Source: Acidobacteriota bacterium (lineage in GTDB: Bacteria > Acidobacteriota > Thermoanaerobaculia > Multivoradales > JBCCEF01). From it: a stretch of 57,164 bases of DNA. The DNA lies in NCBI GenBank assembly GCA_039028635.1, contig JBCCHV010000041.1:1-57164 (forward strand), given 5' to 3'. The translations under genes were made by a program, and so were the position numbers. Positions 1 through 57,164 of this stretch are shown piece by piece; positions within the stretch are counted from its first letter, which is position 1, and every line of letters begins with the position of its first letter. The notes beneath the pieces were generated by a model. It was not told the origin of the DNA. It ran no database searches and saw only the letters and a program-made list of their open reading frames with translations.

Positions 1-51
1 AGAAACCACGGTCACGTCGTCGGTGACCCGTACCTCGGCTTGAGTCGTCAT
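1..51 (-). CDS. Possible 5' end of a gene running off the left edge
   Basis: An ATG at 51 on the minus strand opens a frame of 17 codons that stays open to the window edge (starts MTTQAEVRV). The preceding minus-strand gene ends about 200 bases away. Too little is visible to assign a family, and no convincing ribosome binding site precedes the ATG. It could be a chance frame. Confidence 0.3.
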   Translation of the reverse strand, partial: MTTQAEVRVTDDVTVVS

Positions 52-251
52 GAACAGAGCCTCGCGGTGAGCGGCGCCTAGGCCGCTTGTTCTCAGGGGG
101 ATACCGCCCTCGATCAGGGGCGGATCTTAGCACGAGGCAGGGGTTGCGAAGGAGCCGTTGGGGGGCGGCTGGAACAGCAGGGCGACCCCCACGCAGGGAT
201 GGGGGCCGCCCGTCGGTTCCTGGTCAGCGGACAAGTCCTGCGATCAGGGGG

Positions 252-1718
252 TCAGACGCAGATGATCTCGTCGCAGGGCTCGCCGTCCTCTTCCGGAGGC
301 CCATTGTCTCCGCCCGGGTTGGGTGGCGGGCAGGAGTCCCAGGCCTCTTGCAGGATTTGACCGGTGTCGTAGCCGCAGGCGGAGGCGCTGGAGCCGTCGT
401 CGCAGTTGACGTCGACGCAGTGCCAGCCACCGCCGCCGTTGCCGGGATCCGGCCCGTTTCCGGGATCGCCCGGATCGGGAGTGGGACCGTTGTTGCCGCT
501 GCCGTTGCCACCGCCGCTGTTACCGCCTCCGTTGCCCGGATTGTCGCCCTCTTCGCAGCCGTTGCAGATCATCGGGATCTCCACCTCCTTGGTCCAGAAG
601 GTCGAGCCGGTGATGCGAGCGTTGGCCCCCGAGTAGCTCACCGAGACGCCACCGCAGACGCCGTAGAAGCAGCGCTCCACGGCACAGGTCGCCTTGGCCC
701 TGCAGCTCGATTGGTTGCCGCCCGACGAGATGCCCAGAATGTCTGCCGAGGCCGAGGCGGTCCGGTGGATGTAGGGTGCCGACGTGAACCCCGTATCACT
801 GCAGGAGACCGTGCCGTTGGGCTCACAGCGTGACCTGCAGCTGCTGTCGCAACTGCAGGTGAAGGCGGCGTCGAGAAGCAGCCGGTGGCGTCCGGTGACA
901 TGTCCTTTGGCGTCCGTACGCACCTTGGACTCGTACTCCGTGTCGGAGGTCTCGGCGCAGCTTCCAGAGGCTCCGAACAGGGAGGTGACGACATCTTCCG
1001 GCGACCCCACGTCGAGGCTGCCGGCGAGCTTCGCGAGGTCGCGGTGGACGGTCGCTTCGGCCTTGACGAGGCGGGCCTCGGCGACCCGCGGAACGATGTT
1101 GTCGAGCACCGTCAATTCGAGGGCGCCGTCGACGTCCTGGCGCCAGAGCACGGCAGCTTGGTAAGTGCGCTGCTGGCCGAGAGCTCGCACCTGGGCGCGA
1201 AAGCGAGTGAGGGCGACGGCGCGACCGGCCCCCGGCTGATGGCTGACGAAACCGGCGATGGCGGTGCCGGCCGCGATCGCTGGCGGCGGCGCATCGGCCT
1301 CGAGCCACTGCCACGAGGGCTCGTAGCGGACGAAGGTGCGCTTTGCCGAAGGCACCTCGAGCTGCCGCGAGGCGATCTCGAGAACGCTGCCGGAGAGCGG
1401 CGTCACGACCTCGGAGATGGCTGGCAGGCGTCCGAAATCACGCCGGTAGGTGGTGATGAAGCGGTCGAGCTCGATCTCGAACTCGTAGCCGGAGCCGCGC
1501 ACCCGCTCGCCGAGGCTGCGGTAGAGGTCGCGGACGACCGCCTCTTCGCTGCGTGTCTGATCGCCGTCGGCGACCTGCGGGCGAGTGATCAGGTCCGGTA
1601 GGAAGGCGTCCGTCGCGGTGGCGCCGTGGGCGCCGGCGGCGGGCATCATCAACAAGACGAGGGTCAGTAAGAGGGTGTTCCTAGGGCGAGGTCCGGCAAG
1701 CGAGCAGAGTGCAGGCAT
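252..1718 (-). CDS. Secreted Cys-rich hypothetical protein with Gly/Asn/Pro linker
   Basis: This 488-residue protein starts with a signal peptide (basic start, leucine-rich core near residues 14-25, then AGAHGA), so it is probably exported. Residues about 30-250 form an ordinary globular region. Residues about 250-395 are rich in cysteine (about a dozen and a half Cys), which suggests disulfide bonds or metal binding outside the cytoplasm. A low-complexity Gly/Asn/Pro linker follows at about 395-435, and a short Cys-containing tail ends in CDEIICV. I recognise no catalytic motif or family. A surface or matrix-associated role is inferred from this architecture only. It is monocistronic in this window and divergent from the BNR protein gene. 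Confidence 0.75.
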   Translation of the reverse strand: MPALCSLAGPRPRNTLLLTLVLLMMPAAGAHGATATDAFLPDLITRPQVADGDQTRSEEAVVRDLYRSLGERVRGSGYEFEIELDRFITTYRRDFGRLPAISEVVTPLSGSVLEIASRQLEVPSAKRTFVRYEPSWQWLEADAPPPAIAAGTAIAGFVSHQPGAGRAVALTRFRAQVRALGQQRTYQAAVLWRQDVDGALELTVLDNIVPRVAEARLVKAEATVHRDLAKLAGSLDVGSPEDVVTSLFGASGSCAETSDTEYESKVRTDAKGHVTGRHRLLLDAAFTCSCDSSCRSRCEPNGTVSCSDTGFTSAPYIHRTASASADILGISSGGNQSSCRAKATCAVERCFYGVCGGVSVSYSGANARITGSTFWTKEVEIPMICNGCEEGDNPGNGGGNSGGGNGSGNNGPTPDPGDPGNGPDPGNGGGGWHCVDVNCDDGSSASACGYDTGQILQEAWDSCPPPNPGGDNGPPEEDGEPCDEIICV

Positions 1719-1941
1719 CGTTTCCCCTTTCTCGAGGAGACCGCGGGGCCGGAGAGACCCCGCGCGCGATGAGTTGATTGCCGAGCCGGCTCGATTTCTT
1801 CGGGCTTCACTGGTCTACGCGTGAGACCTCGGGCGATCCAGTCAGTCGCGCTGGAGATCGCGGCCGGCAGGCCGCATCGCCAGCCTTATCCCGTGCTAGC
1901 GTTGGCGCTCTTTTTCGAGTCGAGAACCTGCGGAGGCTTCC

Positions 1942-4900
1942 ATGCTCATCATGCGCCCGTTGCTCCTGTCCCTCGCCGTGGTGCTCAGCGCCTCGAGCCT
2001 GTTGGCTCAGTCCGTCGACGAATCCCTTCTCGAGTCCCTCGAGTGGCGCGAGGTCGGCCCCTACCGCGGCGGCCGTTCGGCGGCGGTGGCCGGTATCCCC
2101 AGCCAGCGCGACACCTACTACTTCGGAGCCACCGGCGGTGGTGTCTGGAAAACCGAGGACGGTGGTCAGAGCTGGGACAACGTCTCCGACGGCTTCTTTG
2201 GTGGCTCGATCGGCGCCGTCGAGGTCTCCCCTTGGGATCCCAACGTGATCTATGTCGGCGGCGGTGAGAAGACGGTGCGGGGCAACGTCTCGCACGGCGA
2301 CGGCCTGTGGAAGTCGGTCGATGCGGGCAAGACCTGGGAGCACATCGGTCTGGCCGACTCGCGCCACATTCCTCGTATCCGCAGCCATCCCAAGGACCCC
2401 GACCTGGTCTATGTCGCCGCCCTCGGCCACCTCTATGGCCCGAACGAGGAGCGTGGTGTCTTCCGCAGCCGCGATGGCGGTGAGAGTTGGGAAAAAATCC
2501 TCTATGTCTCGGACCAGGCCGGGGCCGTCGAGCTGGCGATGGATCCGACCAATCCGCGAATCCTGTATGCCAGTTTCTGGCGGGTCCTGAGGACTCCCTG
2601 GAGCTTGGAGAGCGGGGGCGAGGGCTCCGGTCTCTGGAAGAGCGTCGACGGCGGCGACAATTGGCAGGAGATCACCGGCAACGAGGGGCTTCCGGAGGGC
2701 ACCTGGGGCATCTCCGGCATCACCGTCTCACCGACCGACCCGGAGAACCTCTACGCCATCATCGAGGCCGAAGACGGCGGCGTCTTCCGCAGCCAGGACG
2801 GTGGCGAGACCTGGACCAAGACCAACGAAGAGCGCGACCTGCGGCAGCGCGCCTGGTATTACACCCGCATCTATGCGGATCCCGCCGATCGCGAAAACGT
2901 CTACGTGGTCAACGTCCGCTTCCACCATTCGAAGGACGGCGGCAAGTCCTTCCGCCAGATTCCGACGCCGCACGGCGACAACCACGACCTGTGGATCGAT
3001 CCCGGCGATCCGGCCCGGATGATCGAAGCCAACGACGGTGGGGCCAATGTCTCCTACGACGGCGGCGCCAACTGGTCGCGGCAGAGTAACCAGCCCACCG
3101 CCCAGATGTACCGGGTGTCGACGGACAACGCTTTCCCCTACCGTCTCCTCGGTGGCCAGCAGGACAACTCGGCGGTTCGAATTCGCTCTCGGTCGGCCTT
3201 CGGCAACGCCATCGGCGGCCGGGATTGGGAGCCCACCGCCGGCGGCGAGAGCGGCCACATCGTCGCCAAGCCGGACGATCCGGACATCGTCTACGGCGGC
3301 TCCTACGGCGGCTACTTGACGCGCCGCGACCACCGCAGCGCCGAGTTCCGGGCGGTCAACGTCTGGCCCGACAACCCGATGGGCTGGGGCGCCGCCGAGC
3401 TCAAGGAGCGCTTCCAGTGGAACTTCCCACTGTTCTTCTCGCCGCACGATCCGAATCGCCTCTACGCGGCGAGCCAACGGCTCTTCGTGAGCCAGGACGA
3501 AGGCCACTCGTGGACCGCCCTGAGCGGCGATCTGACCCGCAACGACAAGGACAAGATGGGACCGTCCGGCGGTCCGATCACCAAGGACAACACCAGTGTC
3601 GAGTACTACGGCACCATCTTCGCGGCCCTCGAATCGCCCCATCAGGCGGGGGTTTTCTGGGCCGGCTCCGATGATGGGCTGATCCATCTATCGCGGGATG
3701 GCGGGGCGAGTTGGCAGAACGTCACGCCGCCGCAGCTTCCGGAGTGGTCCCAGATCAACGGCATCGATCCCCATCCCACCAACCCCGGGGGCCTCTACGT
3801 CGCCGCCACCCGCTACAAGCTCGACGACTTCAAACCCTACCTCTACCGCACCCTCGACTACGGAGCGAGCTGGCAGGGGATCACCGACGGTATTGCCGAG
3901 GATCACTACACGCGCGCCATTCGCGCCGATGCCGAGACCCCGGGCTTGCTCTATGCCGGTACCGAGCGAGGCGTCTACGTTTCTTTCGATGACGGCCGTC
4001 GTTGGCAGTCCCTGCAGCTCAATCTGCCGCAGGCTCCGGTCACCGACCTGGCGGTGAAGGAAAACGACCTCATCGCCGCCACCCAGGGGCGGGGATACTG
4101 GATTCTGGACGACCTCTCCCTGCTGCCGCAGCTCGCCGCCGTCGAGGCCGAGGTGCCGGCTCGCCTCTATCGGCCGGCGCCGGCCTATCGCTTGCCCAAT
4201 GGTCGCTCCGAGGACCCGGGCGACGCCGGAACCAATCCCGAAGAGGGCGTGGTGGTGCACTTCTGGCTGGGTGCTCTGGACGGCGAGGCCGAGGTCAAGG
4301 TGGAGATGCTCGACGGCGAGGGTTCGGTCTTGCGCACCTTCCTCGCCGAGCCGGACGACGAAGAAGAGGGCGAGGACACCGGTCAGGAGGATCCCGCCGT
4401 CAGTCGCTCCCTCGAGCTTTCGGAGGGTGCCAATCGATTGAGCTGGGACCTCCGCCATGCCGGCGCCGAGGGCTTCCCCGGGATGGTGACCTGGAACCGT
4501 CTGAGCAACGGCCCCAAGGTGGTGCCTGGGACCTATCGGGTGCGACTGTCGGTCGGCGAGTGGAGCGATGATGTGGAGTTCGAAGTGCTTCCGGATCCGC
4601 GCGCCACCACTCCCCTCGAGGATCTGTCGGCGCAGGTCGACTTCGTCCTCGCCGGGCGCGACAAGCTCTCCGAGACCCACCGCGAGATCGGCCGGCTGCG
4701 CCAGGTGCGGGAGCAGATCCAAGGGGCCGAGAAGCGACCCGGTGTCGGCGAAGAGCTGGCTGCCGAGGCCAAGGCCCTGGGAGAGAAGCTGACCGAGATC
4801 GAAAAGGCCCTCTACCAGACCCAGAACCGTAGCCGCCAGGATCCCCTCAACTTCCCGATTCGCCTCAACGACAAGCTCGCCGGGGTGCTCTTTCTGGCGA

Positions 4901-5076
4901 CCTTCGGCAACGGCCGCCCGACGCAGTCGATGGTGGCGGTGCGGGACGAGCTGATCGCCGCCATCGACGAGCAGCTCGGGGCTCTGCGGGCGGTGTGGGA
5001 CGAAGAGCTACCGAAGTTCAACCAGTCGCTGGAAGAGGCTGAGGCGGTCGGGGTCTACCTGCCCGAGCTCGACTGA
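1942..5076 (+). CDS. Secreted BNR/sortilin-like beta-propeller protein
   Basis: This 1044-residue protein has a signal peptide ending near SLLAQS (residue 23). At least six BNR/Asp-box repeats follow, such as GGGVWKTEDGGQSW, GLWKSVDAGKTW, GVFRSRDGGESW and GVFRSQDGGETW. The repeats (residues about 50-720) predict a VPS10/sialidase-type beta-propeller. A C-terminal part (about 790-900) contains an acidic stretch and an LSWDLRH...PGTYRVRL segment resembling a FlgD-type Ig fold, followed by a helical tail. The family is often annotated as glycosyl hydrolase, but I see no sialidase catalytic set, so a binding or proteolysis-linked role is equally possible. GGAGG lies 5 bases before the ATG, which supports this start over the ATG nine bases on. 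Confidence 0.85.
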   Translation: MLIMRPLLLSLAVVLSASSLLAQSVDESLLESLEWREVGPYRGGRSAAVAGIPSQRDTYYFGATGGGVWKTEDGGQSWDNVSDGFFGGSIGAVEVSPWDPNVIYVGGGEKTVRGNVSHGDGLWKSVDAGKTWEHIGLADSRHIPRIRSHPKDPDLVYVAALGHLYGPNEERGVFRSRDGGESWEKILYVSDQAGAVELAMDPTNPRILYASFWRVLRTPWSLESGGEGSGLWKSVDGGDNWQEITGNEGLPEGTWGISGITVSPTDPENLYAIIEAEDGGVFRSQDGGETWTKTNEERDLRQRAWYYTRIYADPADRENVYVVNVRFHHSKDGGKSFRQIPTPHGDNHDLWIDPGDPARMIEANDGGANVSYDGGANWSRQSNQPTAQMYRVSTDNAFPYRLLGGQQDNSAVRIRSRSAFGNAIGGRDWEPTAGGESGHIVAKPDDPDIVYGGSYGGYLTRRDHRSAEFRAVNVWPDNPMGWGAAELKERFQWNFPLFFSPHDPNRLYAASQRLFVSQDEGHSWTALSGDLTRNDKDKMGPSGGPITKDNTSVEYYGTIFAALESPHQAGVFWAGSDDGLIHLSRDGGASWQNVTPPQLPEWSQINGIDPHPTNPGGLYVAATRYKLDDFKPYLYRTLDYGASWQGITDGIAEDHYTRAIRADAETPGLLYAGTERGVYVSFDDGRRWQSLQLNLPQAPVTDLAVKENDLIAATQGRGYWILDDLSLLPQLAAVEAEVPARLYRPAPAYRLPNGRSEDPGDAGTNPEEGVVVHFWLGALDGEAEVKVEMLDGEGSVLRTFLAEPDDEEEGEDTGQEDPAVSRSLELSEGANRLSWDLRHAGAEGFPGMVTWNRLSNGPKVVPGTYRVRLSVGEWSDDVEFEVLPDPRATTPLEDLSAQVDFVLAGRDKLSETHREIGRLRQVREQIQGAEKRPGVGEELAAEAKALGEKLTEIEKALYQTQNRSRQDPLNFPIRLNDKLAGVLFLATFGNGRPTQSMVAVRDELIAAIDEQLGALRAVWDEELPKFNQSLEEAEAVGVYLPELD

Positions 5077-5100
5077 GGGGTCTCGGGAGACGTCAGCGAG

Positions 5101-5119
5101 CCGAGGGGCCTCGCCTCGG
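5101..5119 (+). terminator. Short GC hairpin after the BNR gene
   Basis: CCGAGG (5101-5106) pairs with CCTCGG (5114-5119) around a 7-base loop, 25 bases after the BNR stop. There is no U-tract, so this is at best a weak or Rho-assisted terminator. Confidence 0.25.
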
Positions 5120-5138
5120 ACCTGATGCCCCTTCGCGG

Positions 5139-5144
5139 TAGGCT
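5139..5144 (+). promoter_or_regulatory. TAGGCT -10-like box for a leaderless hydrolase gene
   Basis: TAGGCT ends nine bases before the TTG at 5154, where no Shine-Dalgarno sequence is visible. Transcription would start within a few bases of the start codon. No convincing -35 box lies 16-18 bases upstream. The same box and spacing recur before 20009 and, more weakly, before 13790. Confidence 0.35.
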
Positions 5145-5153
5145 GCTGGCGCC

Positions 5154-5984
5154 TTGAACGAACCTCTGGAATTCGAGATCCCGGCCCGCGATGGTCGCTC
5201 CTTGGCGGCGAGCCTCTACGGCACGAGCGGCCCGCTGGTGGTGATCTGCCCGGCGACGGCGGTTCGGCGGCGCTTTTACCGGGCGTTTGCCGAGTACCTC
5301 GTCGGTCGCGGCTTTCGGGTCTTGACCTTCGACTACCGGGGCGTGGGCGGTTCGCTGCGCGGCAAGCTGAGGGCCGACGACGCCACCATGCGCCAGTGGG
5401 GCGAGCTCGACACCGCCGGCGTCCTCGACTGGATCGCGGCCGAGCTGTCGCCGCAGCGTCTGCTGGTGGTGGCTCACAGCGTTGGCGGCCAGCTCCTCGG
5501 TCTGCTGCCGAACCACGGCATGATCGACGCCGCCGTCACCATCTCCTGTCAGAGTGGCTTCTGGGGTCACTGGCCGTGGCCCGGGCGCGCCCGGGTCCTC
5601 TTGCTCTGGTATTTGTTGATTCCGGCGGCCAGTACCCTCTGCGGCTATTTTCCGAGCAAGCTCTTCGGGGTCGGCGAAAACTTGCCGGCCGGGGTGGCGC
5701 GCCAATGGGCTCGCTGGGGGCGTCGCCCCTCTTACCTAATCGATGGCCCAGACGATGAGGCGGCCTTTGCCGACTTCCGCCGGCCGATGCGGGCCTACAG
5801 CGTTGACGACGATGGCTACGCGCCGGTGGCCGCTGTCGACGCTCTGCATCGGCTCTACCGCGGGGCCGATGTCGAGCGGGTGCATCTCGAGACCCCGCTG
5901 GGCCACTTCGGGTTTTTCCGCCGGGGGGCTCCGGAAGAGCTGTGGCGAGGGGTGGCCGACTGGTTTGTCCAGGTGGGCGATTGA
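5154..5984 (+). CDS. Alpha/beta hydrolase (putative serine esterase)
   Basis: This 276-residue cytoplasmic alpha/beta-hydrolase has no signal peptide. The nucleophile elbow is AHSVGG with Ser109, the oxyanion/strand region contains VVICPAT and VLTFDYRGVGGS, and a late LGHFGFF segment supplies the probable catalytic His. It most resembles the 'predicted alpha/beta hydrolase' group of unknown substrate. The reading frame starts with TTG at 5154; an ATG is not available close by and the N-terminal strand (LEFEIPARDGRSLAAS) fits the fold, so TTG is accepted. The mRNA may be leaderless (see the box at 5139). Confidence 0.8.
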   Translation: MNEPLEFEIPARDGRSLAASLYGTSGPLVVICPATAVRRRFYRAFAEYLVGRGFRVLTFDYRGVGGSLRGKLRADDATMRQWGELDTAGVLDWIAAELSPQRLLVVAHSVGGQLLGLLPNHGMIDAAVTISCQSGFWGHWPWPGRARVLLLWYLLIPAASTLCGYFPSKLFGVGENLPAGVARQWARWGRRPSYLIDGPDDEAAFADFRRPMRAYSVDDDGYAPVAAVDALHRLYRGADVERVHLETPLGHFGFFRRGAPEELWRGVADWFVQVGD

Positions 5985-6142
5985 GGAGCGGAGCTGGGTC
6001 GAGAAGGATCCCATGCGAGTGTCCTTGGCCGGCAATGAAACCTTCGTCGAGTCCGATTCGTGGTTGCGAAGTCGGGTCGCTTCGGCTCCTTGGGGGCCGC
6101 GGTGGATGGTTCTTGAAGTTCCCATGGATGGCTTGTGACAAC

Positions 6143-6156
6143 GAGGATCGATCCTC
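6143..6156 (+). promoter_or_regulatory. Perfect 14-bp palindrome abutting a start codon
   Basis: GAGGATCGATCCTC (6143-6156) touches the ATG at 6157 and includes the GAGG that would act as ribosome binding site. It could be an operator for a dimeric regulator or an RNA hairpin masking the ribosome binding site. Confidence 0.4.
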
Positions 6157-7875
6157 ATGCGATCAAAGAATCGAGCGATGCTCTTGGCAGTTCTGGCGAG
6201 TGCCTGGGGTCTGTCCCTCCCAGTCGCTGGAAGTGGCGATATTGAAAAGGCCAGGCCTCGCCTCGAGGACCTGCTAGCGGATTGGAAGTCCACCACCGAC
6301 CCAGGCTTTTCGGTGGCCGTCTCCCTGAACGGCGAGCTCGTCGATAGCGCCGGCTTCGGCCTCGCTCAGATCGAGCATGGGGTTCCGATCAAGGGCACCT
6401 CGGTATTCCACGCTGCCTCCGTCTCGAAACAGTTCACGGCCTACTCGGTCTTCCTGCTGGAAGCCGCCGGCAAGCTCTCGCTCGACCACGAGGTGGCCGA
6501 TTACTTCCCCGAGCTTGAGAGCCTGGGAGCGATCACGGTGCGGCATCTGCTCACCCATACGAGCGGTCTGCGCGACCAGTGGACCTTGCTCGGAATGGCC
6601 GGCTGGCACGCGGACGACCTGAGGACGGATGACCAGATTCGCCGTCTCATCTTTCGCCAAAAGGGTCTGAACTTCCCGCCCGGGAGCCGATACGAGTACA
6701 ACAACTCGAACTATTTCCTGCTGGCTCAGCTGGTCGAAGAAATTTCGGGCCAGACATTCCGGGAATTCACCAGGCAGCACGTCTTCGAGCCTTTGGGGAT
6801 GTCGCGAACCCAGTTCTACGACGATCATTCGCGACCCGTCGCGAATCGGGCCTACTCCTACCTGCGGCTGGCAGACGGTTTTGCCAAGGGCAACCTGAAC
6901 TTCGCGACGGTCGGGCCTACCGGCTTGATGACGACCGCCGAGGATCTCCTCCTGTGGGCCGAGAACCTGCGTTCCGGAGAGCAGGTGGCGAGCTCGGTGC
7001 GGGAGCGGCTGGCGGAGAGGGCCACCGCCGGCGACGGACGTGATGCGGTCTTTGCGATGGGCCAAGAAGAACGGGAGTCCCATGGCTTCGTCACCTGGTC
7101 CCATGGTGGCCGGGACGCCGGCTATCGGGCCTTTCTATTGCGCGTTCCGGCGGCGGGTTTCGCCGTGGCTCTGCTCGGCAATCGCTCCGATCTCGACACC
7201 GCCAAAATCGCCTTTCAGATTCTCGAGGCTTTTCTCGCCGATCACCCGTCCTACACCGCACCCGCGCCGCTTCGATGGTCGCCGGCGAGTCGGGCGGATC
7301 TGGCGGCCTTCAGCGGCACCTACGAGTTGATCCCAGGGCTCATCTTCTCGCTCTCAACGGATGGCGAGAAGCTCTTCTTCGCACCCCACGGGGTGGGTCA
7401 GGGAACGGCCCTGCCGCAGGTTGGAAAAGACGAGTTCGCCCTCAATCCCGAGGTTGATCTCACTCTGCGGTTCCCGGATCCGGGGGACGGTCCGGTGTCG
7501 CACTTCGAGTATCAGATCGGCCTTCATGGCAGTCTGTTGGCGCGGCGGGTCGAGCTGGTGCCCTTCGATGCCGCCAATCTCGACCTGGCGCAGTACGAGG
7601 GGCGCTATTTCAGCGACGAGTTGCAGACCGAGTATGAGCTGCGCGTCGCCGGAGGAGTCCTGATCGTCGATCACTTTCGTCTCGGGCCAGTGTCTCTGCG
7701 GCCTTATCAACAGGATCTGTTCAGCTCGTCCGATTCGGGGCTCAGGAAAATCGAGTTCGAGCGTGACAGTGAGGGTCGGATCGTGGGTTGGCGGGGATCC
7801 GGGATCCTTGCCGAGGGGGTCTGGTTCGTCAGACGGACTCCCTCGGCACGGGGCGCGATTGAGGTTGACCCCTGA
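6157..7875 (+). CDS. Serine hydrolase of the beta-lactamase/class C (penicillin-binding) family
   Basis: This 572-residue protein has a probable signal peptide (hydrophobic residues 8-25) and a class C beta-lactamase-like domain. The three catalytic motifs are visible: SxxK as S88-V-S-K91, YxN as Y181-N-N183 and the KTG-equivalent HGG at 316-318. The C-terminal 200 residues form an extra beta-rich region, common in esterase or D-aminopeptidase relatives. Such proteins act in the periplasm or outside the cell on esters, D-amino-acid peptides or peptidoglycan fragments; the substrate cannot be read from the sequence. It is not evidence for antibiotic resistance. Its start codon directly follows the palindrome at 6143. 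Confidence 0.85.
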   Translation: MRSKNRAMLLAVLASAWGLSLPVAGSGDIEKARPRLEDLLADWKSTTDPGFSVAVSLNGELVDSAGFGLAQIEHGVPIKGTSVFHAASVSKQFTAYSVFLLEAAGKLSLDHEVADYFPELESLGAITVRHLLTHTSGLRDQWTLLGMAGWHADDLRTDDQIRRLIFRQKGLNFPPGSRYEYNNSNYFLLAQLVEEISGQTFREFTRQHVFEPLGMSRTQFYDDHSRPVANRAYSYLRLADGFAKGNLNFATVGPTGLMTTAEDLLLWAENLRSGEQVASSVRERLAERATAGDGRDAVFAMGQEERESHGFVTWSHGGRDAGYRAFLLRVPAAGFAVALLGNRSDLDTAKIAFQILEAFLADHPSYTAPAPLRWSPASRADLAAFSGTYELIPGLIFSLSTDGEKLFFAPHGVGQGTALPQVGKDEFALNPEVDLTLRFPDPGDGPVSHFEYQIGLHGSLLARRVELVPFDAANLDLAQYEGRYFSDELQTEYELRVAGGVLIVDHFRLGPVSLRPYQQDLFSSSDSGLRKIEFERDSEGRIVGWRGSGILAEGVWFVRRTPSARGAIEVDP

Positions 7876-7876
7876 G

Positions 7877-7903
7877 GCCGAGCCGTTTCGCGGCTGCCTC
7901 GGC
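7877..7903. terminator. Hairpin between convergent genes
   Basis: GCCGAG (7877-7882) pairs with CTCGGC (7898-7903), with an inner CCG/CGG stem. It lies between the stops of two convergent genes and could serve either strand. No U-tract follows. Confidence 0.35.
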
Positions 7904-7924
7904 GGTCGGTTGGAAAACCAGAGG

Positions 7925-9073
7925 TCAGAAAGACAGACGCGCCAGGGCTCGAAACTGCGCCTGGGCGAAGGCTCGAGGAGTGGCGGCGATGAGGGCGTCG
8001 CGCAGGGTCTGGGGTAGGCCGCCAGGGAGATGGGCGAAGCGCCCGATGATGCGCGATCGGCGGACGATGGAGACGGCCTTCGGGCGCCGCAGCCGGACGT
8101 AGCGCGCAAAGGCGCTGGCCGGATCGGTTCTCTGCTCGCCCAGGCAATGGGCGAGGGTGGCGGCATCCTCGAGGGCCTGGGCTCCGCCTTGGCCGAGGTT
8201 GGGGGTCGACGCATGGGCGGCATCCCCGAGCAGGATGATCCGGCCACGGTTCCAGCGCTTCAATGGCCGGAGATCGAACAGGTCGCTCTTCAGCATCTGG
8301 TCGCCTGGCGTGGCCGCCAGGATGCTCTGCTCGAGCTTTCCGAAGTCGCGGAAGCGGTGTCGCACGACCGCCGCGTCCTCGAGGGGAATGTCCGCCGCCG
8401 AGGTCACCGGAGCGAACCAGTAGGTGCGGTCGTCGGCGAGGGGGGAGAAGCCGAAGCGCCGGCGCCGGCCCCAGTTTTCTCTACCGATCGCATCGATGGC
8501 GAGGTTGGCGACACCGCGGTAGCAGGTCTGGCCGGCAAAGCGCAGGCGGGCCTGCGGGAAGAGCTCCTGACGCACCCGCGAGCGCAGCCCATCGGCGCCG
8601 ACCACGGCACTGGCGAGGATGTGGTCGCCATCGGCGAACTCGAGCTCGAAGGCATCGCCTCGCAAGCGCAGGCCGGCAAAGCGCTTGCCGAGCTGCAGGA
8701 TGCCCTCGGGGAGAGCCTCGGCGAGGATCGCCTGCAGGCGAAAACGATCGATCGAGACCGTCGACCAACCGAACTGGTGGCGGATGGCGTCGAAGTCGAC
8801 TTGGATGAGCGGACGTCCGGCGGCCGTTTTCAGCTCTGCTCGGCGCAGCCGTACGCCGGCGCTCTCGACCGCTTCCGCCAAGCCCAGGCGGTCGAGGACC
8901 TGCATGGCGTTGGAGGGTAGCCAGATGCCGGCACCGACGGGATCGAGGCGCGGAGCCGATTCGAAGACGCGGCACGAGATGCCGCGCTGATGGAATGCCA
9001 GCGCCGTCGCCAGGCCACCAATGCCGCCGCCGACGATCGCCACCGGCAGCTTGTCGAGTAGATCGAGGGTCAC
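7925..9073 (-). CDS. FAD-dependent aromatic-type monooxygenase
   Basis: This 382-residue flavoprotein is of the p-hydroxybenzoate-hydroxylase/UbiH-like fold. A GxGxxG dinucleotide motif lies at residues 15-20 (VGGGIGG), a central DG motif reads GADGLRSRV, and a GD motif reads LLGDAAHASTPNLGQGG, which binds the FAD ribityl chain. It would use NAD(P)H and O2 to hydroxylate or epoxidise a small substrate, which is not identifiable here. The frame is open much further upstream, but that part only mirrors the aldehyde dehydrogenase gene. The GTG at 9073 overlaps the TGA of the preceding gene as GTGA, so this start is chosen and translational coupling is likely. It is the last gene of the deoC operon. 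Confidence 0.82.
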   Translation of the reverse strand: MTLDLLDKLPVAIVGGGIGGLATALAFHQRGISCRVFESAPRLDPVGAGIWLPSNAMQVLDRLGLAEAVESAGVRLRRAELKTAAGRPLIQVDFDAIRHQFGWSTVSIDRFRLQAILAEALPEGILQLGKRFAGLRLRGDAFELEFADGDHILASAVVGADGLRSRVRQELFPQARLRFAGQTCYRGVANLAIDAIGRENWGRRRRFGFSPLADDRTYWFAPVTSAADIPLEDAAVVRHRFRDFGKLEQSILAATPGDQMLKSDLFDLRPLKRWNRGRIILLGDAAHASTPNLGQGGAQALEDAATLAHCLGEQRTDPASAFARYVRLRRPKAVSIVRRSRIIGRFAHLPGGLPQTLRDALIAATPRAFAQAQFRALARLSF

Positions 9074-11463
9074 TCGCCCCAGGGAACCCAGATGTTCTTG
9101 ACCTGCAGCGCCTGGCGCAGGAACTCTTCGCCGGCGCCCTGCTCCGGGTCGTGCCAGTCGCGTCCCGGGTGTGCCATCCAGGTGCGCTTTAGGTTGCCGA
9201 TCGAGGCCGCCTCGAGGGCGCCGTGGCCGCTCTGCGGACCGAAGTACCACAGGCCGTCGACGTCGTCGTGGTCGGCGAGGACGGCGGCGAGGCCGTCCCT
9301 CTCGCCGGTCACGATATTGATCACGCCGGCCGGGACGTCGGAGGTGTCGAAGACCTGGTAGAGGTCCGTTGCCGCCAGGGGGTGGGCTTCGGACGGCAGG
9401 GTGATCACCGTATTGCCCATCGCGATCGCCGGAGCGACGGCCGAGGTGAAGGCGAGCAGCGGGGCGTGATCCGGGCAGACGATGCCGATGGTGCCGAGGG
9501 GCTCGTGGACGGCGAAGGTGAAGTTGCGGATCGGCACCGCCTGCACCGTACCGGCGTACTTGTCGGCCCAGCCGGCCCACAAGAACCAGCGCTCGATGCT
9601 GCGGTCGACCTCGGCTTCGGCGGCGGCGCTCGCGGCACCGGTCATGGCGCTCAGGCGGCGGACCAGCTCGGCCTTGCGCGGCGCGAGGTTCTCGGCAATG
9701 TAGAACAGGATCTGGGCTCGCAGGTGGGCGCTGGCTTTGGCCCAGCCGGTACCGGCCTTGCGCGCCGCGGCGACCGCGTTGCGGAGATCCTTGCGGTTTC
9801 CTTCGCCGACCTCGCCGAGGCGCTCACCGCCGGGCCCTGCGACGACCCGGCTGTAGCCGCCATCGGGGCGCGCCTGCCGACCGCCGATATACATCTTGGC
9901 GGTGCGATCGATGGTGGGAACGCCGCTGGCGGAGGGCTCTGCCGGGTCGCTGCTCGGTATCGCCGAGGGGGCGGGGGCGGTTTTCGCCACCTCCCCGTGC
10001 CAGGCCGGCTGCACATACTCCCAAAGACCTTCGAAGCCTCCTTCGCGTCCGAAGCCGCTTTCTCGGTAGCCGCCGAAGCCGGCGGCGGCGTCGAACTGGT
10101 TGGTGCAGTTGACCCACAGGGTGCCGGCCTTGATCTTGGCGGCCACCTGCAGCGCCAGGTTGATGTTTTCGGTCCAGACGCTGCCGGCGAGTCCATAGCG
10201 GGTGTTGTTGGCCAGGGCGACGGCCTCTTCCGGCGTTCGGAAGGTCATCGCCACCAACACCGGCCCGAAGATCTCCTCCTGGGCGACGGTGGCCGCCGGC
10301 TCGACCCCGGTGAGCAGGGTCGGTGGATAGAAGTAGCCGTCGGCCGGGCAGCTCTCGGCAGGCTGCCAGAGCTCGGCTCCTTCCTCCACCCCGCGGGCCA
10401 CCAGGGAACGGATGCGCTCGAGCTGCACCGGCGCGACCACCGCACCGACGTCGATCGCCTTGTCGAGGGGATCTCCCAGACGAAGAGTCTCCATCCGTCG
10501 GCGAAGCTTGTCGTAGAAACGCTCCGCAACGCCCTCGTGGACCAGCAGCCGTGAGCCGGCGCAGCACACCTCGCCCTGGTTGAACCAGATGGCGTCGACC
10601 ACCCCTTCGACGGCGCCGTCGAGGTCGGCGTCGTCGAACACCACGAAGGGCGACTTGCCGCCGAGCTCTAGCGAGATCTTCTTGCCGCTGCCGGCGGTGG
10701 CCCGCCGAATCAGGCGACCCACCTCGGTGGAACCGGTGAAGGCGATCTTGTCGACGTCCGGATGCTGCACGATGAGCTCGCCGGTGGCACCATCGCCGGT
10801 CACCAGGTTGACCACCCCGGGGGGCAGGCCGACGGCCTGGCAGATCTCTCCAAAGGCGACCGCCGACAGGCTGGTGAGCTCGGCCGGCTTGAGCACGACC
10901 GTGTTGCCGGTGGCGAGGGCCGGCGCGATCTTCCAGGCCAGCATGAGGAGCGGAAAGTTCCACGGAATGATCTGCCCGGCGACTCCCAGGGGGCGCCACT
11001 GGGGTTGCTTCTGATCGAGGATCTGGGCCCAGCCGGCGTGGTGGTAGAAGTGGCGTGCCGCCAGCGGCACGTCGAGGTCGCGGCTCTCGCGAATCGGTTT
11101 GCCGTTGTCGAGGGTTTCGAGCACCGCCAGCAGGCGCGAAGTCTTCTGGATCTGGCGCGCGATGGCGTAGAGGTAGCGCGCCCGGCCGTGGCCGCCGAGG
11201 GCCCACCAAGCTGGCTGAGCGTCGCGCGCCGCTTTGACCGCCGCATCGACTTCCTGTTGACCGCAAAGCAGCACCTGGCCGAGCGACCGGCCGCTGCCCG
11301 GTGAGAAGGTTTCGAGCTCGCCGCCGCTGGTGTCGCGGTGGAACTCGCCGGCGATCATCGGGCCGAAGCGGCCCTCGCGCCGGGCGATCCATTGGTCGGC
11401 GCTGCCGGCCGACTCCGGTGCCGGACCGTAGTCCATGGATTCGAAGATCTCGGCGATGGTCAT
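9070..11463 (-). CDS. ALDH16-type aldehyde dehydrogenase with catalytic and pseudo-catalytic domains
   Basis: This 797-residue protein contains two aldehyde-dehydrogenase folds. The first (about 1-480) is complete: Asn169 in PWNF, Glu266 in LELGGK and nucleophile Cys300 in NQGEVCCAGSR. The second (about 520-797) keeps the ALDH N-terminal topology (GxxGIVCPDHAPLL, GNTVITLPSE) but ends early and has neither LELGGK nor a catalytic Cys. This matches the known ALDH16 architecture, where the second domain is structural. It should oxidise an aldehyde with NAD(P)+. Its place directly after deoC suggests acetaldehyde or another product of deoxyribose-phosphate cleavage. GGGAGAGG precedes the ATG. It overlaps the monooxygenase gene by four bases. 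Confidence 0.88.
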   Translation of the reverse strand: MTIAEIFESMDYGPAPESAGSADQWIARREGRFGPMIAGEFHRDTSGGELETFSPGSGRSLGQVLLCGQQEVDAAVKAARDAQPAWWALGGHGRARYLYAIARQIQKTSRLLAVLETLDNGKPIRESRDLDVPLAARHFYHHAGWAQILDQKQPQWRPLGVAGQIIPWNFPLLMLAWKIAPALATGNTVVLKPAELTSLSAVAFGEICQAVGLPPGVVNLVTGDGATGELIVQHPDVDKIAFTGSTEVGRLIRRATAGSGKKISLELGGKSPFVVFDDADLDGAVEGVVDAIWFNQGEVCCAGSRLLVHEGVAERFYDKLRRRMETLRLGDPLDKAIDVGAVVAPVQLERIRSLVARGVEEGAELWQPAESCPADGYFYPPTLLTGVEPAATVAQEEIFGPVLVAMTFRTPEEAVALANNTRYGLAGSVWTENINLALQVAAKIKAGTLWVNCTNQFDAAAGFGGYRESGFGREGGFEGLWEYVQPAWHGEVAKTAPAPSAIPSSDPAEPSASGVPTIDRTAKMYIGGRQARPDGGYSRVVAGPGGERLGEVGEGNRKDLRNAVAAARKAGTGWAKASAHLRAQILFYIAENLAPRKAELVRRLSAMTGAASAAAEAEVDRSIERWFLWAGWADKYAGTVQAVPIRNFTFAVHEPLGTIGIVCPDHAPLLAFTSAVAPAIAMGNTVITLPSEAHPLAATDLYQVFDTSDVPAGVINIVTGERDGLAAVLADHDDVDGLWYFGPQSGHGALEAASIGNLKRTWMAHPGRDWHDPEQGAGEEFLRQALQVKNIWVPWGE

Positions 11464-11496
11464 CGACCTCTCCCGTTTGGTGTCTTCAGGCGGCGA

Positions 11497-12489
11497 TCAA
11501 GCGATCGGATGGCGGAATGCGGCGGAGTAGCGACCGGTGGCGAAGTGCTCGAGCTGGCGCTCGAGGTCGCCGAGCAGGCTGCTGGCGCCGAACCGAAAGC
11601 GGTCGTGGTGCAGCCAGTCATTGCCCAGCTCTTCCTTGATCAGGGCCAGCCAGTCGACCGCCTGGCGGGCTGTCGAGATGCCTCCTGCCGGCTTGAACCC
11701 GATGCGATGGCCGGTGCGTTCGAAGTACTCCCGCAGGGTGCGCACCATCACCAGGCTCACCGGCAAGGTGGCGTTGGACTTCTCTTTGCCGGTGGAGGTC
11801 TTGATGAAGTCGGCACCGGCCATCATCGCGACCAGACTGGCGCGGGCGACGTTGCGCAGGGTGGCGAGCTCGCCGGTGGCGAGAATCGCCTTCAGATGGG
11901 CTGCTCCACAGGCCTCGCGGAAGGACTTGACCTCGTCGTAGAGGGCCTGCCAGTCGCCGTTCAGGACGTGGGCACGGGTGATGACGATGTCGATTTCTTC
12001 GGCGCCCGCCTCGACCGAGGCGTGGATCTCCGCCAGGCGCTGGCGGTAGGGCGAGAGTCCCGCCGGAAACCCCGTGGAGACGGCGCAGACCGGGATTCCC
12101 GAGCCGGCGAGGGCGCGGACGGCAGTGGCGATCATCTCGTGGTAGACGCAGACCGCCGCCACCCGCAGGCCGAGATCGGCGGCGCCCAGGGCCTCGAGTA
12201 GGTCTTGCCTCACCGGCTGGCGGGCCTTGGCGCAAAGGCGGCGAACGCGGCCCGGCGTGTCGTCGCCGGCGAGGGTGGTGAGATCGATACAGGTGATCGC
12301 TCGCAGCTGCCAGGCGGCTTGCCAGTCTTTCTTCACGGAGCGGCGCTTCGGCATGGTCGCGGCGCGCCGCTCGACGGCACTGGTGTTGACCCGCAGGTCA
12401 CCGACCCAGCCCAGGTCGAGGGGCATGCCGGGATTGCGCAGCTCCGCGTGATCGGAGGAGGAATGGTCTCGGATGTTTCGAACGGTCAT
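11497..12489 (-). CDS. deoC: Deoxyribose-phosphate aldolase (long, eukaryote-like type)
   Basis: This 330-residue class I aldolase converts 2-deoxy-D-ribose 5-phosphate to glyceraldehyde 3-phosphate and acetaldehyde. The Schiff-base lysine is Lys230 in DFIKTSTGK, and the second active-site lysine is Lys266 in GFKPAGGI. STGFPAG and AEEIDIVI are also typical. With about 70 extra N-terminal residues it is longer than the Escherichia coli enzyme and nearer the animal DERA length. It heads the minus-strand operon deoC - ALDH16 - monooxygenase (33 bases to the next start), consistent with nucleoside catabolism in which the dehydrogenase removes the acetaldehyde. Confidence 0.92.
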   Translation of the reverse strand: MTVRNIRDHSSSDHAELRNPGMPLDLGWVGDLRVNTSAVERRAATMPKRRSVKKDWQAAWQLRAITCIDLTTLAGDDTPGRVRRLCAKARQPVRQDLLEALGAADLGLRVAAVCVYHEMIATAVRALAGSGIPVCAVSTGFPAGLSPYRQRLAEIHASVEAGAEEIDIVITRAHVLNGDWQALYDEVKSFREACGAAHLKAILATGELATLRNVARASLVAMMAGADFIKTSTGKEKSNATLPVSLVMVRTLREYFERTGHRIGFKPAGGISTARQAVDWLALIKEELGNDWLHHDRFRFGASSLLGDLERQLEHFATGRYSAAFRHPIA

Positions 12490-12513
12490 GGCGCAGTCTT
12501 CGAGTGAGAGGGC

Positions 12514-12542
12514 AGCCTATCAGCGAGCCGAGGGTCGGTCCA
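12514..12542 (-). promoter_or_regulatory. Candidate promoter of the deoC operon
   Basis: On the minus strand TGGACC (12537-12542) is followed after exactly 17 bases by TAGGCT (12514-12519), 24 bases upstream of the deoC ATG. The boxes match the sigma-70 consensus only partly (4/6 and 3/6). Confidence 0.4.
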
Positions 12543-12578
12543 GAAGCCCGCCGACCGTTGCCAATTCGCCGCCTGCCA

Positions 12579-12607
12579 TGGACTCGATCGGAGAAAGCGG
12601 ATATCAT
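12579..12607 (+). promoter_or_regulatory. Candidate promoter of the cold-shock gene
   Basis: TGGACT (12579-12584), a 17-base spacer and TATCAT (12602-12607) form a sigma-70-like promoter. It would start RNA near 12614, immediately before the first leader hairpin. Confidence 0.45.
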
Positions 12608-12618
12608 GGGCTCACTTG

Positions 12619-12660
12619 GGGCGGCTGACCTCGATCTCGAGGTCACCGCCCTTTTATCTT
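12619..12660 (+). terminator. Terminator-like hairpin (attenuator) at the start of the csp leader
   Basis: GGGCGG plus TGACCTCGA (12619-12634) pair with TCGAGGTCA plus CCGCCC (12637-12651), with a single bulged C. TTTTATCTT follows. This is a strong intrinsic-terminator shape on the plus strand. No plus-strand gene lies upstream to be terminated, so attenuation of the csp transcript is the likely role. Confidence 0.6.
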
Positions 12661-12746
12661 GTGGCCGATGACGGCCACGTTCTGCGCGAGGTGACTCGCG
12701 TGCAGACCAGCAGTCGGCAAGTGCGTTTCGATCGTAGCTCCGACTG
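12661..12746 (+). promoter_or_regulatory. Structured 5' leader of the cold-shock mRNA
   Basis: Three further hairpins follow the attenuator. GTGGCCG/CGGCCAC (12661-12678) has an ATGA loop. TCTGCGCGAG pairs with CTCGC-GCAGA (12681-12706) with a two-base bulge. CAGTCGG/CCGACTG (12711-12746) closes a 22-base loop. A clear AAGGAG-type ribosome binding site (12755-12760) then precedes the ATG. Long structured leaders that refold in the cold are known for cspA of E. coli; the same role here is inferred. Confidence 0.5.
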
Positions 12747-12767
12747 GTTAGAAAAAGGAGCGCAGCG

Positions 12768-12974
12768 ATGCGTACAAAAGGTATTGTGAAGTGGTTCAAC
12801 GATCAGAAGGGCTTCGGCTTCATCACTCCGGAAGATGGCGGCAAGGACTGCTTCGTCCATCACAAGTCGATCGAGGGTGAAGGCTTCAAGACCCTGGCCG
12901 AAGGTGCCCGTGTCGAGTTCGACGTCGTCCAGGGCCAGAAGGGCCCGGCGGCCGAGAAGGTCGTCACCATCTAG
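12768..12974 (+). CDS. csp: Cold-shock domain protein (CspA family)
   Basis: This 68-residue single-domain OB-fold protein has both nucleic-acid-binding motifs: RNP1 KGFGFITP (about residues 15-22) and RNP2-like CFVHH (about 28-32). The length is typical. It binds single-stranded RNA and DNA and acts as an RNA chaperone, often induced by cold or growth transition. GGAG lies 7 bases before the ATG. The gene sits between a leader of four consecutive hairpins and a strong terminator, so it is a monocistronic unit with marked post-transcriptional control. Confidence 0.95.
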
Positions 12975-13003
12975 CACTGTCGGCTCGCAAGATGTTGCCA
13001 GAA

Positions 13004-13031
13004 AGGCCGTCCCTGCGGGGGCGGCCTTTTT
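13004..13031 (+). terminator. Intrinsic terminator of csp
   Basis: GGCCGTCCC pairs with GGGGCGGCC around a TGCG loop, followed by TTTTT, 30 bases after the csp stop. Confidence 0.85.
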
Positions 13032-13162
13032 CGTGCCCGCGATCTGGTCCGCCCGGCTGTCGCACCGCTCCCGCCGAGGGCGGGCTTGTCCGGTTGGGCC
13101 TCGCCTTTGCGTTCTTTTCGACCGAGGAGGCCATTCCATGGTCGCGAAAGGAGAGTGTTGTG

Positions 13163-13711
13163 ATGCGAGATGACCTGCCGAAGTCCGGCCTGCTGGCCAC
13201 GCTTCTTGTTCTGCTACTCGCCATCGGCTGCCAGGAGGGCTCCCCTGCTGGCGGGGCCCGGGCCGGAGCCGGTGCCGAAGTGGTGGGTGCGATGACCGTC
13301 ACCGGCGACATCGAACGGCGCCTGGAGCTGACCTCCAGCCGCCTCGACCCGGCCGGCTTCATGCCCGAGGGCACCGAGAGCCTGCAGCTCGTCTTCCGTG
13401 GCGACGACCCCGAGTGGCCCGGGGCTCGGCTCAATCTGATTGCGGTTCCAGTGGACCTCGAGGTCGCCGCCTACGCGCTGAAGAACAGTGACCTCGATGT
13501 CGATCTTCACTTCACCCCGCCGAGCATGGCCGACAATACGGACCGCTTCCGACCCGATGACGGGGCGCTGGCGATCGAGCGCTTTGTCGATGGCAAGTTC
13601 TCGGGCAGGCTCTACTTCGAGGCCGAGGAGTACTCCTTCAAGCCGCGTGACCAGCGTCGTCGGATCCAGGTCGAAGCGACCTTCGAGGGCATTCCGCTGA
13701 TTCGCCCTTGA
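13163..13711 (+). CDS. Small hypothetical lipoprotein
   Basis: This 182-residue protein begins MRDDLPKSGL and has a lipobox LAIGC with Cys23, so it is probably lipidated and anchored in a membrane. The mature part is beta-rich (VVGAMTVTGDIERRLEL, LQLVFRG, GKFSGRLYFEAEEYSF) and lacks known motifs. The frame is open further upstream to 12992, but AAAGGAGAG precedes the ATG at 13163 and a signal peptide starts there, so the shorter form is chosen. Function unknown. Confidence 0.75.
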   Translation: MRDDLPKSGLLATLLVLLLAIGCQEGSPAGGARAGAGAEVVGAMTVTGDIERRLELTSSRLDPAGFMPEGTESLQLVFRGDDPEWPGARLNLIAVPVDLEVAAYALKNSDLDVDLHFTPPSMADNTDRFRPDDGALAIERFVDGKFSGRLYFEAEEYSFKPRDQRRRIQVEATFEGIPLIRP

Positions 13712-13789
13712 TCACGGTCTGTCGAATGCGACGACCCGAGGCTGGTGGACACGATGGCCGTGGCTGGCTCGACAGGTTAGTCTTCGGCC

Positions 13790-14155
13790 ATGACCAAAGA
13801 AGAGTTTCAGCACGAAGTGATCCTCGACCTGCGGGCTCGGGCCCTGGCTTTTCCTGGCGTCGAAGAGGGAGATTCCTGCGTCAAGCGTAGCTTCAAGGTG
13901 CGCAAGAAGGGCTTCCTCTACCTCGGCGAGAAGGCCAACGAGTACAACGTGATGGTCAAGCTGGGGCCGTCCCTCGAGGAAGCCCAGACGCTGGCCGAGA
14001 CCCGACCCGATCGCTGGAGCGTCGGCAAGGGCGGCTGGGGAATCTTCAAGTTCGACCCGGCGGAGCGTCCTCCCGCAGGGGTGCTCGAGCGTTGGCTCGA
14101 AGAGAGCTATCGACTGCAGGCGCCAAAGACGCTGGTGGCTCAGCTCGAGTCCTGA
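13790..14155 (+). CDS. MmcQ/YjbR family protein
   Basis: This 121-residue protein is of the MmcQ/YjbR (CyaY-like fold) family. The typical features are ALAFPGVEEG near the N terminus, KVRKKGFLYLG and LGPSLEEAQTLAE, then a KGGWGIFKF segment. Members are small, often annotated as DNA-binding, and their cellular role is poorly known. There is no ribosome binding site, and a TAGTCT box ends six bases before the ATG, so the mRNA may be leaderless. It overlaps the convergent esterase gene by 16 bases at the 3' end. Confidence 0.8.
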   Translation: MTKEEFQHEVILDLRARALAFPGVEEGDSCVKRSFKVRKKGFLYLGEKANEYNVMVKLGPSLEEAQTLAETRPDRWSVGKGGWGIFKFDPAERPPAGVLERWLEESYRLQAPKTLVAQLES

Positions 14156-14991
14156 CCGGATCCGGCCGGCTCCAGGGCGAAGAGCTGGCGTAGGGCGGTC
14201 CAGGCGGCGGGATGGAAGATGGTGCCGTGGGTTTCGCCGGGGAAGGGCTCGAAGGTCCAGCTCGACGCCGAGACCGCGGCCAGAGCTGCGAGCAGGCGAT
14301 CGAGTCCCTCTTGCATGGCTCCGCCTTCGTCGGCGATGGCCAGAAACAGGTGGCGGTCAGCCGGGCGCGGTCGGCGGAGGGCGCTCGCGGCTCCCTTGGC
14401 GAGTCTTTGGTCGTTCCACCACAGGGAAGGACTGACGGCGACATAGCCCTGGAACATTCGCGGCTGCTCGAGGTAGGTCTCGACCACGAAATGGCCTGCC
14501 AGGGACTCTCCGATCAGAACCGTCTCTCCGGTCACCCGGAACCGGGACTTCACCCAGGGAAGCAGCTCGCGGCCGAGGAAGGTGCGGAACTCGGCGGCGC
14601 CGCCGGCGGTGGGCAGGCGTTGCCTTTCAGCTTCGACGGCCGTCGGCGAGGTCAGATCGTGGTAGCGGTCGATGTTCTCGATGCCCACCACCAGAAACTC
14701 CCGCAGGTTGCGATAGTCGGCGGCGAGGGAGGCGAGACCGGTGATGTGGACGAAGTCCTCCCGCACCCCGCCATCGAGCAGGTAGAGCACCGGGTAATGG
14801 CGTTGCGGCGACTCGTCATAGCTTTTCGGCAGGTAGACGTTGATGCGACGGGTTTGCTCCAGCAGCTTCGATTCCAGCAGGTGGCTGCGGCCGATCTCGA
14901 TCGCCTCGTCGGGCGCAGTTTCGGCGCTCGCGACGCCCGCCAGCGTCGCGGCCAGGAGGAGGAGCGCTACGAGGACGGTGGATTGCTGCAA
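14140..14991 (-). CDS. Exported esterase of the alpha/beta-hydrolase family (Fes/IroE-like)
   Basis: This 283-residue protein has a clear signal peptide (TVLVALLLLAATLAGVASA). Its hydrolase domain resembles the COG2819 group: INVYLPKSY...YPVLYLLDGG at the oxyanion strand, nucleophile Ser163 in GESLAGH, and His in ETHGTIFH near the end. Relatives hydrolyse siderophore esters, S-formylglutathione or xylan acetyl groups; the substrate here is unknown. It probably acts in the periplasm. Confidence 0.82.
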   Translation of the reverse strand: MQQSTVLVALLLLAATLAGVASAETAPDEAIEIGRSHLLESKLLEQTRRINVYLPKSYDESPQRHYPVLYLLDGGVREDFVHITGLASLAADYRNLREFLVVGIENIDRYHDLTSPTAVEAERQRLPTAGGAAEFRTFLGRELLPWVKSRFRVTGETVLIGESLAGHFVVETYLEQPRMFQGYVAVSPSLWWNDQRLAKGAASALRRPRPADRHLFLAIADEGGAMQEGLDRLLAALAAVSASSWTFEPFPGETHGTIFHPAAWTALRQLFALEPAGSGQDSS

Positions 14992-15027
14992 AACGTCTCC
15001 TGATTCGCAACGCCGCGAGCGGAAGGC

Positions 15028-15792
15028 TCAGGAGGTGCGCGAGCGGGGGTAGAAGTAGCGGCGCAGGCCGTGGCGCTCGAAGGGGCGCCACCGGCCTTCC
15101 TCCTGGGCCAAGCGGTCGGCGATGGTGTAGAGCACGACGGGGTTGAAGCCGAGACCGAAGTGGCTGCCCACGACTTCGATGCTCTCGCTGTGCTCGCCGT
15201 GGCGCTCGACACAGCACTGCCAGGCCGTGATGCCGTCGCTGCGCGAGAAGATGGCGGTGCTCGGCACCGGCAGGGGCTCGCTGCGTTGAGCGATGTCCGT
15301 CGGGTCCATCTCGTCGAGCTTGAGGCCGCTGGTGACTTCGAACAGGCGCCACGCCCAGTTGGCCTTCGGGCTGCCGGTGAAGGGGCTGCCGAGGGTGATC
15401 ACCTGGCGCACCGCATCGGGGTTCTCGCGGGCGAGCTCGCGGGCGAAGACACCCCCCAGGCTCCAGCCGATCAGGGTGACCGGCCGGCCGCTGCGTTTGC
15501 GAACCGACGCCAGCCGCGCCGCCATGCGGCGCTCGAGGCCGCGCCGGAGCCCGAGGTTGCGTCCCAGGCGCCAGCGGAAGGGGCGATAGCCGAGGTAATT
15601 GAGGTAACCGCGCAGCGGTTCCGTGGACAGGTCGCTGGCCATGAAGCCGGGCATCACCATCACGCCATGGCCGTCGCCGCGCGGTGCCTTGCGCAGCACC
15701 GGCAGAGCGAACACCGAGGCGGCGGCTTCGTAGACCGCTCGCGGCTCGAGCATCAGCCACAGCGGCGACGGCGGGCGAATCGGTTCGGTCAT
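15028..15792 (-). CDS. Alpha/beta hydrolase (lipase-like), coupled to a WS/DGAT gene
   Basis: This 254-residue cytoplasmic protein has a lipase-type nucleophile elbow GWSLGG (Ser111), an early VMVMPGF oxyanion segment, ITLGSPFTGS after the nucleophile and SHFGLGFNP near the C-terminal His. Its ATG overlaps the stop of the acyltransferase gene as ATGA, so the two are translated together. A role in turnover or remodelling of the neutral lipid made by that enzyme is inferred from this coupling. Confidence 0.8.
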   Translation of the reverse strand: MTEPIRPPSPLWLMLEPRAVYEAAASVFALPVLRKAPRGDGHGVMVMPGFMASDLSTEPLRGYLNYLGYRPFRWRLGRNLGLRRGLERRMAARLASVRKRSGRPVTLIGWSLGGVFARELARENPDAVRQVITLGSPFTGSPKANWAWRLFEVTSGLKLDEMDPTDIAQRSEPLPVPSTAIFSRSDGITAWQCCVERHGEHSESIEVVGSHFGLGFNPVVLYTIADRLAQEEGRWRPFERHGLRRYFYPRSRTS

Positions 15793-17243
15793 CGGGTCTC
15801 CTCGCTGGCGGACACCGCCGCTTCGAGCTCGTCGAGAGACTCGGAGAGGGCGTTGGTGAAGAACTCGACATCGGGCATCAGGCGGCGGCAGGCGGTGACG
15901 CCTATGCCGAGACCGCCGTCATAGCTGAAGATCGCCAGCAGGAGACCGATACCGTCGAACAGCGGCGCCGTGCCGAGGTGCGACAGCATGCGTGAGCCGC
16001 CCAGGTAGAGCGGTACCTGCGGCCCAGGAACGTTGGTGATGACGACATTGAAGGCCGGCCGATGGAGACGCGCGGCGCCCATGCCGGTGTAGAGCCGAGC
16101 GGCCAGGGCGGCGACCGAAAAGGGCACGAAATTGCTGTAGTCGGTGAGCGTGTCGGCACCGATGGCGCGATGGTAGCTCTTGCTGCCGACGGCATCGCGG
16201 TGAATCGCCTGCAGGCGCTCGAGGGGAGCCGGCAGGTGAGTCGCGAGGGGCACCAGCATGGCCGAGACGCGATTGCCGAGGGAGCTCTTCTCGTCGTCGC
16301 CGCGCACCGAGATTGGCGCCATCGCGACCAGGGGATCCTCCGGCAGAGCGTCGTGCTCGCCGAGGTAGCGGCGCAGGGCACCGGAGCAGATGGTGAGCAC
16401 GACATCGTTGACGGTGGCCCCCTCGATGCGTCCCTTGAGTGCCTTGATGCGGTCGAGCGGCAGGGTGACGCCGTCCCAGGAACGCAGCTTGCCAACCGGC
16501 TGGTTGAGGGGCGTGCGGGGAGCGGAGAAGGGCACCGGCGGCGGTTTGATCCGGCGCAGGGCGAGCAGCGCTCCGGAGCCGGCCAAGCCCTTGACTGTGC
16601 GGCCGACGGCCTTGGCGAGGCCGAGGGGCTTGCCGATGGCGCGCTTGCCGGTGGCGAGCAGCAGCTCGAGGTCGGAGGGGGCGTTGGTGGGGCGCCAGGG
16701 CGGCCGCTCCGGCTCGGGACCGGGCTCGGGGCTGAGGTCGAAGAGAGCCCCGAGGATCTCGGCACCGGAAACACCGTCGACGGCGGCGTGGTGCATTTTG
16801 GAGATCAACGCCACGGCCCCCGGCGGCGTTTCCGGCAGGTCGCCGAGGCCGTCGATGAAGAGGATCTCCCACAGCGGCCGCGAGCGGTCGAGGGGCTGGG
16901 CGATCTCGTGCGCCATCAGGGAGCGCAATTGCGCCCAGCCGCCGGGTTCGGCGAGGCTCGTGTGATGGAGATGATGATCGAGGTCGAAGGCCTCGTCGTC
17001 GACCCAGGACGGGCTGCCCAGGCCGGTCGGATCCTGCACCAGCCGCTGTCGCAGAATGGGCACCCGCAAGACGCGCCGCTCCAGGCGTCGGCGAAAGGTG
17101 GCGAAGTCGAAGGGACCCTCGGCGGTGTGACCTTCCATCAGGATCAGGGAGCCGATGTGCATCGGCGAACGCTCGTTCTCGAGATAGAGAAACGCGGCGT
17201 CGAGGCCGAGCAGGGCGGGGCTCTTCGAGGTCACTCGCGCCAA
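15789..17243 (-). CDS. Wax ester synthase/diacylglycerol acyltransferase (WS/DGAT)
   Basis: This 484-residue protein is full length for the bacterial WS/DGAT family. The catalytic HHxxxDG motif is at residues 151-157 (HHAAVDG), and the family's N-terminal PMHIGSL and C-terminal NVPGPQVPLYLGG segments are present. It joins acyl-CoA to long-chain alcohols or diacylglycerol, making wax esters or triacylglycerol as carbon stores at the inner membrane. It overlaps the downstream lipase-like gene by four bases. Confidence 0.93.
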   Translation of the reverse strand: MARVTSKSPALLGLDAAFLYLENERSPMHIGSLILMEGHTAEGPFDFATFRRRLERRVLRVPILRQRLVQDPTGLGSPSWVDDEAFDLDHHLHHTSLAEPGGWAQLRSLMAHEIAQPLDRSRPLWEILFIDGLGDLPETPPGAVALISKMHHAAVDGVSGAEILGALFDLSPEPGPEPERPPWRPTNAPSDLELLLATGKRAIGKPLGLAKAVGRTVKGLAGSGALLALRRIKPPPVPFSAPRTPLNQPVGKLRSWDGVTLPLDRIKALKGRIEGATVNDVVLTICSGALRRYLGEHDALPEDPLVAMAPISVRGDDEKSSLGNRVSAMLVPLATHLPAPLERLQAIHRDAVGSKSYHRAIGADTLTDYSNFVPFSVAALAARLYTGMGAARLHRPAFNVVITNVPGPQVPLYLGGSRMLSHLGTAPLFDGIGLLLAIFSYDGGLGIGVTACRRLMPDVEFFTNALSESLDELEAAVSASEETR

Positions 17244-17297
17244 GATAGCAGACTCCGAAGACTCTCCCGTCTTTCGATACCAGGCCGCTGACTCTGC

Positions 17298-17303
17298 TAG
17301 GCT
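17298..17303 (+). promoter_or_regulatory. TAGGCT -10-like box before the aminotransferase gene
   Basis: TAGGCT at 17298-17303 is followed by a leader of about 30 bases with TGGAG before the GTG at 17340. No good -35 element is visible at 16-18 bases. Confidence 0.3.
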
Positions 17304-17339
17304 TGGAGTTCACTTTCGACTTTTTGGAGAGCTGCGCGC

Positions 17340-18566
17340 GTGACCACCACCCTCGATGGAAGTCCTGTATTTCGCGATGTTGCGACGGCGCCGCCGGACC
17401 CGATTCTCAGCCTGACGGAGCACTACCGCGGCGATTCCCGAAGCGACAAGCTCAATCTCGGGGTGGGCGTTTATGTCGCCGCCGACGGCACCACGCCGGT
17501 GCTGGCGGCGGTCAAGGCGGCGGAGGAGCGGATCCTGCGAGAGGAGGTCAGCAAGTCGTATCTGCCGATCCCTGGAACGGCTGAGTACGCGTCGCGGGTG
17601 CGCGAGCTGGTGCTCGGTCCGGCCCATCCGGCGGTCGCCGCCGGTCGCAGCTTCACTTTGCACTCGCCGGGGGGGACCGGCGCGCTGCGGGTCTTCTTGG
17701 AGACGCTGCAGCGGGTGGCGCCGCAGACGCGGGTGTGGGTGTCGGATCCCACCTGGGTGAACCACGGCCCCCTGCTCGATGCGGTGGGGCTGGAGCAACG
17801 GGTGTATCCGTACTTCGACCCGAGCTCCCAAGGCTTGGCCTTCGACGCCATGGTGGCGGCCCTCGAAGGAGCCGTCGCCGGCGATGTCGTGGTGTTGCAT
17901 AGCTGCTGTCACAACCCGAGCGGCGTCGATCTGAGCGCCGACCAGTGGTCGGTGGTCGCCGAGCTGGTGGCGCGGCGCCAGTTGTTGCCGCTGTTCGACT
18001 TCGCCTACCAGGGTTTTGGCGATGGCCTCGACGCCGACGCCGCCGGCATGCTGAAGGTGATCGCCGCCGTGCCCGAGGCCGCCGTCTGCAGCAGCTTCTC
18101 GAAGAATCTCGGGCTTTACCGCGAGCGCGTCGGGGCGCTCACCATGATCACCGCCGATGCTCGCGAGACGGAGCCCCTGTTCAGCCAGGCGAAGCGTGCC
18201 GTGCGCTCCCTCTACTCGAGCCCGCCGTCCCACGGCGGCACGGTGGCGGCCATGGTGCTTTCCGACGACCATCTGCGGCGACAGTGGCTCGCCGAGCTCG
18301 ACGCCATGCGTCAGCGGGTGGTCGACATGCGTCAGCTACTCGCCGCTTGCCTGGACGATCGCGGGCTCCACCTGCACCCGCAGGGCAACGACTTCCTGCG
18401 TCGCAAGCGCGGCATGTTCTCCTTCACCGGCCTCGGGCCCGAGCAGGTGGACCGCATGCGCGATGAGCAGGCGGTCTACATGGTGCGTTCCGGCCGCATC
18501 AACGTCGCCGGCCTCAACGAGCGCACCGTGCCGCGCCTGGTCGACGCCCTCGCCGCCATTCTCTAG
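17340..18566 (+). CDS. Aspartate/aromatic amino acid aminotransferase (class I, gamma type)
   Basis: This 408-residue PLP enzyme has the PLP lysine at Lys255 in SSFSKNLGLYRERVG, a signature of the AspC/TyrB subgroup. It also has LNLGVGVY near residue 40, HNPSGVD at 191 and the C-terminal arginine segment (VRSGRINVAGL). It exchanges amino groups between aspartate or aromatic amino acids and 2-oxoglutarate. Start is GTG at 17340, preceded by TGGAG. The AraC-type regulator gene follows after 15 bases, so they probably share a transcript. Confidence 0.9.
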   Translation: MTTTLDGSPVFRDVATAPPDPILSLTEHYRGDSRSDKLNLGVGVYVAADGTTPVLAAVKAAEERILREEVSKSYLPIPGTAEYASRVRELVLGPAHPAVAAGRSFTLHSPGGTGALRVFLETLQRVAPQTRVWVSDPTWVNHGPLLDAVGLEQRVYPYFDPSSQGLAFDAMVAALEGAVAGDVVVLHSCCHNPSGVDLSADQWSVVAELVARRQLLPLFDFAYQGFGDGLDADAAGMLKVIAAVPEAAVCSSFSKNLGLYRERVGALTMITADARETEPLFSQAKRAVRSLYSSPPSHGGTVAAMVLSDDHLRRQWLAELDAMRQRVVDMRQLLAACLDDRGLHLHPQGNDFLRRKRGMFSFTGLGPEQVDRMRDEQAVYMVRSGRINVAGLNERTVPRLVDALAAIL

Positions 18567-18581
18567 GCCGTCGTCGCGCCC

Positions 18582-19406
18582 TTGCGACAGCTGGCCTACT
18601 GTCCGCGATACCCGCTCGGTCGCTATATCGAGCTGCTCTGGTGGATGGAGGGGCCTCCGCCTGCCCACCGTCGGGAACGGCTGCTACCGATGGGCACCTG
18701 CGAGATCGTCCTGGTGCTGGGAAATCGCCTGACGGCGACCGCTCCGGACCTGGCCGGCGAGCCCAGCGAGCGCTGCCTGGTGGTCGGTGCCCACAGCGAA
18801 GCCTTCGTCATCGATCCCCGCGACACCTGCGTTCTGGGAGTGCACTTTCGCCCCGGCGGTGCCCACCCGTTCTTCGGCTTGCCGACGGACGAGGTGCGCA
18901 ACCGGCGACTGCCCCTCGAAGCTCTGTGGGGGCGGGCGGAGGTGGCGGAGCTCGAGGAGGCGATCTTCGAGGATCCCACCCCTCGACGCTGCTTCCAGCT
19001 TCTCGAGGCGGCCCTCGAACGGCGTCTCGAGCCGGCCTCGGGGAAGTCTCAGGAGGCCCTGGTGGCGCAGTCCCTCGCTCTCTTCGAAGGCGATCCCCAG
19101 CGCTCGATCCGGCAGACGGCGGCCGACCTCGGTGTCGGCGAGCGGCGCTTTCTGTCGCTGTTTCGGCGGCAGGTCGGTCTGTCGCCGAAGGCCTTCCGGC
19201 GAGTGCGCCGCTTCCAGCAGGCGCTCCGCGGTCTCGCCGCCGGCCGTGGCGGCGCCGGCCTCGCCGACCTCGCTCTCGACTGCGGCTACTACGATCAGCC
19301 TCACCTCAATCACGACTTCCGCGCCTTCACCGGGGTCAGCCCGGGGCGGTACCTGCGTCTCAAGGCCGGCTTGCGGAATCTCAATCACCTGCCGCTCGAG
19401 GACTGA
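18582..19406 (+). CDS. AraC family transcriptional regulator
   Basis: This 274-residue protein has an N-terminal sensor region (about 1-150; LGRYIELLWWMEG, VVGAHSEAFVID) and a C-terminal AraC domain with two helix-turn-helix units: IRQTAADLGVGERRFLSLF and LADLALDCGYYDQPHLNHDF, then FTGVSPGRYLR. The start is TTG at 18582. The N-terminal domain resembles the group often found with small stress or detoxification enzymes, and a VOC protein gene follows 120 bases downstream; that gene is a plausible target. Confidence 0.88.
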   Translation: MRQLAYCPRYPLGRYIELLWWMEGPPPAHRRERLLPMGTCEIVLVLGNRLTATAPDLAGEPSERCLVVGAHSEAFVIDPRDTCVLGVHFRPGGAHPFFGLPTDEVRNRRLPLEALWGRAEVAELEEAIFEDPTPRRCFQLLEAALERRLEPASGKSQEALVAQSLALFEGDPQRSIRQTAADLGVGERRFLSLFRRQVGLSPKAFRRVRRFQQALRGLAAGRGGAGLADLALDCGYYDQPHLNHDFRAFTGVSPGRYLRLKAGLRNLNHLPLED

Positions 19407-19526
19407 GGGCGAAGCGCCGCCAGGCCGACATGCCGATTTTTACAAGACCGCCGACAGCCCTGGCGGCGAAGATCGGCTCGCACCGGCCACTCCCTGAAGA
19501 GTGACCCGATCGAAGGAGAGAAAAGC

Positions 19527-19931
19527 ATGACTGACCGACCGAGCCACTTTCGTCCCGGATTTCGTACCCTGACGCCCTATCTCACCGTCCACGATGCGGC
19601 GGGCCTGATCGCCTTCATGGGCGAGGTCTTCGAGGCTCGCGAGACCGGGCGCACCGAGGAGGACGGCGTGATTCGCAACGCCGCTCTCGAGATCGGTGAT
19701 TCGATGGTCGAGGTCTCTGAGGCGCGTGGCGAGTGGCCGGCCCGGCCCGGCTCCCTCCACGTCTATCTGAAGGATGTCGACGAGGTCTATGGCCGCGCTC
19801 TGAACGCCGGAGCGACGTCCCTCCACGAGCCCGAAGACATGCCCTACGGCGAGCGCGGGGCCGCCCTTCTCGATGCCTTCGGCAACCACTGGTATCTCGC
19901 GACCTACACCGGCGAGTACGCCGCGGATTGA
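19527..19931 (+). CDS. VOC (glyoxalase/PhnB-like) family protein
   Basis: This 134-residue protein has two beta-alpha-beta-beta-beta modules of the vicinal oxygen chelate fold: LTPYLTVHDAAGLIAFM, VEVSEAR, LHVYLKDVDEVYGRAL and a final GNHWYLAT. PhnB-like members bind metals or small ligands without a fixed activity. AAGGAGAGAAA precedes the ATG. Confidence 0.85.
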   Translation: MTDRPSHFRPGFRTLTPYLTVHDAAGLIAFMGEVFEARETGRTEEDGVIRNAALEIGDSMVEVSEARGEWPARPGSLHVYLKDVDEVYGRALNAGATSLHEPEDMPYGERGAALLDAFGNHWYLATYTGEYAAD

Positions 19932-19971
19932 CACCGCTCTGTGTCGGGGCGACGATAGAGCAACCTGGGAT

Positions 19972-20000
19972 TTGCCAGCCCGGGAGAGCTCCGCTAGGGT
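19972..20000 (+). promoter_or_regulatory. Promoter for a leaderless ubiB-like mRNA
   Basis: TTGCCA (19972-19977), a 17-base spacer and TAGGGT (19995-20000). RNA would start at about 20007-20009, at the ATG itself. Confidence 0.45.
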
Positions 20001-20008
20001 GTCGGGCG

Positions 20009-21301
20009 ATGGTCGGCCTCCTGTCGTTGCCCCTGCGGGCTGTCGAGATCTCGTTTCACGCTGCCCGCCACGGCCTGCGGTGGAGCGGCCGCTCCCTGAA
20101 GCGCCGCCTCACCGGTCGCGGTCCGTCCTCTCAGCGGCTCTTCGGTGAGCTGATCACCGACCTCGCCGAATCCCTCGGCGCCACCTTCGTCAAGATGGGA
20201 CAGATCCTGTCGTCGCGACCGGATCTGCTGCCTCCAGAGGTCATTGCGCCGCTCTCGCGCCTGCAGGAGAATGTCCGACCGTTCGACGCCAGGCGGGTGC
20301 CGCGGCTTCTGGAGAGGGCCTTCGGGCGGCCCTTCGACCAGCTCTTCGAGGATTTCGACCTCGACCCCCTGTCGGCGGCCAGCATCGCCCAGGTGCACAG
20401 CGCCCTCCTGTCCGATGGCCGCAGGGTGGCGGTCAAGATCCGCCGGCCCGGCCTCGAGCGCAAGGTGCGCGACGACTTCCGACTCCTCGGCCTGTTCGCC
20501 GCGGCGGTGGACTGGCTGCCGGCGATGCGCACGGTGCCGCTGCGCATGCTGATCGACGAGATCGGCGGTCCGGTGCGCGAGCAGCTCGACCTCGCCCGCG
20601 AAGCCGAAAACAACCGCCGTTTCCGCAAGAACTTCGAGGGTGCCGATTACGTGCGCTTTCCGGTGCTGGTGGAAGAGCTGTGTTGCGAGTCGGTGCTCAC
20701 CATGGAGCTGCTCGAGGACCTCAAGAAGGTCGACGACCAGACGGTTCCCCAGGAGGAGCGGGTGGTGGCCGCCACCGCCGGCCTACGCGGCCTCTACCGG
20801 ATGATCTTCCACGACGGCTTCGTCCATGCGGACATGCATCCCGGCAACGTCTTTCTGCGTCAGTGGGGCGAGTTCATCATTCTCGACCTCGGCCTGGTGG
20901 CGGCCCTCGACGACGACGACCTGCAGCACTTCGTCGACTTCTTCTTCGGCATGGTCAACAACAAAGGGCGCGAATGCGCCCGGGTGGTGATCGACACCGC
21001 CATCCACCTGACCGCGGACTTCGACCGCGAGGCCTTCGACCAGGCGATGATCGAGATGATCGACAGTCGGGCGAAGATGAAGGCCAGCGACTTCGAGGTC
21101 AGCGGCTTCGCCTTCGACCTCTTCAACACCCAGCGCCGCCACGGCGTGCGCGGCTCCACCAAGTTCACCATGGTGCTGCTGTCGCTGATCGTCTTCGAGG
21201 GCATCGTCAAGCAGCTCGATCCCGAGCGCGACTTCCAGTCCGAAGCCCGCGGCTACCTGGTGGCGGCCAAGTTCCGCCGCCGGCTGGCGGCGGCGGGTTA
21301 G
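20009..21301 (+). CDS. ubiB: UbiB/ABC1 atypical kinase
   Basis: This 430-residue UbiB-family kinase-like protein has the family KxGQ motif at 62-65 (KMGQ), the A-rich loop ASIAQVHSA at 124-132, Lys143 in AVKIRRPG, HADMHPGN at 273-280 and the metal Asp293 in LDLG. Family members support ubiquinone or other prenyl-lipid metabolism through an ATPase activity. The usual C-terminal membrane helix is not obvious here, as the protein ends shortly after FQSEARGYLVAAKFRRRL. The frame is open back to 19733, but that part only mirrors the VOC gene. ATG 20009 is chosen because the family N terminus begins there. Confidence 0.88.
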   Translation: MVGLLSLPLRAVEISFHAARHGLRWSGRSLKRRLTGRGPSSQRLFGELITDLAESLGATFVKMGQILSSRPDLLPPEVIAPLSRLQENVRPFDARRVPRLLERAFGRPFDQLFEDFDLDPLSAASIAQVHSALLSDGRRVAVKIRRPGLERKVRDDFRLLGLFAAAVDWLPAMRTVPLRMLIDEIGGPVREQLDLAREAENNRRFRKNFEGADYVRFPVLVEELCCESVLTMELLEDLKKVDDQTVPQEERVVAATAGLRGLYRMIFHDGFVHADMHPGNVFLRQWGEFIILDLGLVAALDDDDLQHFVDFFFGMVNNKGRECARVVIDTAIHLTADFDREAFDQAMIEMIDSRAKMKASDFEVSGFAFDLFNTQRRHGVRGSTKFTMVLLSLIVFEGIVKQLDPERDFQSEARGYLVAAKFRRRLAAAG

Positions 21302-21399
21302 CGTCGCCGACCGACGGACGCCGTGGCGACGAGACCGCTGCGGAAGCCGATCGCGGACCTCGGGTTGTCGCCTCGGGTGTCTGCCATTGAGGCACTTTC

Positions 21400-21428
21400 T
21401 TGCCTCTTGCGATAAGGCCAGTTAGCAT
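21400..21428 (+). promoter_or_regulatory. Candidate promoter of the metalloprotease operon
   Basis: TTGCCT (21400-21405), 17 bases, TAGCAT (21423-21428), about 100 bases before the ATG at 21532. Confidence 0.35.
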
Positions 21429-21531
21429 TCCAGCAGTCGCCCGAACACGAGACGAGCTTCGATAGCCGGGAATTGCGGATATCGCCAGCGCTCGGAACGC
21501 TAGAGCTCGGTTCGAGAGAAGTGAGGAAGAG

Positions 21532-22290
21532 ATGCTCCTGCGAAAGACTGCTCCTAGAAAGATCCTCAACGTACTTGCCGTGGTGATCCTCTTCTGCTCG
21601 CCGACTGTGACGGCCACTGAGGCGGATATTCCCTGGGTCGATGTTCTCTACTATGGCGAGGAGAGCTCCAAGATCCTCTGGGTTTCTCACAGCCTCATCA
21701 TGGGAAATCCCCGGCAGAACGACCATGGTCTTGCGAAGACTGAGATCGAGAACCTCGCCTACAGCCTGAAGAGCTGGAGTAAGGACTTCACCGATTGCAA
21801 GTACGCCATGTCGATCACTGACCTGCGCAGGATGAGGTCCTTCGACGTGGTCAGCGCTTTTGCGAACAATCAATTCTCGGGTCGAGGTGTGGTGAGAGCT
21901 CGGGAGCTCGGGTGGCACCCGTTTCTCGCGCGGGTCGAGACGCTCCTCTATATCCAACTGGAGGAGGTGTTCCGGGATGTCTCGGGTCGCTTGCAGCCCG
22001 GTGACTACGTCCTGTGGACGGAGCCGGTCGGACGAATCGAGCTCGATGACGGCTACCTTTGTACGATCAAACCCGGCAGTCTCGGTACGCCGTCCACTGG
22101 TGATGAAGTGGCCTTCGTCGGACGTCCGCGGGAACCCGAGGCAGAGTTCCCCGTGATCGATGGGTTTGTCTTTATGCCGTATCGAATCGAGAACGAGACC
22201 ATCGAGGCCGTGCCGTACCCGCTGCCGGGTACTCCGGCGATGACTCTCCACGAGTTGCGAGCCGCCTTGGCGGATCGCTCGCATCCGTGA
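21532..22290 (+). CDS. Secreted hypothetical protein, operon partner of a metalloprotease
   Basis: This 252-residue protein has a signal peptide (basic RKTAPRK, hydrophobic VLAVVILFCSPTVTA). The mature part has no motif I recognise; it is mixed alpha/beta with two widely separated Cys. GAGGAAGAG precedes the ATG. Its stop overlaps the start of the metalloprotease gene as GTGA, so the two are co-translated. Inhibitor, chaperone or substrate of that protease are possible roles, inferred from coupling only. Confidence 0.7.
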   Translation: MLLRKTAPRKILNVLAVVILFCSPTVTATEADIPWVDVLYYGEESSKILWVSHSLIMGNPRQNDHGLAKTEIENLAYSLKSWSKDFTDCKYAMSITDLRRMRSFDVVSAFANNQFSGRGVVRARELGWHPFLARVETLLYIQLEEVFRDVSGRLQPGDYVLWTEPVGRIELDDGYLCTIKPGSLGTPSTGDEVAFVGRPREPEAEFPVIDGFVFMPYRIENETIEAVPYPLPGTPAMTLHELRAALADRSHP

Positions 22291-25082
22291 GCGGGGCTCG
22301 GCTTTGCAACCTAGCCATAACGATCTTCCTGCTCGGCTGGGCGCGGTTGGGGGCCTTCGAGAGTGAGCCGTGCCCGAATGGGCTTCCAGGCTTGGAGGTC
22401 AGTTTCCCAGGCGCTCCTGCCGTTTCGGTCGATTTGCGCCTGGCGGCCTTTCCTGCAGAACATCAGGGGGCCGTTCATCAGGCTGTCGAGGACGCCAAGT
22501 CCGCCTTGAACCTCGAAGGCGGTGACAAGGGGTGGCCCCGGTTCACGGCACCTTCGACGGGGCAGTCTCATCCTCGAGTTTGGATCGACTTCGAGCCGAG
22601 TGCTTCGAATCAGGTCGGGCCCGGCTGTCCTGGAAACGCCACGAACCATCCCGAGATGCTCGTCGGGATTGTGCAGTTCCCGAGCGGTGAGCGCGTGCCC
22701 TCGATCACCGTTTTTGGCCGCTCAGGGTGCAACGCGATCCGCGACACCCTCGGCGAGCTCGAGAATCCCGCCGTTGATCTCTTCAACCTGTTCACCCACG
22801 AGCTGGGCCACATTCTGGGCCTGGGCCACAGCTCCTGCCCGGACAGCTTGATGAACACCGAGCTGCTGCACTCGGGCCGACCCTTGAGCTTTTCTCCGGC
22901 GGAGTGCGATCTGGCATCGGATCTCAATGCGCCGTACTCCCTGGGTGGCACCGTCGAGGGCACGGTGCTCGGCGAGACCGTTCTCTTGCGAGCCATGGTC
23001 ACCCTCGGGGAGCACGGAAAGACGGCCAACCTTCGGGTCCGGCGACCGGGTCCCTTCGCCTTTGAAAACCTGGCCCCCTCCGGCGCTCAGTACCGGGTTC
23101 AGCCGGTGTTCGTCGACAATCCTGCGAAAACTTGCGAGGCGAGCAACAACATCGGCCGCGTAGCGGGCGCCGACGTCACCGACATCGAGGTCGTCTGCTC
23201 TTGCGAAGACGCCCCCTTGAACGGGGATCAAGACTGCAGCGACCCGGGCGAGGGGCTCCCACTGCCTCGGGTGCTGATCCACGACATCGGCCACTTCTGC
23301 CAGCGTCTGCCGCAGCTCTGCGATCTGCCGCGCCTCGAGCCCTGGTGGATCGGCGGCGGCGGCCCACCGACGGGCAACGCTCCCTGCCAGCGGCAGACCG
23401 AGTGCCGCACCGTCGGCATGAATTACGAGGACCGCAATGGCGACGGCACCGACGAGTGCTACGAGGAGCTCGACTGTCGCGATCGCTGCATTGGCGGTTC
23501 ATCGGTCCTTCTCACCGGGCCGGCGGTCCAGGCCGTGGCGACGGTGGAGCCCGGCGGCGTCACCGTCGACGGCTTCGCCCGGGATCGCGACGGCGTCGGC
23601 GACTTCGCCTTCTTCGTCGACTACGCCGGCGTCGATCCCGTCGCGTTCAGTCGCAACGCTCCGGCTTGTCCGCGCCCCGGGGATTCCGGCTGCGGGCCCT
23701 CGGTCACGACCTTCTCGGCCCGTCTCGACACCTCCGGCCTCGGTCCCGGTCTCCACACTCTGCAGGTGGTGGCGGCGGACGGCCATCCTACTTACCCGAG
23801 CCCCACCGCCTTCGAGCTGCCCTTCACCGTCGCCTGCGCCGACTCCCAACCACCCCAGGTGGGGATTTTCGCGCCCGCCAACGGCGACGTGGTGACCGGA
23901 GTCGTGCCGGCGGCCCTCACGGCCAGCGATGACACGACCATCGAAGAGGTCGAGCTGTGGGTGGACGGCGCCTTCGTCGGCAGCGACCGCAGCCACCCCT
24001 ACGAAGTTCTCTGGAACACGGCAGGCCTGGCAGAGGGGAGCTTCGTCCTCGAAGCTCGCGCCTATGACGGCTGCGGCAATGGTGCGACATCGGGGACGAT
24101 CGAGGTCTGGGTCGAGGGCGGCTCGGTTCCCGTCGTCGAGGCGATCGAGGTCGTGGGCGACGGCTCCACGGTGCGCCTCTTGCCGACCGTTACCGGTAAC
24201 CCGGCGAGCTTCGAGTGGGAGGTCCTGGACGACACCTGGCAGCGCCTCGAGAGTGGCGATCGCGACGGGCGCCTGGCGATTCTGACCGACGGCAGCCTCG
24301 AGATTGCTCGCGCCTCTTGGATCGAGGACCTCGGCGAGTACCGCGTCCGCGTCGTCAACGGTGCCGGGGAAACCACCTCCACGCCCCTCGTGCTCCAGGC
24401 CTCGGAAGTGCGCTGCCGACCGAGCGATTCCACCCTTTGCCTTCACCAGGGGCGGTTCTGGGCTCGCCTCGCCGCGGGTGGTGCGCCGAGCCCCTACTCG
24501 TCCCTCGCGGGCGTCCTCGCCGATCCGGCGACGGGGCAGCCCCGCGCCGCCCTCAAGGTGCTCGACGGCCGCGCCGTCAACGATCACTTCTGGCTGTTCT
24601 GGGCTCCGCTCGATCCGGTGGCGAGGCTCGTCGTCGGCGACATGCTGTTCGGTGACGAGCATGTCGTGGGGCCGGGAAGCAACCTCTGTGGCGGCGGACA
24701 TCTCACCGCCTTCGCCCCGCCGCCAACGCCCTGGCCGGCGGCCCTCGGCGAGCCGCCACGGCCCCAGCCGGCGAGCTTTCTCTGCATCCCGAGCCCCACG
24801 CGGCGCTGCCTTCTCGGTCGCTATGCCGTCGAGGTCGAGCTCGACGGCGTCCCGCAGGGCGGTTCGAACTTCGACGACGATTCCGCCGCCTTCTGGTTCT
24901 TCGAGGCTCAGAACCCGGAAGTGCTGGTCACGGCGCGCCCCATCGCGGAGGGCCTCGAGGTTACCGTCGGCTCACTCACCGGCGAGGTCTTTCAAGTGCG
25001 CGTCACCGACGTCGCCTCTGGCCAGGTCGGCGAGTGGGCGAGCGAAGGGCCCTTTTGTGGCTGGCGGGAGATCGCCTTCTAG
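22287..25082 (+). CDS. Secreted matrixin-like zinc metalloprotease with Ig-like domains
   Basis: This 931-residue protein has a hydrophobic N-terminal export segment. The metzincin zinc site is HELGHILGLGH with His171, Glu172, His175 and His181, followed by the Met-turn SLMN at Met189. A carboxypeptidase-regulatory-like or Cys-rich part follows (about 220-400). At least one bacterial Ig domain lies at about 520-610 (PPQVGIFAPANGDVV...VELWVDGAFVGSD), a second Ig-like unit at about 615-705, and a Cys-containing C-terminal region at about 710-930. It should cleave proteins outside the cell. It starts with GTG inside the stop of the upstream gene. The stop codon lies at the edge of the inverted repeat at 25079. 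Confidence 0.82.
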   Translation: MSGARLCNLAITIFLLGWARLGAFESEPCPNGLPGLEVSFPGAPAVSVDLRLAAFPAEHQGAVHQAVEDAKSALNLEGGDKGWPRFTAPSTGQSHPRVWIDFEPSASNQVGPGCPGNATNHPEMLVGIVQFPSGERVPSITVFGRSGCNAIRDTLGELENPAVDLFNLFTHELGHILGLGHSSCPDSLMNTELLHSGRPLSFSPAECDLASDLNAPYSLGGTVEGTVLGETVLLRAMVTLGEHGKTANLRVRRPGPFAFENLAPSGAQYRVQPVFVDNPAKTCEASNNIGRVAGADVTDIEVVCSCEDAPLNGDQDCSDPGEGLPLPRVLIHDIGHFCQRLPQLCDLPRLEPWWIGGGGPPTGNAPCQRQTECRTVGMNYEDRNGDGTDECYEELDCRDRCIGGSSVLLTGPAVQAVATVEPGGVTVDGFARDRDGVGDFAFFVDYAGVDPVAFSRNAPACPRPGDSGCGPSVTTFSARLDTSGLGPGLHTLQVVAADGHPTYPSPTAFELPFTVACADSQPPQVGIFAPANGDVVTGVVPAALTASDDTTIEEVELWVDGAFVGSDRSHPYEVLWNTAGLAEGSFVLEARAYDGCGNGATSGTIEVWVEGGSVPVVEAIEVVGDGSTVRLLPTVTGNPASFEWEVLDDTWQRLESGDRDGRLAILTDGSLEIARASWIEDLGEYRVRVVNGAGETTSTPLVLQASEVRCRPSDSTLCLHQGRFWARLAAGGAPSPYSSLAGVLADPATGQPRAALKVLDGRAVNDHFWLFWAPLDPVARLVVGDMLFGDEHVVGPGSNLCGGGHLTAFAPPPTPWPAALGEPPRPQPASFLCIPSPTRRCLLGRYAVEVELDGVPQGGSNFDDDSAAFWFFEAQNPEVLVTARPIAEGLEVTVGSLTGEVFQVRVTDVASGQVGEWASEGPFCGWREIAF

Positions 25083-25262
25083 TCCGACATTCTCACCGGA
25101 TTTCTCGGCGAGAGGCCGTAGGTTGTTGAAGGTGCAAGGCATCCGGCGGTGCCGCGACGCAGCCGTACTCGACGTACGGTGAGGAGTGCAGGCGACGGAT
25201 AACGCAGCAGATTCGGCAACATACGGCCTCGCAGCGGAAAGGCGGTGAGAAGGTCGGGCTAG
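25079..25262. repeat. Long imperfect inverted repeat filling a convergent intergenic space
   Basis: The outer arms CTAG-CCGAC-TTCTCACCG (25079-25098) and CGGTGAGAA-GTCGG-CTAG (25243-25262) pair with few mismatches. Inner arms follow: CGAG-GGCCGTA-TTG (25109-25128) with CAACATACGGCCTCG (25217-25231). A central palindrome CCGTAC-TCGAC-GTACGG lies at 25163-25179. It contains the stop TAG of the protease gene and nearly reaches the stop of the opposing gene. It looks like a non-coding dispersed element that can also act as a bidirectional terminator. Confidence 0.6.
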
Positions 25263-25271
25263 CGTCTCTCC

Positions 25272-25637
25272 TCAGGCCGGCTCCGGCTGGGGCGCCAGCA
25301 GCCCACCGGAGTCAGCCTCTTTCTCCATCCCTTCCGCACGCTGGCGGAGCTCGTCGAGGCGTTGCCAGTGGTGCCCGATGGCGCCCCGGCCTTCGTCGGC
25401 TAGGCGCACCATGGTGTTGGGTTTCTTGCCGACGAAGCGCTTCTCGATCACTACCAGTTCGGCAGCCTCGAGCTTCGAGAGATGGGACGAAAGATTGCCC
25501 TTGGTCAGCCCGGTGAGCTGGCGGAGGGACTGGAAGTCGGCCGCGTCGCACACCGACAGGGCGGTCAGGATGGCGAGCCGCGCCGGATCATGGATCAAGC
25601 GGTCGAGGTGGGCGAGGTCCGAGATGGGATGGCTCAT
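25272..25637 (-). CDS. Winged-helix transcriptional regulator (MarR/ArsR-like, HTH_34 type)
   Basis: This 121-residue DNA-binding protein begins MSHPISDLAHLDRLIHDPARLAIL. Its helix-turn-helix is DFQSLRQLTGLTKGNLSSHLSKLEAAELV, followed by a wing (VVIEKRFVGKKPNTMVRL) and a dimerisation helix. The family represses small membrane-protein genes in many bacteria. An ATG seven codons upstream exists, but the chosen ATG forms an ATGA overlap with the stop of the membrane-protein gene. It is a likely autorepressor acting at the palindrome at 26327. Confidence 0.82.
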   Translation of the reverse strand: MSHPISDLAHLDRLIHDPARLAILTALSVCDAADFQSLRQLTGLTKGNLSSHLSKLEAAELVVIEKRFVGKKPNTMVRLADEGRGAIGHHWQRLDELRQRAEGMEKEADSGGLLAPQPEPA

Positions 25638-26326
25638 TTCGAGCGGCTCCAGCTCCACCGGCGGCCTGGTGGAGGTGTCGGGAAGTTGCCCAGGACCGTC
25701 TTGGGATTGAGTACATGTTTGAGGGCCAGATGGTCGCAGATACCAACCGCGAGAAGAGTCAATGCCGACAGAGGTCCCAAGGCCTCCTGGGGGATGAGAC
25801 CGATCTCAGGAAGCGAAAGAAGCACGAAGGCTCCGAGGAGGCTTCCTAGTACGGGGTAGTAGACGAAGAGCGTCATGTAGCCAAACCAGCGCCACTCCCA
25901 AAAGAGGCAGAGGAAAGTCCCGGCAGATACCAAGAACCAGACGGGATTCTGAAGGCCGGCGAGACCTTCCCATGACGTGAATGCCGCGATGCCTTTGACT
26001 CCGGCTCCGACGAGGTAGAAGAAAAAGACAAAACTGATGGGCCTACCCTCGAGCTTGCGTTGCTGAGCCGAGACGTCCACCAGACCCAAGGACCGCTGGT
26101 AGAAGAGATGGGCGCCAACTCCCAGGGCGACCGGGAGGTAGACGACAGAAACCAACGAGGCAGGGAGCCACCATCCGGTGAGGACGCTCGTGGAGATGAG
26201 GGCTTTGGCGATGACCAAGAGCAGAAATGCGACGGCGAAGGGAACTAGCCGAAGGCCCTGAAGCCTGCGCAGATAGAGCGACGCGAAGCGCACCCGGTTG
26301 AGTGAGTTTGAGTCGTGAATCTTCAT
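25634..26326 (-). CDS. Multi-pass membrane protein cotranscribed with its regulator
   Basis: This 230-residue protein begins MKIHDSN and has about six hydrophobic segments, such as VPFAVAFLLLVIAKALI, WWLPASLVSVVYLPVALGVGAHLF, FVFFFYLVGAGVKGIAAF and LGSLLGAFVLLSLPEIGLI. No transporter motif is visible. The frame is open ten codons further, but those codons cover the operator. The ATG at 26326 sits right after the palindrome and three bases from the predicted RNA start, so a leaderless mRNA is likely. The downstream regulator gene overlaps by four bases. Function unknown. Confidence 0.75.
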   Translation of the reverse strand: MKIHDSNSLNRVRFASLYLRRLQGLRLVPFAVAFLLLVIAKALISTSVLTGWWLPASLVSVVYLPVALGVGAHLFYQRSLGLVDVSAQQRKLEGRPISFVFFFYLVGAGVKGIAAFTSWEGLAGLQNPVWFLVSAGTFLCLFWEWRWFGYMTLFVYYPVLGSLLGAFVLLSLPEIGLIPQEALGPLSALTLLAVGICDHLALKHVLNPKTVLGNFPTPPPGRRWSWSRSK

Positions 26327-26364
26327 TTGCAAACAAGTTTGCAATACAAACCACAAATTGTCAA
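26327..26364 (-). promoter_or_regulatory. Promoter with palindromic operator for the membrane protein/regulator operon
   Basis: On the minus strand a perfect TTGACA -35 (26359-26364) is followed after 17 bases by a poor -10, CAAACT (26336-26341). The near-perfect palindrome TTGCAAACAAGTTTGCAA (26327-26344; 8-bp arms, 2-bp centre) covers the -10 and RNA start. A dimeric winged-helix protein bound there would block RNA polymerase. Confidence 0.6.
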
Positions 26365-26446
26365 GAGCTCTTTGAATGCGGTTTTTCTTGAGTGAGGTTC
26401 TTCTCCTTGCCCGGCAAAGTCGAGCGCCAGGGTCGCGGGCAGAGCC

Positions 26447-28243
26447 CTACTCGCCGGTGGCGAAGCGGAGGCGTTGGATGCGTTCGTTGACCTCGCCGAG
26501 GGAGAGCTTCTCGAAGCGCGGTGGCAGGAAGCGGGTGTCGGTGCACTCCTTGACCGCCAGCAGGTCCATCAGCTGCAGGCGCTCGACATGGGCCGAGGGG
26601 CGGACGTCGGCGATGACCTCGGCGATGACCTCGGGCAAGGCCTTGTGCTGGTCGCCTTCCTGGGTCTCGAAAAGGCGCAGGGCGCGCACCAGGATGCCCT
26701 CCATCTCGTTGCCGCCGACCTGCTCGTTGTCCGGCGGGTCGGGGAGCTCGGCGAGGTCCATGTCGAGGCCGACCTTGCGCGTCATGGCGCGGAAGAGATC
26801 GCGGCGGCTCTCCGGGTCGCCGGGGGGGAAGAGCGGGATGTGGACGTCGAGGCGGCCCTGGCGTTTGAGGTCGACCTCGACCAGGTCGGGCCGGCTGGTG
26901 GCGAATACCCAGACGATTTTGCCGCGGTTCTCGGTCTTGCTCATCTCCGCCGCCAGCATGCCGTAAACGCGTCCTGAAAGACCGCCGTCGCCGTCGCCGC
27001 CGCCGCGCTTGCCGGTGGCCTGGTCGGCCTCGTCGACGAACACGATCACCTGGCCGAGGGCGCGCAGGATGCTGAAGACGCGTTCGAGATTGGCTTCGGT
27101 GGCGCCGACCCACTTCTCGCGGAAGTTCTTGATCTCGACCACCGGGATGCCAACCTCGCCGGCCCAGCAGTGCACCAGGAAGGTCTTGCCGGTGCCGATG
27201 CGACCGCAGAGTAAGTAGCCCATCGGAATGGCCCGGCGGCGGCCGCGCTTCAAGAGCTCGGCGTCCTGTCGCAGCCAGGCCTTGGCTTCGCCGTGGCCGG
27301 CGACGTCGTCGAGGGTGCGCTTGGACTCGACGAAGGCAATGCGGCCGAAGGCCTCCTTCTCGATCAGCTCCTTCTTGACGTCCGTCAGGTACTGCTGGGT
27401 GATGGTCTCGCCGCCGGCGAGGGCGCGGCGCAGCAGGCTGCGGACATTGACCCGGGACAGTCCCACCAGGCGCGACGCGAGGCTTTCGCGGTCGACCTCG
27501 CAGACGGCCTCGAAGTCGTCCTCGTCGGCGGTGGCGTGGAGCACGAAGGCGCGAATCTCCTCCGCCGTCGGTAGCTCGATAGAGAGCTTGGCGGCGTAGG
27601 GGTTCTCGGCCAGGCTGCGGTGAAGCTGGCTCAAGTTCTCGCAGATCAGGACGGTGGCGACCAGGGCTTCGGTGATCACCGGGTCGCTGGCCCAGTCGAG
27701 GAGGCGGATCAGAATCTGGCTGCGGTCGCCGGAGAGGTGCAGGGGATCGCCCTGGGGCGCGATGAACTGGGCATAGTCGACGACCAAGGCGACGCGCAGC
27801 GGCGCCGCCACCCGCTGACCGTCGTCGTTGAGGTCGGTGCGCTGCTGGCTGGCGCGCAGAAAGCGGTCGAGGATCTCGAGCGCCCGCTTGGCGTCTCGCG
27901 GTAGCTGGTTGGCGAGGTCGAGAGTCTCGACCTTGCCCTCGCCGCTATCCGGCAGGGCGGCCCAGGAGGTGCCACGGAAGGAGTCGAAGGCCTTGAGGAA
28001 CTGGTGGAAGTGATCGCCGCCCTTGCGGACGCGAATGCCGCGGCCGCGGTCGTAGTGGATGACGACGTCGAAGGGCGCAAACATCACGTCCGTCAGGAAG
28101 CGGCGCAGAGAACCGTAGGTCGGGTGCTCGTCGCCGGGCAACGGCACCAGGTCGTGAACGTTGCCGTGGAGCAGGAACTGACTGGCCGAGCCGGAGCGGT
28201 AGAGATGCCGCATGCGATCGGCCCACGGGGGCAGGTGGCTCAT
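26447..28243 (-). CDS. AAA+ ATPase of the envelope module
   Basis: This 598-residue protein has an N-terminal region (1-300) resembling a degenerate P-loop or AAA-like fold, with VALVVDYAQFIAP and LVATVLICENLSQL strands. A complete AAA domain follows (about 310-520): Walker A GRIGTGKT (347-354, Lys353), Walker B IVFVDEAD (400-407) and an ATSRPDLVEVDLKRQGRLD arginine-finger region. The arrangement resembles the Ycf46/CDC48-like group. It would remodel protein complexes using ATP. It is the last gene after the permease, ATPase and coiled-coil genes (22 bases from the last), and PspA lies close by, which suggests action on membrane-bound assemblies, as Vps4 acts on ESCRT-III; that analogy is inference. 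Confidence 0.82.
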   Translation of the reverse strand: MSHLPPWADRMRHLYRSGSASQFLLHGNVHDLVPLPGDEHPTYGSLRRFLTDVMFAPFDVVIHYDRGRGIRVRKGGDHFHQFLKAFDSFRGTSWAALPDSGEGKVETLDLANQLPRDAKRALEILDRFLRASQQRTDLNDDGQRVAAPLRVALVVDYAQFIAPQGDPLHLSGDRSQILIRLLDWASDPVITEALVATVLICENLSQLHRSLAENPYAAKLSIELPTAEEIRAFVLHATADEDDFEAVCEVDRESLASRLVGLSRVNVRSLLRRALAGGETITQQYLTDVKKELIEKEAFGRIAFVESKRTLDDVAGHGEAKAWLRQDAELLKRGRRRAIPMGYLLCGRIGTGKTFLVHCWAGEVGIPVVEIKNFREKWVGATEANLERVFSILRALGQVIVFVDEADQATGKRGGGDGDGGLSGRVYGMLAAEMSKTENRGKIVWVFATSRPDLVEVDLKRQGRLDVHIPLFPPGDPESRRDLFRAMTRKVGLDMDLAELPDPPDNEQVGGNEMEGILVRALRLFETQEGDQHKALPEVIAEVIADVRPSAHVERLQLMDLLAVKECTDTRFLPPRFEKLSLGEVNERIQRLRFATGE

Positions 28244-28265
28244 CTCACGTCCTCCTGAGGGCGGG

Positions 28266-29141
28266 TCAGCCTTCGGTTTCGACTTCGCGGCCGAGATCCG
28301 GCAGGTCGAAGGCCTCTTCCTGGGAGGCCGGGCCGAGGATGTCGCGGTGTTCGTCCATCCAGCGGGCGGTTTCGGTCATGGTGCTGGTGACCGTGTCGAG
28401 ACGGTCGGAGAGAGCTTCGGGGCCTCCCGAAACGGCCGACTCCTCGCGGATGAGCTGAACCTGCTGCTCGATGCGCAGCAGCTCGGCGTCGATCACCTCG
28501 AGATTGGCGCTGGCGCGCTCGAGGTTGTCGAGGCGTTTCTGCTGAATCTCGAGGGTGCCTTCGAGGGAGCGGCGCAGCGCCGGGTCGCCTTCCTCACCGG
28601 CGTCGGCGAGGCGCTTCTCGAGCTCGGCGATCTTCTTCTCGAGGCTGCTGCTGTCGACGTTGCGGAGGTTCTGGAGCAGGATCTCCCGCGACACCAACAG
28701 GCGCAGGAAGATGCCGAGGAGCTGGTTGAGATTGCGCGAGCGCAGATCGCGCAGATTGCCGCCGAGGTTGTCCGACCCCAGGCTCTCGGAGATGCCCAGA
28801 ATCTGCCGGCATTGATCGAGCAGGGTGCGGTAGCGCTTGCGGCCCCGGGGCGACAGGCGATTCATCGACACCTGCACCTTGTGGTCGAACTGCTTCTTCT
28901 TCTGCATCAGCCGCTCGCCCTGCACCAGCTTCTGAAAGCGCTCGCTGGAGGCGGTGGCGGTGACGAAGGCGAGCTCGGCGGCGGCGCCGAGGAGCCAGAA
29001 ACCCGGGTTGGCGAGGCCGAGGACGCCGATCACGCCGACCGCCATCAGGTTGACCGGCATCGGCCCCAGCAGGGGGACGTCGACGCGCCGCAGGAAGGCC
29101 GCTTTCAGGTAGTCGGCGAAGCCGAGCGGTTGCTGGCTCAA
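28266..29141 (-). CDS. Membrane-anchored coiled-coil protein of the ABC/AAA module
   Basis: This 291-residue protein has two adjacent hydrophobic helices near residues 28-62 (VNLMAVGVIGVLGLANPGFWLLGAAA is the core region). Long heptad-rich helices follow (SLEKKIAELEKRLADA, IDAELLRIEQQVQLIREE) to about 270, ending in an acidic tail. There is no known catalytic motif. The frame is open far upstream, where it only mirrors the ABC ATPase gene; TTG at 29141 overlaps that gene's TGA as TTGA and is taken as the start. It probably couples the AAA ATPase or PspA to the membrane. Confidence 0.72.
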   Translation of the reverse strand: MSQQPLGFADYLKAAFLRRVDVPLLGPMPVNLMAVGVIGVLGLANPGFWLLGAAAELAFVTATASSERFQKLVQGERLMQKKKQFDHKVQVSMNRLSPRGRKRYRTLLDQCRQILGISESLGSDNLGGNLRDLRSRNLNQLLGIFLRLLVSREILLQNLRNVDSSSLEKKIAELEKRLADAGEEGDPALRRSLEGTLEIQQKRLDNLERASANLEVIDAELLRIEQQVQLIREESAVSGGPEALSDRLDTVTSTMTETARWMDEHRDILGPASQEEAFDLPDLGREVETEG

Positions 29142-30091
29142 TGGCGGGCTCCTGCTTCCATGCGGCTGAAGGTCGCGGCCACCTCGCGCACCGCTTCTTG
29201 GAACTGCGGCGTCTCCTGGGCGATGAGCGGGTCGGCGCCGCGGCGCGGCGGCAGGATGTCCTCGAACTGGGCGCCGAGGGTGCCGGGAGCCTTGGTCATG
29301 ATCCACAGGCGGTCGCCCAGGTAGACCGCTTCCGAGAGCGAATGGGTGACCAGGAAGACGGTGGCCTCGACCTCGTGCCAGAGATCCGTGATCAGGCGCT
29401 GCATATCGAAGCGGGTGGGCTCGTCGAGGGCCGAGAAGGGCTCGTCCATCAGCAGGATGCGCGGCTTGAGGACCAGCGACCGGGCGATGGCGACGCGCTG
29501 CTGCTGGCCGCCCGAGAGCTGGTGGGGATACTTTTTCTCGTGGCCTTCGAGGCCGACCCGCTTGATCAGGTCCATCGCCAGGTCGTCCATGTCGGCGCGG
29601 TCGAGGGCGAGCTGATCGCGGTTGAGCTCGAGCCCGAAGGTGACGTTGCGCAGCACCGTGCGATGGGGGTACGAGCTGTACTTTTGGAAGATCATGCCGC
29701 GGTCCCGGCCGGGGCCGGTGACCGCCCGGCCGCGGATTCGCACGGTTCCGGCGGTGGGTGGGTAGACGTCCTGGAAACCCTGGATCAGGTTCAGGATGGT
29801 CGATTTGCCGCAGCCGGAGGGGCCGACGATGGAAATGAACTCGCCACGGCCCGGAATATCGTCGACCTGGAAGTCGACGTCCTTGATCGCCGTGAAGGCC
29901 TTGGGAGTTCCGGCCGAGAAGGTCTTCTCGACCTTTTCGAACTCGACGATGGCGGGGTTTTCCTCGGGTTCGGCAGCCGGCTCGGCACTCTCCGATTCGG
30001 CGACGGCGGCGGGCTCGGCGCTGCTCTCCGCCGCCGGCGGCGCCTCGTCGTCGTCCCTCTTCCACAGCTTCAGGTCGCTCCACCAGCTCAT
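29138..30091 (-). CDS. ABC transporter ATP-binding protein (TauB/SsuB-like)
   Basis: This 317-residue protein has an acidic Ala/Glu-rich N-terminal extension (about residues 15-50), then a full ATPase domain: Walker A GPSGCGKST, Q-loop FQKYSS, signature LSGGQQQRVA, Walker B ILLMDEPFSALD and H-loop VTHS. It is closest to nitrate/sulfonate/taurine-type importers. The long acidic N-terminal tail is unusual for the family. The ATG overlaps the permease stop (ATGA) and its own stop overlaps the next start (TTGA), so the three are tightly coupled. Confidence 0.9.
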   Translation of the reverse strand: MSWWSDLKLWKRDDDEAPPAAESSAEPAAVAESESAEPAAEPEENPAIVEFEKVEKTFSAGTPKAFTAIKDVDFQVDDIPGRGEFISIVGPSGCGKSTILNLIQGFQDVYPPTAGTVRIRGRAVTGPGRDRGMIFQKYSSYPHRTVLRNVTFGLELNRDQLALDRADMDDLAMDLIKRVGLEGHEKKYPHQLSGGQQQRVAIARSLVLKPRILLMDEPFSALDEPTRFDMQRLITDLWHEVEATVFLVTHSLSEAVYLGDRLWIMTKAPGTLGAQFEDILPPRRGADPLIAQETPQFQEAVREVAATFSRMEAGARH

Positions 30092-30921
30092 CGGTGTCCC
30101 TCGCGGTAGGGGAACAGCCAGCGGCCGATGGCGGCCCACAGGCGGTCGGTCAGAAATGCCACCACGACGATGATCAGCAGCACCAGGTAGATGTGCTCGC
30201 GCGGTCCGCGGCGCTGGGAAATGATGATGATGCCGCCCAGGCCCTTCCCGATGTCGACCATCTCGGCCAGGATGATGTAGCTCCATCCAATGCCGAAGCC
30301 CATGCGCAGGGACTGGTAGATGTCCTGCCAGGAGACCCCCAGCAGAACCTTGGTCACCACCTGGAGCTTGGAGGCGCCGAGGGTGTAGGCGGTCTTCAGG
30401 AAGACGTCGTCGACGCTGTCGACGGCCTGCACGATCAATGGCAGCAGGTAGATACCGAAGGCCAAGGCGAGAAAGACCACTTTCTGGTTCTCGCCGGTGC
30501 CGAACAGGCTGAGGGTGAGCGGCACCAGGGCCGGGATCGGCAGGTAGGCGCCGAAGATCGCCAGCGGATTGAACATCGCCTTGACCTTGGTGAAGGCGCC
30601 CATCGCAAGACCGAGGGGGAAGCAGATGGCGACGGCGAGGGCGAAGCCGGCGACGACACGGGTGAAGGAGATGGTCAGGTTGCGGGTCAGGGCGCGCTCG
30701 AACCACAGGGACGGAATCGAAGCCACCACCTCGGCGGGGCTGGGCAGGATGGTGGGGGAGATCCAGCGCGACTCCGGGGTGGCGCCGGCGGTCACCAGCC
30801 ACCACAGGCCAAACAGGCCGAGGATCGGAATCGAGCCGAGGACCCACAGCAACCAGAGGGGAAGGCTCTCCCGGATCGCGAAGCCACGGCCGAGCCAGCC
30901 GGTTGGGGGAGGGGAGCTCAC
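30088..30921 (-). CDS. ABC transporter permease (TauC/SsuC-like)
   Basis: This 277-residue inner-membrane permease has about six helices. It carries the EAA-type loop that docks the ATPase (TLGASKLQVVTKVLLGVSWQDIYQSL) and the C-terminal MVDIGKGLGGIIII helix. It is of the BPD_transp_1 family that pairs with NMT1/SsuA-type binding proteins, which fits the binding domain encoded at 31541. Substrate unknown. Its promoter must lie in the AT-rich tract at 30960. Confidence 0.9.
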   Translation of the reverse strand: MSSPPPTGWLGRGFAIRESLPLWLLWVLGSIPILGLFGLWWLVTAGATPESRWISPTILPSPAEVVASIPSLWFERALTRNLTISFTRVVAGFALAVAICFPLGLAMGAFTKVKAMFNPLAIFGAYLPIPALVPLTLSLFGTGENQKVVFLALAFGIYLLPLIVQAVDSVDDVFLKTAYTLGASKLQVVTKVLLGVSWQDIYQSLRMGFGIGWSYIILAEMVDIGKGLGGIIIISQRRGPREHIYLVLLIIVVVAFLTDRLWAAIGRWLFPYREGHR

Positions 30922-30959
30922 CGGGAAGGGAATCCGCTGGGGTGGCGAAGGCGGGATGT

Positions 30960-31022
30960 ATTTGCTACCATAAAAATGCAGATTTATATCTAATATTTAT
31001 GAATAAAATATAAATAGATTCA
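30960..31022. promoter_or_regulatory. AT-rich divergent control region (permease / SET gene)
   Basis: About 60 bases of mostly A and T in an otherwise GC-rich genome lie between the divergent permease and SET genes. It contains small symmetric elements such as TTTAT-GA-ATAAA and AGAT-TTAT-ATCT. Promoters for both directions are likely here, but no single -35/-10 pair stands out. Confidence 0.45.
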
Positions 31023-31055
31023 ATTTCTGGCGGCTGGGGCCGTAGGGGCGACTTC

Positions 31056-31526
31056 ATGGAACGGGTACGGATTGTCAACGATCGCGGTTACTACAAGCTC
31101 ATCACCCTGGTTCCGGTGCTGCCGGGGGAGGTCATCTTCCGCTGCTCCGAGGACGAGGTGACGCCGGAGCGCACCTTGCGGACGATCCAGATCGGCTCCC
31201 GCACCCACCTGCAGAACGACTTCCTGGACTTCATCAACCACGCCTGCTTCCCGAGCTCCGTCTTCGAGCCGGAGCGCCTCGCCTTCGTGGCGCGGCAAGG
31301 TCTCGAGTCGGGGTCCGAGGTGACCTTCTTCTACCCGGGGACGGAAACCCGCCTGGCCCACGAGTTCGAGTGCAACTGCGCCCATCCGGACTGCCTCGGA
31401 TACATCGTCGGCGGCCTCGAGCTGCGCTCTGATCAGATGCGGGCCGCCCTCGACCGTGGCTTGTGCACGCCCTTCGTCGCCGACCGACTGCGCCAGGTCC
31501 TGGCACAGTCGGTCGTAGCACGGTAG
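31056..31526 (+). CDS. Small SET-domain protein (putative protein lysine methyltransferase)
   Basis: This 156-residue protein carries the SET core and little else: FLDFINHACFPS with Asn61-His62 (the NHSCxPN pocket motif), GSEVTFFYPGTE with the motif-IV Tyr93, and a Cys-rich post-SET-like tail FECNCAHPDCLGYI (Cys106, Cys108, Cys113). Family members transfer methyl groups from S-adenosylmethionine to lysines. SET proteins are uncommon in bacteria outside some lineages. It lies on the plus strand inside an otherwise minus-strand membrane module, divergent from the permease and 14 bases from the convergent OmpA-fusion gene. A target among these proteins is inferred. Confidence 0.75.
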   Translation: MERVRIVNDRGYYKLITLVPVLPGEVIFRCSEDEVTPERTLRTIQIGSRTHLQNDFLDFINHACFPSSVFEPERLAFVARQGLESGSEVTFFYPGTETRLAHEFECNCAHPDCLGYIVGGLELRSDQMRAALDRGLCTPFVADRLRQVLAQSVVAR

Positions 31527-31540
31527 GGATCGTTCCTCGA

Positions 31541-33259
31541 TCACTGCGCCTCGGGCGGGTAGACCGAGATCTCGACCCGCCGGTTGAGGGCGTGGTTGTT
31601 GGGATCCGCCGAGTCCGCCGGCTGGTTCCAGCCCTGACCCTCGACGACGAACTTGTCCGGGTCGAAGGAGAACTTGTCGACCAGCGCCGAGGTCACCGAC
31701 TGGGCGCGCTCCTGGGAGAGCGACTGCACGTCCTCGAAGCGCACTCCCAAGCCCTTCATCGAAGCGTCCGTGTGGCCGACGATGGCGATAATGGCGCGCT
31801 CGTACTGGCCCGCCAAGCGCCCGACCTTTTCGAGGGTGGCCTCGACATTGGGGTCGTAGAGGGTGTTCGGGATCGGCTTGTCGAGCTCGTCGTGCTGCGG
31901 CTCGTAGATGTTCGCCGAGTTGGGATAGAAATTGATCCGGATGGTCTGCGTCAGGATCGGCGCCTCGGCTCGCACCTTGCTGTAGCTGGTGGGAGCGAAG
32001 CTGGTGCGGTACTCGTCCTTCTGGTGGGCGAACGTACCGGCTGCGTCGAGGGCCTTCAAGGCGGAGAAGTCCATCACCTCGTCGAAGCGCACCGGCGTGC
32101 CGATCAGTCCCAGCTCGCGGTACACGAAGGTGATGTTCTTCCAGGTGCGCTCGAAGTTGGCGGGCTCGTTCTGATTGAGGAAGAAGGACTTGTTCTCGGC
32201 GAAGTTGGTGCTGTGGGCGTCGGCCTCCATCGCCTGCACCTCGTCGATCGGAATGCCGTAGCCGTCGGACATCCACTCGAAGGCGCGCGCCTTGAAGGTG
32301 TCGTCCTTGAGGCGGTCCATGGCGGTGAAGATGCTCGACACCAGGCCCTGCACGATCTCCGGATGGTCCTTGGCGAAGTCGGCGCGCACCGCCCAGACGT
32401 CGGCGATCAGCTTGTTGGCTTCGACGGTGGTGGTCAGGATTTGGGTGCCCGGCACCTTTTCGGGGATGGTGTAGATGTCCGGCGCCCAGGAGACGCAGGC
32501 ATCGATCGAGGGGTCCGAAACGAAGGCCGCGGCGGCCTCGAAGGCGGTGGCGGTGTACTTATGATTGACCTCGCCGGGCTGGATGCCGGCGTTGAGGAGC
32601 AGGTTGTTGAGGAAGTACTGGGAGGGGCTGTTCTGGGCGTAGACGATGGTCTTGCCCTTGAGGTCCCGGGCGCTCTTGATGGCGCTGCGCACCACGATGC
32701 CGTCGCCGCCGTTCGACCAGTCGACCTGCTGCACGATGCGCGGCGCGGTGCGCGAGTCGCGCATCAGCTCCGGCGCGAACAGGGCCATCATGTCGAGGGT
32801 GCCCCACAGCACGTGGCTCTCGCCGGAGGCATAGGCGTCGCGCGCCACCACCGGATCGTCGATCAGCTTGAGATTGACCTTGAAGCCGTGCTCTTTGAAG
32901 AAGATGCTGTCTTCGTTGGGAGCGAAGCCGCCGTTGGCGGCGACGATCGGTAGCCAGCCGACCCAGACGTTGATCGGGAACTGGACGATCTTCTCGTTTT
33001 CATCCCACTGGTAGTTACTGACGCCCTGCACCGGCGGCAGCTTCTCGGCCGGCACGTAGGCGTATTCGTTGACCGTGGTGATGCCGCTGGTGTCCGGTGC
33101 CTCGATCTTCTTGAAAGCGTCGAGGTCGACCTGACCACCTTGCTGGCCGGACGGCGCGATCAGATCGCGGAAGTAGTAGGCCGCTCCGGCCAACAGCGCC
33201 AGAACGAAGAGAAAGATCACCAGCTTGCCCAGCTTCGTGGGCCCGACGTTGTCTGCCAT
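31541..33259 (-). CDS. ABC substrate-binding protein fused to an OmpA domain
   Basis: This 572-residue protein has an N-terminal membrane anchor or uncleaved signal (about residues 12-31, LVIFLFVLALLAGAAYYF) and an NMT1/SsuA/PhnD-type periplasmic binding domain at about 80-420 (INVWVGWLPIVAANGGFAP, VNLKLIDDPVVARDAYASG, TIVYAQNSPSQYFLNNLLL). A C-terminal OmpA peptidoglycan-binding domain spans about 435-570 (IVGHTDASMKG, LSQERAQSVTSAL, NRRVEISVYP). The fusion would tether the receptor between inner membrane and peptidoglycan. GGGAGGAG precedes the ATG. pspA lies 24 bases upstream. Confidence 0.88.
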   Translation of the reverse strand: MADNVGPTKLGKLVIFLFVLALLAGAAYYFRDLIAPSGQQGGQVDLDAFKKIEAPDTSGITTVNEYAYVPAEKLPPVQGVSNYQWDENEKIVQFPINVWVGWLPIVAANGGFAPNEDSIFFKEHGFKVNLKLIDDPVVARDAYASGESHVLWGTLDMMALFAPELMRDSRTAPRIVQQVDWSNGGDGIVVRSAIKSARDLKGKTIVYAQNSPSQYFLNNLLLNAGIQPGEVNHKYTATAFEAAAAFVSDPSIDACVSWAPDIYTIPEKVPGTQILTTTVEANKLIADVWAVRADFAKDHPEIVQGLVSSIFTAMDRLKDDTFKARAFEWMSDGYGIPIDEVQAMEADAHSTNFAENKSFFLNQNEPANFERTWKNITFVYRELGLIGTPVRFDEVMDFSALKALDAAGTFAHQKDEYRTSFAPTSYSKVRAEAPILTQTIRINFYPNSANIYEPQHDELDKPIPNTLYDPNVEATLEKVGRLAGQYERAIIAIVGHTDASMKGLGVRFEDVQSLSQERAQSVTSALVDKFSFDPDKFVVEGQGWNQPADSADPNNHALNRRVEISVYPPEAQ

Positions 33260-33283
33260 GGTCTCCTCCCGATTCCTTCAGTC

Positions 33284-34060
33284 TTAGCTTTCGGCCAGCT
33301 CGGGGCCCATTTCTTTGGTCGGCGGGGCGACCTCTTCGACCTCTCCGGCGGCGTCACTTTCGGCGATGCCTTCGGCGACCGGCATGTCGAGGCCGTAGGC
33401 GGCGGCGAACTCGCTCAACGCCTGGTCGGCGAGGGCGGCCTGCTCGGCCTCCATGAGGTCGACCTCGGCGGTGTCGATGCTCGACGAGGCGACTCGCGCC
33501 CGGCCGGCGGCCTGATCGCGGCGCTCCTCGAGATACTCCTCGACCCGGTTGAGGGTGTCGCCGGAACCACCGATCTCGGTGATCATGCCCTTGGCCATCT
33601 CCTGCAGCTCGGCCTGGGCCTCGAGCATCTCCGTCTCCGACAGCATGCGCTTGAGGCTCTCGATCTTGCCGCGCGCCTCGCGCACCGCGACGTCTCGCGA
33701 CTTGACCAGCTTCTTGTAGGTGTCGTCGGCGGACTCGAGCTGATTGCGGTTCTCCTCGAGCTGGTCCTTGACGGTCTTGAGCTGGAGGGCGTACTGGCCG
33801 GCTGCCGCGCGATTGCCGACCTTGAGGTTGGCGGCCGCCTTGGCGGCGAGGTCGCGCTCCTGCTTCTCGAGGTTCTTGACCTGCCGCATCAGCCGCTCGA
33901 CGAAGGCCGCGTGATTGGCCAGGCTTTCATTGAAGCGGGCGATCTGAGTCCGCAGATTCTCCTTCTCGGCCTCGATCAGGGCCCGTGGGTTCTGCTTCTC
34001 GATTCCGGAGATGAAGAGGCTGAAAAATCCCCGGATGAGGTTACCGATGCGCTTGAGCAT
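33284..34060 (-). CDS. pspA: PspA/IM30 family membrane-stress protein
   Basis: This 258-residue protein has an amphipathic N-terminal helix (MLKRIGNLIRGFFSLFIS) and long coiled coils through about residue 200 (QIARFNESLANHAAFVERL, LKTVKDQLEENRNQLES), then an acidic tail. The plan is that of PspA/Vipp1/ESCRT-III proteins, which form oligomers on damaged inner membrane. GGAG precedes the ATG. It leads the operon with the OmpA-fused binding protein. Confidence 0.85.
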   Translation of the reverse strand: MLKRIGNLIRGFFSLFISGIEKQNPRALIEAEKENLRTQIARFNESLANHAAFVERLMRQVKNLEKQERDLAAKAAANLKVGNRAAAGQYALQLKTVKDQLEENRNQLESADDTYKKLVKSRDVAVREARGKIESLKRMLSETEMLEAQAELQEMAKGMITEIGGSGDTLNRVEEYLEERRDQAAGRARVASSSIDTAEVDLMEAEQAALADQALSEFAAAYGLDMPVAEGIAESDAAGEVEEVAPPTKEMGPELAES

Positions 34061-34153
34061 GAAGGCTCCTTTCCTCGAGCGAGCGTGTCTGACCGGGCAT
34101 TACGAGCGGGACGCTGGAGAATTCCTGGAGGCTGCAGAATAGCAACGCGCCGG

Positions 34154-34212
34154 AGGGCCGGTCAACGGCCCTCGCGGGCCCCTTCTCGCGCCTTTTCGAA
34201 GGCGCGAGAAGG
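34154..34212 (-). terminator. Two hairpins between aspS and pspA
   Basis: A perfect 14-bp stem CCTTCTCGCGCCTT / AAGGCGCGAGAAGG (34181-34212) has a TTCG loop on the plus strand. A second stem AGGGCCG / CGGCCCT lies at 34154-34172. They follow the aspS stop and probably end its transcript, although there is no U-tract. Confidence 0.5.
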
Positions 34213-34270
34213 CCTGCCGTGCGCCTCCCGAATCGATGGAGAGTCGGTGAAGAGAATGCGCGGCGGTGGC

Positions 34271-36055
34271 TCAGGAGGGCTCGTCCTCATCGTCCTCCGG
34301 CAGGTCGAGGGCGAGGTGGACATCGGCGAGCTGATCCGGGCGAATGGTCGCCGGCGCCCCCATCAGCAGATCCTGCGCCTGCTGGTTCATCGGGAAGGCG
34401 ATCACCTCGCGGATATTGGGCTCGTCGGCGAGCAGCATGACGATGCGATCGACTCCCGGGGCGATGCCGCCGTGGGGCGGTGCCCCGAAGCGGAAGGCGT
34501 TGAACATGCCGCCGAAGCGCTCCCGGACCTCGTCTTCACCGTAGCCGGCGAGGGCGAAGGCCTCGAGCATGATGTCCGGACGGTGATTCCGGATCGCGCC
34601 GCTCGACAGCTCGACGCCGTTGCAAACGATGTCGTACTGGTAGGCCAGGATGGACAGCGGATCGTCGTTGCGCAGGGCGTCGAGACCGCCCTGGGGCATC
34701 GAGAAGGGATTGTGGCTGAAGATGATCTCGCCGCTCTCCTCGTCGCGCTCGTAGAGCGGGTAGTCGACGATCCAGCAGAAGCGGTAGGCGTTCTTCTCGA
34801 GCAGCTCGAGGTCCTCGCCCATGCGGGTGCGCAGGGCGCCGGCGTACTTGGCGGCCTCGGCCGCTCGGTCGCAGGCGAACAGCACGGCGTCGCCGACCTG
34901 GAGGCCACAGGCCTGGCGCAGCGCCTCGGCGAGCTCCGGCGGCACCGCCTTCGACAGGCTGCCCTTGAGACCGTCCTCGGTGAAGGAGAGGTAGGCGAGG
35001 CCCGGCATGCCGAGGCCCTTGGCCCACTTGGTGAGCTTGTCGAACCAGCTCCGCGAGCGGCTGCCGGCGCCGGGGGCGGGAACCGCCCGCACCACCGAGC
35101 CCTGCTCGATGGCGTTGGCGAACAGGCGGACGTCGGAGCCGCGGAAGAGGTCGCTGACGTCGCGGATCTCGAGCGGGTTGCGCAGGTCCGGCTTGTCGCT
35201 GCCGTAGCGCAGCATGGCTTCGGCATAGGGAATGCGGGGGAACGGCGTCGGCGTGATCTGCCAGTCCGAGAACTCGGCGAACAGGCCCGCCATCACCGGC
35301 TCGATGGCGGTGAAGACGTCTTCCTGCTCGACGAAGGACATCTCGATGTCGAGCTGGTAGAACTCACCCGGCGAGCGGTCGGCGCGGGCGTCTTCGTCGC
35401 GAAAGCAGGGGGCGATCTGGAAGTAGCGGTCGAAGCCCGCCACCATCAAGAGCTGCTTGAACTGCTGCGGCGCCTGGGGCAGGGCGTAGAAGTGGCCCGG
35501 ATGGAGGCGGCTCGGCACCAGGTAATCGCGCGCCCCCTCCGGCGAGCTGGCGGTCAGGATGGGGGTCTGAATCTCCTGGAACCCGGCCTCCGTCATACGC
35601 CGGCGAATCGCCGACACCACCTCGGAGCGCAGCACGATGTTGCGGTGCAGGTGGTCGCGGCGCAGATCGAGGAAGCGATAGCGCAGGCGCATTTCCTCGG
35701 GCTCCGTGTGGGCACCGCTGACCTGCAGCGGCAGCACCTCGGCGGCGGACAGAACCTCCACCTCTTCGACCATCACCTCGACCCGGCCGGTGGGCAGGTC
35801 ATCGTTGGCACTCTCCCGCTGCACGACCTTGCCGGCGATGGCGACCACCGACTCGTGGCGCAGCTCCGAGACGGCCTCGTAGTGCGGGTTCTCCGGGGTC
35901 AGCACGCACTGGGTCAGCCCATAGTGGTCGCGCAGGTCGAGAAAGAGGAGTTGGCCCAGGTTGCGGGCGCGATGGATCCAGCCGGACAGGCGGACCCTGT
36001 CGCCGGCGTTGGCGGAGCGCAGCTCTCCGCAGGTATGGGTGCGATATCGGTGCAT
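34271..36055 (-). CDS. aspS: Aspartate--tRNA ligase
   Basis: This 594-residue class II aminoacyl-tRNA synthetase is of bacterial type. It has an N-terminal anticodon-binding OB fold ([23 protein letters not shown]), motif 2 ([15 protein letters not shown]), the bacterial GAD insertion (about 290-410) and motif 3 ([14 protein letters not shown]). It charges tRNA-Asp, and relatives in genomes without asparaginyl-tRNA synthetase also charge tRNA-Asn. It is a normal-length housekeeping gene. The control region of the RiPP cluster begins about 90 bases upstream of its start. Confidence 0.97.
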
Positions 36056-36149
36056 GGTTTTGGCCCTTCGGGTTGGCGGTGATCGAGGCGCTGAGGATGG
36101 CGCGCCGGCGAGTTTATCCCGACCTTCCCTGGGAGAGAAAAGTCACCCA

Positions 36150-36172
36150 TATAGACATTCCAGAAGTCTATA
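36150..36172. promoter_or_regulatory. Inverted repeat upstream of the RiPP operon promoter
   Basis: TATAGAC (36150-36156) and GTCTATA (36166-36172) are perfect 7-bp arms around 9 bases, 7 bases before the -35 box. It is a candidate activator or repressor site. Confidence 0.45.
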
Positions 36173-36179
36173 TATGCCG

Positions 36180-36208
36180 TTGACATGAATATATTGCCAT
36201 GGTATGTT
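36180..36208 (+). promoter_or_regulatory. Near-consensus promoter of the RiPP biosynthetic operon
   Basis: TTGACA (36180-36185), 17 bases, TATGTT (36203-36208), in an AT-rich tract. It gives a leader of about 110 bases before the TTG start at 36327. Confidence 0.65.
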
Positions 36209-36326
36209 GATTATATATTGAAGTTTATCTAGTAGTACTTCTGACTTTTCGGCACTCATCGAACTCGTTGCAGCTCTCGCTTGCGAGATCTGGACGGGGA
36301 ACGAGTCTTCGCAAGGAGAGTCCGGC

Positions 36327-37097
36327 TTGGATCTAGCCCTTCGCCAAACCGTCGAAGAGATTCGTGACATTCTGATCGCCGCCAAGAGCCACTACGGCGG
36401 GGACGAAACCCGCCGCCTCGAAGAGGCTTTCGTGCGGACCGTGCGGCGCCAGCCGCTGCGCTCGCCCCACCGCCTGCAGCGCCCCGACCTGTTCATCCCC
36501 GAGCTGCGCACGATCCCCTGGATCGAGCCCGAAGAGCTCGCCGCCGCCGCCATCCTGGCGGATCACTTCGAAGAAATCCGCGCCGAGGTGATGGCGCTGG
36601 TCGATTCCGAGGGGGCATTCCACGTCTACGACGATGGCGTCGAGGATGGACAGACCGACTGGAACGCCCTCGGTCTGAAGGTCGGCGGCGGAGTGGTCGA
36701 ACGCGGCCAACGACTCTGCCCGAAGACCCTCGAAGTCATCGAGCAGCTTCCCCGAGTGGGGGAGGTGGCGATGGTCTCGGCGCTCGCCGCCGGCGGCCAT
36801 ATCGAGCCCCATTGCGGTCCCACCAACCTGCGGGTCAATCTCCACTTCGGGGTCAATATCCCGCCGGGAGACTGTGGCCTGCGGGTCGGTGGCGAGGCGC
36901 GCAAATGGACCGAGGGAGAGTGTCTGGTCTTCGATGACAGCTTCGAGCACGAGGCCTGGAATTTCTCCGACCGTACCCGCCACGTGCTGCTGATCAACTT
37001 CTGGCATCCCGATCTCAGTGACGCCGAAGTCGAAGTGCTGAATCGCGTCAACCGCGTCGTCGCGCCGCGCTACTCGCGATTCTTCGAGCACAACTAG
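36327..37097 (+). CDS. Aspartyl/asparaginyl beta-hydroxylase family dioxygenase
   Basis: This 256-residue protein has a C-terminal AspH-type domain. Two iron-binding His are visible, H162 in HIEPHCGPTN and H208 in FEHEAWN, with N167 and R169 (TNLRVNLHFGV) for 2-oxoglutarate. The family uses iron, O2 and 2-oxoglutarate to hydroxylate the beta carbon of Asp or Asn, usually in protein substrates. The start is TTG, with AAGGAGAG 7 bases upstream. As first gene of a RiPP operon it probably modifies Asp/Asn of a precursor core (for example GNNPPPD of the 42282 peptide, or the Asp-rich tail of the 40824 peptide). Confidence 0.82.
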   Translation: MDLALRQTVEEIRDILIAAKSHYGGDETRRLEEAFVRTVRRQPLRSPHRLQRPDLFIPELRTIPWIEPEELAAAAILADHFEEIRAEVMALVDSEGAFHVYDDGVEDGQTDWNALGLKVGGGVVERGQRLCPKTLEVIEQLPRVGEVAMVSALAAGGHIEPHCGPTNLRVNLHFGVNIPPGDCGLRVGGEARKWTEGECLVFDDSFEHEAWNFSDRTRHVLLINFWHPDLSDAEVEVLNRVNRVVAPRYSRFFEHN

Positions 37098-37111
37098 AGA
37101 GCGAGACGGCG

Positions 37112-38095
37112 ATGCCTTATCCCGATCCCGCGGTGACGGCGAACGTGTATTGTGCCGGCTTCCTGGACGATGTCCTGGTCTCGGTGGTGGCGCCGGCCGT
37201 CGAAGCCGCCGGCGGCGGCTACGGCTGGGTGATGCGCTACGGCAAATGTGGCGAGCACCTCAAAGTGCGCTTCCACGGGGACGAGAGCACCGCCGATTCT
37301 TTCCGCAGCGCCCTCGAGACGGCGGCCCTCGAGCTCTTCGGGCGCCTCGAAGGGGAGCCCGCGCCGGAAACCTCTTGGCGCAATCTGCCGGCCATCGACC
37401 GCGAGGACGAGGCCGCCGAGGACTACCCCGACCGCACCCTCCTCTGGACCCGCTATCGCCGCAGCCACGTCTCCTTGGGCAGCGAGCCCTTTCTCGACGA
37501 TGACGGTTATGTCGATCGATTTACTCGAGTTCTCGGTCTCGGCCTCGACCGGGCCCTGAGCACCTTCACGGAGCCGCTGCCGATCGCCCATCGGGTGCGG
37601 CAGTCGGGTTTGCTCAAGGTGGCTCTGGAGTGTGTCGGCGGCTTCGGCCTGGAGCTCGACGAGTGCGTCCTCTATCTGCGCTACCACCGGGATTGGCTGC
37701 TGCGCTCCCTGGTGCAGAGGGCGAAGGATCCGAGCGAGCGGACGGCGGCGATCATTTCGCGCTTCGACGCCAAGGCCGAGTCTCTCGGCAAGATTCTGGC
37801 TTCCCTCTCCGCTCTGGCGACCCAGCAGTGGCGCGGCGCCGTCCAGGAGCCGGAGGGCGAGCTCGGGATGGCATTCGCCAGGCTCGAGGAGTATCTCGCC
37901 GATCGCATCGACGAGCCGTCCTATGCGGTCGACCCGTTCGCTTCGAATCCGCGGTTCCCGGTGAGCTTCAAGGCCCTCCACGGCATCGCCAACCAGTTTG
38001 GCCTCGGCCCTGCCGACGAAGCCTTCACGTATCACCTGCTGTTGCGATCGGTGGCTCCGGCTCCTGCCCAAGAAGTCGTCGCGCTGACCCCATGA
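37112..38095 (+). CDS. LanB C-terminal-type (elimination/SpaB_C) protein
   Basis: This 327-residue protein resembles the thiopeptide-type bacteriocin biosynthesis family (Lant_dehydr_C). Shared features are VSVVAPAVEAAGGGYGWVMRY, then EHLKVRFHG, the RRSHVSLGSEPFL segment and a C-terminal LHGIANQFGLGPADEAFTYHLLLR. In class I dehydratases this domain eliminates glutamate from glutamylated Ser/Thr to give dehydroamino acids. Here it is a separate protein next to the N-terminal LanB, as in thiopeptide pathways. It follows the hydroxylase gene by 14 bases. Confidence 0.8.
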   Translation: MPYPDPAVTANVYCAGFLDDVLVSVVAPAVEAAGGGYGWVMRYGKCGEHLKVRFHGDESTADSFRSALETAALELFGRLEGEPAPETSWRNLPAIDREDEAAEDYPDRTLLWTRYRRSHVSLGSEPFLDDDGYVDRFTRVLGLGLDRALSTFTEPLPIAHRVRQSGLLKVALECVGGFGLELDECVLYLRYHRDWLLRSLVQRAKDPSERTAAIISRFDAKAESLGKILASLSALATQQWRGAVQEPEGELGMAFARLEEYLADRIDEPSYAVDPFASNPRFPVSFKALHGIANQFGLGPADEAFTYHLLLRSVAPAPAQEVVALTP

Positions 38096-38115
38096 AGAGC
38101 TGCTGAGACCGGTCT

Positions 38116-40821
38116 ATGGTGCTTGCCGTCGCCTCCACCGCCCAGCCACGCCTGCAAGAAGGTCCCTCGGGGGCGCCCTTTCTGCTGCGGGTCGCCGGCC
38201 TGCCGGCGGAGTGGCTGGAGTTTCCCGAGTCCTCTCTGCCGCGGGCTCACGAAGAGCTCGAGAGGCGTCTCGCCGAAGCCCGCGAGCAGTTGGTCGAGGC
38301 CCTTCACCAGGTCATCGGCACGGCACCCAAGGACGATCGTCGATTGCTCCTTGCGATCAGGCGCGATGCTTTCAACGGTCGCTCGCTGAGCCGCCCGCGG
38401 TTGGCGATCCTCGATCAGAGGCCGGCCCTCGCCGGGCTCGCGCTTCAGGTGGTGGCTCTCGAGGACGACCTGGCGGCGGCGATCGCCGAGAGCGACGCTT
38501 GGTGGGCTCGGCGCCGCGCCCTCGAGCGCGATCGCCTGCTCGCCGCTGCGTCCGATCCGGCGGTGATGCGCGGCTTGGGCTTGGCGAGTCCCGCGCTGGC
38601 TCGGGAGCTGAAGCGGCCGAAGCCCAGCCGGCGGCGCAGCCGGCGCCGACGCCTCGAGCAAAGCCTGCTGCGCTATGTCAGCCGCACGGTTTTCAAGCTT
38701 TCACCGTTCTCGACCTTGACTCGGCTCGCCCTCGGCAAGGTCGGCAACCAGGGTATCGACGCATTCGGCTTGACGGCGGAGACCTGGCGACCGCGCTCCT
38801 TGACCCGGCTCAACCGGTTCGTCCTCGAGCAACTGGTGGCGATGCTCGACCAGCGGCCGGAGTTCCGGCGTCACCGTCCTGTCGAGGTCAATCCGACATT
38901 GCAGCGGGTGGCCGAGGAGCGCTACCGCTGGCTGCTGCCTGGAGGTTGGGTTCGGACAGAGGCCGGTGATTTTCGCTTTCGCCAGGATGCCATGGTGACG
39001 GTCACCTTGGCTGGACCTCTGGTCGAGGGCATGTTGGACGTGCCGCCGTCCGCCGGGACTCGCTTCGGCGAGCTCGCGGCGCAGCAAGCGGATCGCCTCG
39101 GGCGGGACGTCACCGCGACCCTCGAGCGCCTCGTCGAGATCGGTTTTCTGCTGCTGCCGCCGCTGTGGGCGATCAACCAGTCCAGACCGGAGGCGACGTT
39201 GGCGCGTTTCGTCGCCGGCGTCGGAGGGGATTTCGGCACGCTGGCTGCGGAGCTCGCCGATCTGGATGGTGCCCTCCAAGGCTTCGCCACCGGCAGCGCC
39301 GGCCTCGAAGAGAGGCTGAAACAAGTGTGGGAAGGGGCCGTTCGCTTGGCGGCCGATGAGGGGTCCGTGGGGGCTTCGGCTCCTGGGGTACAGGCCTGCT
39401 TCGAGGATGTTTTCCTCGACGGTGACGGTGACGGCACGGTGGCGCAGGTCGACCCCGAGGCGGTCGCGACGGTGATCGCCGAAAGCTCGGCCATCTTCCG
39501 ACTGTCGGCCTTCCTGAGACCGCAGCTCGATTTCCGACTCACTCTGCGGGAGGCCTTCGACCGACGTTGGCCGAAGCGGGAGCGGGTCCCTTTGCTCGAT
39601 CTCTTCGCCGATGTTCAGGGGCTGTGGAAGGATTTCCGTCGCTTCGAGATCGCCAACCGCGATGCCGACGTCTGCCCGAGCGCCTTCAATCCCCTCGGTT
39701 TGGCCGACATCTCAGCGCTGCAGCGGCGTCGCGAGAACCTCTGGCGGCGCTTGGCGGCGGCGGTCCAGCCGAGCCCGCAAGGATCGAGTCTCGATCCCTC
39801 CGCGGTGGAGGCGCTGGCGACGGAGCTGCCGGCCTTCGCCGATCCGGGGGTCGGCCCCTGTGTGTTCTCACAGCCGATGGGCGGGGGGCGCTGGGTCGTC
39901 AACCGGATGTTCGAAGGCACCGGGCGCTACTCGAGTCGCTTCACGCCGGCGATGGCTCCCCGAGAGCGTCGCCAGTTCGTCAGCGCTTTCGAGGCGCGCT
40001 CCCGGCTCACCGATGAGCGCGAGATCCTCGACCTGCTGTGCACCCGTGGTGGTCTGCTCGGTGTCCACGAGCTGCAGACGCCGCGGGCCCTGTCTCTGCC
40101 GGGAGAGCGCGTCGCGGAAGGCGAGGGGCGCACCCTCGGGCTCGAGGATCTGTGGGTTCAGCGATGTCCGGATTCTGGGCTGCTGACTCTCATCGGTCCC
40201 GACGGCCAGTCCTTGGCGCCCGCGCACCTCGGTACCACCGACTACATCTTCCTTCCCCTCTCGATTCAATTTCTCAGTCTCTTCGGTCCGGGTCAGATCT
40301 CGCTGGTTCTGCCCAATGGACCGGTGGCGCAGGTGGCGGACGGCATTCGCCTCTACGATCGCCTCTCCCTAGGCCATTTGATCCTCAAGCGTCGGCGCTG
40401 GGTGGTCTCTCTCAGTGGCGAGCTTGCCGAGATCCTCGAGCGTGAGGGGGCAGAGGCCTACCGCGCTGTCGTCCGGTGGCGTCGGCGCCATCGGCTGCCG
40501 CGCCACGTCTTCGCCCTCGAGCGAATTCGCCATGCGGTCCTCGACGGGATTCACAAACCGCAGTACTTGGACCTCGAGTCGCCGTCTTTCGTCGAGCTCT
40601 TCCGCACCATTCTCGAGGCTGGCGGCAAGCGCGTGACCCTCGAAGAGATGCTGCCGGAGCCGAGTGATTTGCCGCGCGACGCAGGGGGGCGATCCTGGGC
40701 TGTGGAGGCCTGTTTCGATTCGCTGGTTCTTTCCCCAGGGCCAGCCTGTGATGCAACCGGAGCCACCGGCTCCGACCACCAACCGGGTCGCTGCGGCGAT
40801 CCCAGACCTCATGGAGGTTAG
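38116..40821 (+). CDS. Lantibiotic dehydratase, glutamylation-type N-terminal LanB
   Basis: This 901-residue protein covers the Lant_dehydr_N region only. The family's basic helix and TPFG-like motif appear as LLRYVSRTVFKLSPFSTLTRL (about 185-205), LTRLNRFVLEQLVAML follows, and the end (about 830-860) is typical for the domain. It should attach glutamate from glutamyl-tRNA to Ser/Thr of the precursors, with the 37112 protein doing elimination. Stand-alone LanB-like proteins can instead be peptide aminoacyl-tRNA ligases, but the partner gene makes a split dehydratase more likely. The last codons hold the ribosome binding site of the first precursor. Confidence 0.82.
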   Translation: MVLAVASTAQPRLQEGPSGAPFLLRVAGLPAEWLEFPESSLPRAHEELERRLAEAREQLVEALHQVIGTAPKDDRRLLLAIRRDAFNGRSLSRPRLAILDQRPALAGLALQVVALEDDLAAAIAESDAWWARRRALERDRLLAAASDPAVMRGLGLASPALARELKRPKPSRRRSRRRRLEQSLLRYVSRTVFKLSPFSTLTRLALGKVGNQGIDAFGLTAETWRPRSLTRLNRFVLEQLVAMLDQRPEFRRHRPVEVNPTLQRVAEERYRWLLPGGWVRTEAGDFRFRQDAMVTVTLAGPLVEGMLDVPPSAGTRFGELAAQQADRLGRDVTATLERLVEIGFLLLPPLWAINQSRPEATLARFVAGVGGDFGTLAAELADLDGALQGFATGSAGLEERLKQVWEGAVRLAADEGSVGASAPGVQACFEDVFLDGDGDGTVAQVDPEAVATVIAESSAIFRLSAFLRPQLDFRLTLREAFDRRWPKRERVPLLDLFADVQGLWKDFRRFEIANRDADVCPSAFNPLGLADISALQRRRENLWRRLAAAVQPSPQGSSLDPSAVEALATELPAFADPGVGPCVFSQPMGGGRWVVNRMFEGTGRYSSRFTPAMAPRERRQFVSAFEARSRLTDEREILDLLCTRGGLLGVHELQTPRALSLPGERVAEGEGRTLGLEDLWVQRCPDSGLLTLIGPDGQSLAPAHLGTTDYIFLPLSIQFLSLFGPGQISLVLPNGPVAQVADGIRLYDRLSLGHLILKRRRWVVSLSGELAEILEREGAEAYRAVVRWRRRHRLPRHVFALERIRHAVLDGIHKPQYLDLESPSFVELFRTILEAGGKRVTLEEMLPEPSDLPRDAGGRSWAVEACFDSLVLSPGPACDATGATGSDHQPGRCGDPRPHGG

Positions 40822-40823
40822 TT

Positions 40824-40982
40824 ATGAGCGACGAGAAGAACATGGACACCATCGACGAGCTCGACATCGAATCCCTCTCCGACGACGATCTCGACGACGT
40901 CTCCGGCGGCGGCAGCTTCACCTGTTCGATCTTCAAGTGCAAGATCGAAGCGGAAGCCGACGACGCCGACTCGGACAACTAG
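40824..40982 (+). CDS. RiPP precursor peptide 1
   Basis: This 52-residue peptide starts two bases after the dehydratase stop; GGAGG inside the dehydratase gene precedes the ATG by six bases. The acidic leader ends in LSDDDLDDVSGG (residues 18-29), a double-glycine export signal. The core after it is G-SFTCSIFKC-K-IEAE (30-44) plus an Asp-rich tail ADDADSDN. Ser31, Thr33 and Ser35 can be dehydrated, and Cys34 and Cys39 can form thioether rings. ELDIESL in the leader may be the dehydratase recognition box. It is nearly identical in core to the next peptide. It is too short for ordinary gene callers. Confidence 0.85.
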   Translation: MSDEKNMDTIDELDIESLSDDDLDDVSGGGSFTCSIFKCKIEAEADDADSDN

Positions 40983-41006
40983 ATCTCGCACGGACTGTTC
41001 AAATCC

Positions 41007-41026
41007 CGAGCTCTCCCCAGGGCTCG
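41007..41026 (+). terminator. Stem-loop between the twin precursor genes
   Basis: CGAGCTCT / AGGGCTCG (one G-U pair) around CCCC. It probably stabilises or partly terminates the mRNA. Confidence 0.4.
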
Positions 41027-41046
41027 ACGCAGTGAAAGGACTGATC

Positions 41047-41211
41047 ATGAACGAAGATCCGACCACCCTGAAGGACGCTCTGGACACCATCAAGGAGCTC
41101 GACATCGAGTCCCTCACCGATGAGGATCTGGACGACGTGTCGGGCGGCGGCAGCTTCACCTGCTCGATCTTCAAGTGCACGATCGAGGCGGAGGAAGTCG
41201 CCACCGAGTAG
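41047..41211 (+). CDS. RiPP precursor peptide 2
   Basis: This 54-residue paralogue of precursor 1 has AAAGGA before its ATG. The leader has the same ELDIESL box and ends in LTDEDLDDVSGG (23-34). The core G-SFTCSIFKC-T-IEAE (35-49) matches precursor 1 except Lys to Thr after the second Cys, and the tail is EVATE. Thr45 adds a possible dehydration site. Strict conservation of SFTCSIFKC against a variable tail marks that nonapeptide as the functional part. Confidence 0.85.
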   Translation: MNEDPTTLKDALDTIKELDIESLTDEDLDDVSGGGSFTCSIFKCTIEAEEVATE

Positions 41212-41270
41212 AGCCTTCGCGCCCGGCACCGTCGTTGTTTGACCCTCCGCCAGGCGCGGAAGCTCTCAGA

Positions 41271-41334
41271 CCGGGGATTCCCTCCCAGGAGTCCCCGGAT
41301 CTCGATCCTCGGCCGGGGTCATTCCCGGGCCGAG
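41271..41334 (+). terminator. Two strong hairpins after the precursor genes
   Basis: CCGGGGA / TCCCCGG (41271-41298) and CTCGGCCGGG / CCC-GGCCGAG (41308-41334, one bulge). Placed after the precursors and before the next gene, they could cause partial termination so that precursors are made in excess over what follows. Confidence 0.45.
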
Positions 41335-41415
41335 GGTCTCGGCGCCGGCGGTGGCGCCGAATCGATCGGTCGAGTCGCTCGCCCGCGGCAGACCACGAGA
41401 TTGGAGGTCCGAACT

Positions 41416-42132
41416 TTGAGCCCAGTGGCAGCGACTAGCCAGCAGGCATCAGCGGCCCAGATCCAAGATCTGGATTCGATCTTTCGCCTGGCGGCCCTTT
41501 CGGGACCCGAGGGAGCGGCCTGGGTGGGCGAGTTTCTCGCTCCCGAGGCCTGCCGCAGCCTGAGTCGATCGCGTCGCGCCATCGGGTTGTTGCGCCAGGG
41601 GAGGATCGAAGCCGGTCGTCGCCAGCTCGACCTCCTCGAGGCGGAGATGAGCGGTCTCCACCCGGACCTTCTGGAGGTGGTTCAGAGGGCCCTCTACAGC
41701 GCTCGCGCCTATCAGCTCTATCGCGAAGACGATCTGGAGCGAGCGGACGCCGCCCTCGGTCTCGCCGATGAGGCGGTGTCGCGGGCGATCGCCAAGCGCC
41801 CCTTCCTGATGGGCCTCGCCAACCATTCCTATGATTTCTGCCTGCAGCGGGCTCGGATTGCGCGCAAGAGCTGGCGCTGGGACGAGATGTCTCGCCACAT
41901 CGAGCGCGGACGGGGAATCCTCGACAATCGAGTCCCCATCTGTCGGCTGGCCGACGGCAAAGAGATCTTCGTTTCTTCGGTGGATGAGTTCTTTCGCTCG
42001 ATTTCCCTCGACGACACCGTCGCGCCACAGGAGGTGGCCGACCTGGTCGACGATGAGCGTCGGCGATTCCTATTCGAGTACGCGGTGCGCGAGAACTACG
42101 TCCTGCCAGGCTTCGTGGTTCCGTTGCCCTGA
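41416..42132 (+). CDS. Hypothetical helical protein of the RiPP cluster
   Basis: This 238-residue protein starts at TTG 41416 with GGAGG 8 bases upstream; the frame is open to 41239 but lacks a good start there and covers the hairpins. It is predicted mostly helical, with TPR-like pairs (AIGLLRQGRIEAGRRQLDLLEAEM, YREDDLERADAALGLADEA, CLQRARIARKSWRWDEMSRHIERG). I do not recognise the family and see no catalytic motif. Position between precursors suggests a leader-binding or scaffold role, which is speculative. Confidence 0.65.
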   Translation: MSPVAATSQQASAAQIQDLDSIFRLAALSGPEGAAWVGEFLAPEACRSLSRSRRAIGLLRQGRIEAGRRQLDLLEAEMSGLHPDLLEVVQRALYSARAYQLYREDDLERADAALGLADEAVSRAIAKRPFLMGLANHSYDFCLQRARIARKSWRWDEMSRHIERGRGILDNRVPICRLADGKEIFVSSVDEFFRSISLDDTVAPQEVADLVDDERRRFLFEYAVRENYVLPGFVVPLP

Positions 42133-42182
42133 ACCTTTTTGGGCTGTCGCGGCGTTCGACTCGTAGCGCGTCGATCCCCCCC

Positions 42183-42211
42183 TTGACATGACGCGACTTC
42201 GGACCTATTTT
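42183..42211 (+). promoter_or_regulatory. Promoter of the Nif11-type precursor gene
   Basis: TTGACA (42183-42188), 17 bases, TATTTT (42206-42211). RNA would start near 42218, 64 bases before the ATG. A perfect AAGGAG lies 6 bases before that ATG. Confidence 0.65.
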
Positions 42212-42281
42212 GAAAATGAGTGATTCTGCACTCCAAGATTCACCGCAGTGCGCGTTCAAGTAGGGTTCTAAGGAGAATTCC

Positions 42282-42533
42282 ATGAGCCTAGAAGACCTCA
42301 ATCGTCTGGCCCTCGCTCTATCCGAGGACCCGGCCCTGAATGACGAGTTCCAGAGTCTCGAAGAGGATCCCGCGGTGTGGGTCGCCTGGGCCCAGACCAA
42401 GGGGTTCACGCTGACTTTGGAAGAGGCGGAGCAGCTCGGCGGAGAGATCTCCGACGAAGATCTCGATCAGGTGGCCGGAGGTTGGGCCGGCAATAATCCG
42501 CCGCCCGATCCTCCCCCAGGGGGAGGCCCCTGA
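42282..42533 (+). CDS. Nif11-type RiPP precursor with proline-rich core
   Basis: This 83-residue peptide has a Nif11-like (NHLP-class) leader: MSLEDLNRLALALSEDPALN at the start, AWAQTKGFTLTLEEAEQL in the middle and ISDEDLDQVAGG (56-67) at the cleavage site. The core is only WAGNNPPPDPPPGGGP (68-83). It has no Ser, Thr or Cys, so dehydratase chemistry cannot act on it; Asn71, Asn72 and Asp76 could be hydroxylated by the 36327 enzyme. A strong private promoter and ribosome binding site imply high expression. Confidence 0.85.
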   Translation: MSLEDLNRLALALSEDPALNDEFQSLEEDPAVWVAWAQTKGFTLTLEEAEQLGGEISDEDLDQVAGGWAGNNPPPDPPPGGGP

Positions 42534-42769
42534 CGGCCTGATCGATCCGCCTTCGAACCGATCACGGCTCGTACAGCGGTTTCCGTTGCGGCCGATGGCT
42601 GGGGAGCTGGCTCTTGGGTCGTCGGTCGCCATTCGCGATTCCCGGGCGACCCCCGTAGGAGTGTCCGGACATCCTGTCGGTTGAGCCCAACCCGGATCGT
42701 GGGCAGAACCTCGGTCAGTGGCTACCACTGATCCTGCAGCACCTTGCCCCGATCTCTGCGGAGAGCGCC

Positions 42770-43714
42770 GTGCTGGCAGATCGTGCCGGCAGAGTCGGCG
42801 ACCATCTTCTCGCGGCGCTCGAGGTTCGCCTAGCCGATCAGCGAGCGCCCGTCGACTTGTCGGTCCGGCTGACTCGGTCCGGTGAGATCGACCCTCTGGC
42901 CGCGAACCTACCGGCCGGTCCGGCGAGATCTTTCCTGCGCTTCGTTTCGGGGCGCTGGGCATCCCGTCGGCCCAATCCCTGGCAAGACTTGCCGGCAGTC
43001 TGGGTGGAGTTCGACTGCGGACCGAAAGACGACCCTGCCCGCCCGGTTATCTGTATCGAGCTGGCGCCGACCTTCTCGGAGCGCTGGCTACGCCGTGAGT
43101 TGCTGCCGGCCCTCTTGCTCGAAACACCGTCGAAGGCCCTTTGGTCAGGCCTGGTGGAGGTCTTGCGTCGACTCCCGTCGGGGAGTCGCCCGCTCTACCT
43201 CTTCGCCCTCTGGGGACGTCCAGGGGCAGATCTGAGGGTGGAGATCGTCGGTCTTCCGGCGGACCGCTGGCCAAGGTTCTTTCGAGGCCTCGGGGAGCCT
43301 CTGCGGGCCCAGTCGAGTCAGCTACCTAGTCGAATCCTGAGCTCCGTCGAGCGACCTCATCTCTCCTTCGACCTGCAGCCCGAAGGCCTCGGAGAACGGC
43401 TCGGTTTCGAAGGTTCTTTCCGGCGACAGCCGGCGCGGGACGTTCGCTGGAGCAAGCTCTTCGACGACCTTGTACGTCGGGACTTGGCAACCAGGCCTCG
43501 AGCCGACGCGCTGCTTGCCTTTGCCGGAGTCGATAGCCTGCGCTCCCGCGCCAAAGGCTGGCCGGTGGGCCGGATCGGCCGGCTGGTGCGCTGCCTGAGC
43601 CACGTCAAGCTGGTCGCGCGGCCGGAGAATCTCGAGGCCAAGGGCTATCTCCTGGTACAGCATGTCGGAGACTCGGTCTCGCGACGAAACCTTCGCCGTC
43701 ACGGCCGAGGGTGA
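42770..43714 (+). CDS. Hypothetical protein of the RiPP cluster
   Basis: This 314-residue protein counts from the first usual start (GTG 42770). The same frame is open back to 42659 with a protein-like sequence (LSVEPNPDRGQNLGQWLPLI), and TAGGAG stands just before a non-standard ATC/CTG start near 42671-42674, so the true N terminus may be earlier. Mixed alpha/beta with VWVEFDCG, VICIELAP, LYLFALWG and LSFDLQPEG strands. No known motif. The ordered position at the end of the operon suggests a maturation or binding role; function unknown. Confidence 0.65.
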   Translation: MLADRAGRVGDHLLAALEVRLADQRAPVDLSVRLTRSGEIDPLAANLPAGPARSFLRFVSGRWASRRPNPWQDLPAVWVEFDCGPKDDPARPVICIELAPTFSERWLRRELLPALLLETPSKALWSGLVEVLRRLPSGSRPLYLFALWGRPGADLRVEIVGLPADRWPRFFRGLGEPLRAQSSQLPSRILSSVERPHLSFDLQPEGLGERLGFEGSFRRQPARDVRWSKLFDDLVRRDLATRPRADALLAFAGVDSLRSRAKGWPVGRIGRLVRCLSHVKLVARPENLEAKGYLLVQHVGDSVSRRNLRRHGRG

Positions 43715-43730
43715 AGCTCCAAAGGGAGCT
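43715..43730. terminator. Small stem-loop between convergent RiPP transcripts
   Basis: AGCTCC / GGAGCT around AAAG, lying between the two stops. Without a U-tract it is a weak barrier, so the two operons may read into each other. Confidence 0.3.
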
Positions 43731-46700
43731 CAGGCGGGGGTGCGGTCGGCGCTTCGGGTGATGGCGGCAGGGCGCGGAACCTTCACCCCAAGCTGCTCGA
43801 GGAGGCTGTGGGCGCGGCGGCGATGCTTGGCACCGGCATTGCGATCCCCGACCTGCTCGGCGAGCTGGGCGCGGTCGAGGAGAGTCTGCGCCTCTTCGAA
43901 GGTGACCCCGAGGGCGGCGAAGCGCTCGATCGACTGGTGCAGGTGATCATCCGCGGCGACCTCATGGCGGCTCATTTCGAGACGCCCGAGGGTGCGATGG
44001 GCAAGGGCGGTGCCGAACTGGAAGTGACAACGCTCGGTCCACTCGAGAGCCCGCTCGGCCGCTTGCCGGGCCGCCTCTCCGGAGCCGCGGGCGAAGAGGA
44101 CTTCGGCACGGTAGGACTCGAACCATCCGGCGAGCTGCAACATGCCGGCTCCACCGAGCATCTCGACGGACTCGGTGAGCGCCGCGTCGGCCTTCTCGAG
44201 CTCGCCCTGAATCCAGTAGGCGTAGCCGAGGAACCCGAGGGCGGCGGCTCGATTGAGCGGATCCTTGGCCCGCTCGAGGCCGCTCTGACACTGCTCGACT
44301 CCGCCCTCGCTGTCGCCGAGGTTGGCCAGGAAGTAGCCGGTGCTCCACGACGGATCGAGGCGATAGTCCTCCAGGTCGCGAGAGATCTGCAGGGCCTCGT
44401 CCATGCACTCGAGGGCACGCCGGTGACGCCCCAACATGTGATGGTGGAAGCCGGCCACCCACAGGGCCTGACCCTTCCACCAACGCTCGCCAGCGCGTTC
44501 GAAGGCGGCCAGGGCGCGATCGCCTTGGGTGATGCCTTGCGCGAAGCGGCCGGTCCAGAAGCCTTCCCGCGACAGGACGTAGCAGGCTTTGCCGGCGGTC
44601 AGCTCGTCTTCGGCAGTGCCGGCTTCGGCGAGGGCGGTCTCGGCCCAGCGGCACGCCGCCTCCTGATCGCCGAGATAGCTCTGGGTGTGGGCCAGCCAGA
44701 AGAAATAGCGGCCGCGGAGGGCTGGATCCGCGATCTCCTCGATGAGCTGTCGATGGTCTTCGAGGAGGGCCAGGGTCTGTGGAAATTCGGCTAGCGGGAG
44801 GAGGGAATCGGCGAGCTGGAGGACCAGCGTGAGGGTGGTCTCAGCGCGGCTTTCGATGGCGAGATCGGAGGCCCTTTCGAGCGCTTCTCGCAGCGCACGG
44901 GCGGCTTCCTGATGGGCGTAGTCGGCAGCCGCCGCGGCGGCGAAGCGAGCCAGATAGTCCACCCCTCGAGCGGCATCGGGCGAGCGCGAGAAGTGGTACG
45001 ACAGGCGGTCGAGCACGTCTTCCGGCTGCTCGCGATAGACGGCCTCGAAGGCCCGCCCAGAGCGTTCGTGCAGCTCACGGCGACGCGCCGTCAGCAAGCT
45101 GTCATAGATCACTTCCTGGGTCAGCGCATGCTTGAAGTAGTAGGTCTCTTCGCTGTTCGGAGAGGGGTAGAGGAACTCCCAGTGACTGAGCTCCGGGAGT
45201 AGTCGCCGGGCGCTCGAGTCGACCCCTTCGAGAACTCCCAAGGGGAACTCCCGGCCGAGCACCGAAGCCGACTGCAGAAGGCGCTTGTGGTCTTCCGGCA
45301 GGCGATCGATGCGGGCCATCAGCACACCCTGAACGGTGTCCGGCACGCCGCCGTCGTCGAGCTCGGCGAGGTTGCGCACGATCTCTTCGAGAAAGAATGG
45401 ATTGCCTTCCGCTTTCGAGAGCAGCTCATCGGCCCGCTCGGCGGGTAGCCCGTGCTTTTCGAGCAGGGACTCGGCGAGGTCGCGACTGGCGTTCGCCGAC
45501 AGGGACCGCATGGCGATCTGGGTAGCGAAAGACTTCTGCATCCACTCCGCTCCGAAGCCCGAGCGATAGGTCAGCAGCACCAGAACCGGGGCGCCGGCAA
45601 TGGCTTCGATGAAGGAAGTCAGAAACTCGCCGGAGGTGGCGTCGACCCAGTGCAGGTCCTCGATTTCGAGAATCACCGGGCGCAGCCGGCTGGCGTTGAG
45701 AAAAACGCGCCGCAGAGTGGCGAAGGTGCGCTCCTGGACCGCCCGGCCGGTGAGCTCCGGGAGCTCGTCGCCGGCCCCGAGAAGGCGCATCAGGTAGGGC
45801 AGGTGCTCGGTCGGCTCACAGCCCAGCAGCTCGAGATTGCGCTCCAGCTTGTGGCGCACCGTCTCCGGCCCGTCGCTTTCCGAGATCCCTCCTGCCTGGC
45901 GCAGAAGGTGGGTCAAGGGCAGATAAGGGGAGCCGCTGCCGTAGGACAGACAGCGACCTCGCAGGAGAGTGGCGCGGGCGGGATCGAGGCGGCGGTGGAA
46001 CTCGACGAGCAGACGGGACTTGCCGGTGCCGGCTTCTCCGGTGACGCCGATGACTTGGCCCTGGCCACCGAAAGCCTGCTCGCAGCGCTCCTCGAGCGCT
46101 CCGAGCTCGCGCTCTCGGCCCACGAAGGGCGTCAGGTCCTGAGCTTGGGAGGTCTCTTTGCGGCGCCGGCTGAGCACCTGGAAGGATTGAATCGGCTGCG
46201 ACTTTCCCTTGACCCGCGTGGGCGGTAGGGGAGCGAGCACGAAGTCGCTTCGCACCTGTCGTTCGACGGCCTCGCTGACCAGGATCTGCCCGGGCTCGGC
46301 GAGGCCCTGGAGACGGGCGGCGAGATTGGTGGTATCGCCGACGGCGGTGTAGTCCATGCGCAGGTTGTCGCCGATGCCGCCGACCACCACCGGTCCCATG
46401 TTGAGGCCCATGCGGAAGAGCAGCTCGGTGCCGGCCGGTGCGCCGAGGCGATCCTGCTCGCGCTGCAGCCTTCGCTGCAGGGCGAGGGCCGAAAGGACCG
46501 CCCGGCGGGAGTGGTCCTCGTGGGCGATGGGGGCTCCGAACAAGGCCATGAAGCCATCGCCGAGGAACTGGTTGACGGTGCCTTCATAGCGGTGAATCTC
46601 TTCCAGCGAGATCTCGAAGAAGTGCTGGAAGATGTCGTGCATGGTCTCGGCACCGAGCTTCTCGGCCGTTGCCGTGGAGTTGGCGAGATCGCAGAAAAGC

Positions 46701-47092
46701 ACCGTCACCGGCTTGTGCTCGCCTTCGAGAGCGCTGGCCGACGACAGCACCTTCTCGCGCAGGTGATCGGGGGTGTAGGTGCGAACCGGGGCCGCTGCCA
46801 GGGAGGGATTCTGGGGCGTCGCCGCCGGAGGCGGTGGCGTCGGTCCCGGGGTCGTCGCTCGTGGTGACGCCACTCCCATGGGCGTCGGTCCCGCCATCGC
46901 CGGTGGCGACGGCCCGGCGGCCGGGGCGGTCGCGAAGGCCGAGCTCAATGGGGTGCCGCAATGGCCGCAGAAGCGGAATCCGGCGGGAGCCGCAATGGCA
47001 CAGCTCGGACAAGCGGCGGCGAGGCCGACGCCGCAATGGCCGCAGAATTTCATCTCCGGCGGGCTGTCGAACTGGCATTGCGGGCACTTCAT
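43730..47092 (-). CDS. Adenylate/guanylate cyclase with zinc ribbons, AAA ATPase and TPR repeats
   Basis: This 1120-residue protein has two zinc ribbons at 3-50 (CPQCQFDSPPEMKFCGHCG and CPSCAIAAPAGFRFCGHCG) and a Pro-rich linker to 105. A class III cyclase domain spans about 125-310, with metal Asp135 (FCDLANST) and Asp179 (GDGFMALFG) and Asn256/Arg260 (DTTNLAARL). An AAA_16-type ATPase follows (Walker A GEAGTGKS 352-359), then TPR repeats to the end. It would make cAMP or cGMP in response to a signal sensed by the ATPase/TPR part. It follows the cyclic-nucleotide-binding gene by 11 bases, so producer and sensor are paired. Confidence 0.88.
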   Translation of the reverse strand: MKCPQCQFDSPPEMKFCGHCGVGLAAACPSCAIAAPAGFRFCGHCGTPLSSAFATAPAAGPSPPAMAGPTPMGVASPRATTPGPTPPPPAATPQNPSLAAAPVRTYTPDHLREKVLSSASALEGEHKPVTVLFCDLANSTATAEKLGAETMHDIFQHFFEISLEEIHRYEGTVNQFLGDGFMALFGAPIAHEDHSRRAVLSALALQRRLQREQDRLGAPAGTELLFRMGLNMGPVVVGGIGDNLRMDYTAVGDTTNLAARLQGLAEPGQILVSEAVERQVRSDFVLAPLPPTRVKGKSQPIQSFQVLSRRRKETSQAQDLTPFVGRERELGALEERCEQAFGGQGQVIGVTGEAGTGKSRLLVEFHRRLDPARATLLRGRCLSYGSGSPYLPLTHLLRQAGGISESDGPETVRHKLERNLELLGCEPTEHLPYLMRLLGAGDELPELTGRAVQERTFATLRRVFLNASRLRPVILEIEDLHWVDATSGEFLTSFIEAIAGAPVLVLLTYRSGFGAEWMQKSFATQIAMRSLSANASRDLAESLLEKHGLPAERADELLSKAEGNPFFLEEIVRNLAELDDGGVPDTVQGVLMARIDRLPEDHKRLLQSASVLGREFPLGVLEGVDSSARRLLPELSHWEFLYPSPNSEETYYFKHALTQEVIYDSLLTARRRELHERSGRAFEAVYREQPEDVLDRLSYHFSRSPDAARGVDYLARFAAAAAADYAHQEAARALREALERASDLAIESRAETTLTLVLQLADSLLPLAEFPQTLALLEDHRQLIEEIADPALRGRYFFWLAHTQSYLGDQEAACRWAETALAEAGTAEDELTAGKACYVLSREGFWTGRFAQGITQGDRALAAFERAGERWWKGQALWVAGFHHHMLGRHRRALECMDEALQISRDLEDYRLDPSWSTGYFLANLGDSEGGVEQCQSGLERAKDPLNRAAALGFLGYAYWIQGELEKADAALTESVEMLGGAGMLQLAGWFESYRAEVLFARGSGEAARQAAERALEWTERCHFQFGTALAHRTLGRLEMSRHEVAADDHLHQSIERFAALGVTFEEAQTLLDRAQLAEQVGDRNAGAKHRRRAHSLLEQLGVKVPRPAAITRSADRTPA

Positions 47093-47103
47093 CGAATCGT
47101 GTC

Positions 47104-47649
47104 TCAGTCTTCGGTCAGGGCCTTCATCATACGGTCGAACCGATCTCCTGCCAGGGCGACGGTGTCGAGAACGTTGGGATCGAGCTCGTCGACATCGTCT
47201 TCCTCGACCAGCTCTTCGAGATCTCCCTGGCTGCCGTAGCCAAGGGCGCGGTGGCGCTCGCGCACGGTGGTCGACAGGTAGATGGCGAGGGCCTTGTAGA
47301 AGCGTGCCGCGAATCCCATATCGCGGTCGAGCTTGGCGAGGAGGAGCGCGCGGTCGAGGGCGAAGACGAGGGCAGCCGTCGAGCTACGCACGGTGGCCGA
47401 TGGCGGCCGGGCATCGACGAAGGACATCTCGCCGACGATCTCACCGACGTTGAGGCGGGCGATCTCGCGCTCGGCGGCCCCCAGATGAACGGAGAGCTTG
47501 CCGCGCAACAGAAAGAACAGAGCATCGACGGGAACCCCCTGGCGGATCAGCACCTGACCGGCGTCGAGGGCGCGTTTCTGGCCGTTTTCGGTGATCCACT
47601 CGACGTCTTCGTCGTTGAGCTGGCCAAAGAGATAGAGGACTTTTCGCAT
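47104..47649 (-). CDS. Cyclic-nucleotide-binding domain protein
   Basis: This 181-residue protein has one cNMP-binding beta-roll (about 20-125: AGQVLIRQGVPVDALFFLLRG, LNVGEIVGEMSF) and a helical, acidic tail (EELVEEDDVDELDP). The phosphate-binding cassette reads GEMSFVDARPPSATV; the Arg that usually contacts the cyclic phosphate (PRAATV) is Pro here, so ligand binding may differ or be lost. There is no helix-turn-helix, so it is not a CRP-type regulator. It starts two bases after the exporter stop. Confidence 0.85.
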   Translation of the reverse strand: MRKVLYLFGQLNDEDVEWITENGQKRALDAGQVLIRQGVPVDALFFLLRGKLSVHLGAAEREIARLNVGEIVGEMSFVDARPPSATVRSSTAALVFALDRALLLAKLDRDMGFAARFYKALAIYLSTTVRERHRALGYGSQGDLEELVEEDDVDELDPNVLDTVALAGDRFDRMMKALTED

Positions 47650-47650
47650 G

Positions 47651-50521
47651 CTAGACCACCTGTCGTTCGATGAGGCGAGCGAAGACTCCGCCGGCGGCGG
47701 CGAGCTCTTCGTAGGTACCGGTTTCGACCACCCGCCCCTTGTCGATCACCACGATGCGGTCGGCGTTGACGATGGTGCTCAGGCGGTGGGCAACCACAAT
47801 GCGGGTCGCTTTGAGGTTTTCGAGGCTACGGCTGACGATCTCTTGGGTGCGATTGTCGAGGGCGCTGGTGGCCTCGTCGAAGAGCAGGATGCGGGGTCGG
47901 TGGACGACCGCTCGGGCGATCAAAAGGCGCTGCTTCTGGCCCCCGGAGAAGGTGCCGGCACCTTCGCTGATCACCGTGTGCATGCCCATCGGCATGGCCT
48001 GGATGTCTTCTGCCAGGCCGGCCATGGCGGCGGCCTCCCAGGCCGCCTGAATGCCGAGATCGGAGCTGCCGACGATGTTGGAGTAGATATCGCCGACCAT
48101 CGGCTGGCCATGCTGCAGAACCACCCCGATCTGTCGCCGGACGGACTGCACGGCGAGGGTCGAGAGATCCTGGCCGTCGAAATAGATCGAGCCCGACTGG
48201 GGCGATTCGAAGGCCAGGATGAGGCGAATGCAGGTCGACTTGCCGGATCCGGAGGGGCCGACCAGGGCGACGAACTCGCCGGCGCCGGCGCGGAAGGAAA
48301 CGTCATCGAGAATCAGCGGACCATCGTCTTCGTAACGGAACGAGACGTGGCCGAACTCGATATCGCCGGCGAGCTCGCCGGCGTCGGCCTTGTCGACGTC
48401 GACCTCCGGTGGCGTCTCCAGGATCGGCTGAACGCGCTCGTAGATCGGCACCATGGTGAGGATGCTCGAGAACACCCCGAGAATGGCGAAGGACGAGGCC
48501 AGGAACTGGCCGAAGGCGGCGTTGAAGGCCAGGAACTCGCCGATCGGCAGGTCGACCCGGGAAGAGAAGCCGACCATCGCGAAGATGGCGAGGGAGGCGA
48601 TGACGCCGTAGAAGCTGTTAAGGGCGGCCTGCGCGTTGGTGATCCGACGCACCTCGAGGGTCTGCTCGCGCTGCTCGGCGAAACGCTCGGCCCAGCGCGA
48701 GTAGGCGCGCTGCTCGGCGCCGCTGATGCGCAGCTTCGGCAGGCCGTTGATGATGCCCAGGAGGAGGCTGGCGATCTTGCCCTGGAGCTCAAAGAGGGGG
48801 CGCTGGCGGCGCACCTGGATGTAGGTCAGGGCACCGGTGACGAGCAGCAGCACCGCCACCACCAGGGTGGCGATGAGGGCCAGCGGGCGGCTGAAGTAGA
48901 AGAGCAGCCCGAAGCTGAAGACCGAGAAGATGGCGGTCAACAGGGAAGTGGTGACGTTGCCCATGAAGAGCTCTCGGATCGAGTCGAGGCCCATCGACCG
49001 GTCGGCGAGATCGCCGACGCTGAAGCGCCGGAAGAAGGACACCGGCAAGGACAGCAGGCGGTCCCAGACGGCGGCCTGGACGGTGCCATCGACCTTGCCA
49101 CCGAGGCGCAGGACGGCGATGCTGCGGGTGATCTGGAAGATGCCGGCGGCAAGGGCACTGATGATCAAGCCGAGGGTCATCTGGGCGAGCTGCGAACGGT
49201 CGGCGCTGGGGATGACGTGACCGAAGATGCGACCGGTCATCAGTGGCACGACCAGCCCGACCAAGCCGCCGGCCACACCCATGGCGAGAATGGTGGTGAG
49301 GTCGCGGCCACGGCCGCGGAGGGCGGCGCGCGCCAGATCGCGGACTTGAACGGCGCGCTCCGGCAGCGGCGGGTAGAGCATGAAGGCGCTACCGTCGAGG
49401 CGCTCGGCGAGGGCGCCGTCGACCTTGTGGCGCTCGCCGGTGGAGGGATCGACCAGGTGGTATCGGCGCGCCGAGATCGGTAGCAGGGCGACCGGGCGAG
49501 GTTCCGCCTCGTCGTCTTCGGCGAGGTAGGCGATCAGCGGGCCATTGTCCTGACGCCACCAATCGTCACGCAACAGCACGCGGCGCCAGCGCACTCGGGA
49601 AGCCGAGCAGATCTCCTCGAAGCGCAGACTGCGCCGTTTGCCCTCCGGCGACTCGGCCGGGGTCTGGATGGTGAGGCCGAGGGCCTGGCCGACCATTCGG
49701 CAGACGGCGAGGATCGGGTCTTCGGTGGCGGCGCTGGCGGCCGCCGCGGTCGCCCCGCCGTCGTCGCCGAGCACGCGGGTGAGGCGGCCGTGGGCGGCGG
49801 CGAGACCGGCGCGATCGCGATGGCTCTGCCGCGCCACCCGCTCGCGGTCGGCTTCCGCTTCGCCCGCGAGGTGCTCCTCGAGGTAGGCGATGTAAGTGCG
49901 GTGGAACTCCTCCAGGGCGTTTCCCAGCCGGCCATCGGCGACCAGGGTGGCGGTGCTCTGGGCGCTCAGGCGAGAGTCCGCCGCTCCCTTCACCCAGGTG
50001 CGGCGCCCGACCGGCAGGGTCTGGCCATCGAGTGGGAAGGAGGCGCGTCCCAGAAAGCGAGCCTCGCCCTCCAGGAGTCTCACCCACTGGACACCGCGGT
50101 CGCTGCGGGCGACGGTCTTCTTCTTTTCGAGAACCGTCTCCTCGCCGGCGGAAAGGGCGATGAAGCGCTTCGGCGGTGGCGGCGGGGAGACGCTGTCGAA
50201 GAGCAGCTCGAGCCAGCCGTCGATGCCGCGATGGAGGTCTGCCGGCGGCGTCCCGGCGGTGACCGGCGCGATTGTCGAGGGGACGGCGCTGACCGCGATC
50301 AGCTGCAGCTTTCCGCCTTCGACTCCACAGAGGGCGTCGCCGGTCTCGGCGGATCCGAGGTGCAGGCGCCGGCCCCAGCCACCGTCTTCGGTGGCGAGCC
50401 GGGCGAAGACCTCGAAACGACCGGAGGTCACCAACCGCGGCGGCGAGCCCGCCGGCAGGGGTAGCACCTCGTTGCCGGCGAGGGCCGGTGGACCGGTGGG
50501 GGGCTGGAGAGGATCGCTCAT
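47651..50521 (-). CDS. NHLM bacteriocin-system ABC transporter, ATP-binding protein (second ABC)
   Basis: This 956-residue protein has a long N-terminal region (about 1-410) typical of the NHLM type 2 ABC proteins, a six-helix transmembrane domain (about 415-700) and an ATPase with Walker A GPSGSGKST, signature FSGGQKQRLL and Walker B ILLFDEATSALD. There is no C39 peptidase. In NHLM/NHLP systems it works with the peptidase ABC protein and HlyD/TolC in exporting modified peptides with Nif11 or nitrile-hydratase-like leaders, which matches the precursor at 42282. Confidence 0.9.
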   Translation of the reverse strand: MSDPLQPPTGPPALAGNEVLPLPAGSPPRLVTSGRFEVFARLATEDGGWGRRLHLGSAETGDALCGVEGGKLQLIAVSAVPSTIAPVTAGTPPADLHRGIDGWLELLFDSVSPPPPPKRFIALSAGEETVLEKKKTVARSDRGVQWVRLLEGEARFLGRASFPLDGQTLPVGRRTWVKGAADSRLSAQSTATLVADGRLGNALEEFHRTYIAYLEEHLAGEAEADRERVARQSHRDRAGLAAAHGRLTRVLGDDGGATAAAASAATEDPILAVCRMVGQALGLTIQTPAESPEGKRRSLRFEEICSASRVRWRRVLLRDDWWRQDNGPLIAYLAEDDEAEPRPVALLPISARRYHLVDPSTGERHKVDGALAERLDGSAFMLYPPLPERAVQVRDLARAALRGRGRDLTTILAMGVAGGLVGLVVPLMTGRIFGHVIPSADRSQLAQMTLGLIISALAAGIFQITRSIAVLRLGGKVDGTVQAAVWDRLLSLPVSFFRRFSVGDLADRSMGLDSIRELFMGNVTTSLLTAIFSVFSFGLLFYFSRPLALIATLVVAVLLLVTGALTYIQVRRQRPLFELQGKIASLLLGIINGLPKLRISGAEQRAYSRWAERFAEQREQTLEVRRITNAQAALNSFYGVIASLAIFAMVGFSSRVDLPIGEFLAFNAAFGQFLASSFAILGVFSSILTMVPIYERVQPILETPPEVDVDKADAGELAGDIEFGHVSFRYEDDGPLILDDVSFRAGAGEFVALVGPSGSGKSTCIRLILAFESPQSGSIYFDGQDLSTLAVQSVRRQIGVVLQHGQPMVGDIYSNIVGSSDLGIQAAWEAAAMAGLAEDIQAMPMGMHTVISEGAGTFSGGQKQRLLIARAVVHRPRILLFDEATSALDNRTQEIVSRSLENLKATRIVVAHRLSTIVNADRIVVIDKGRVVETGTYEELAAAGGVFARLIERQVV

Positions 50522-50528
50522 CGTTCCG

Positions 50529-52718
50529 TCAGTCCTCTCCGATCAGTTGGGCGTAAGGTCCATCGGGCGTCGCCATGAGCTGGTCGTGGGTGCCTCGCTG
50601 CACCACCTTGCCGTGGTCGAGGACGATGATCTCGTCGGCATCCCGAATGGTGCTCAGGCGATGGGCGACGATCAGGCAGGTGGCGCCGCGGCGGCGCAGG
50701 TTTTGGTCGATGCGCTGCTCGGTCGTCGAGTCGAGGGCGCTGGTGGCTTCGTCGAGCACCAGCAGGGTGGGGCTGCCGACCAGAGCGCGGGCGATCTCGA
50801 GGCGTTGGCGCTGACCACCGCTGAAGTTGGACCCGCCCTCCCGCACCGGGCTGTCGTAGCCTCCGGGGCGGGCGGCGATGTCGTCGTGGATGGAGGCGTC
50901 GCGGGCGGCGGCGACGATCTCCGGCAGGGCGGCCGTCGAATCCCACAGGGTGAGGTTTTCGCGCACCGAGCCTTCGAACAGGAAGATGCTCTGGTCGACG
51001 GAGCTCATGGAGTGGTTGAGGGTGCGGCGGTCGAGGTCGCGGCGCGCCTTGCCGTCGAACAGGATTTCCCCTTCCCAGGGTTCGTAGAGGCCGTTGACCA
51101 GCTTGGCGACGGTCGATTTGCCGCTGCCGGAGCCGCCCACCAGGGCGATGCGCTTGCCCGGCTCGAGCACCATGTCGAGGCCGCTGATGAGGGGCGGATC
51201 GAGACGGTTGTAGCCGAAGGAGACGTTGCGCAGCTCGAGGTGTCCGTGGAGCTTGAGGGGTGGGTCCGAGCTCTCCTCGGCGGCCTCGTAGGCCGGGTCC
51301 GTCGGGTAGCGCAGCACGTCGTCGAGGCGCGCCATGTCGCCCTCGACGGTCTGCAGCTTGCCGCCCAGGTTGACCAGACGGTTGATCGGCGCGATGAAGC
51401 TCGCCATCAGCACCTGGAAAGCCACCAGTCCACCGAGGGTGAGCTCACCATCCATCACCCGCAGTCCGCCGAGGCCGAGGATGAGGGCCGTGCTGAGGGC
51501 CGACAGCACCGGTGGAATGGTGTCGAGGATCTGGGTCTGGCGCTCGAGGTCCTGGCGAATGTTGACCACCTTCGATTGGTAGCCGGCCCAGCGCGCGTAA
51601 AGGTCCGTCTCTCCGCCCGAGGCTTTGTAGGTCTCGATCATCTGAAGACCGCCGATGGCGGTGCCGTCGAGCTTGCCGCGCTCCTGCAGCAGGCGGCGGT
51701 TGCCATCGACCCGTTTGCGCGACACGAAGCGCAGGGCCGCGACATTGAGGGAGGCGACGGCGATGCCGACCAGGGTCAGCACGACGTCGTAGCGGAAGAG
51801 CACGAAGGCGTAGAACAGCACCGCCAGAATGGCGAGGAAGTTGGTCGCCAGGTCGCGCGACAGGAGCTGCGCGACGCGGTCGTTGATCTGCACTCGAGAG
51901 CTGATGTCGCCGCTGAAGCGCTGGCTGAAGAACTCCGTCGGCAGGCGCAGGACGTGCCATAGGAAGCGGCTCGAGCCGGCGAGGGCGATCTTGGTTTCGA
52001 GACGCAGCAGAAAGTGTTGCTGGATCCAGGTCAGGGAGCCGAGGACGGCGGCCGTCAGGCCCATGGCGAGGAGCAGGGGCTTGAGCCAGTCGAGGCGGCC
52101 CTCGAGCAGCACGCGATCGACGAAGACCTTCGAGAACACCGGCACCACCAGCCCCGGCATCACCAGGGCGAGACCGGCGAGGAGCACGAAGGCGACGGCG
52201 GCGGCCGAGCCGATCAGGCGGCGGCGCAGCGCCGGCACCATGCTCGGGGGCTGGCCGCCGGGAGCGAAGTCCTGGCTCGGCGTGAAGGTCAGAACGACGC
52301 CGGTGAAGGACTGGTCGAGCTCCTCCTCGTCGACGACGCGCGGTCCCATCGCCGGATCGTTGAGGTAGACCTTGCCGCGGTCGATGCCTTCGAGCACCAG
52401 GAAGTGGTTGAAGTTCCAGTGCAGGATCATCGGCGCCGGCAGGCTGCGCAACGCCTCCGGCTGCTTCTTGAACCCCTTCGCCACCAGGCCGTATCGGCGC
52501 GCCGCTTTCACCACGTTGGAGGCCTTCGAGCCGTCTCGCGAGACGCCGCAGGCGATGCGCAGCTTCTCGAGCGGTTCCCACTTGCGATAGTGGGCCAGAA
52601 CGATGGCGAGGCTGGCGGCGCCGCACTCGACGGCCTCCATTTGCAAGATTGTGGGGGTGCGGGCGCGGCGTCGCCGCGGCAGCCAGGAACGCAGGCGGGT
52701 GAGAACGCGGCGCAGCAC
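50529..52718 (-). CDS. NHLM/NHLP bacteriocin export ABC transporter with C39 peptidase
   Basis: This 729-residue protein has an N-terminal C39 double-glycine peptidase (about 20-150) with catalytic Cys32 (QMEAVECGAA), His105 (HWNFNHFLVLEG), Asp121 (LNDPAMG) and oxyanion Gln26. A six-helix transmembrane domain follows (about 165-440), then an ATPase (Walker A GGSGSGKST, signature FSGGQRQRLE, Walker B LLVLDEATSALD). It should cut all three leaders after GG and carry the cores across the inner membrane. Start is GTG 52718. The gene for the second ABC protein begins 7 bases after its stop. Confidence 0.93.
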   Translation of the reverse strand: MLRRVLTRLRSWLPRRRRARTPTILQMEAVECGAASLAIVLAHYRKWEPLEKLRIACGVSRDGSKASNVVKAARRYGLVAKGFKKQPEALRSLPAPMILHWNFNHFLVLEGIDRGKVYLNDPAMGPRVVDEEELDQSFTGVVLTFTPSQDFAPGGQPPSMVPALRRRLIGSAAAVAFVLLAGLALVMPGLVVPVFSKVFVDRVLLEGRLDWLKPLLLAMGLTAAVLGSLTWIQQHFLLRLETKIALAGSSRFLWHVLRLPTEFFSQRFSGDISSRVQINDRVAQLLSRDLATNFLAILAVLFYAFVLFRYDVVLTLVGIAVASLNVAALRFVSRKRVDGNRRLLQERGKLDGTAIGGLQMIETYKASGGETDLYARWAGYQSKVVNIRQDLERQTQILDTIPPVLSALSTALILGLGGLRVMDGELTLGGLVAFQVLMASFIAPINRLVNLGGKLQTVEGDMARLDDVLRYPTDPAYEAAEESSDPPLKLHGHLELRNVSFGYNRLDPPLISGLDMVLEPGKRIALVGGSGSGKSTVAKLVNGLYEPWEGEILFDGKARRDLDRRTLNHSMSSVDQSIFLFEGSVRENLTLWDSTAALPEIVAAARDASIHDDIAARPGGYDSPVREGGSNFSGGQRQRLEIARALVGSPTLLVLDEATSALDSTTEQRIDQNLRRRGATCLIVAHRLSTIRDADEIIVLDHGKVVQRGTHDQLMATPDGPYAQLIGED

Positions 52719-52796
52719 CGTCAGAGCGCTCCGGCGAGGCGCAGGTCGAGGCTCATCACTGCGGCGCTGACCAATCGGACGAGGGGCGAGATCATC

Positions 52797-54038
52797 CTAG
52801 AGGCCGAGGTTCTGCCGCACCTTCGGCATGATCAGGTGGATGGGCCGATCCTCGCGCACCACCACCCGACCATCGGCGAGGGTGCCGCTGCTGATCTCGA
52901 GATCGGGGCCCCGGCTCGACGACCAGCGGTAGCCGGTGGGGGTGTTGGTGTCGCCTTCGAGGGTGACGTCGATCTGGATCAGGGGGCCCTCGGCGAGCAG
53001 CCGCGAAACCAGATCCTCGTTGGCCAGCAGGCGCAGCATGCCGCGGCGGGTCGAAGGGAACTCCGCCGCCCAATCGACGGTGCCGATCATGTAGCCGTAC
53101 TCTTCCCGTTTGACCGTCGACGGCGAGACCCGGACGGTCATCCCCGGCGCCACTTGTTTACCCTCCGATGCCGGCACGAAAAGCACCGCCACCAGGTCTT
53201 CCTCCGGAACTTCGAGGGACAGGATCGGCGTGCTGCCGTCGACCACGTCGCCGGGATCGACCATCAGCTCGAGCACCCGGCCCTGCCGCGGCGCCACGAT
53301 GTTGAGGTTCTCGCGCAGCCGGGCCTCGAGATCGGCGATCTCGTAGCCGAGGTTGCGAACTTCAGTGCGCTGAGCCTCGATCTCTTTGAGGATGCTCTGC
53401 TCGGTCTCCAGGCGACTGAGCTCGAGACCATCGAGGTCGAGACGGTTGTTGGCGATGCGGTCGCGGGTGGCGTTGAGCTCCTGCTTGGTGGTGACCAGCT
53501 TCTGCTGCGTGATCAGGCCATCGGCGAGCAGCCCTTCTTCGGCGGCGATGCGTTCTTCGAGCAGGCGGCGGTCGCTCTCCAGAGTGGCCAGGGCCTGCTC
53601 CAGCTGAGAGCGCTGCTGGCGACGATTCCGCGCTTGCAGTCGGCGCTGCTCATCGGAGAAGGAGAGCAGCTTGTCGAGCTCCTCCTGCTGGGTATCGCGC
53701 TTGGCCCGGGTCTCGGCGAGCTCCCGCTCGAGGGCCTCTTGTCGCACCGTCGCCACCACCTGGCCGCTGCGAATCGCGTCGCCCACCTGGACGCGGACAT
53801 CGGCAATTTGGCCGCTGGCTCGCGCCACCAGGTCGGAGACGCCGCCGCGGCGCAGCAGGATGCCTTCGCCGCCGGCTTCCGTCGGCAACGATCCCAGGAT
53901 TCCCCAAGCCAGGGTAGCGGCGAGCAGGCAACCGATAGCGCCGAGGGCGAGCCAGCCTACCGGCGTGGTCACCCGCATCAGCTGGTCGAGCTGCTCCGGG
54001 GAAGAAAGTCTTTCGAGGGCGACTTTGCGGAAGATCAC
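52797..54038 (-). CDS. HlyD-type periplasmic adaptor of the NHLM exporter
   Basis: This 413-residue protein has one N-terminal helix (about 27-50), a lipoyl-like half (GQIADVRVQVGDAIRSGQVV), a long coiled-coil hairpin (about 95-250) and a second half with PRQGRVLELMVDPGDVV. It bridges the inner-membrane ABC protein to TolC. The frame is open to 54425, but GTG 54038 overlaps the tolC-like stop (GTGA) and starts the family sequence. Confidence 0.9.
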   Translation of the reverse strand: MIFRKVALERLSSPEQLDQLMRVTTPVGWLALGAIGCLLAATLAWGILGSLPTEAGGEGILLRRGGVSDLVARASGQIADVRVQVGDAIRSGQVVATVRQEALERELAETRAKRDTQQEELDKLLSFSDEQRRLQARNRRQQRSQLEQALATLESDRRLLEERIAAEEGLLADGLITQQKLVTTKQELNATRDRIANNRLDLDGLELSRLETEQSILKEIEAQRTEVRNLGYEIADLEARLRENLNIVAPRQGRVLELMVDPGDVVDGSTPILSLEVPEEDLVAVLFVPASEGKQVAPGMTVRVSPSTVKREEYGYMIGTVDWAAEFPSTRRGMLRLLANEDLVSRLLAEGPLIQIDVTLEGDTNTPTGYRWSSSRGPDLEISSGTLADGRVVVREDRPIHLIMPKVRQNLGL

Positions 54039-55597
54039 GGCGCTCCTCCTCGTGGGTCGGGGACCGTCTCTAGGTCGCCGAGTCGGTAGGGGTCGGCGAC
54101 GGCGGTGAGGGTGGCGGTCTGAAAGCGTAGGTCGATCAGCGCCTGGGCGTAGGCGAGGCGGGCGGTGATCATGCGCTGGCGGGCGGCCGTCAAGCGGTCC
54201 CGCTGGGTGATCACGTCGATCAGGGTGGAGGCCTCGGCGCGCAGCTTCTTTTCCTCGTTGGCGACGGCTTTCTCGAAGAGTCGAACCGAAGCCGCCGCCA
54301 AGCGCACCTGCTGACGGCTGCGCTCGACCGCGTCGACGGCCGTCGGGACGTCCGCCGCGAGGCCTTTGAGGAGCTCTTCGACGAGCAGCTCGGAGGTGCG
54401 ATCGCGAGCCGTCGCCTGCAGCCATCGGCCCTCGGCGGCGCGGTTGCGCAGGGGCAGGCCGAGCTGCAGCCGTAGCTCGCTGCTCAGGCCGGGGCTGTTG
54501 CGCACCGTGGAGCTGAAGAAGTCGTCGACGGAGGATCCCTCGATGGCTCCGGAGTAGCTCGGGACGAAGGTCAGATCGAGGGCTGGAAGCAGGCCGCTGC
54601 GGGCTGCCGTGCGCAGCGCCGTGGTGGCCTCTCGACGCAAGCGCAGAGCAGCCAGGTCGTGGCGGCGCTCGGTGGCGAGATCGACGAAGCGCTGCGCTGC
54701 CGGCAGTGTCGGGAGGTCCGCCGAGGCGGTGATGGTGGGAAGCGCATCACTCGGCGGTGCCAAGGCCTGGAGGGCCTGGGCGTCGAGTCCCATCTCGCGC
54801 CCGAGATCCTGACGGGCGGCGAAGAGGGCGCTTTCGGCGGCGATGCGATCGATTTCCTTGGCGGTCAGGTCGGCCTCGATCAACACCAGGTCGGCGCGCG
54901 GCGTCTGGTCCGCGTCGACCAGCAGCCGGGTGGTCGCCAGCAGCTGCCGCGAGCTGTCTTCGGTGGCCTGCAGGATGGCCAACCGGTCCTGAGCGGCGAC
55001 GGTGCGCCAGTACTGGCGGGCGACACTCCGCACCCGCCCCTCGATCAGCTGGTGGAGGTCGCGCTCGGCGGCTGCGACGTCGAGTCGCGAGGCTCGCTCG
55101 TCGGCCGCCGTGGCGGTTCGTCCCCGGCCGCGCAGCAGAGGTTGGGTGAGGGCGAGGCTCAGGGTGCCGACGTTGACGGTGGCGTCAGCGACGGTGCCCG
55201 GATCGCGCTCGATGTCGAAGCGCGGTTGGAGCAGGGTGCCGCCGCGCAACAACCGATCGAGGCCGAGGCCGAAGCCCAGGACCTCGCTTTCATCGGCGCT
55301 GTCGGGACCGGTGGCGAGGCGCGAGTCGATCCACGATCCGCTGGCCGAGAGCAGGGGCTCGAAGGCGGAGGCGGCGATTTCGAGACCACCGCGAGCGATC
55401 TCGAGCTGCTGTCGTGAGCGCTCGATCTGCGGGTCATTTTCGAAGGTAATATTTATCGCGGACGTTAAATCGACCTGTGAGTGCGATGTTTCCTGGGCTC
55501 GGGCCGACACGGGGTCGGACAGGCAGGCCACCATGGCGACCGCAGCCAATACCCGAAGTGCTGAAGAATGAAGCCTGTAGGATGAGCCGATCAGCAT
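54035..55597 (-). CDS. TolC-family outer membrane efflux protein
   Basis: This 520-residue protein has a signal peptide (VLAAVAMVACLSDPVSARA) and two internally similar halves (AINITFENDPQIERSRQQLEIARGG; DLATERRHDLAALRLRREA), as in TolC channels. It provides the outer membrane exit for the exported peptides. First gene of the minus-strand export operon; downstream genes follow with short or overlapping junctions. Confidence 0.9.
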   Translation of the reverse strand: MLIGSSYRLHSSALRVLAAVAMVACLSDPVSARAQETSHSQVDLTSAINITFENDPQIERSRQQLEIARGGLEIAASAFEPLLSASGSWIDSRLATGPDSADESEVLGFGLGLDRLLRGGTLLQPRFDIERDPGTVADATVNVGTLSLALTQPLLRGRGRTATAADERASRLDVAAAERDLHQLIEGRVRSVARQYWRTVAAQDRLAILQATEDSSRQLLATTRLLVDADQTPRADLVLIEADLTAKEIDRIAAESALFAARQDLGREMGLDAQALQALAPPSDALPTITASADLPTLPAAQRFVDLATERRHDLAALRLRREATTALRTAARSGLLPALDLTFVPSYSGAIEGSSVDDFFSSTVRNSPGLSSELRLQLGLPLRNRAAEGRWLQATARDRTSELLVEELLKGLAADVPTAVDAVERSRQQVRLAAASVRLFEKAVANEEKKLRAEASTLIDVITQRDRLTAARQRMITARLAYAQALIDLRFQTATLTAVADPYRLGDLETVPDPRGGAP

Positions 55598-55655
55598 TCT
55601 TCGAGGATCGAATCCTTTTTTCTTCTTTGATAGAAATCTGATGGCAAAATTGTAT

Positions 55656-55664
55656 TGCTATATG
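55656..55664 (+). promoter_or_regulatory. Extended -10 candidate in the AT-rich tolC/protease divergent region
   Basis: TGCTATATG matches an extended -10 (TGnTATAAT) in 4 of 6 box positions plus TGn. It lies 11-20 bases before the possible ATG starts at 55676 and 55685, so the leader would be very short. The flanking 55610-55675 is AT-rich. A minus-strand promoter for the export operon is expected there too but is not clear. Confidence 0.3.
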
Positions 55665-55684
55665 ATCAATTTATCATGGAGAGC

Positions 55685-56857
55685 ATGAAGGCTCAAGAGC
55701 AGATTCTGGCCTCCCTCGGGGCGCAGGGGGATGATCTGGCCGCCCTCGAGCGCTATAACGAGAACCACTTCGATCTCGCGGTGCTCGATGAGCAGCCTTT
55801 ACCGCACGACGACGAACCTTGTGTCGAGCAGTGGGCGACGTGGTTGCGCCGAGCGGGGGGCGGAGCGGTGTGGCCGCTTCTGCGCGCCGACCTGCCTCAG
55901 CTCGCTTTTCCGGTGGCGGCGGGGATGAGCGCGACGGACGACTACCGAGCGGCGACTCTGGCTGGTCGTCCGGTGAATTCCTTGGAGAAGGCGACGGGGC
56001 TCGAGATCGAGCAGCCGGAGGGCATCGAGCTCATGCTCCACCGCACCGCCGCGGGGCGCATTCCGGTGTTGATCGTGCGTCAGCGCCAGGACTTCGTGGC
56101 TCTGGTCCAGGCCCTCGGGCGGCGCAACGAGGCGCGGCCCGTGCCGGCGGCGATGGGGGCGCTGATGGTCGCCGGCTTCAACAACTGGGCGCGCATCCGG
56201 GAACGCCAAGCGAAGTGGCGGGAGACCCCTCCGGAGGACCGCGAGACCGCCACCTGGAAGGAGGAGTTCAGCCGCCTCCGGGCTCACAAGGAGCTGTTTC
56301 AGGATCGCTTCATGATTCTCAGCAATGGTCCCTACAGCGCCGTGCCCGCCGGCGATCTCGGTCTGCAGGACGACGACTGGCGGGAGCGCTCGCTGGTGAT
56401 TCGGCGCGAGCACGAGGCGACCCACTACTTCACCCGTCGCCTCTTCGGCTCGATGCGCAACAACCTGCTCGACGAGCTGATCGCCGACTACACCGGCATC
56501 GTGGCCGCCGAAGGGTACTTCCGGGCCGATTGGTTCCGGCGTTTCGTCGGCCTGCAGGCCGACGGCGCGATCCGTTCCAACGGGCGGATCAACATCTATC
56601 GCGGCGATCCACCGCTGTCGGACGCCGCTTTCGCGGTGCTCGGCAAGCTGGTGGTGCGCGCCGCCGAGCATCTCGAAGCCTTCGATCGCGTCGCCTTCAG
56701 CGGCCCTCCCTCGCTACGCCAGCAGGCGGTGATGATCGTGGCCCTCGCCACCCTTCGACTCGAGAACCTGGCCGCCTCCGATGGCGCCGACGCGATCGGT
56801 CGAGCCCGCGACGAAGCGGAAAGGCGCCTGCGCTGGCGCAAGCATGTTGCTGATTAA
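55685..56857 (+). CDS. Putative HExxH metalloprotease-like protein of the RiPP cluster
   Basis: About 390 residues from ATG 55685 (GGAG just upstream; ATG 55676 and TTG 55655 are alternatives). The zinc motif is HEATH (His243, Glu244, His247), with a probable third ligand Glu264 in NNLLDELIADYTG, a gluzincin-like pattern. No signal peptide or membrane helix is seen, so it is probably cytoplasmic. It is divergent from the export operon. Trimming of leader remnants or of immunity-related substrates is possible; this is inferred from motif and place. Its last codons lie in the repeat that begins at 56846. Confidence 0.65.
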   Translation: MKAQEQILASLGAQGDDLAALERYNENHFDLAVLDEQPLPHDDEPCVEQWATWLRRAGGGAVWPLLRADLPQLAFPVAAGMSATDDYRAATLAGRPVNSLEKATGLEIEQPEGIELMLHRTAAGRIPVLIVRQRQDFVALVQALGRRNEARPVPAAMGALMVAGFNNWARIRERQAKWRETPPEDRETATWKEEFSRLRAHKELFQDRFMILSNGPYSAVPAGDLGLQDDDWRERSLVIRREHEATHYFTRRLFGSMRNNLLDELIADYTGIVAAEGYFRADWFRRFVGLQADGAIRSNGRINIYRGDPPLSDAAFAVLGKLVVRAAEHLEAFDRVAFSGPPSLRQQAVMIVALATLRLENLAASDGADAIGRARDEAERRLRWRKHVAD

Positions 56858-56905
56858 CTCATCGGCAACTTGCTTCCGGGCCCGAGAGGGCCCTGCGGCG
56901 AAGCC
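56846..56905 (+). repeat. Repeat unit, copy 1
   Basis: It starts GTTGCTGA-TT-AACTCA-TCGGCAAC and continues into a stem GGGCCC-GAGA-GGGCCC. It overlaps the last three codons and stop of the protease-like gene. Copy 2 at 57089 has the same order with different stem bases. Confidence 0.5.
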
Positions 56906-57066
56906 GTGAGACGGGGTGAGCCCTGGACGGGGTGAGCCCCTACGCGGGCCGCCGAAAATCGCACTTTTTCGGGCCGGGCCGCGCAGGCGAGGGGGCGCTT
57001 AGCCCCCCCTCGCCGGGCGCCCCCGAAACAAACAGCTAGCAGCGTTGGAAAAGTCGCGAAGCGGAC

Positions 57067-57100
57067 TTTTTCAGCAGCCTGCTAGCAGGTTGCTGAAAAA
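57067..57100. terminator. 34-bp palindrome, likely bidirectional terminator
   Basis: TTTTTCAGCAGCCTGC and GCAGGTTGCTGAAAAA meet at a central TAG/CTA core with one G-T mismatch. The T-run/A-run ends make it terminator-like on both strands. Confidence 0.6.
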
Positions 57101-57148
57101 CTCAGCGGCAACCTGCGACCGAGCCAAGACGGGCTCGGCGGCGGCTCA
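57089..57148 (+). repeat. Repeat unit, copy 2
   Basis: GTTGCTGAAAAACTCAGCGGCAAC followed by the stem CCGAGCC-AAGAC-GGGCTCGG. Same layout as copy 1; the stem bases differ but pairing is kept. Confidence 0.5.
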
Positions 57149-57164
57149 GCCGCCGCGACGGGAG

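Follow-up and report, generated by a model that had tools for sequence, protein, structure and literature searches.

Twin precursor genes with an identical SFTCSIFKC core in a probable RiPP cluster of variant LanB type from an Acidobacteriota genome

Architecture of the locus

The window—the whole 57,164-nucleotide stretch analysed here—belongs to an Acidobacteriota metagenome-assembled genome (G000, 95% complete). Two small genes, pepA and pepB, close an apparent operon in the order AspH–X–LanBN–pepA–pepB, with same-strand gaps of 14, 20, 2 and 64 bp (Table 1). A gene of no named family (Y), a neighbouring peptide–prenyltransferase system and a set of export genes follow. The opposite-strand kinase/cyclase-like protein scores 300 bits against the TOMM kinase/cyclase family (cut-off 706), has homologues at loci L032, L033 and L200, and is followed on that strand by a cNMP-binding protein. 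Judged by its sequence, the C39 exporter would be expected to cut after GG. Beyond the efflux gene, positions 55655–56857 encode a DUF7005 protein (family of unknown function; match 4e-131).

Table 1 Genes of the precursor locus and its surroundings, in window coordinates
Feature	Position	Strand	Basis
AspH-type 2-oxoglutarate hydroxylase	36327–37097	+	PF05118 E 2.2e-44; start TTG
X, divergent member of the LanB elimination/pyridine-synthase superfamily	37112–38095	+	PF14028 4e-7
LanBN, split LanB, putative glutamylation half, 901 aa	38116–40821	+	profile against PDB
pepA, precursor peptide 1	40824–40982	+	ATG 2 bp past LanBN stop
pepB, precursor peptide 2	41047–41211	+	
Y, no named family	41416–42132	+	no Pfam match
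Nif11-leader peptide ending GG-WAGNNPPPDPPPGGGP (neighbouring system)	42282–42533	+	TIGR03798 4.8e-11, above cut-off
ABBA-fold aromatic prenyltransferase (neighbouring system)	42659–43714	+	predicted fold
Zinc-ribbon, guanylate-cyclase, AAA and TPR protein	43730–47092	opposite to the peptides	TIGR03903, sub-cut-off
NHLP export ABC transporter, subunit 2	47651–50521	-	TIGR03797 8e-280, above cut-off
C39 peptidase/ABC exporter	50529–52718	-	Peptidase_C39 4.4e-33, ABC_tran 3.7e-29
HlyD-type adaptor	52797–54425	-	HlyD_3 1e-11; longest frame, start overlaps next gene
Outer-membrane efflux protein	54035–55597	-	OEP 1.5e-34

Related loci are named as follows: L031 (contig C20 of G060, a same-genus, sister-species genome), L032 (G023), L033 (G024) and L034 (G091) carry LanBN relatives; L200 and L204 lie on contigs C13 and C21 of G060, L230 on contig C201 of G026, L231 on contig C391 of G086 and L155 on contig C69 of the window's own genome. 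Homologues of Y occur near X or its precursor at L032, L033, L230 and L231, with no significant match in L031 or L200.

AspH is the sole PF05118 match of its genome, and across the five LanBN genomes this family is found in two, at the window locus and on two other contigs of G024. L031 and L034 encode a JmjC_2 protein. A probable 2-oxoglutarate oxygenase thus adjoins LanBN at three of the five loci, the families differing. Asp/Asn hydroxylation of the shared core by AspH was rejected: SFTCSIFKC contains neither residue, and nor does the pepB tail.

Twin precursors share an invariant core

pepA encodes 52 residues (MSDEKNMDTIDELDIESLSDDDLDDVSGGGSFTCSIFKCKIEAEADDADSDN) from an ATG preceded by GGAGG, and pepB 54 residues (MNEDPTTLKDALDTIKELDIESLTDEDLDDVSGGGSFTCSIFKCTIEAEEVATE) from an ATG preceded by AAAGGA, with an in-frame GTG upstream at 41032. 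An initial annotation of the DNA had described twin tandem genes sharing ELDIESL, an acidic stretch and the nonapeptide SFTCSIFKC. Both frames are present in tandem and intact, these elements are as described, and the identical run is longer than had been recognized, covering 18 consecutive residues (DLDDVSGGGSFTCSIFKC). IEAE follows the core directly in both peptides, beyond which the tails diverge; overall identity is 69%. Within the genome, a pepB query matched only its own gene and pepA (E 9e-17), with nothing further at E 10; this speaks for duplication and not chance. A pepB search of plasmids gave nothing or little.

Codon comparison of this one paralogue pair gives one synonymous and no non-synonymous difference over the nine core codons, five and four in the leader, and 2.5 and 6.5 in the tail. 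On rounded counts, the core is more tightly constrained than the tail (Fisher p 0.02) and not demonstrably more so than the leader (p 0.31). This is modest codon evidence for constraint on the core, to which gene conversion could contribute. DNA able to encode FTCSIFKC is present in one of 396 genomes sampled from the phylum, the window's own, where it occurs twice, and in none of the others.

Neither peptide has a Pfam match, and in NCBIfam there are three sub-cut-off matches to other bacteriocin families. Both carry an SGG junction ahead of the core, and the cluster contains an exporter with a C39 peptidase domain. As an intact tandem pair ending an apparent operon near that exporter, pepA and pepB are very probably RiPP precursors. 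The analysis upholds the annotation in placing precursor-like peptides, their cores joined through GG, next to a LanB-type gene, and the GG-linked core recurs in all six precursors checked that accompany LanBN genes (both window peptides and those of L031–L034).

LanBN is a putative glutamylation half

LanBN alone has no LanB-family match in Pfam or NCBIfam. A profile of five relatives (A2) finds in the PDB 6ec7 (TbtB, titled lantibiotic dehydratase domain protein) at 7e-61 and the goadsporin protein 9jhq at 5e-39. By these matches LanBN is a split LanB, putatively the glutamylation half. Its motif RYVSRTVFKLS resembles the Y80-R83-R87-T89 pattern of NisB (numbering from PMC4341554), the last two places being K and S; across five sequences Y is replaced by F once and K by Q once.

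At E ≤ 1e-5, 15 of the 148 class genomes contain a LanBN match, the window's own among them; at E 1e-20, 10 of 396 genomes sampled from the phylum do. Besides the window there are four strong relatives, in G060, G023, G024 and G091; the nearest, from G060, is 37% identical. Profile scanning of named genomes yielded 65 loci from 87 candidates, those beyond three of the four strong relatives being weak (2e-31 or worse) and mostly from Streptomyces and kin, and a single-sequence scan of named genome contigs yielded 31 stretches with no relative among them. At a more distant LanBN-like match in G303 (1e-44), a scan for GG peptides found none.

GG-linked cores at the related loci are AEIDEGDCDSWWCCSNTNA (L031), RGDDCSCTYTTGACSSSETEGPSEV (L032) and WCSWRRCSNAPEEDSTPEEQ (L033). 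L034 has a precursor whose GG-linked core consists of repeats ending GTC. Specifically, L034 7829–8128 encodes a core of five Ser/Thr/Gly-rich units, each terminating in A/G-T-C residues (ATC or GTC), and this precursor adjoins LanBN, a canonical eliminase and the JmjC_2 protein. At L032, X and LanBN are fused in one 1,254-aa frame.

No LanC match and no intact eliminase in the genome

PF05147 (LanC) is matched in six of the eight genomes searched; the window's genome and G060 are the two without a match. G023 has a LanC match directly before the X–LanBN frame, and G091 has four, all on contigs other than that of L034.

The window's genome encodes two PF14028 proteins, X and a protein on contig C69, and neither keeps the full set of glutamate-eliminase residues. 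Seven canonical PF14028 proteins, a set that left out the Xc-type proteins of L032, L033 and G060:C20:36310 and weak matches, all keep R784, R786, E823, R826, S958, H961 and R966; because the motif E..RYGG served to locate five of these rows, their E823 and R826 do not count as independent evidence. Equivalents of E823, R826 and R966 are absent from all seven X proteins, which keep R786 (seven of seven) and H961 (six of seven). The window X has Ser at both the E823 and R826 places and keeps the H961 equivalent. The C69 protein has Q at the R826 place and I at that of H961. It is an orphan (L155 4078–5073) with no RiPP gene recognized nearby, and the pattern used found no GG peptide within 15 kb. 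For orientation, the NisB mutants R786A, R826A and H961A glutamylate without elimination (PMC4979651).

Among the four close relatives, G060, G024 and G091 each have, within about 2 kb of LanBN, a PF14028 protein in which every checked eliminase residue is kept; the contig of the fourth ends shortly afterwards. PDB searching with the L033 eliminase (phmmer) gave nothing or little; of two further profiles, A8 matched one unrelated protein (E 0.04) and A3 matched TbtD at E 0.086 together with three unrelated proteins. Since the genome is 95% complete, an eliminase or LanC in its missing part is possible, as is elimination in trans by a changed protein. With an intact eliminase not found in the genome, dehydration of the core is itself putative.

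X forms a clade of its own

In a tree of 15 rows, X proteins form their own clade apart from the eliminases (support 100/100; long-branch warnings for the C69, G023 X and G024a X rows). We modelled X from four sequences, at low confidence (pLDDT 57.6, pTM 0.54). The first eight Foldseek hits are TbtD, PbtD and [4+2] aza-cyclase entries (E 2e-4 to 9e-4), superposing at TM 0.34–0.41 and 13–14 Å, with MadB, NisB, TsrL and MibB behind them (4e-3 to 1e-2). VIA-align places NisB first (Z 11.3, 193 aligned residues, 4.3 Å), then MibB (Z 9.8), PbtD, TbtD and the aza-cyclase (Z 9.5, 208–221 aligned, ~5.6 Å) and MadB (Z 8.3). The predicted fold is that of the eliminase/pyridine-synthase superfamily, the two methods favouring different branches. 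A firm assignment as pyridine synthase, suggested by Foldseek, was weakened by VIA-align and dropped.

Searching the 148 class genomes with a profile built from six X proteins gave matches in 18 at 0.001; matches at or below 1e-30 are in the window's genome, G060 (two), G024 (two), G023, G026 and G086 (two pieces). At G086:C391, a 5.6-kb contig, X is in two pieces and the pattern used found no precursor. G026:C201 has a same-strand run of X, LanM (DUF4135 2.5e-117, LANC_like 4e-60), Y, a C39 exporter homologue, a 357-aa protein resembling prenyltransferases by eye (no significant match) and a precursor with core PTCLCWSCDN. LanBN has no match at this locus or elsewhere in G026.

The company that X keeps bears on its function. 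LanM needs no glutamate elimination, and X occurs with it at G026:C201; taken with the loss of the E823, R826 and R966 equivalents, this disfavours X as a glutamate eliminase, which by sequence it probably is not. That X goes with either dehydratase type points instead to a step on the dehydrated peptide, although the retained R786 and H961 make a changed eliminase possible. Nor is X simply a stand-in for LanC, since L032 and G026 contain both X and a LanC domain. A broader proposal has X founding a new family of Dha-acting cyclases that lost elimination and form a ring between Cys and Ser, or between Ser and an aromatic residue, in C-x4-C cores, downstream of LanB or LanM and free of LanC in this lineage; we would think this unlikely on present comparisons.

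The sister locus has X and a peptide

G060:C13 (L200) is syntenic with the window, its flanking genes lying in the same order. Identities are 84% for an aspartyl-tRNA synthetase and 82% for a PspA-like protein (both named by eye), 75% for ABC2, 72% for the cNMP-binding protein and 56% for the cyclase. The RiPP genes differ far more, X being 35%, the Nif11 peptide 47% and the prenyltransferase 36% identical. Window positions 36056–43729 and L200 5800–9100 thus correspond to a hypervariable RiPP cassette between conserved flanks.

L200 encodes X and a peptide of the CSIWCC type (core ICSIWCCSGQIERSPDIQ); LanBN, AspH and Y all lack a significant match there. LanBN is therefore perhaps inessential or trans-acting there: the sole LanBN of G060, which sits on contig C20 together with another X, an eliminase, a JmjC protein and a peptide, could act in trans. 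Occupying the same place in the genome, this locus is a natural comparison for the window's. A second twin-precursor pair lies on contig C21 of G060 (L204 4629–5000), with an identical core start (TCNTCYSSYEPE) and differing tails; it adjoins two proteins (1827–2954 and 2951–4498) with HExxH motifs, HECMH and HEGLH, seen by eye.

A C-x4-C core recurs with X

C-x4-C enclosing Ser and Trp/Phe is found at five of the six X loci with a known precursor, a rule chosen post hoc, for which a shuffle product of 1e-9 was computed without L032. L032 is the locus whose core has no C-x4-C, and there X is fused to LanBN and LanC is adjacent. Within the five loci scored for core patterns (the window, L033, L200, L031 and G026), S-x3-C occurs at four, all except G026; C-S-x3-C at three; and S-x4-S at three (L031, L033 and L200). 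Spacing in the window core is S-x3-S, with S-x4-T in addition in pepB, and the only further Ser of pepA lies in its tail.

The initial annotation had foreseen up to two thioether rings. One S-x3-C ring remains plausible, recurring at four of the five loci, with the qualification that LanC and an intact eliminase have no match in the genome. The second (S1–C4 beside S5–C9) did not hold up as a general feature. The window core is unusual because Ser1 and Thr3 stand ahead of its first Cys: no Ser/Thr precedes that Cys in L033, L200 or L031, and G026 offers only an adjacent Thr. With no usable partner elsewhere, the second ring is not a conserved feature and is particular to the window.

A predicted prenyltransferase system adjoins the peptides

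The frame at 42659–43714 has no Pfam match; it opens at 42659, and homology starts upstream of its first ATG/GTG/TTG (42770). Its model (pLDDT 75) is that of an ABBA-fold aromatic prenyltransferase, with IptA, AmbP3 and LimF as first Foldseek hits and a VIA-align Z of 17.6 to CymD. Among 14 fetched loci with homologues, eight have a GG peptide with Trp first after GG, and at the remaining six the pattern used found no such peptide. The Nif11 peptide at 42282–42533 and this protein likely represent a family of RiPPs prenylated on Trp. A lanthipeptide precedent for Trp prenylation guided by a Nif11 leader exists (MppC/MppE; PMC12715784). At L170, a 713-aa frame (49–2190) carries the prenyltransferase homologue in its second half, the first half resembling, by eye, a terpene-cyclase-type helical repeat.

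A candidate route to a single ring, and its alternatives

The reading we prefer, tentatively and with a probability of about 40%, is a LanBN-dependent route to one thioether. LanBN would bind the leader around LDIESL and load glutamate from Glu-tRNA onto a core serine, for which Ser5 of SFTCS5IFKC9 is the likeliest. Dehydroalanine (Dha) would remain once glutamate is lost, and the cysteine four residues on would capture it, giving one five-residue S-x3-C ring without LanC. X is the candidate enzyme for work on this dehydrated peptide; perhaps AspH hydroxylates a residue, and the C39 exporter would remove the leader after GG. What is observed are the genes with their order and intact frames, the C-x4-C core that recurs, the lack of a LanC match and the eliminase residues missing from X; the chemical steps, the glutamate eliminator and the ring itself we infer.

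The cysteines could owe their conservation to something else. They stand at fixed spacing in all five scored loci while the serine position between them varies, and a C4–C9 disulfide formed after export, with LanBN adding only Dha/Dhb or glutamate, accounts for that conservation without a thioether and sits easily with a genome in which LanC has no match and an intact eliminase was not found. Such a product leaves little for LanBN and X to do, however, and S-x3-C is kept at four and C-S-x3-C at three of the five loci; we hold it to be rather unlikely. A further possibility is that X is a [4+2] cyclase joining two Dha residues into a pyridine macrocycle, the cysteines being secondary. At L031, LanBN and X are accompanied by a PF14028 protein whose eliminase residues are intact, in a genome with no LanC match; the Foldseek hits for X are led by such enzymes; and the S-x4-S of L031, L033 and L200 equals the spacing in MroA1, a peptide with LDI..GG in its leader and a twin, MroA2 (PMC9247985). 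The window core, limited to S-x3-S (and S-x4-T in pepB), would nevertheless need an 11-membered ring, and MroD closed none, its smallest being 14-membered (PMC9247985). Cysteine recurs here and is lacking in the MroA peptides, NisB outscores the pyridine synthases in VIA-align (Z 11.3 against 9.5) and the Foldseek superpositions are poor, while the GG junction and C39 exporter suggest proteolytic leader removal and not leader elimination. We regard pyridine formation as improbable for the window peptides; for the relatives, of which L031, L033 and L200 share the MroA1 spacing, it is worth considering.

Use of LanBN in the manner of a PEARL, adding an amino acid to the peptide C-terminus in a tRNA-dependent step, seems very remote. 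A LanBN with no intact eliminase in the genome and an oxygenase alongside is in keeping with it, PEARLs typically having no elimination domain (PMC11962472). Against this, constraint falls in the core, whereas the C-termini of pepA and pepB differ; relatives carry eliminases alongside LanBN; and the PDB relatives are glutamyl enzymes, though the PDB may contain no PEARL.

Relation to known systems

With class I lanthipeptides of the nisin type the cluster shares, by sequence, a LanB-type Glu-tRNA dehydratase half and a leader followed by a Cys/Ser core; the S-x3-C spacing is that of nisin ring A. It differs in a genome with no LanC match and no intact eliminase residues, and in the additional hydroxylase and X. 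The solved relatives found by the LanBN profile are the split LanB proteins of thiopeptides and goadsporin (TbtB, GodF), whereas no azole-forming gene was recognized among the window neighbours. NHLP/Nif11 export systems have in common the NHLP export ABC protein, the C39 exporter and a Nif11 peptide in the cluster; unlike their precursors, pepA and pepB match no Nif11 or NHLP leader model.

The pyritide cluster mro of Micromonospora rosaria (PMC9247985) offers another comparison: its LanB is split into a pair, its cyclase belongs to the eliminase superfamily, it has two precursors and LDI..GG appears in the leader. Counterparts here are the split LanB, X as a further protein of the eliminase/cyclase superfamily, the twin precursors and the leader stretch, and three relatives (L031, L033 and L200) also share S-x4-S. 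The window itself has core cysteines and a C39 exporter, no intact eliminase and no S-x4-S, so that the pyritide Ser spacing of S-x4-S or wider is not reached by its core.

No description of this cluster type was met in the open PMC papers ranked by our literature searches, and we take the locus to be a LanB-type cluster of a new variant, carrying a pair of RiPP-type precursors. Should dehydration and ring closure of the core take place, this lineage achieves them with no visible LanC and with an eliminase-fold protein short of elimination residues. Were that true, LanC-independent lanthionine formation, or further Dha chemistry on the LanB-elimination fold, would become directly testable in a small system, a pair of short peptides with three or four genes.
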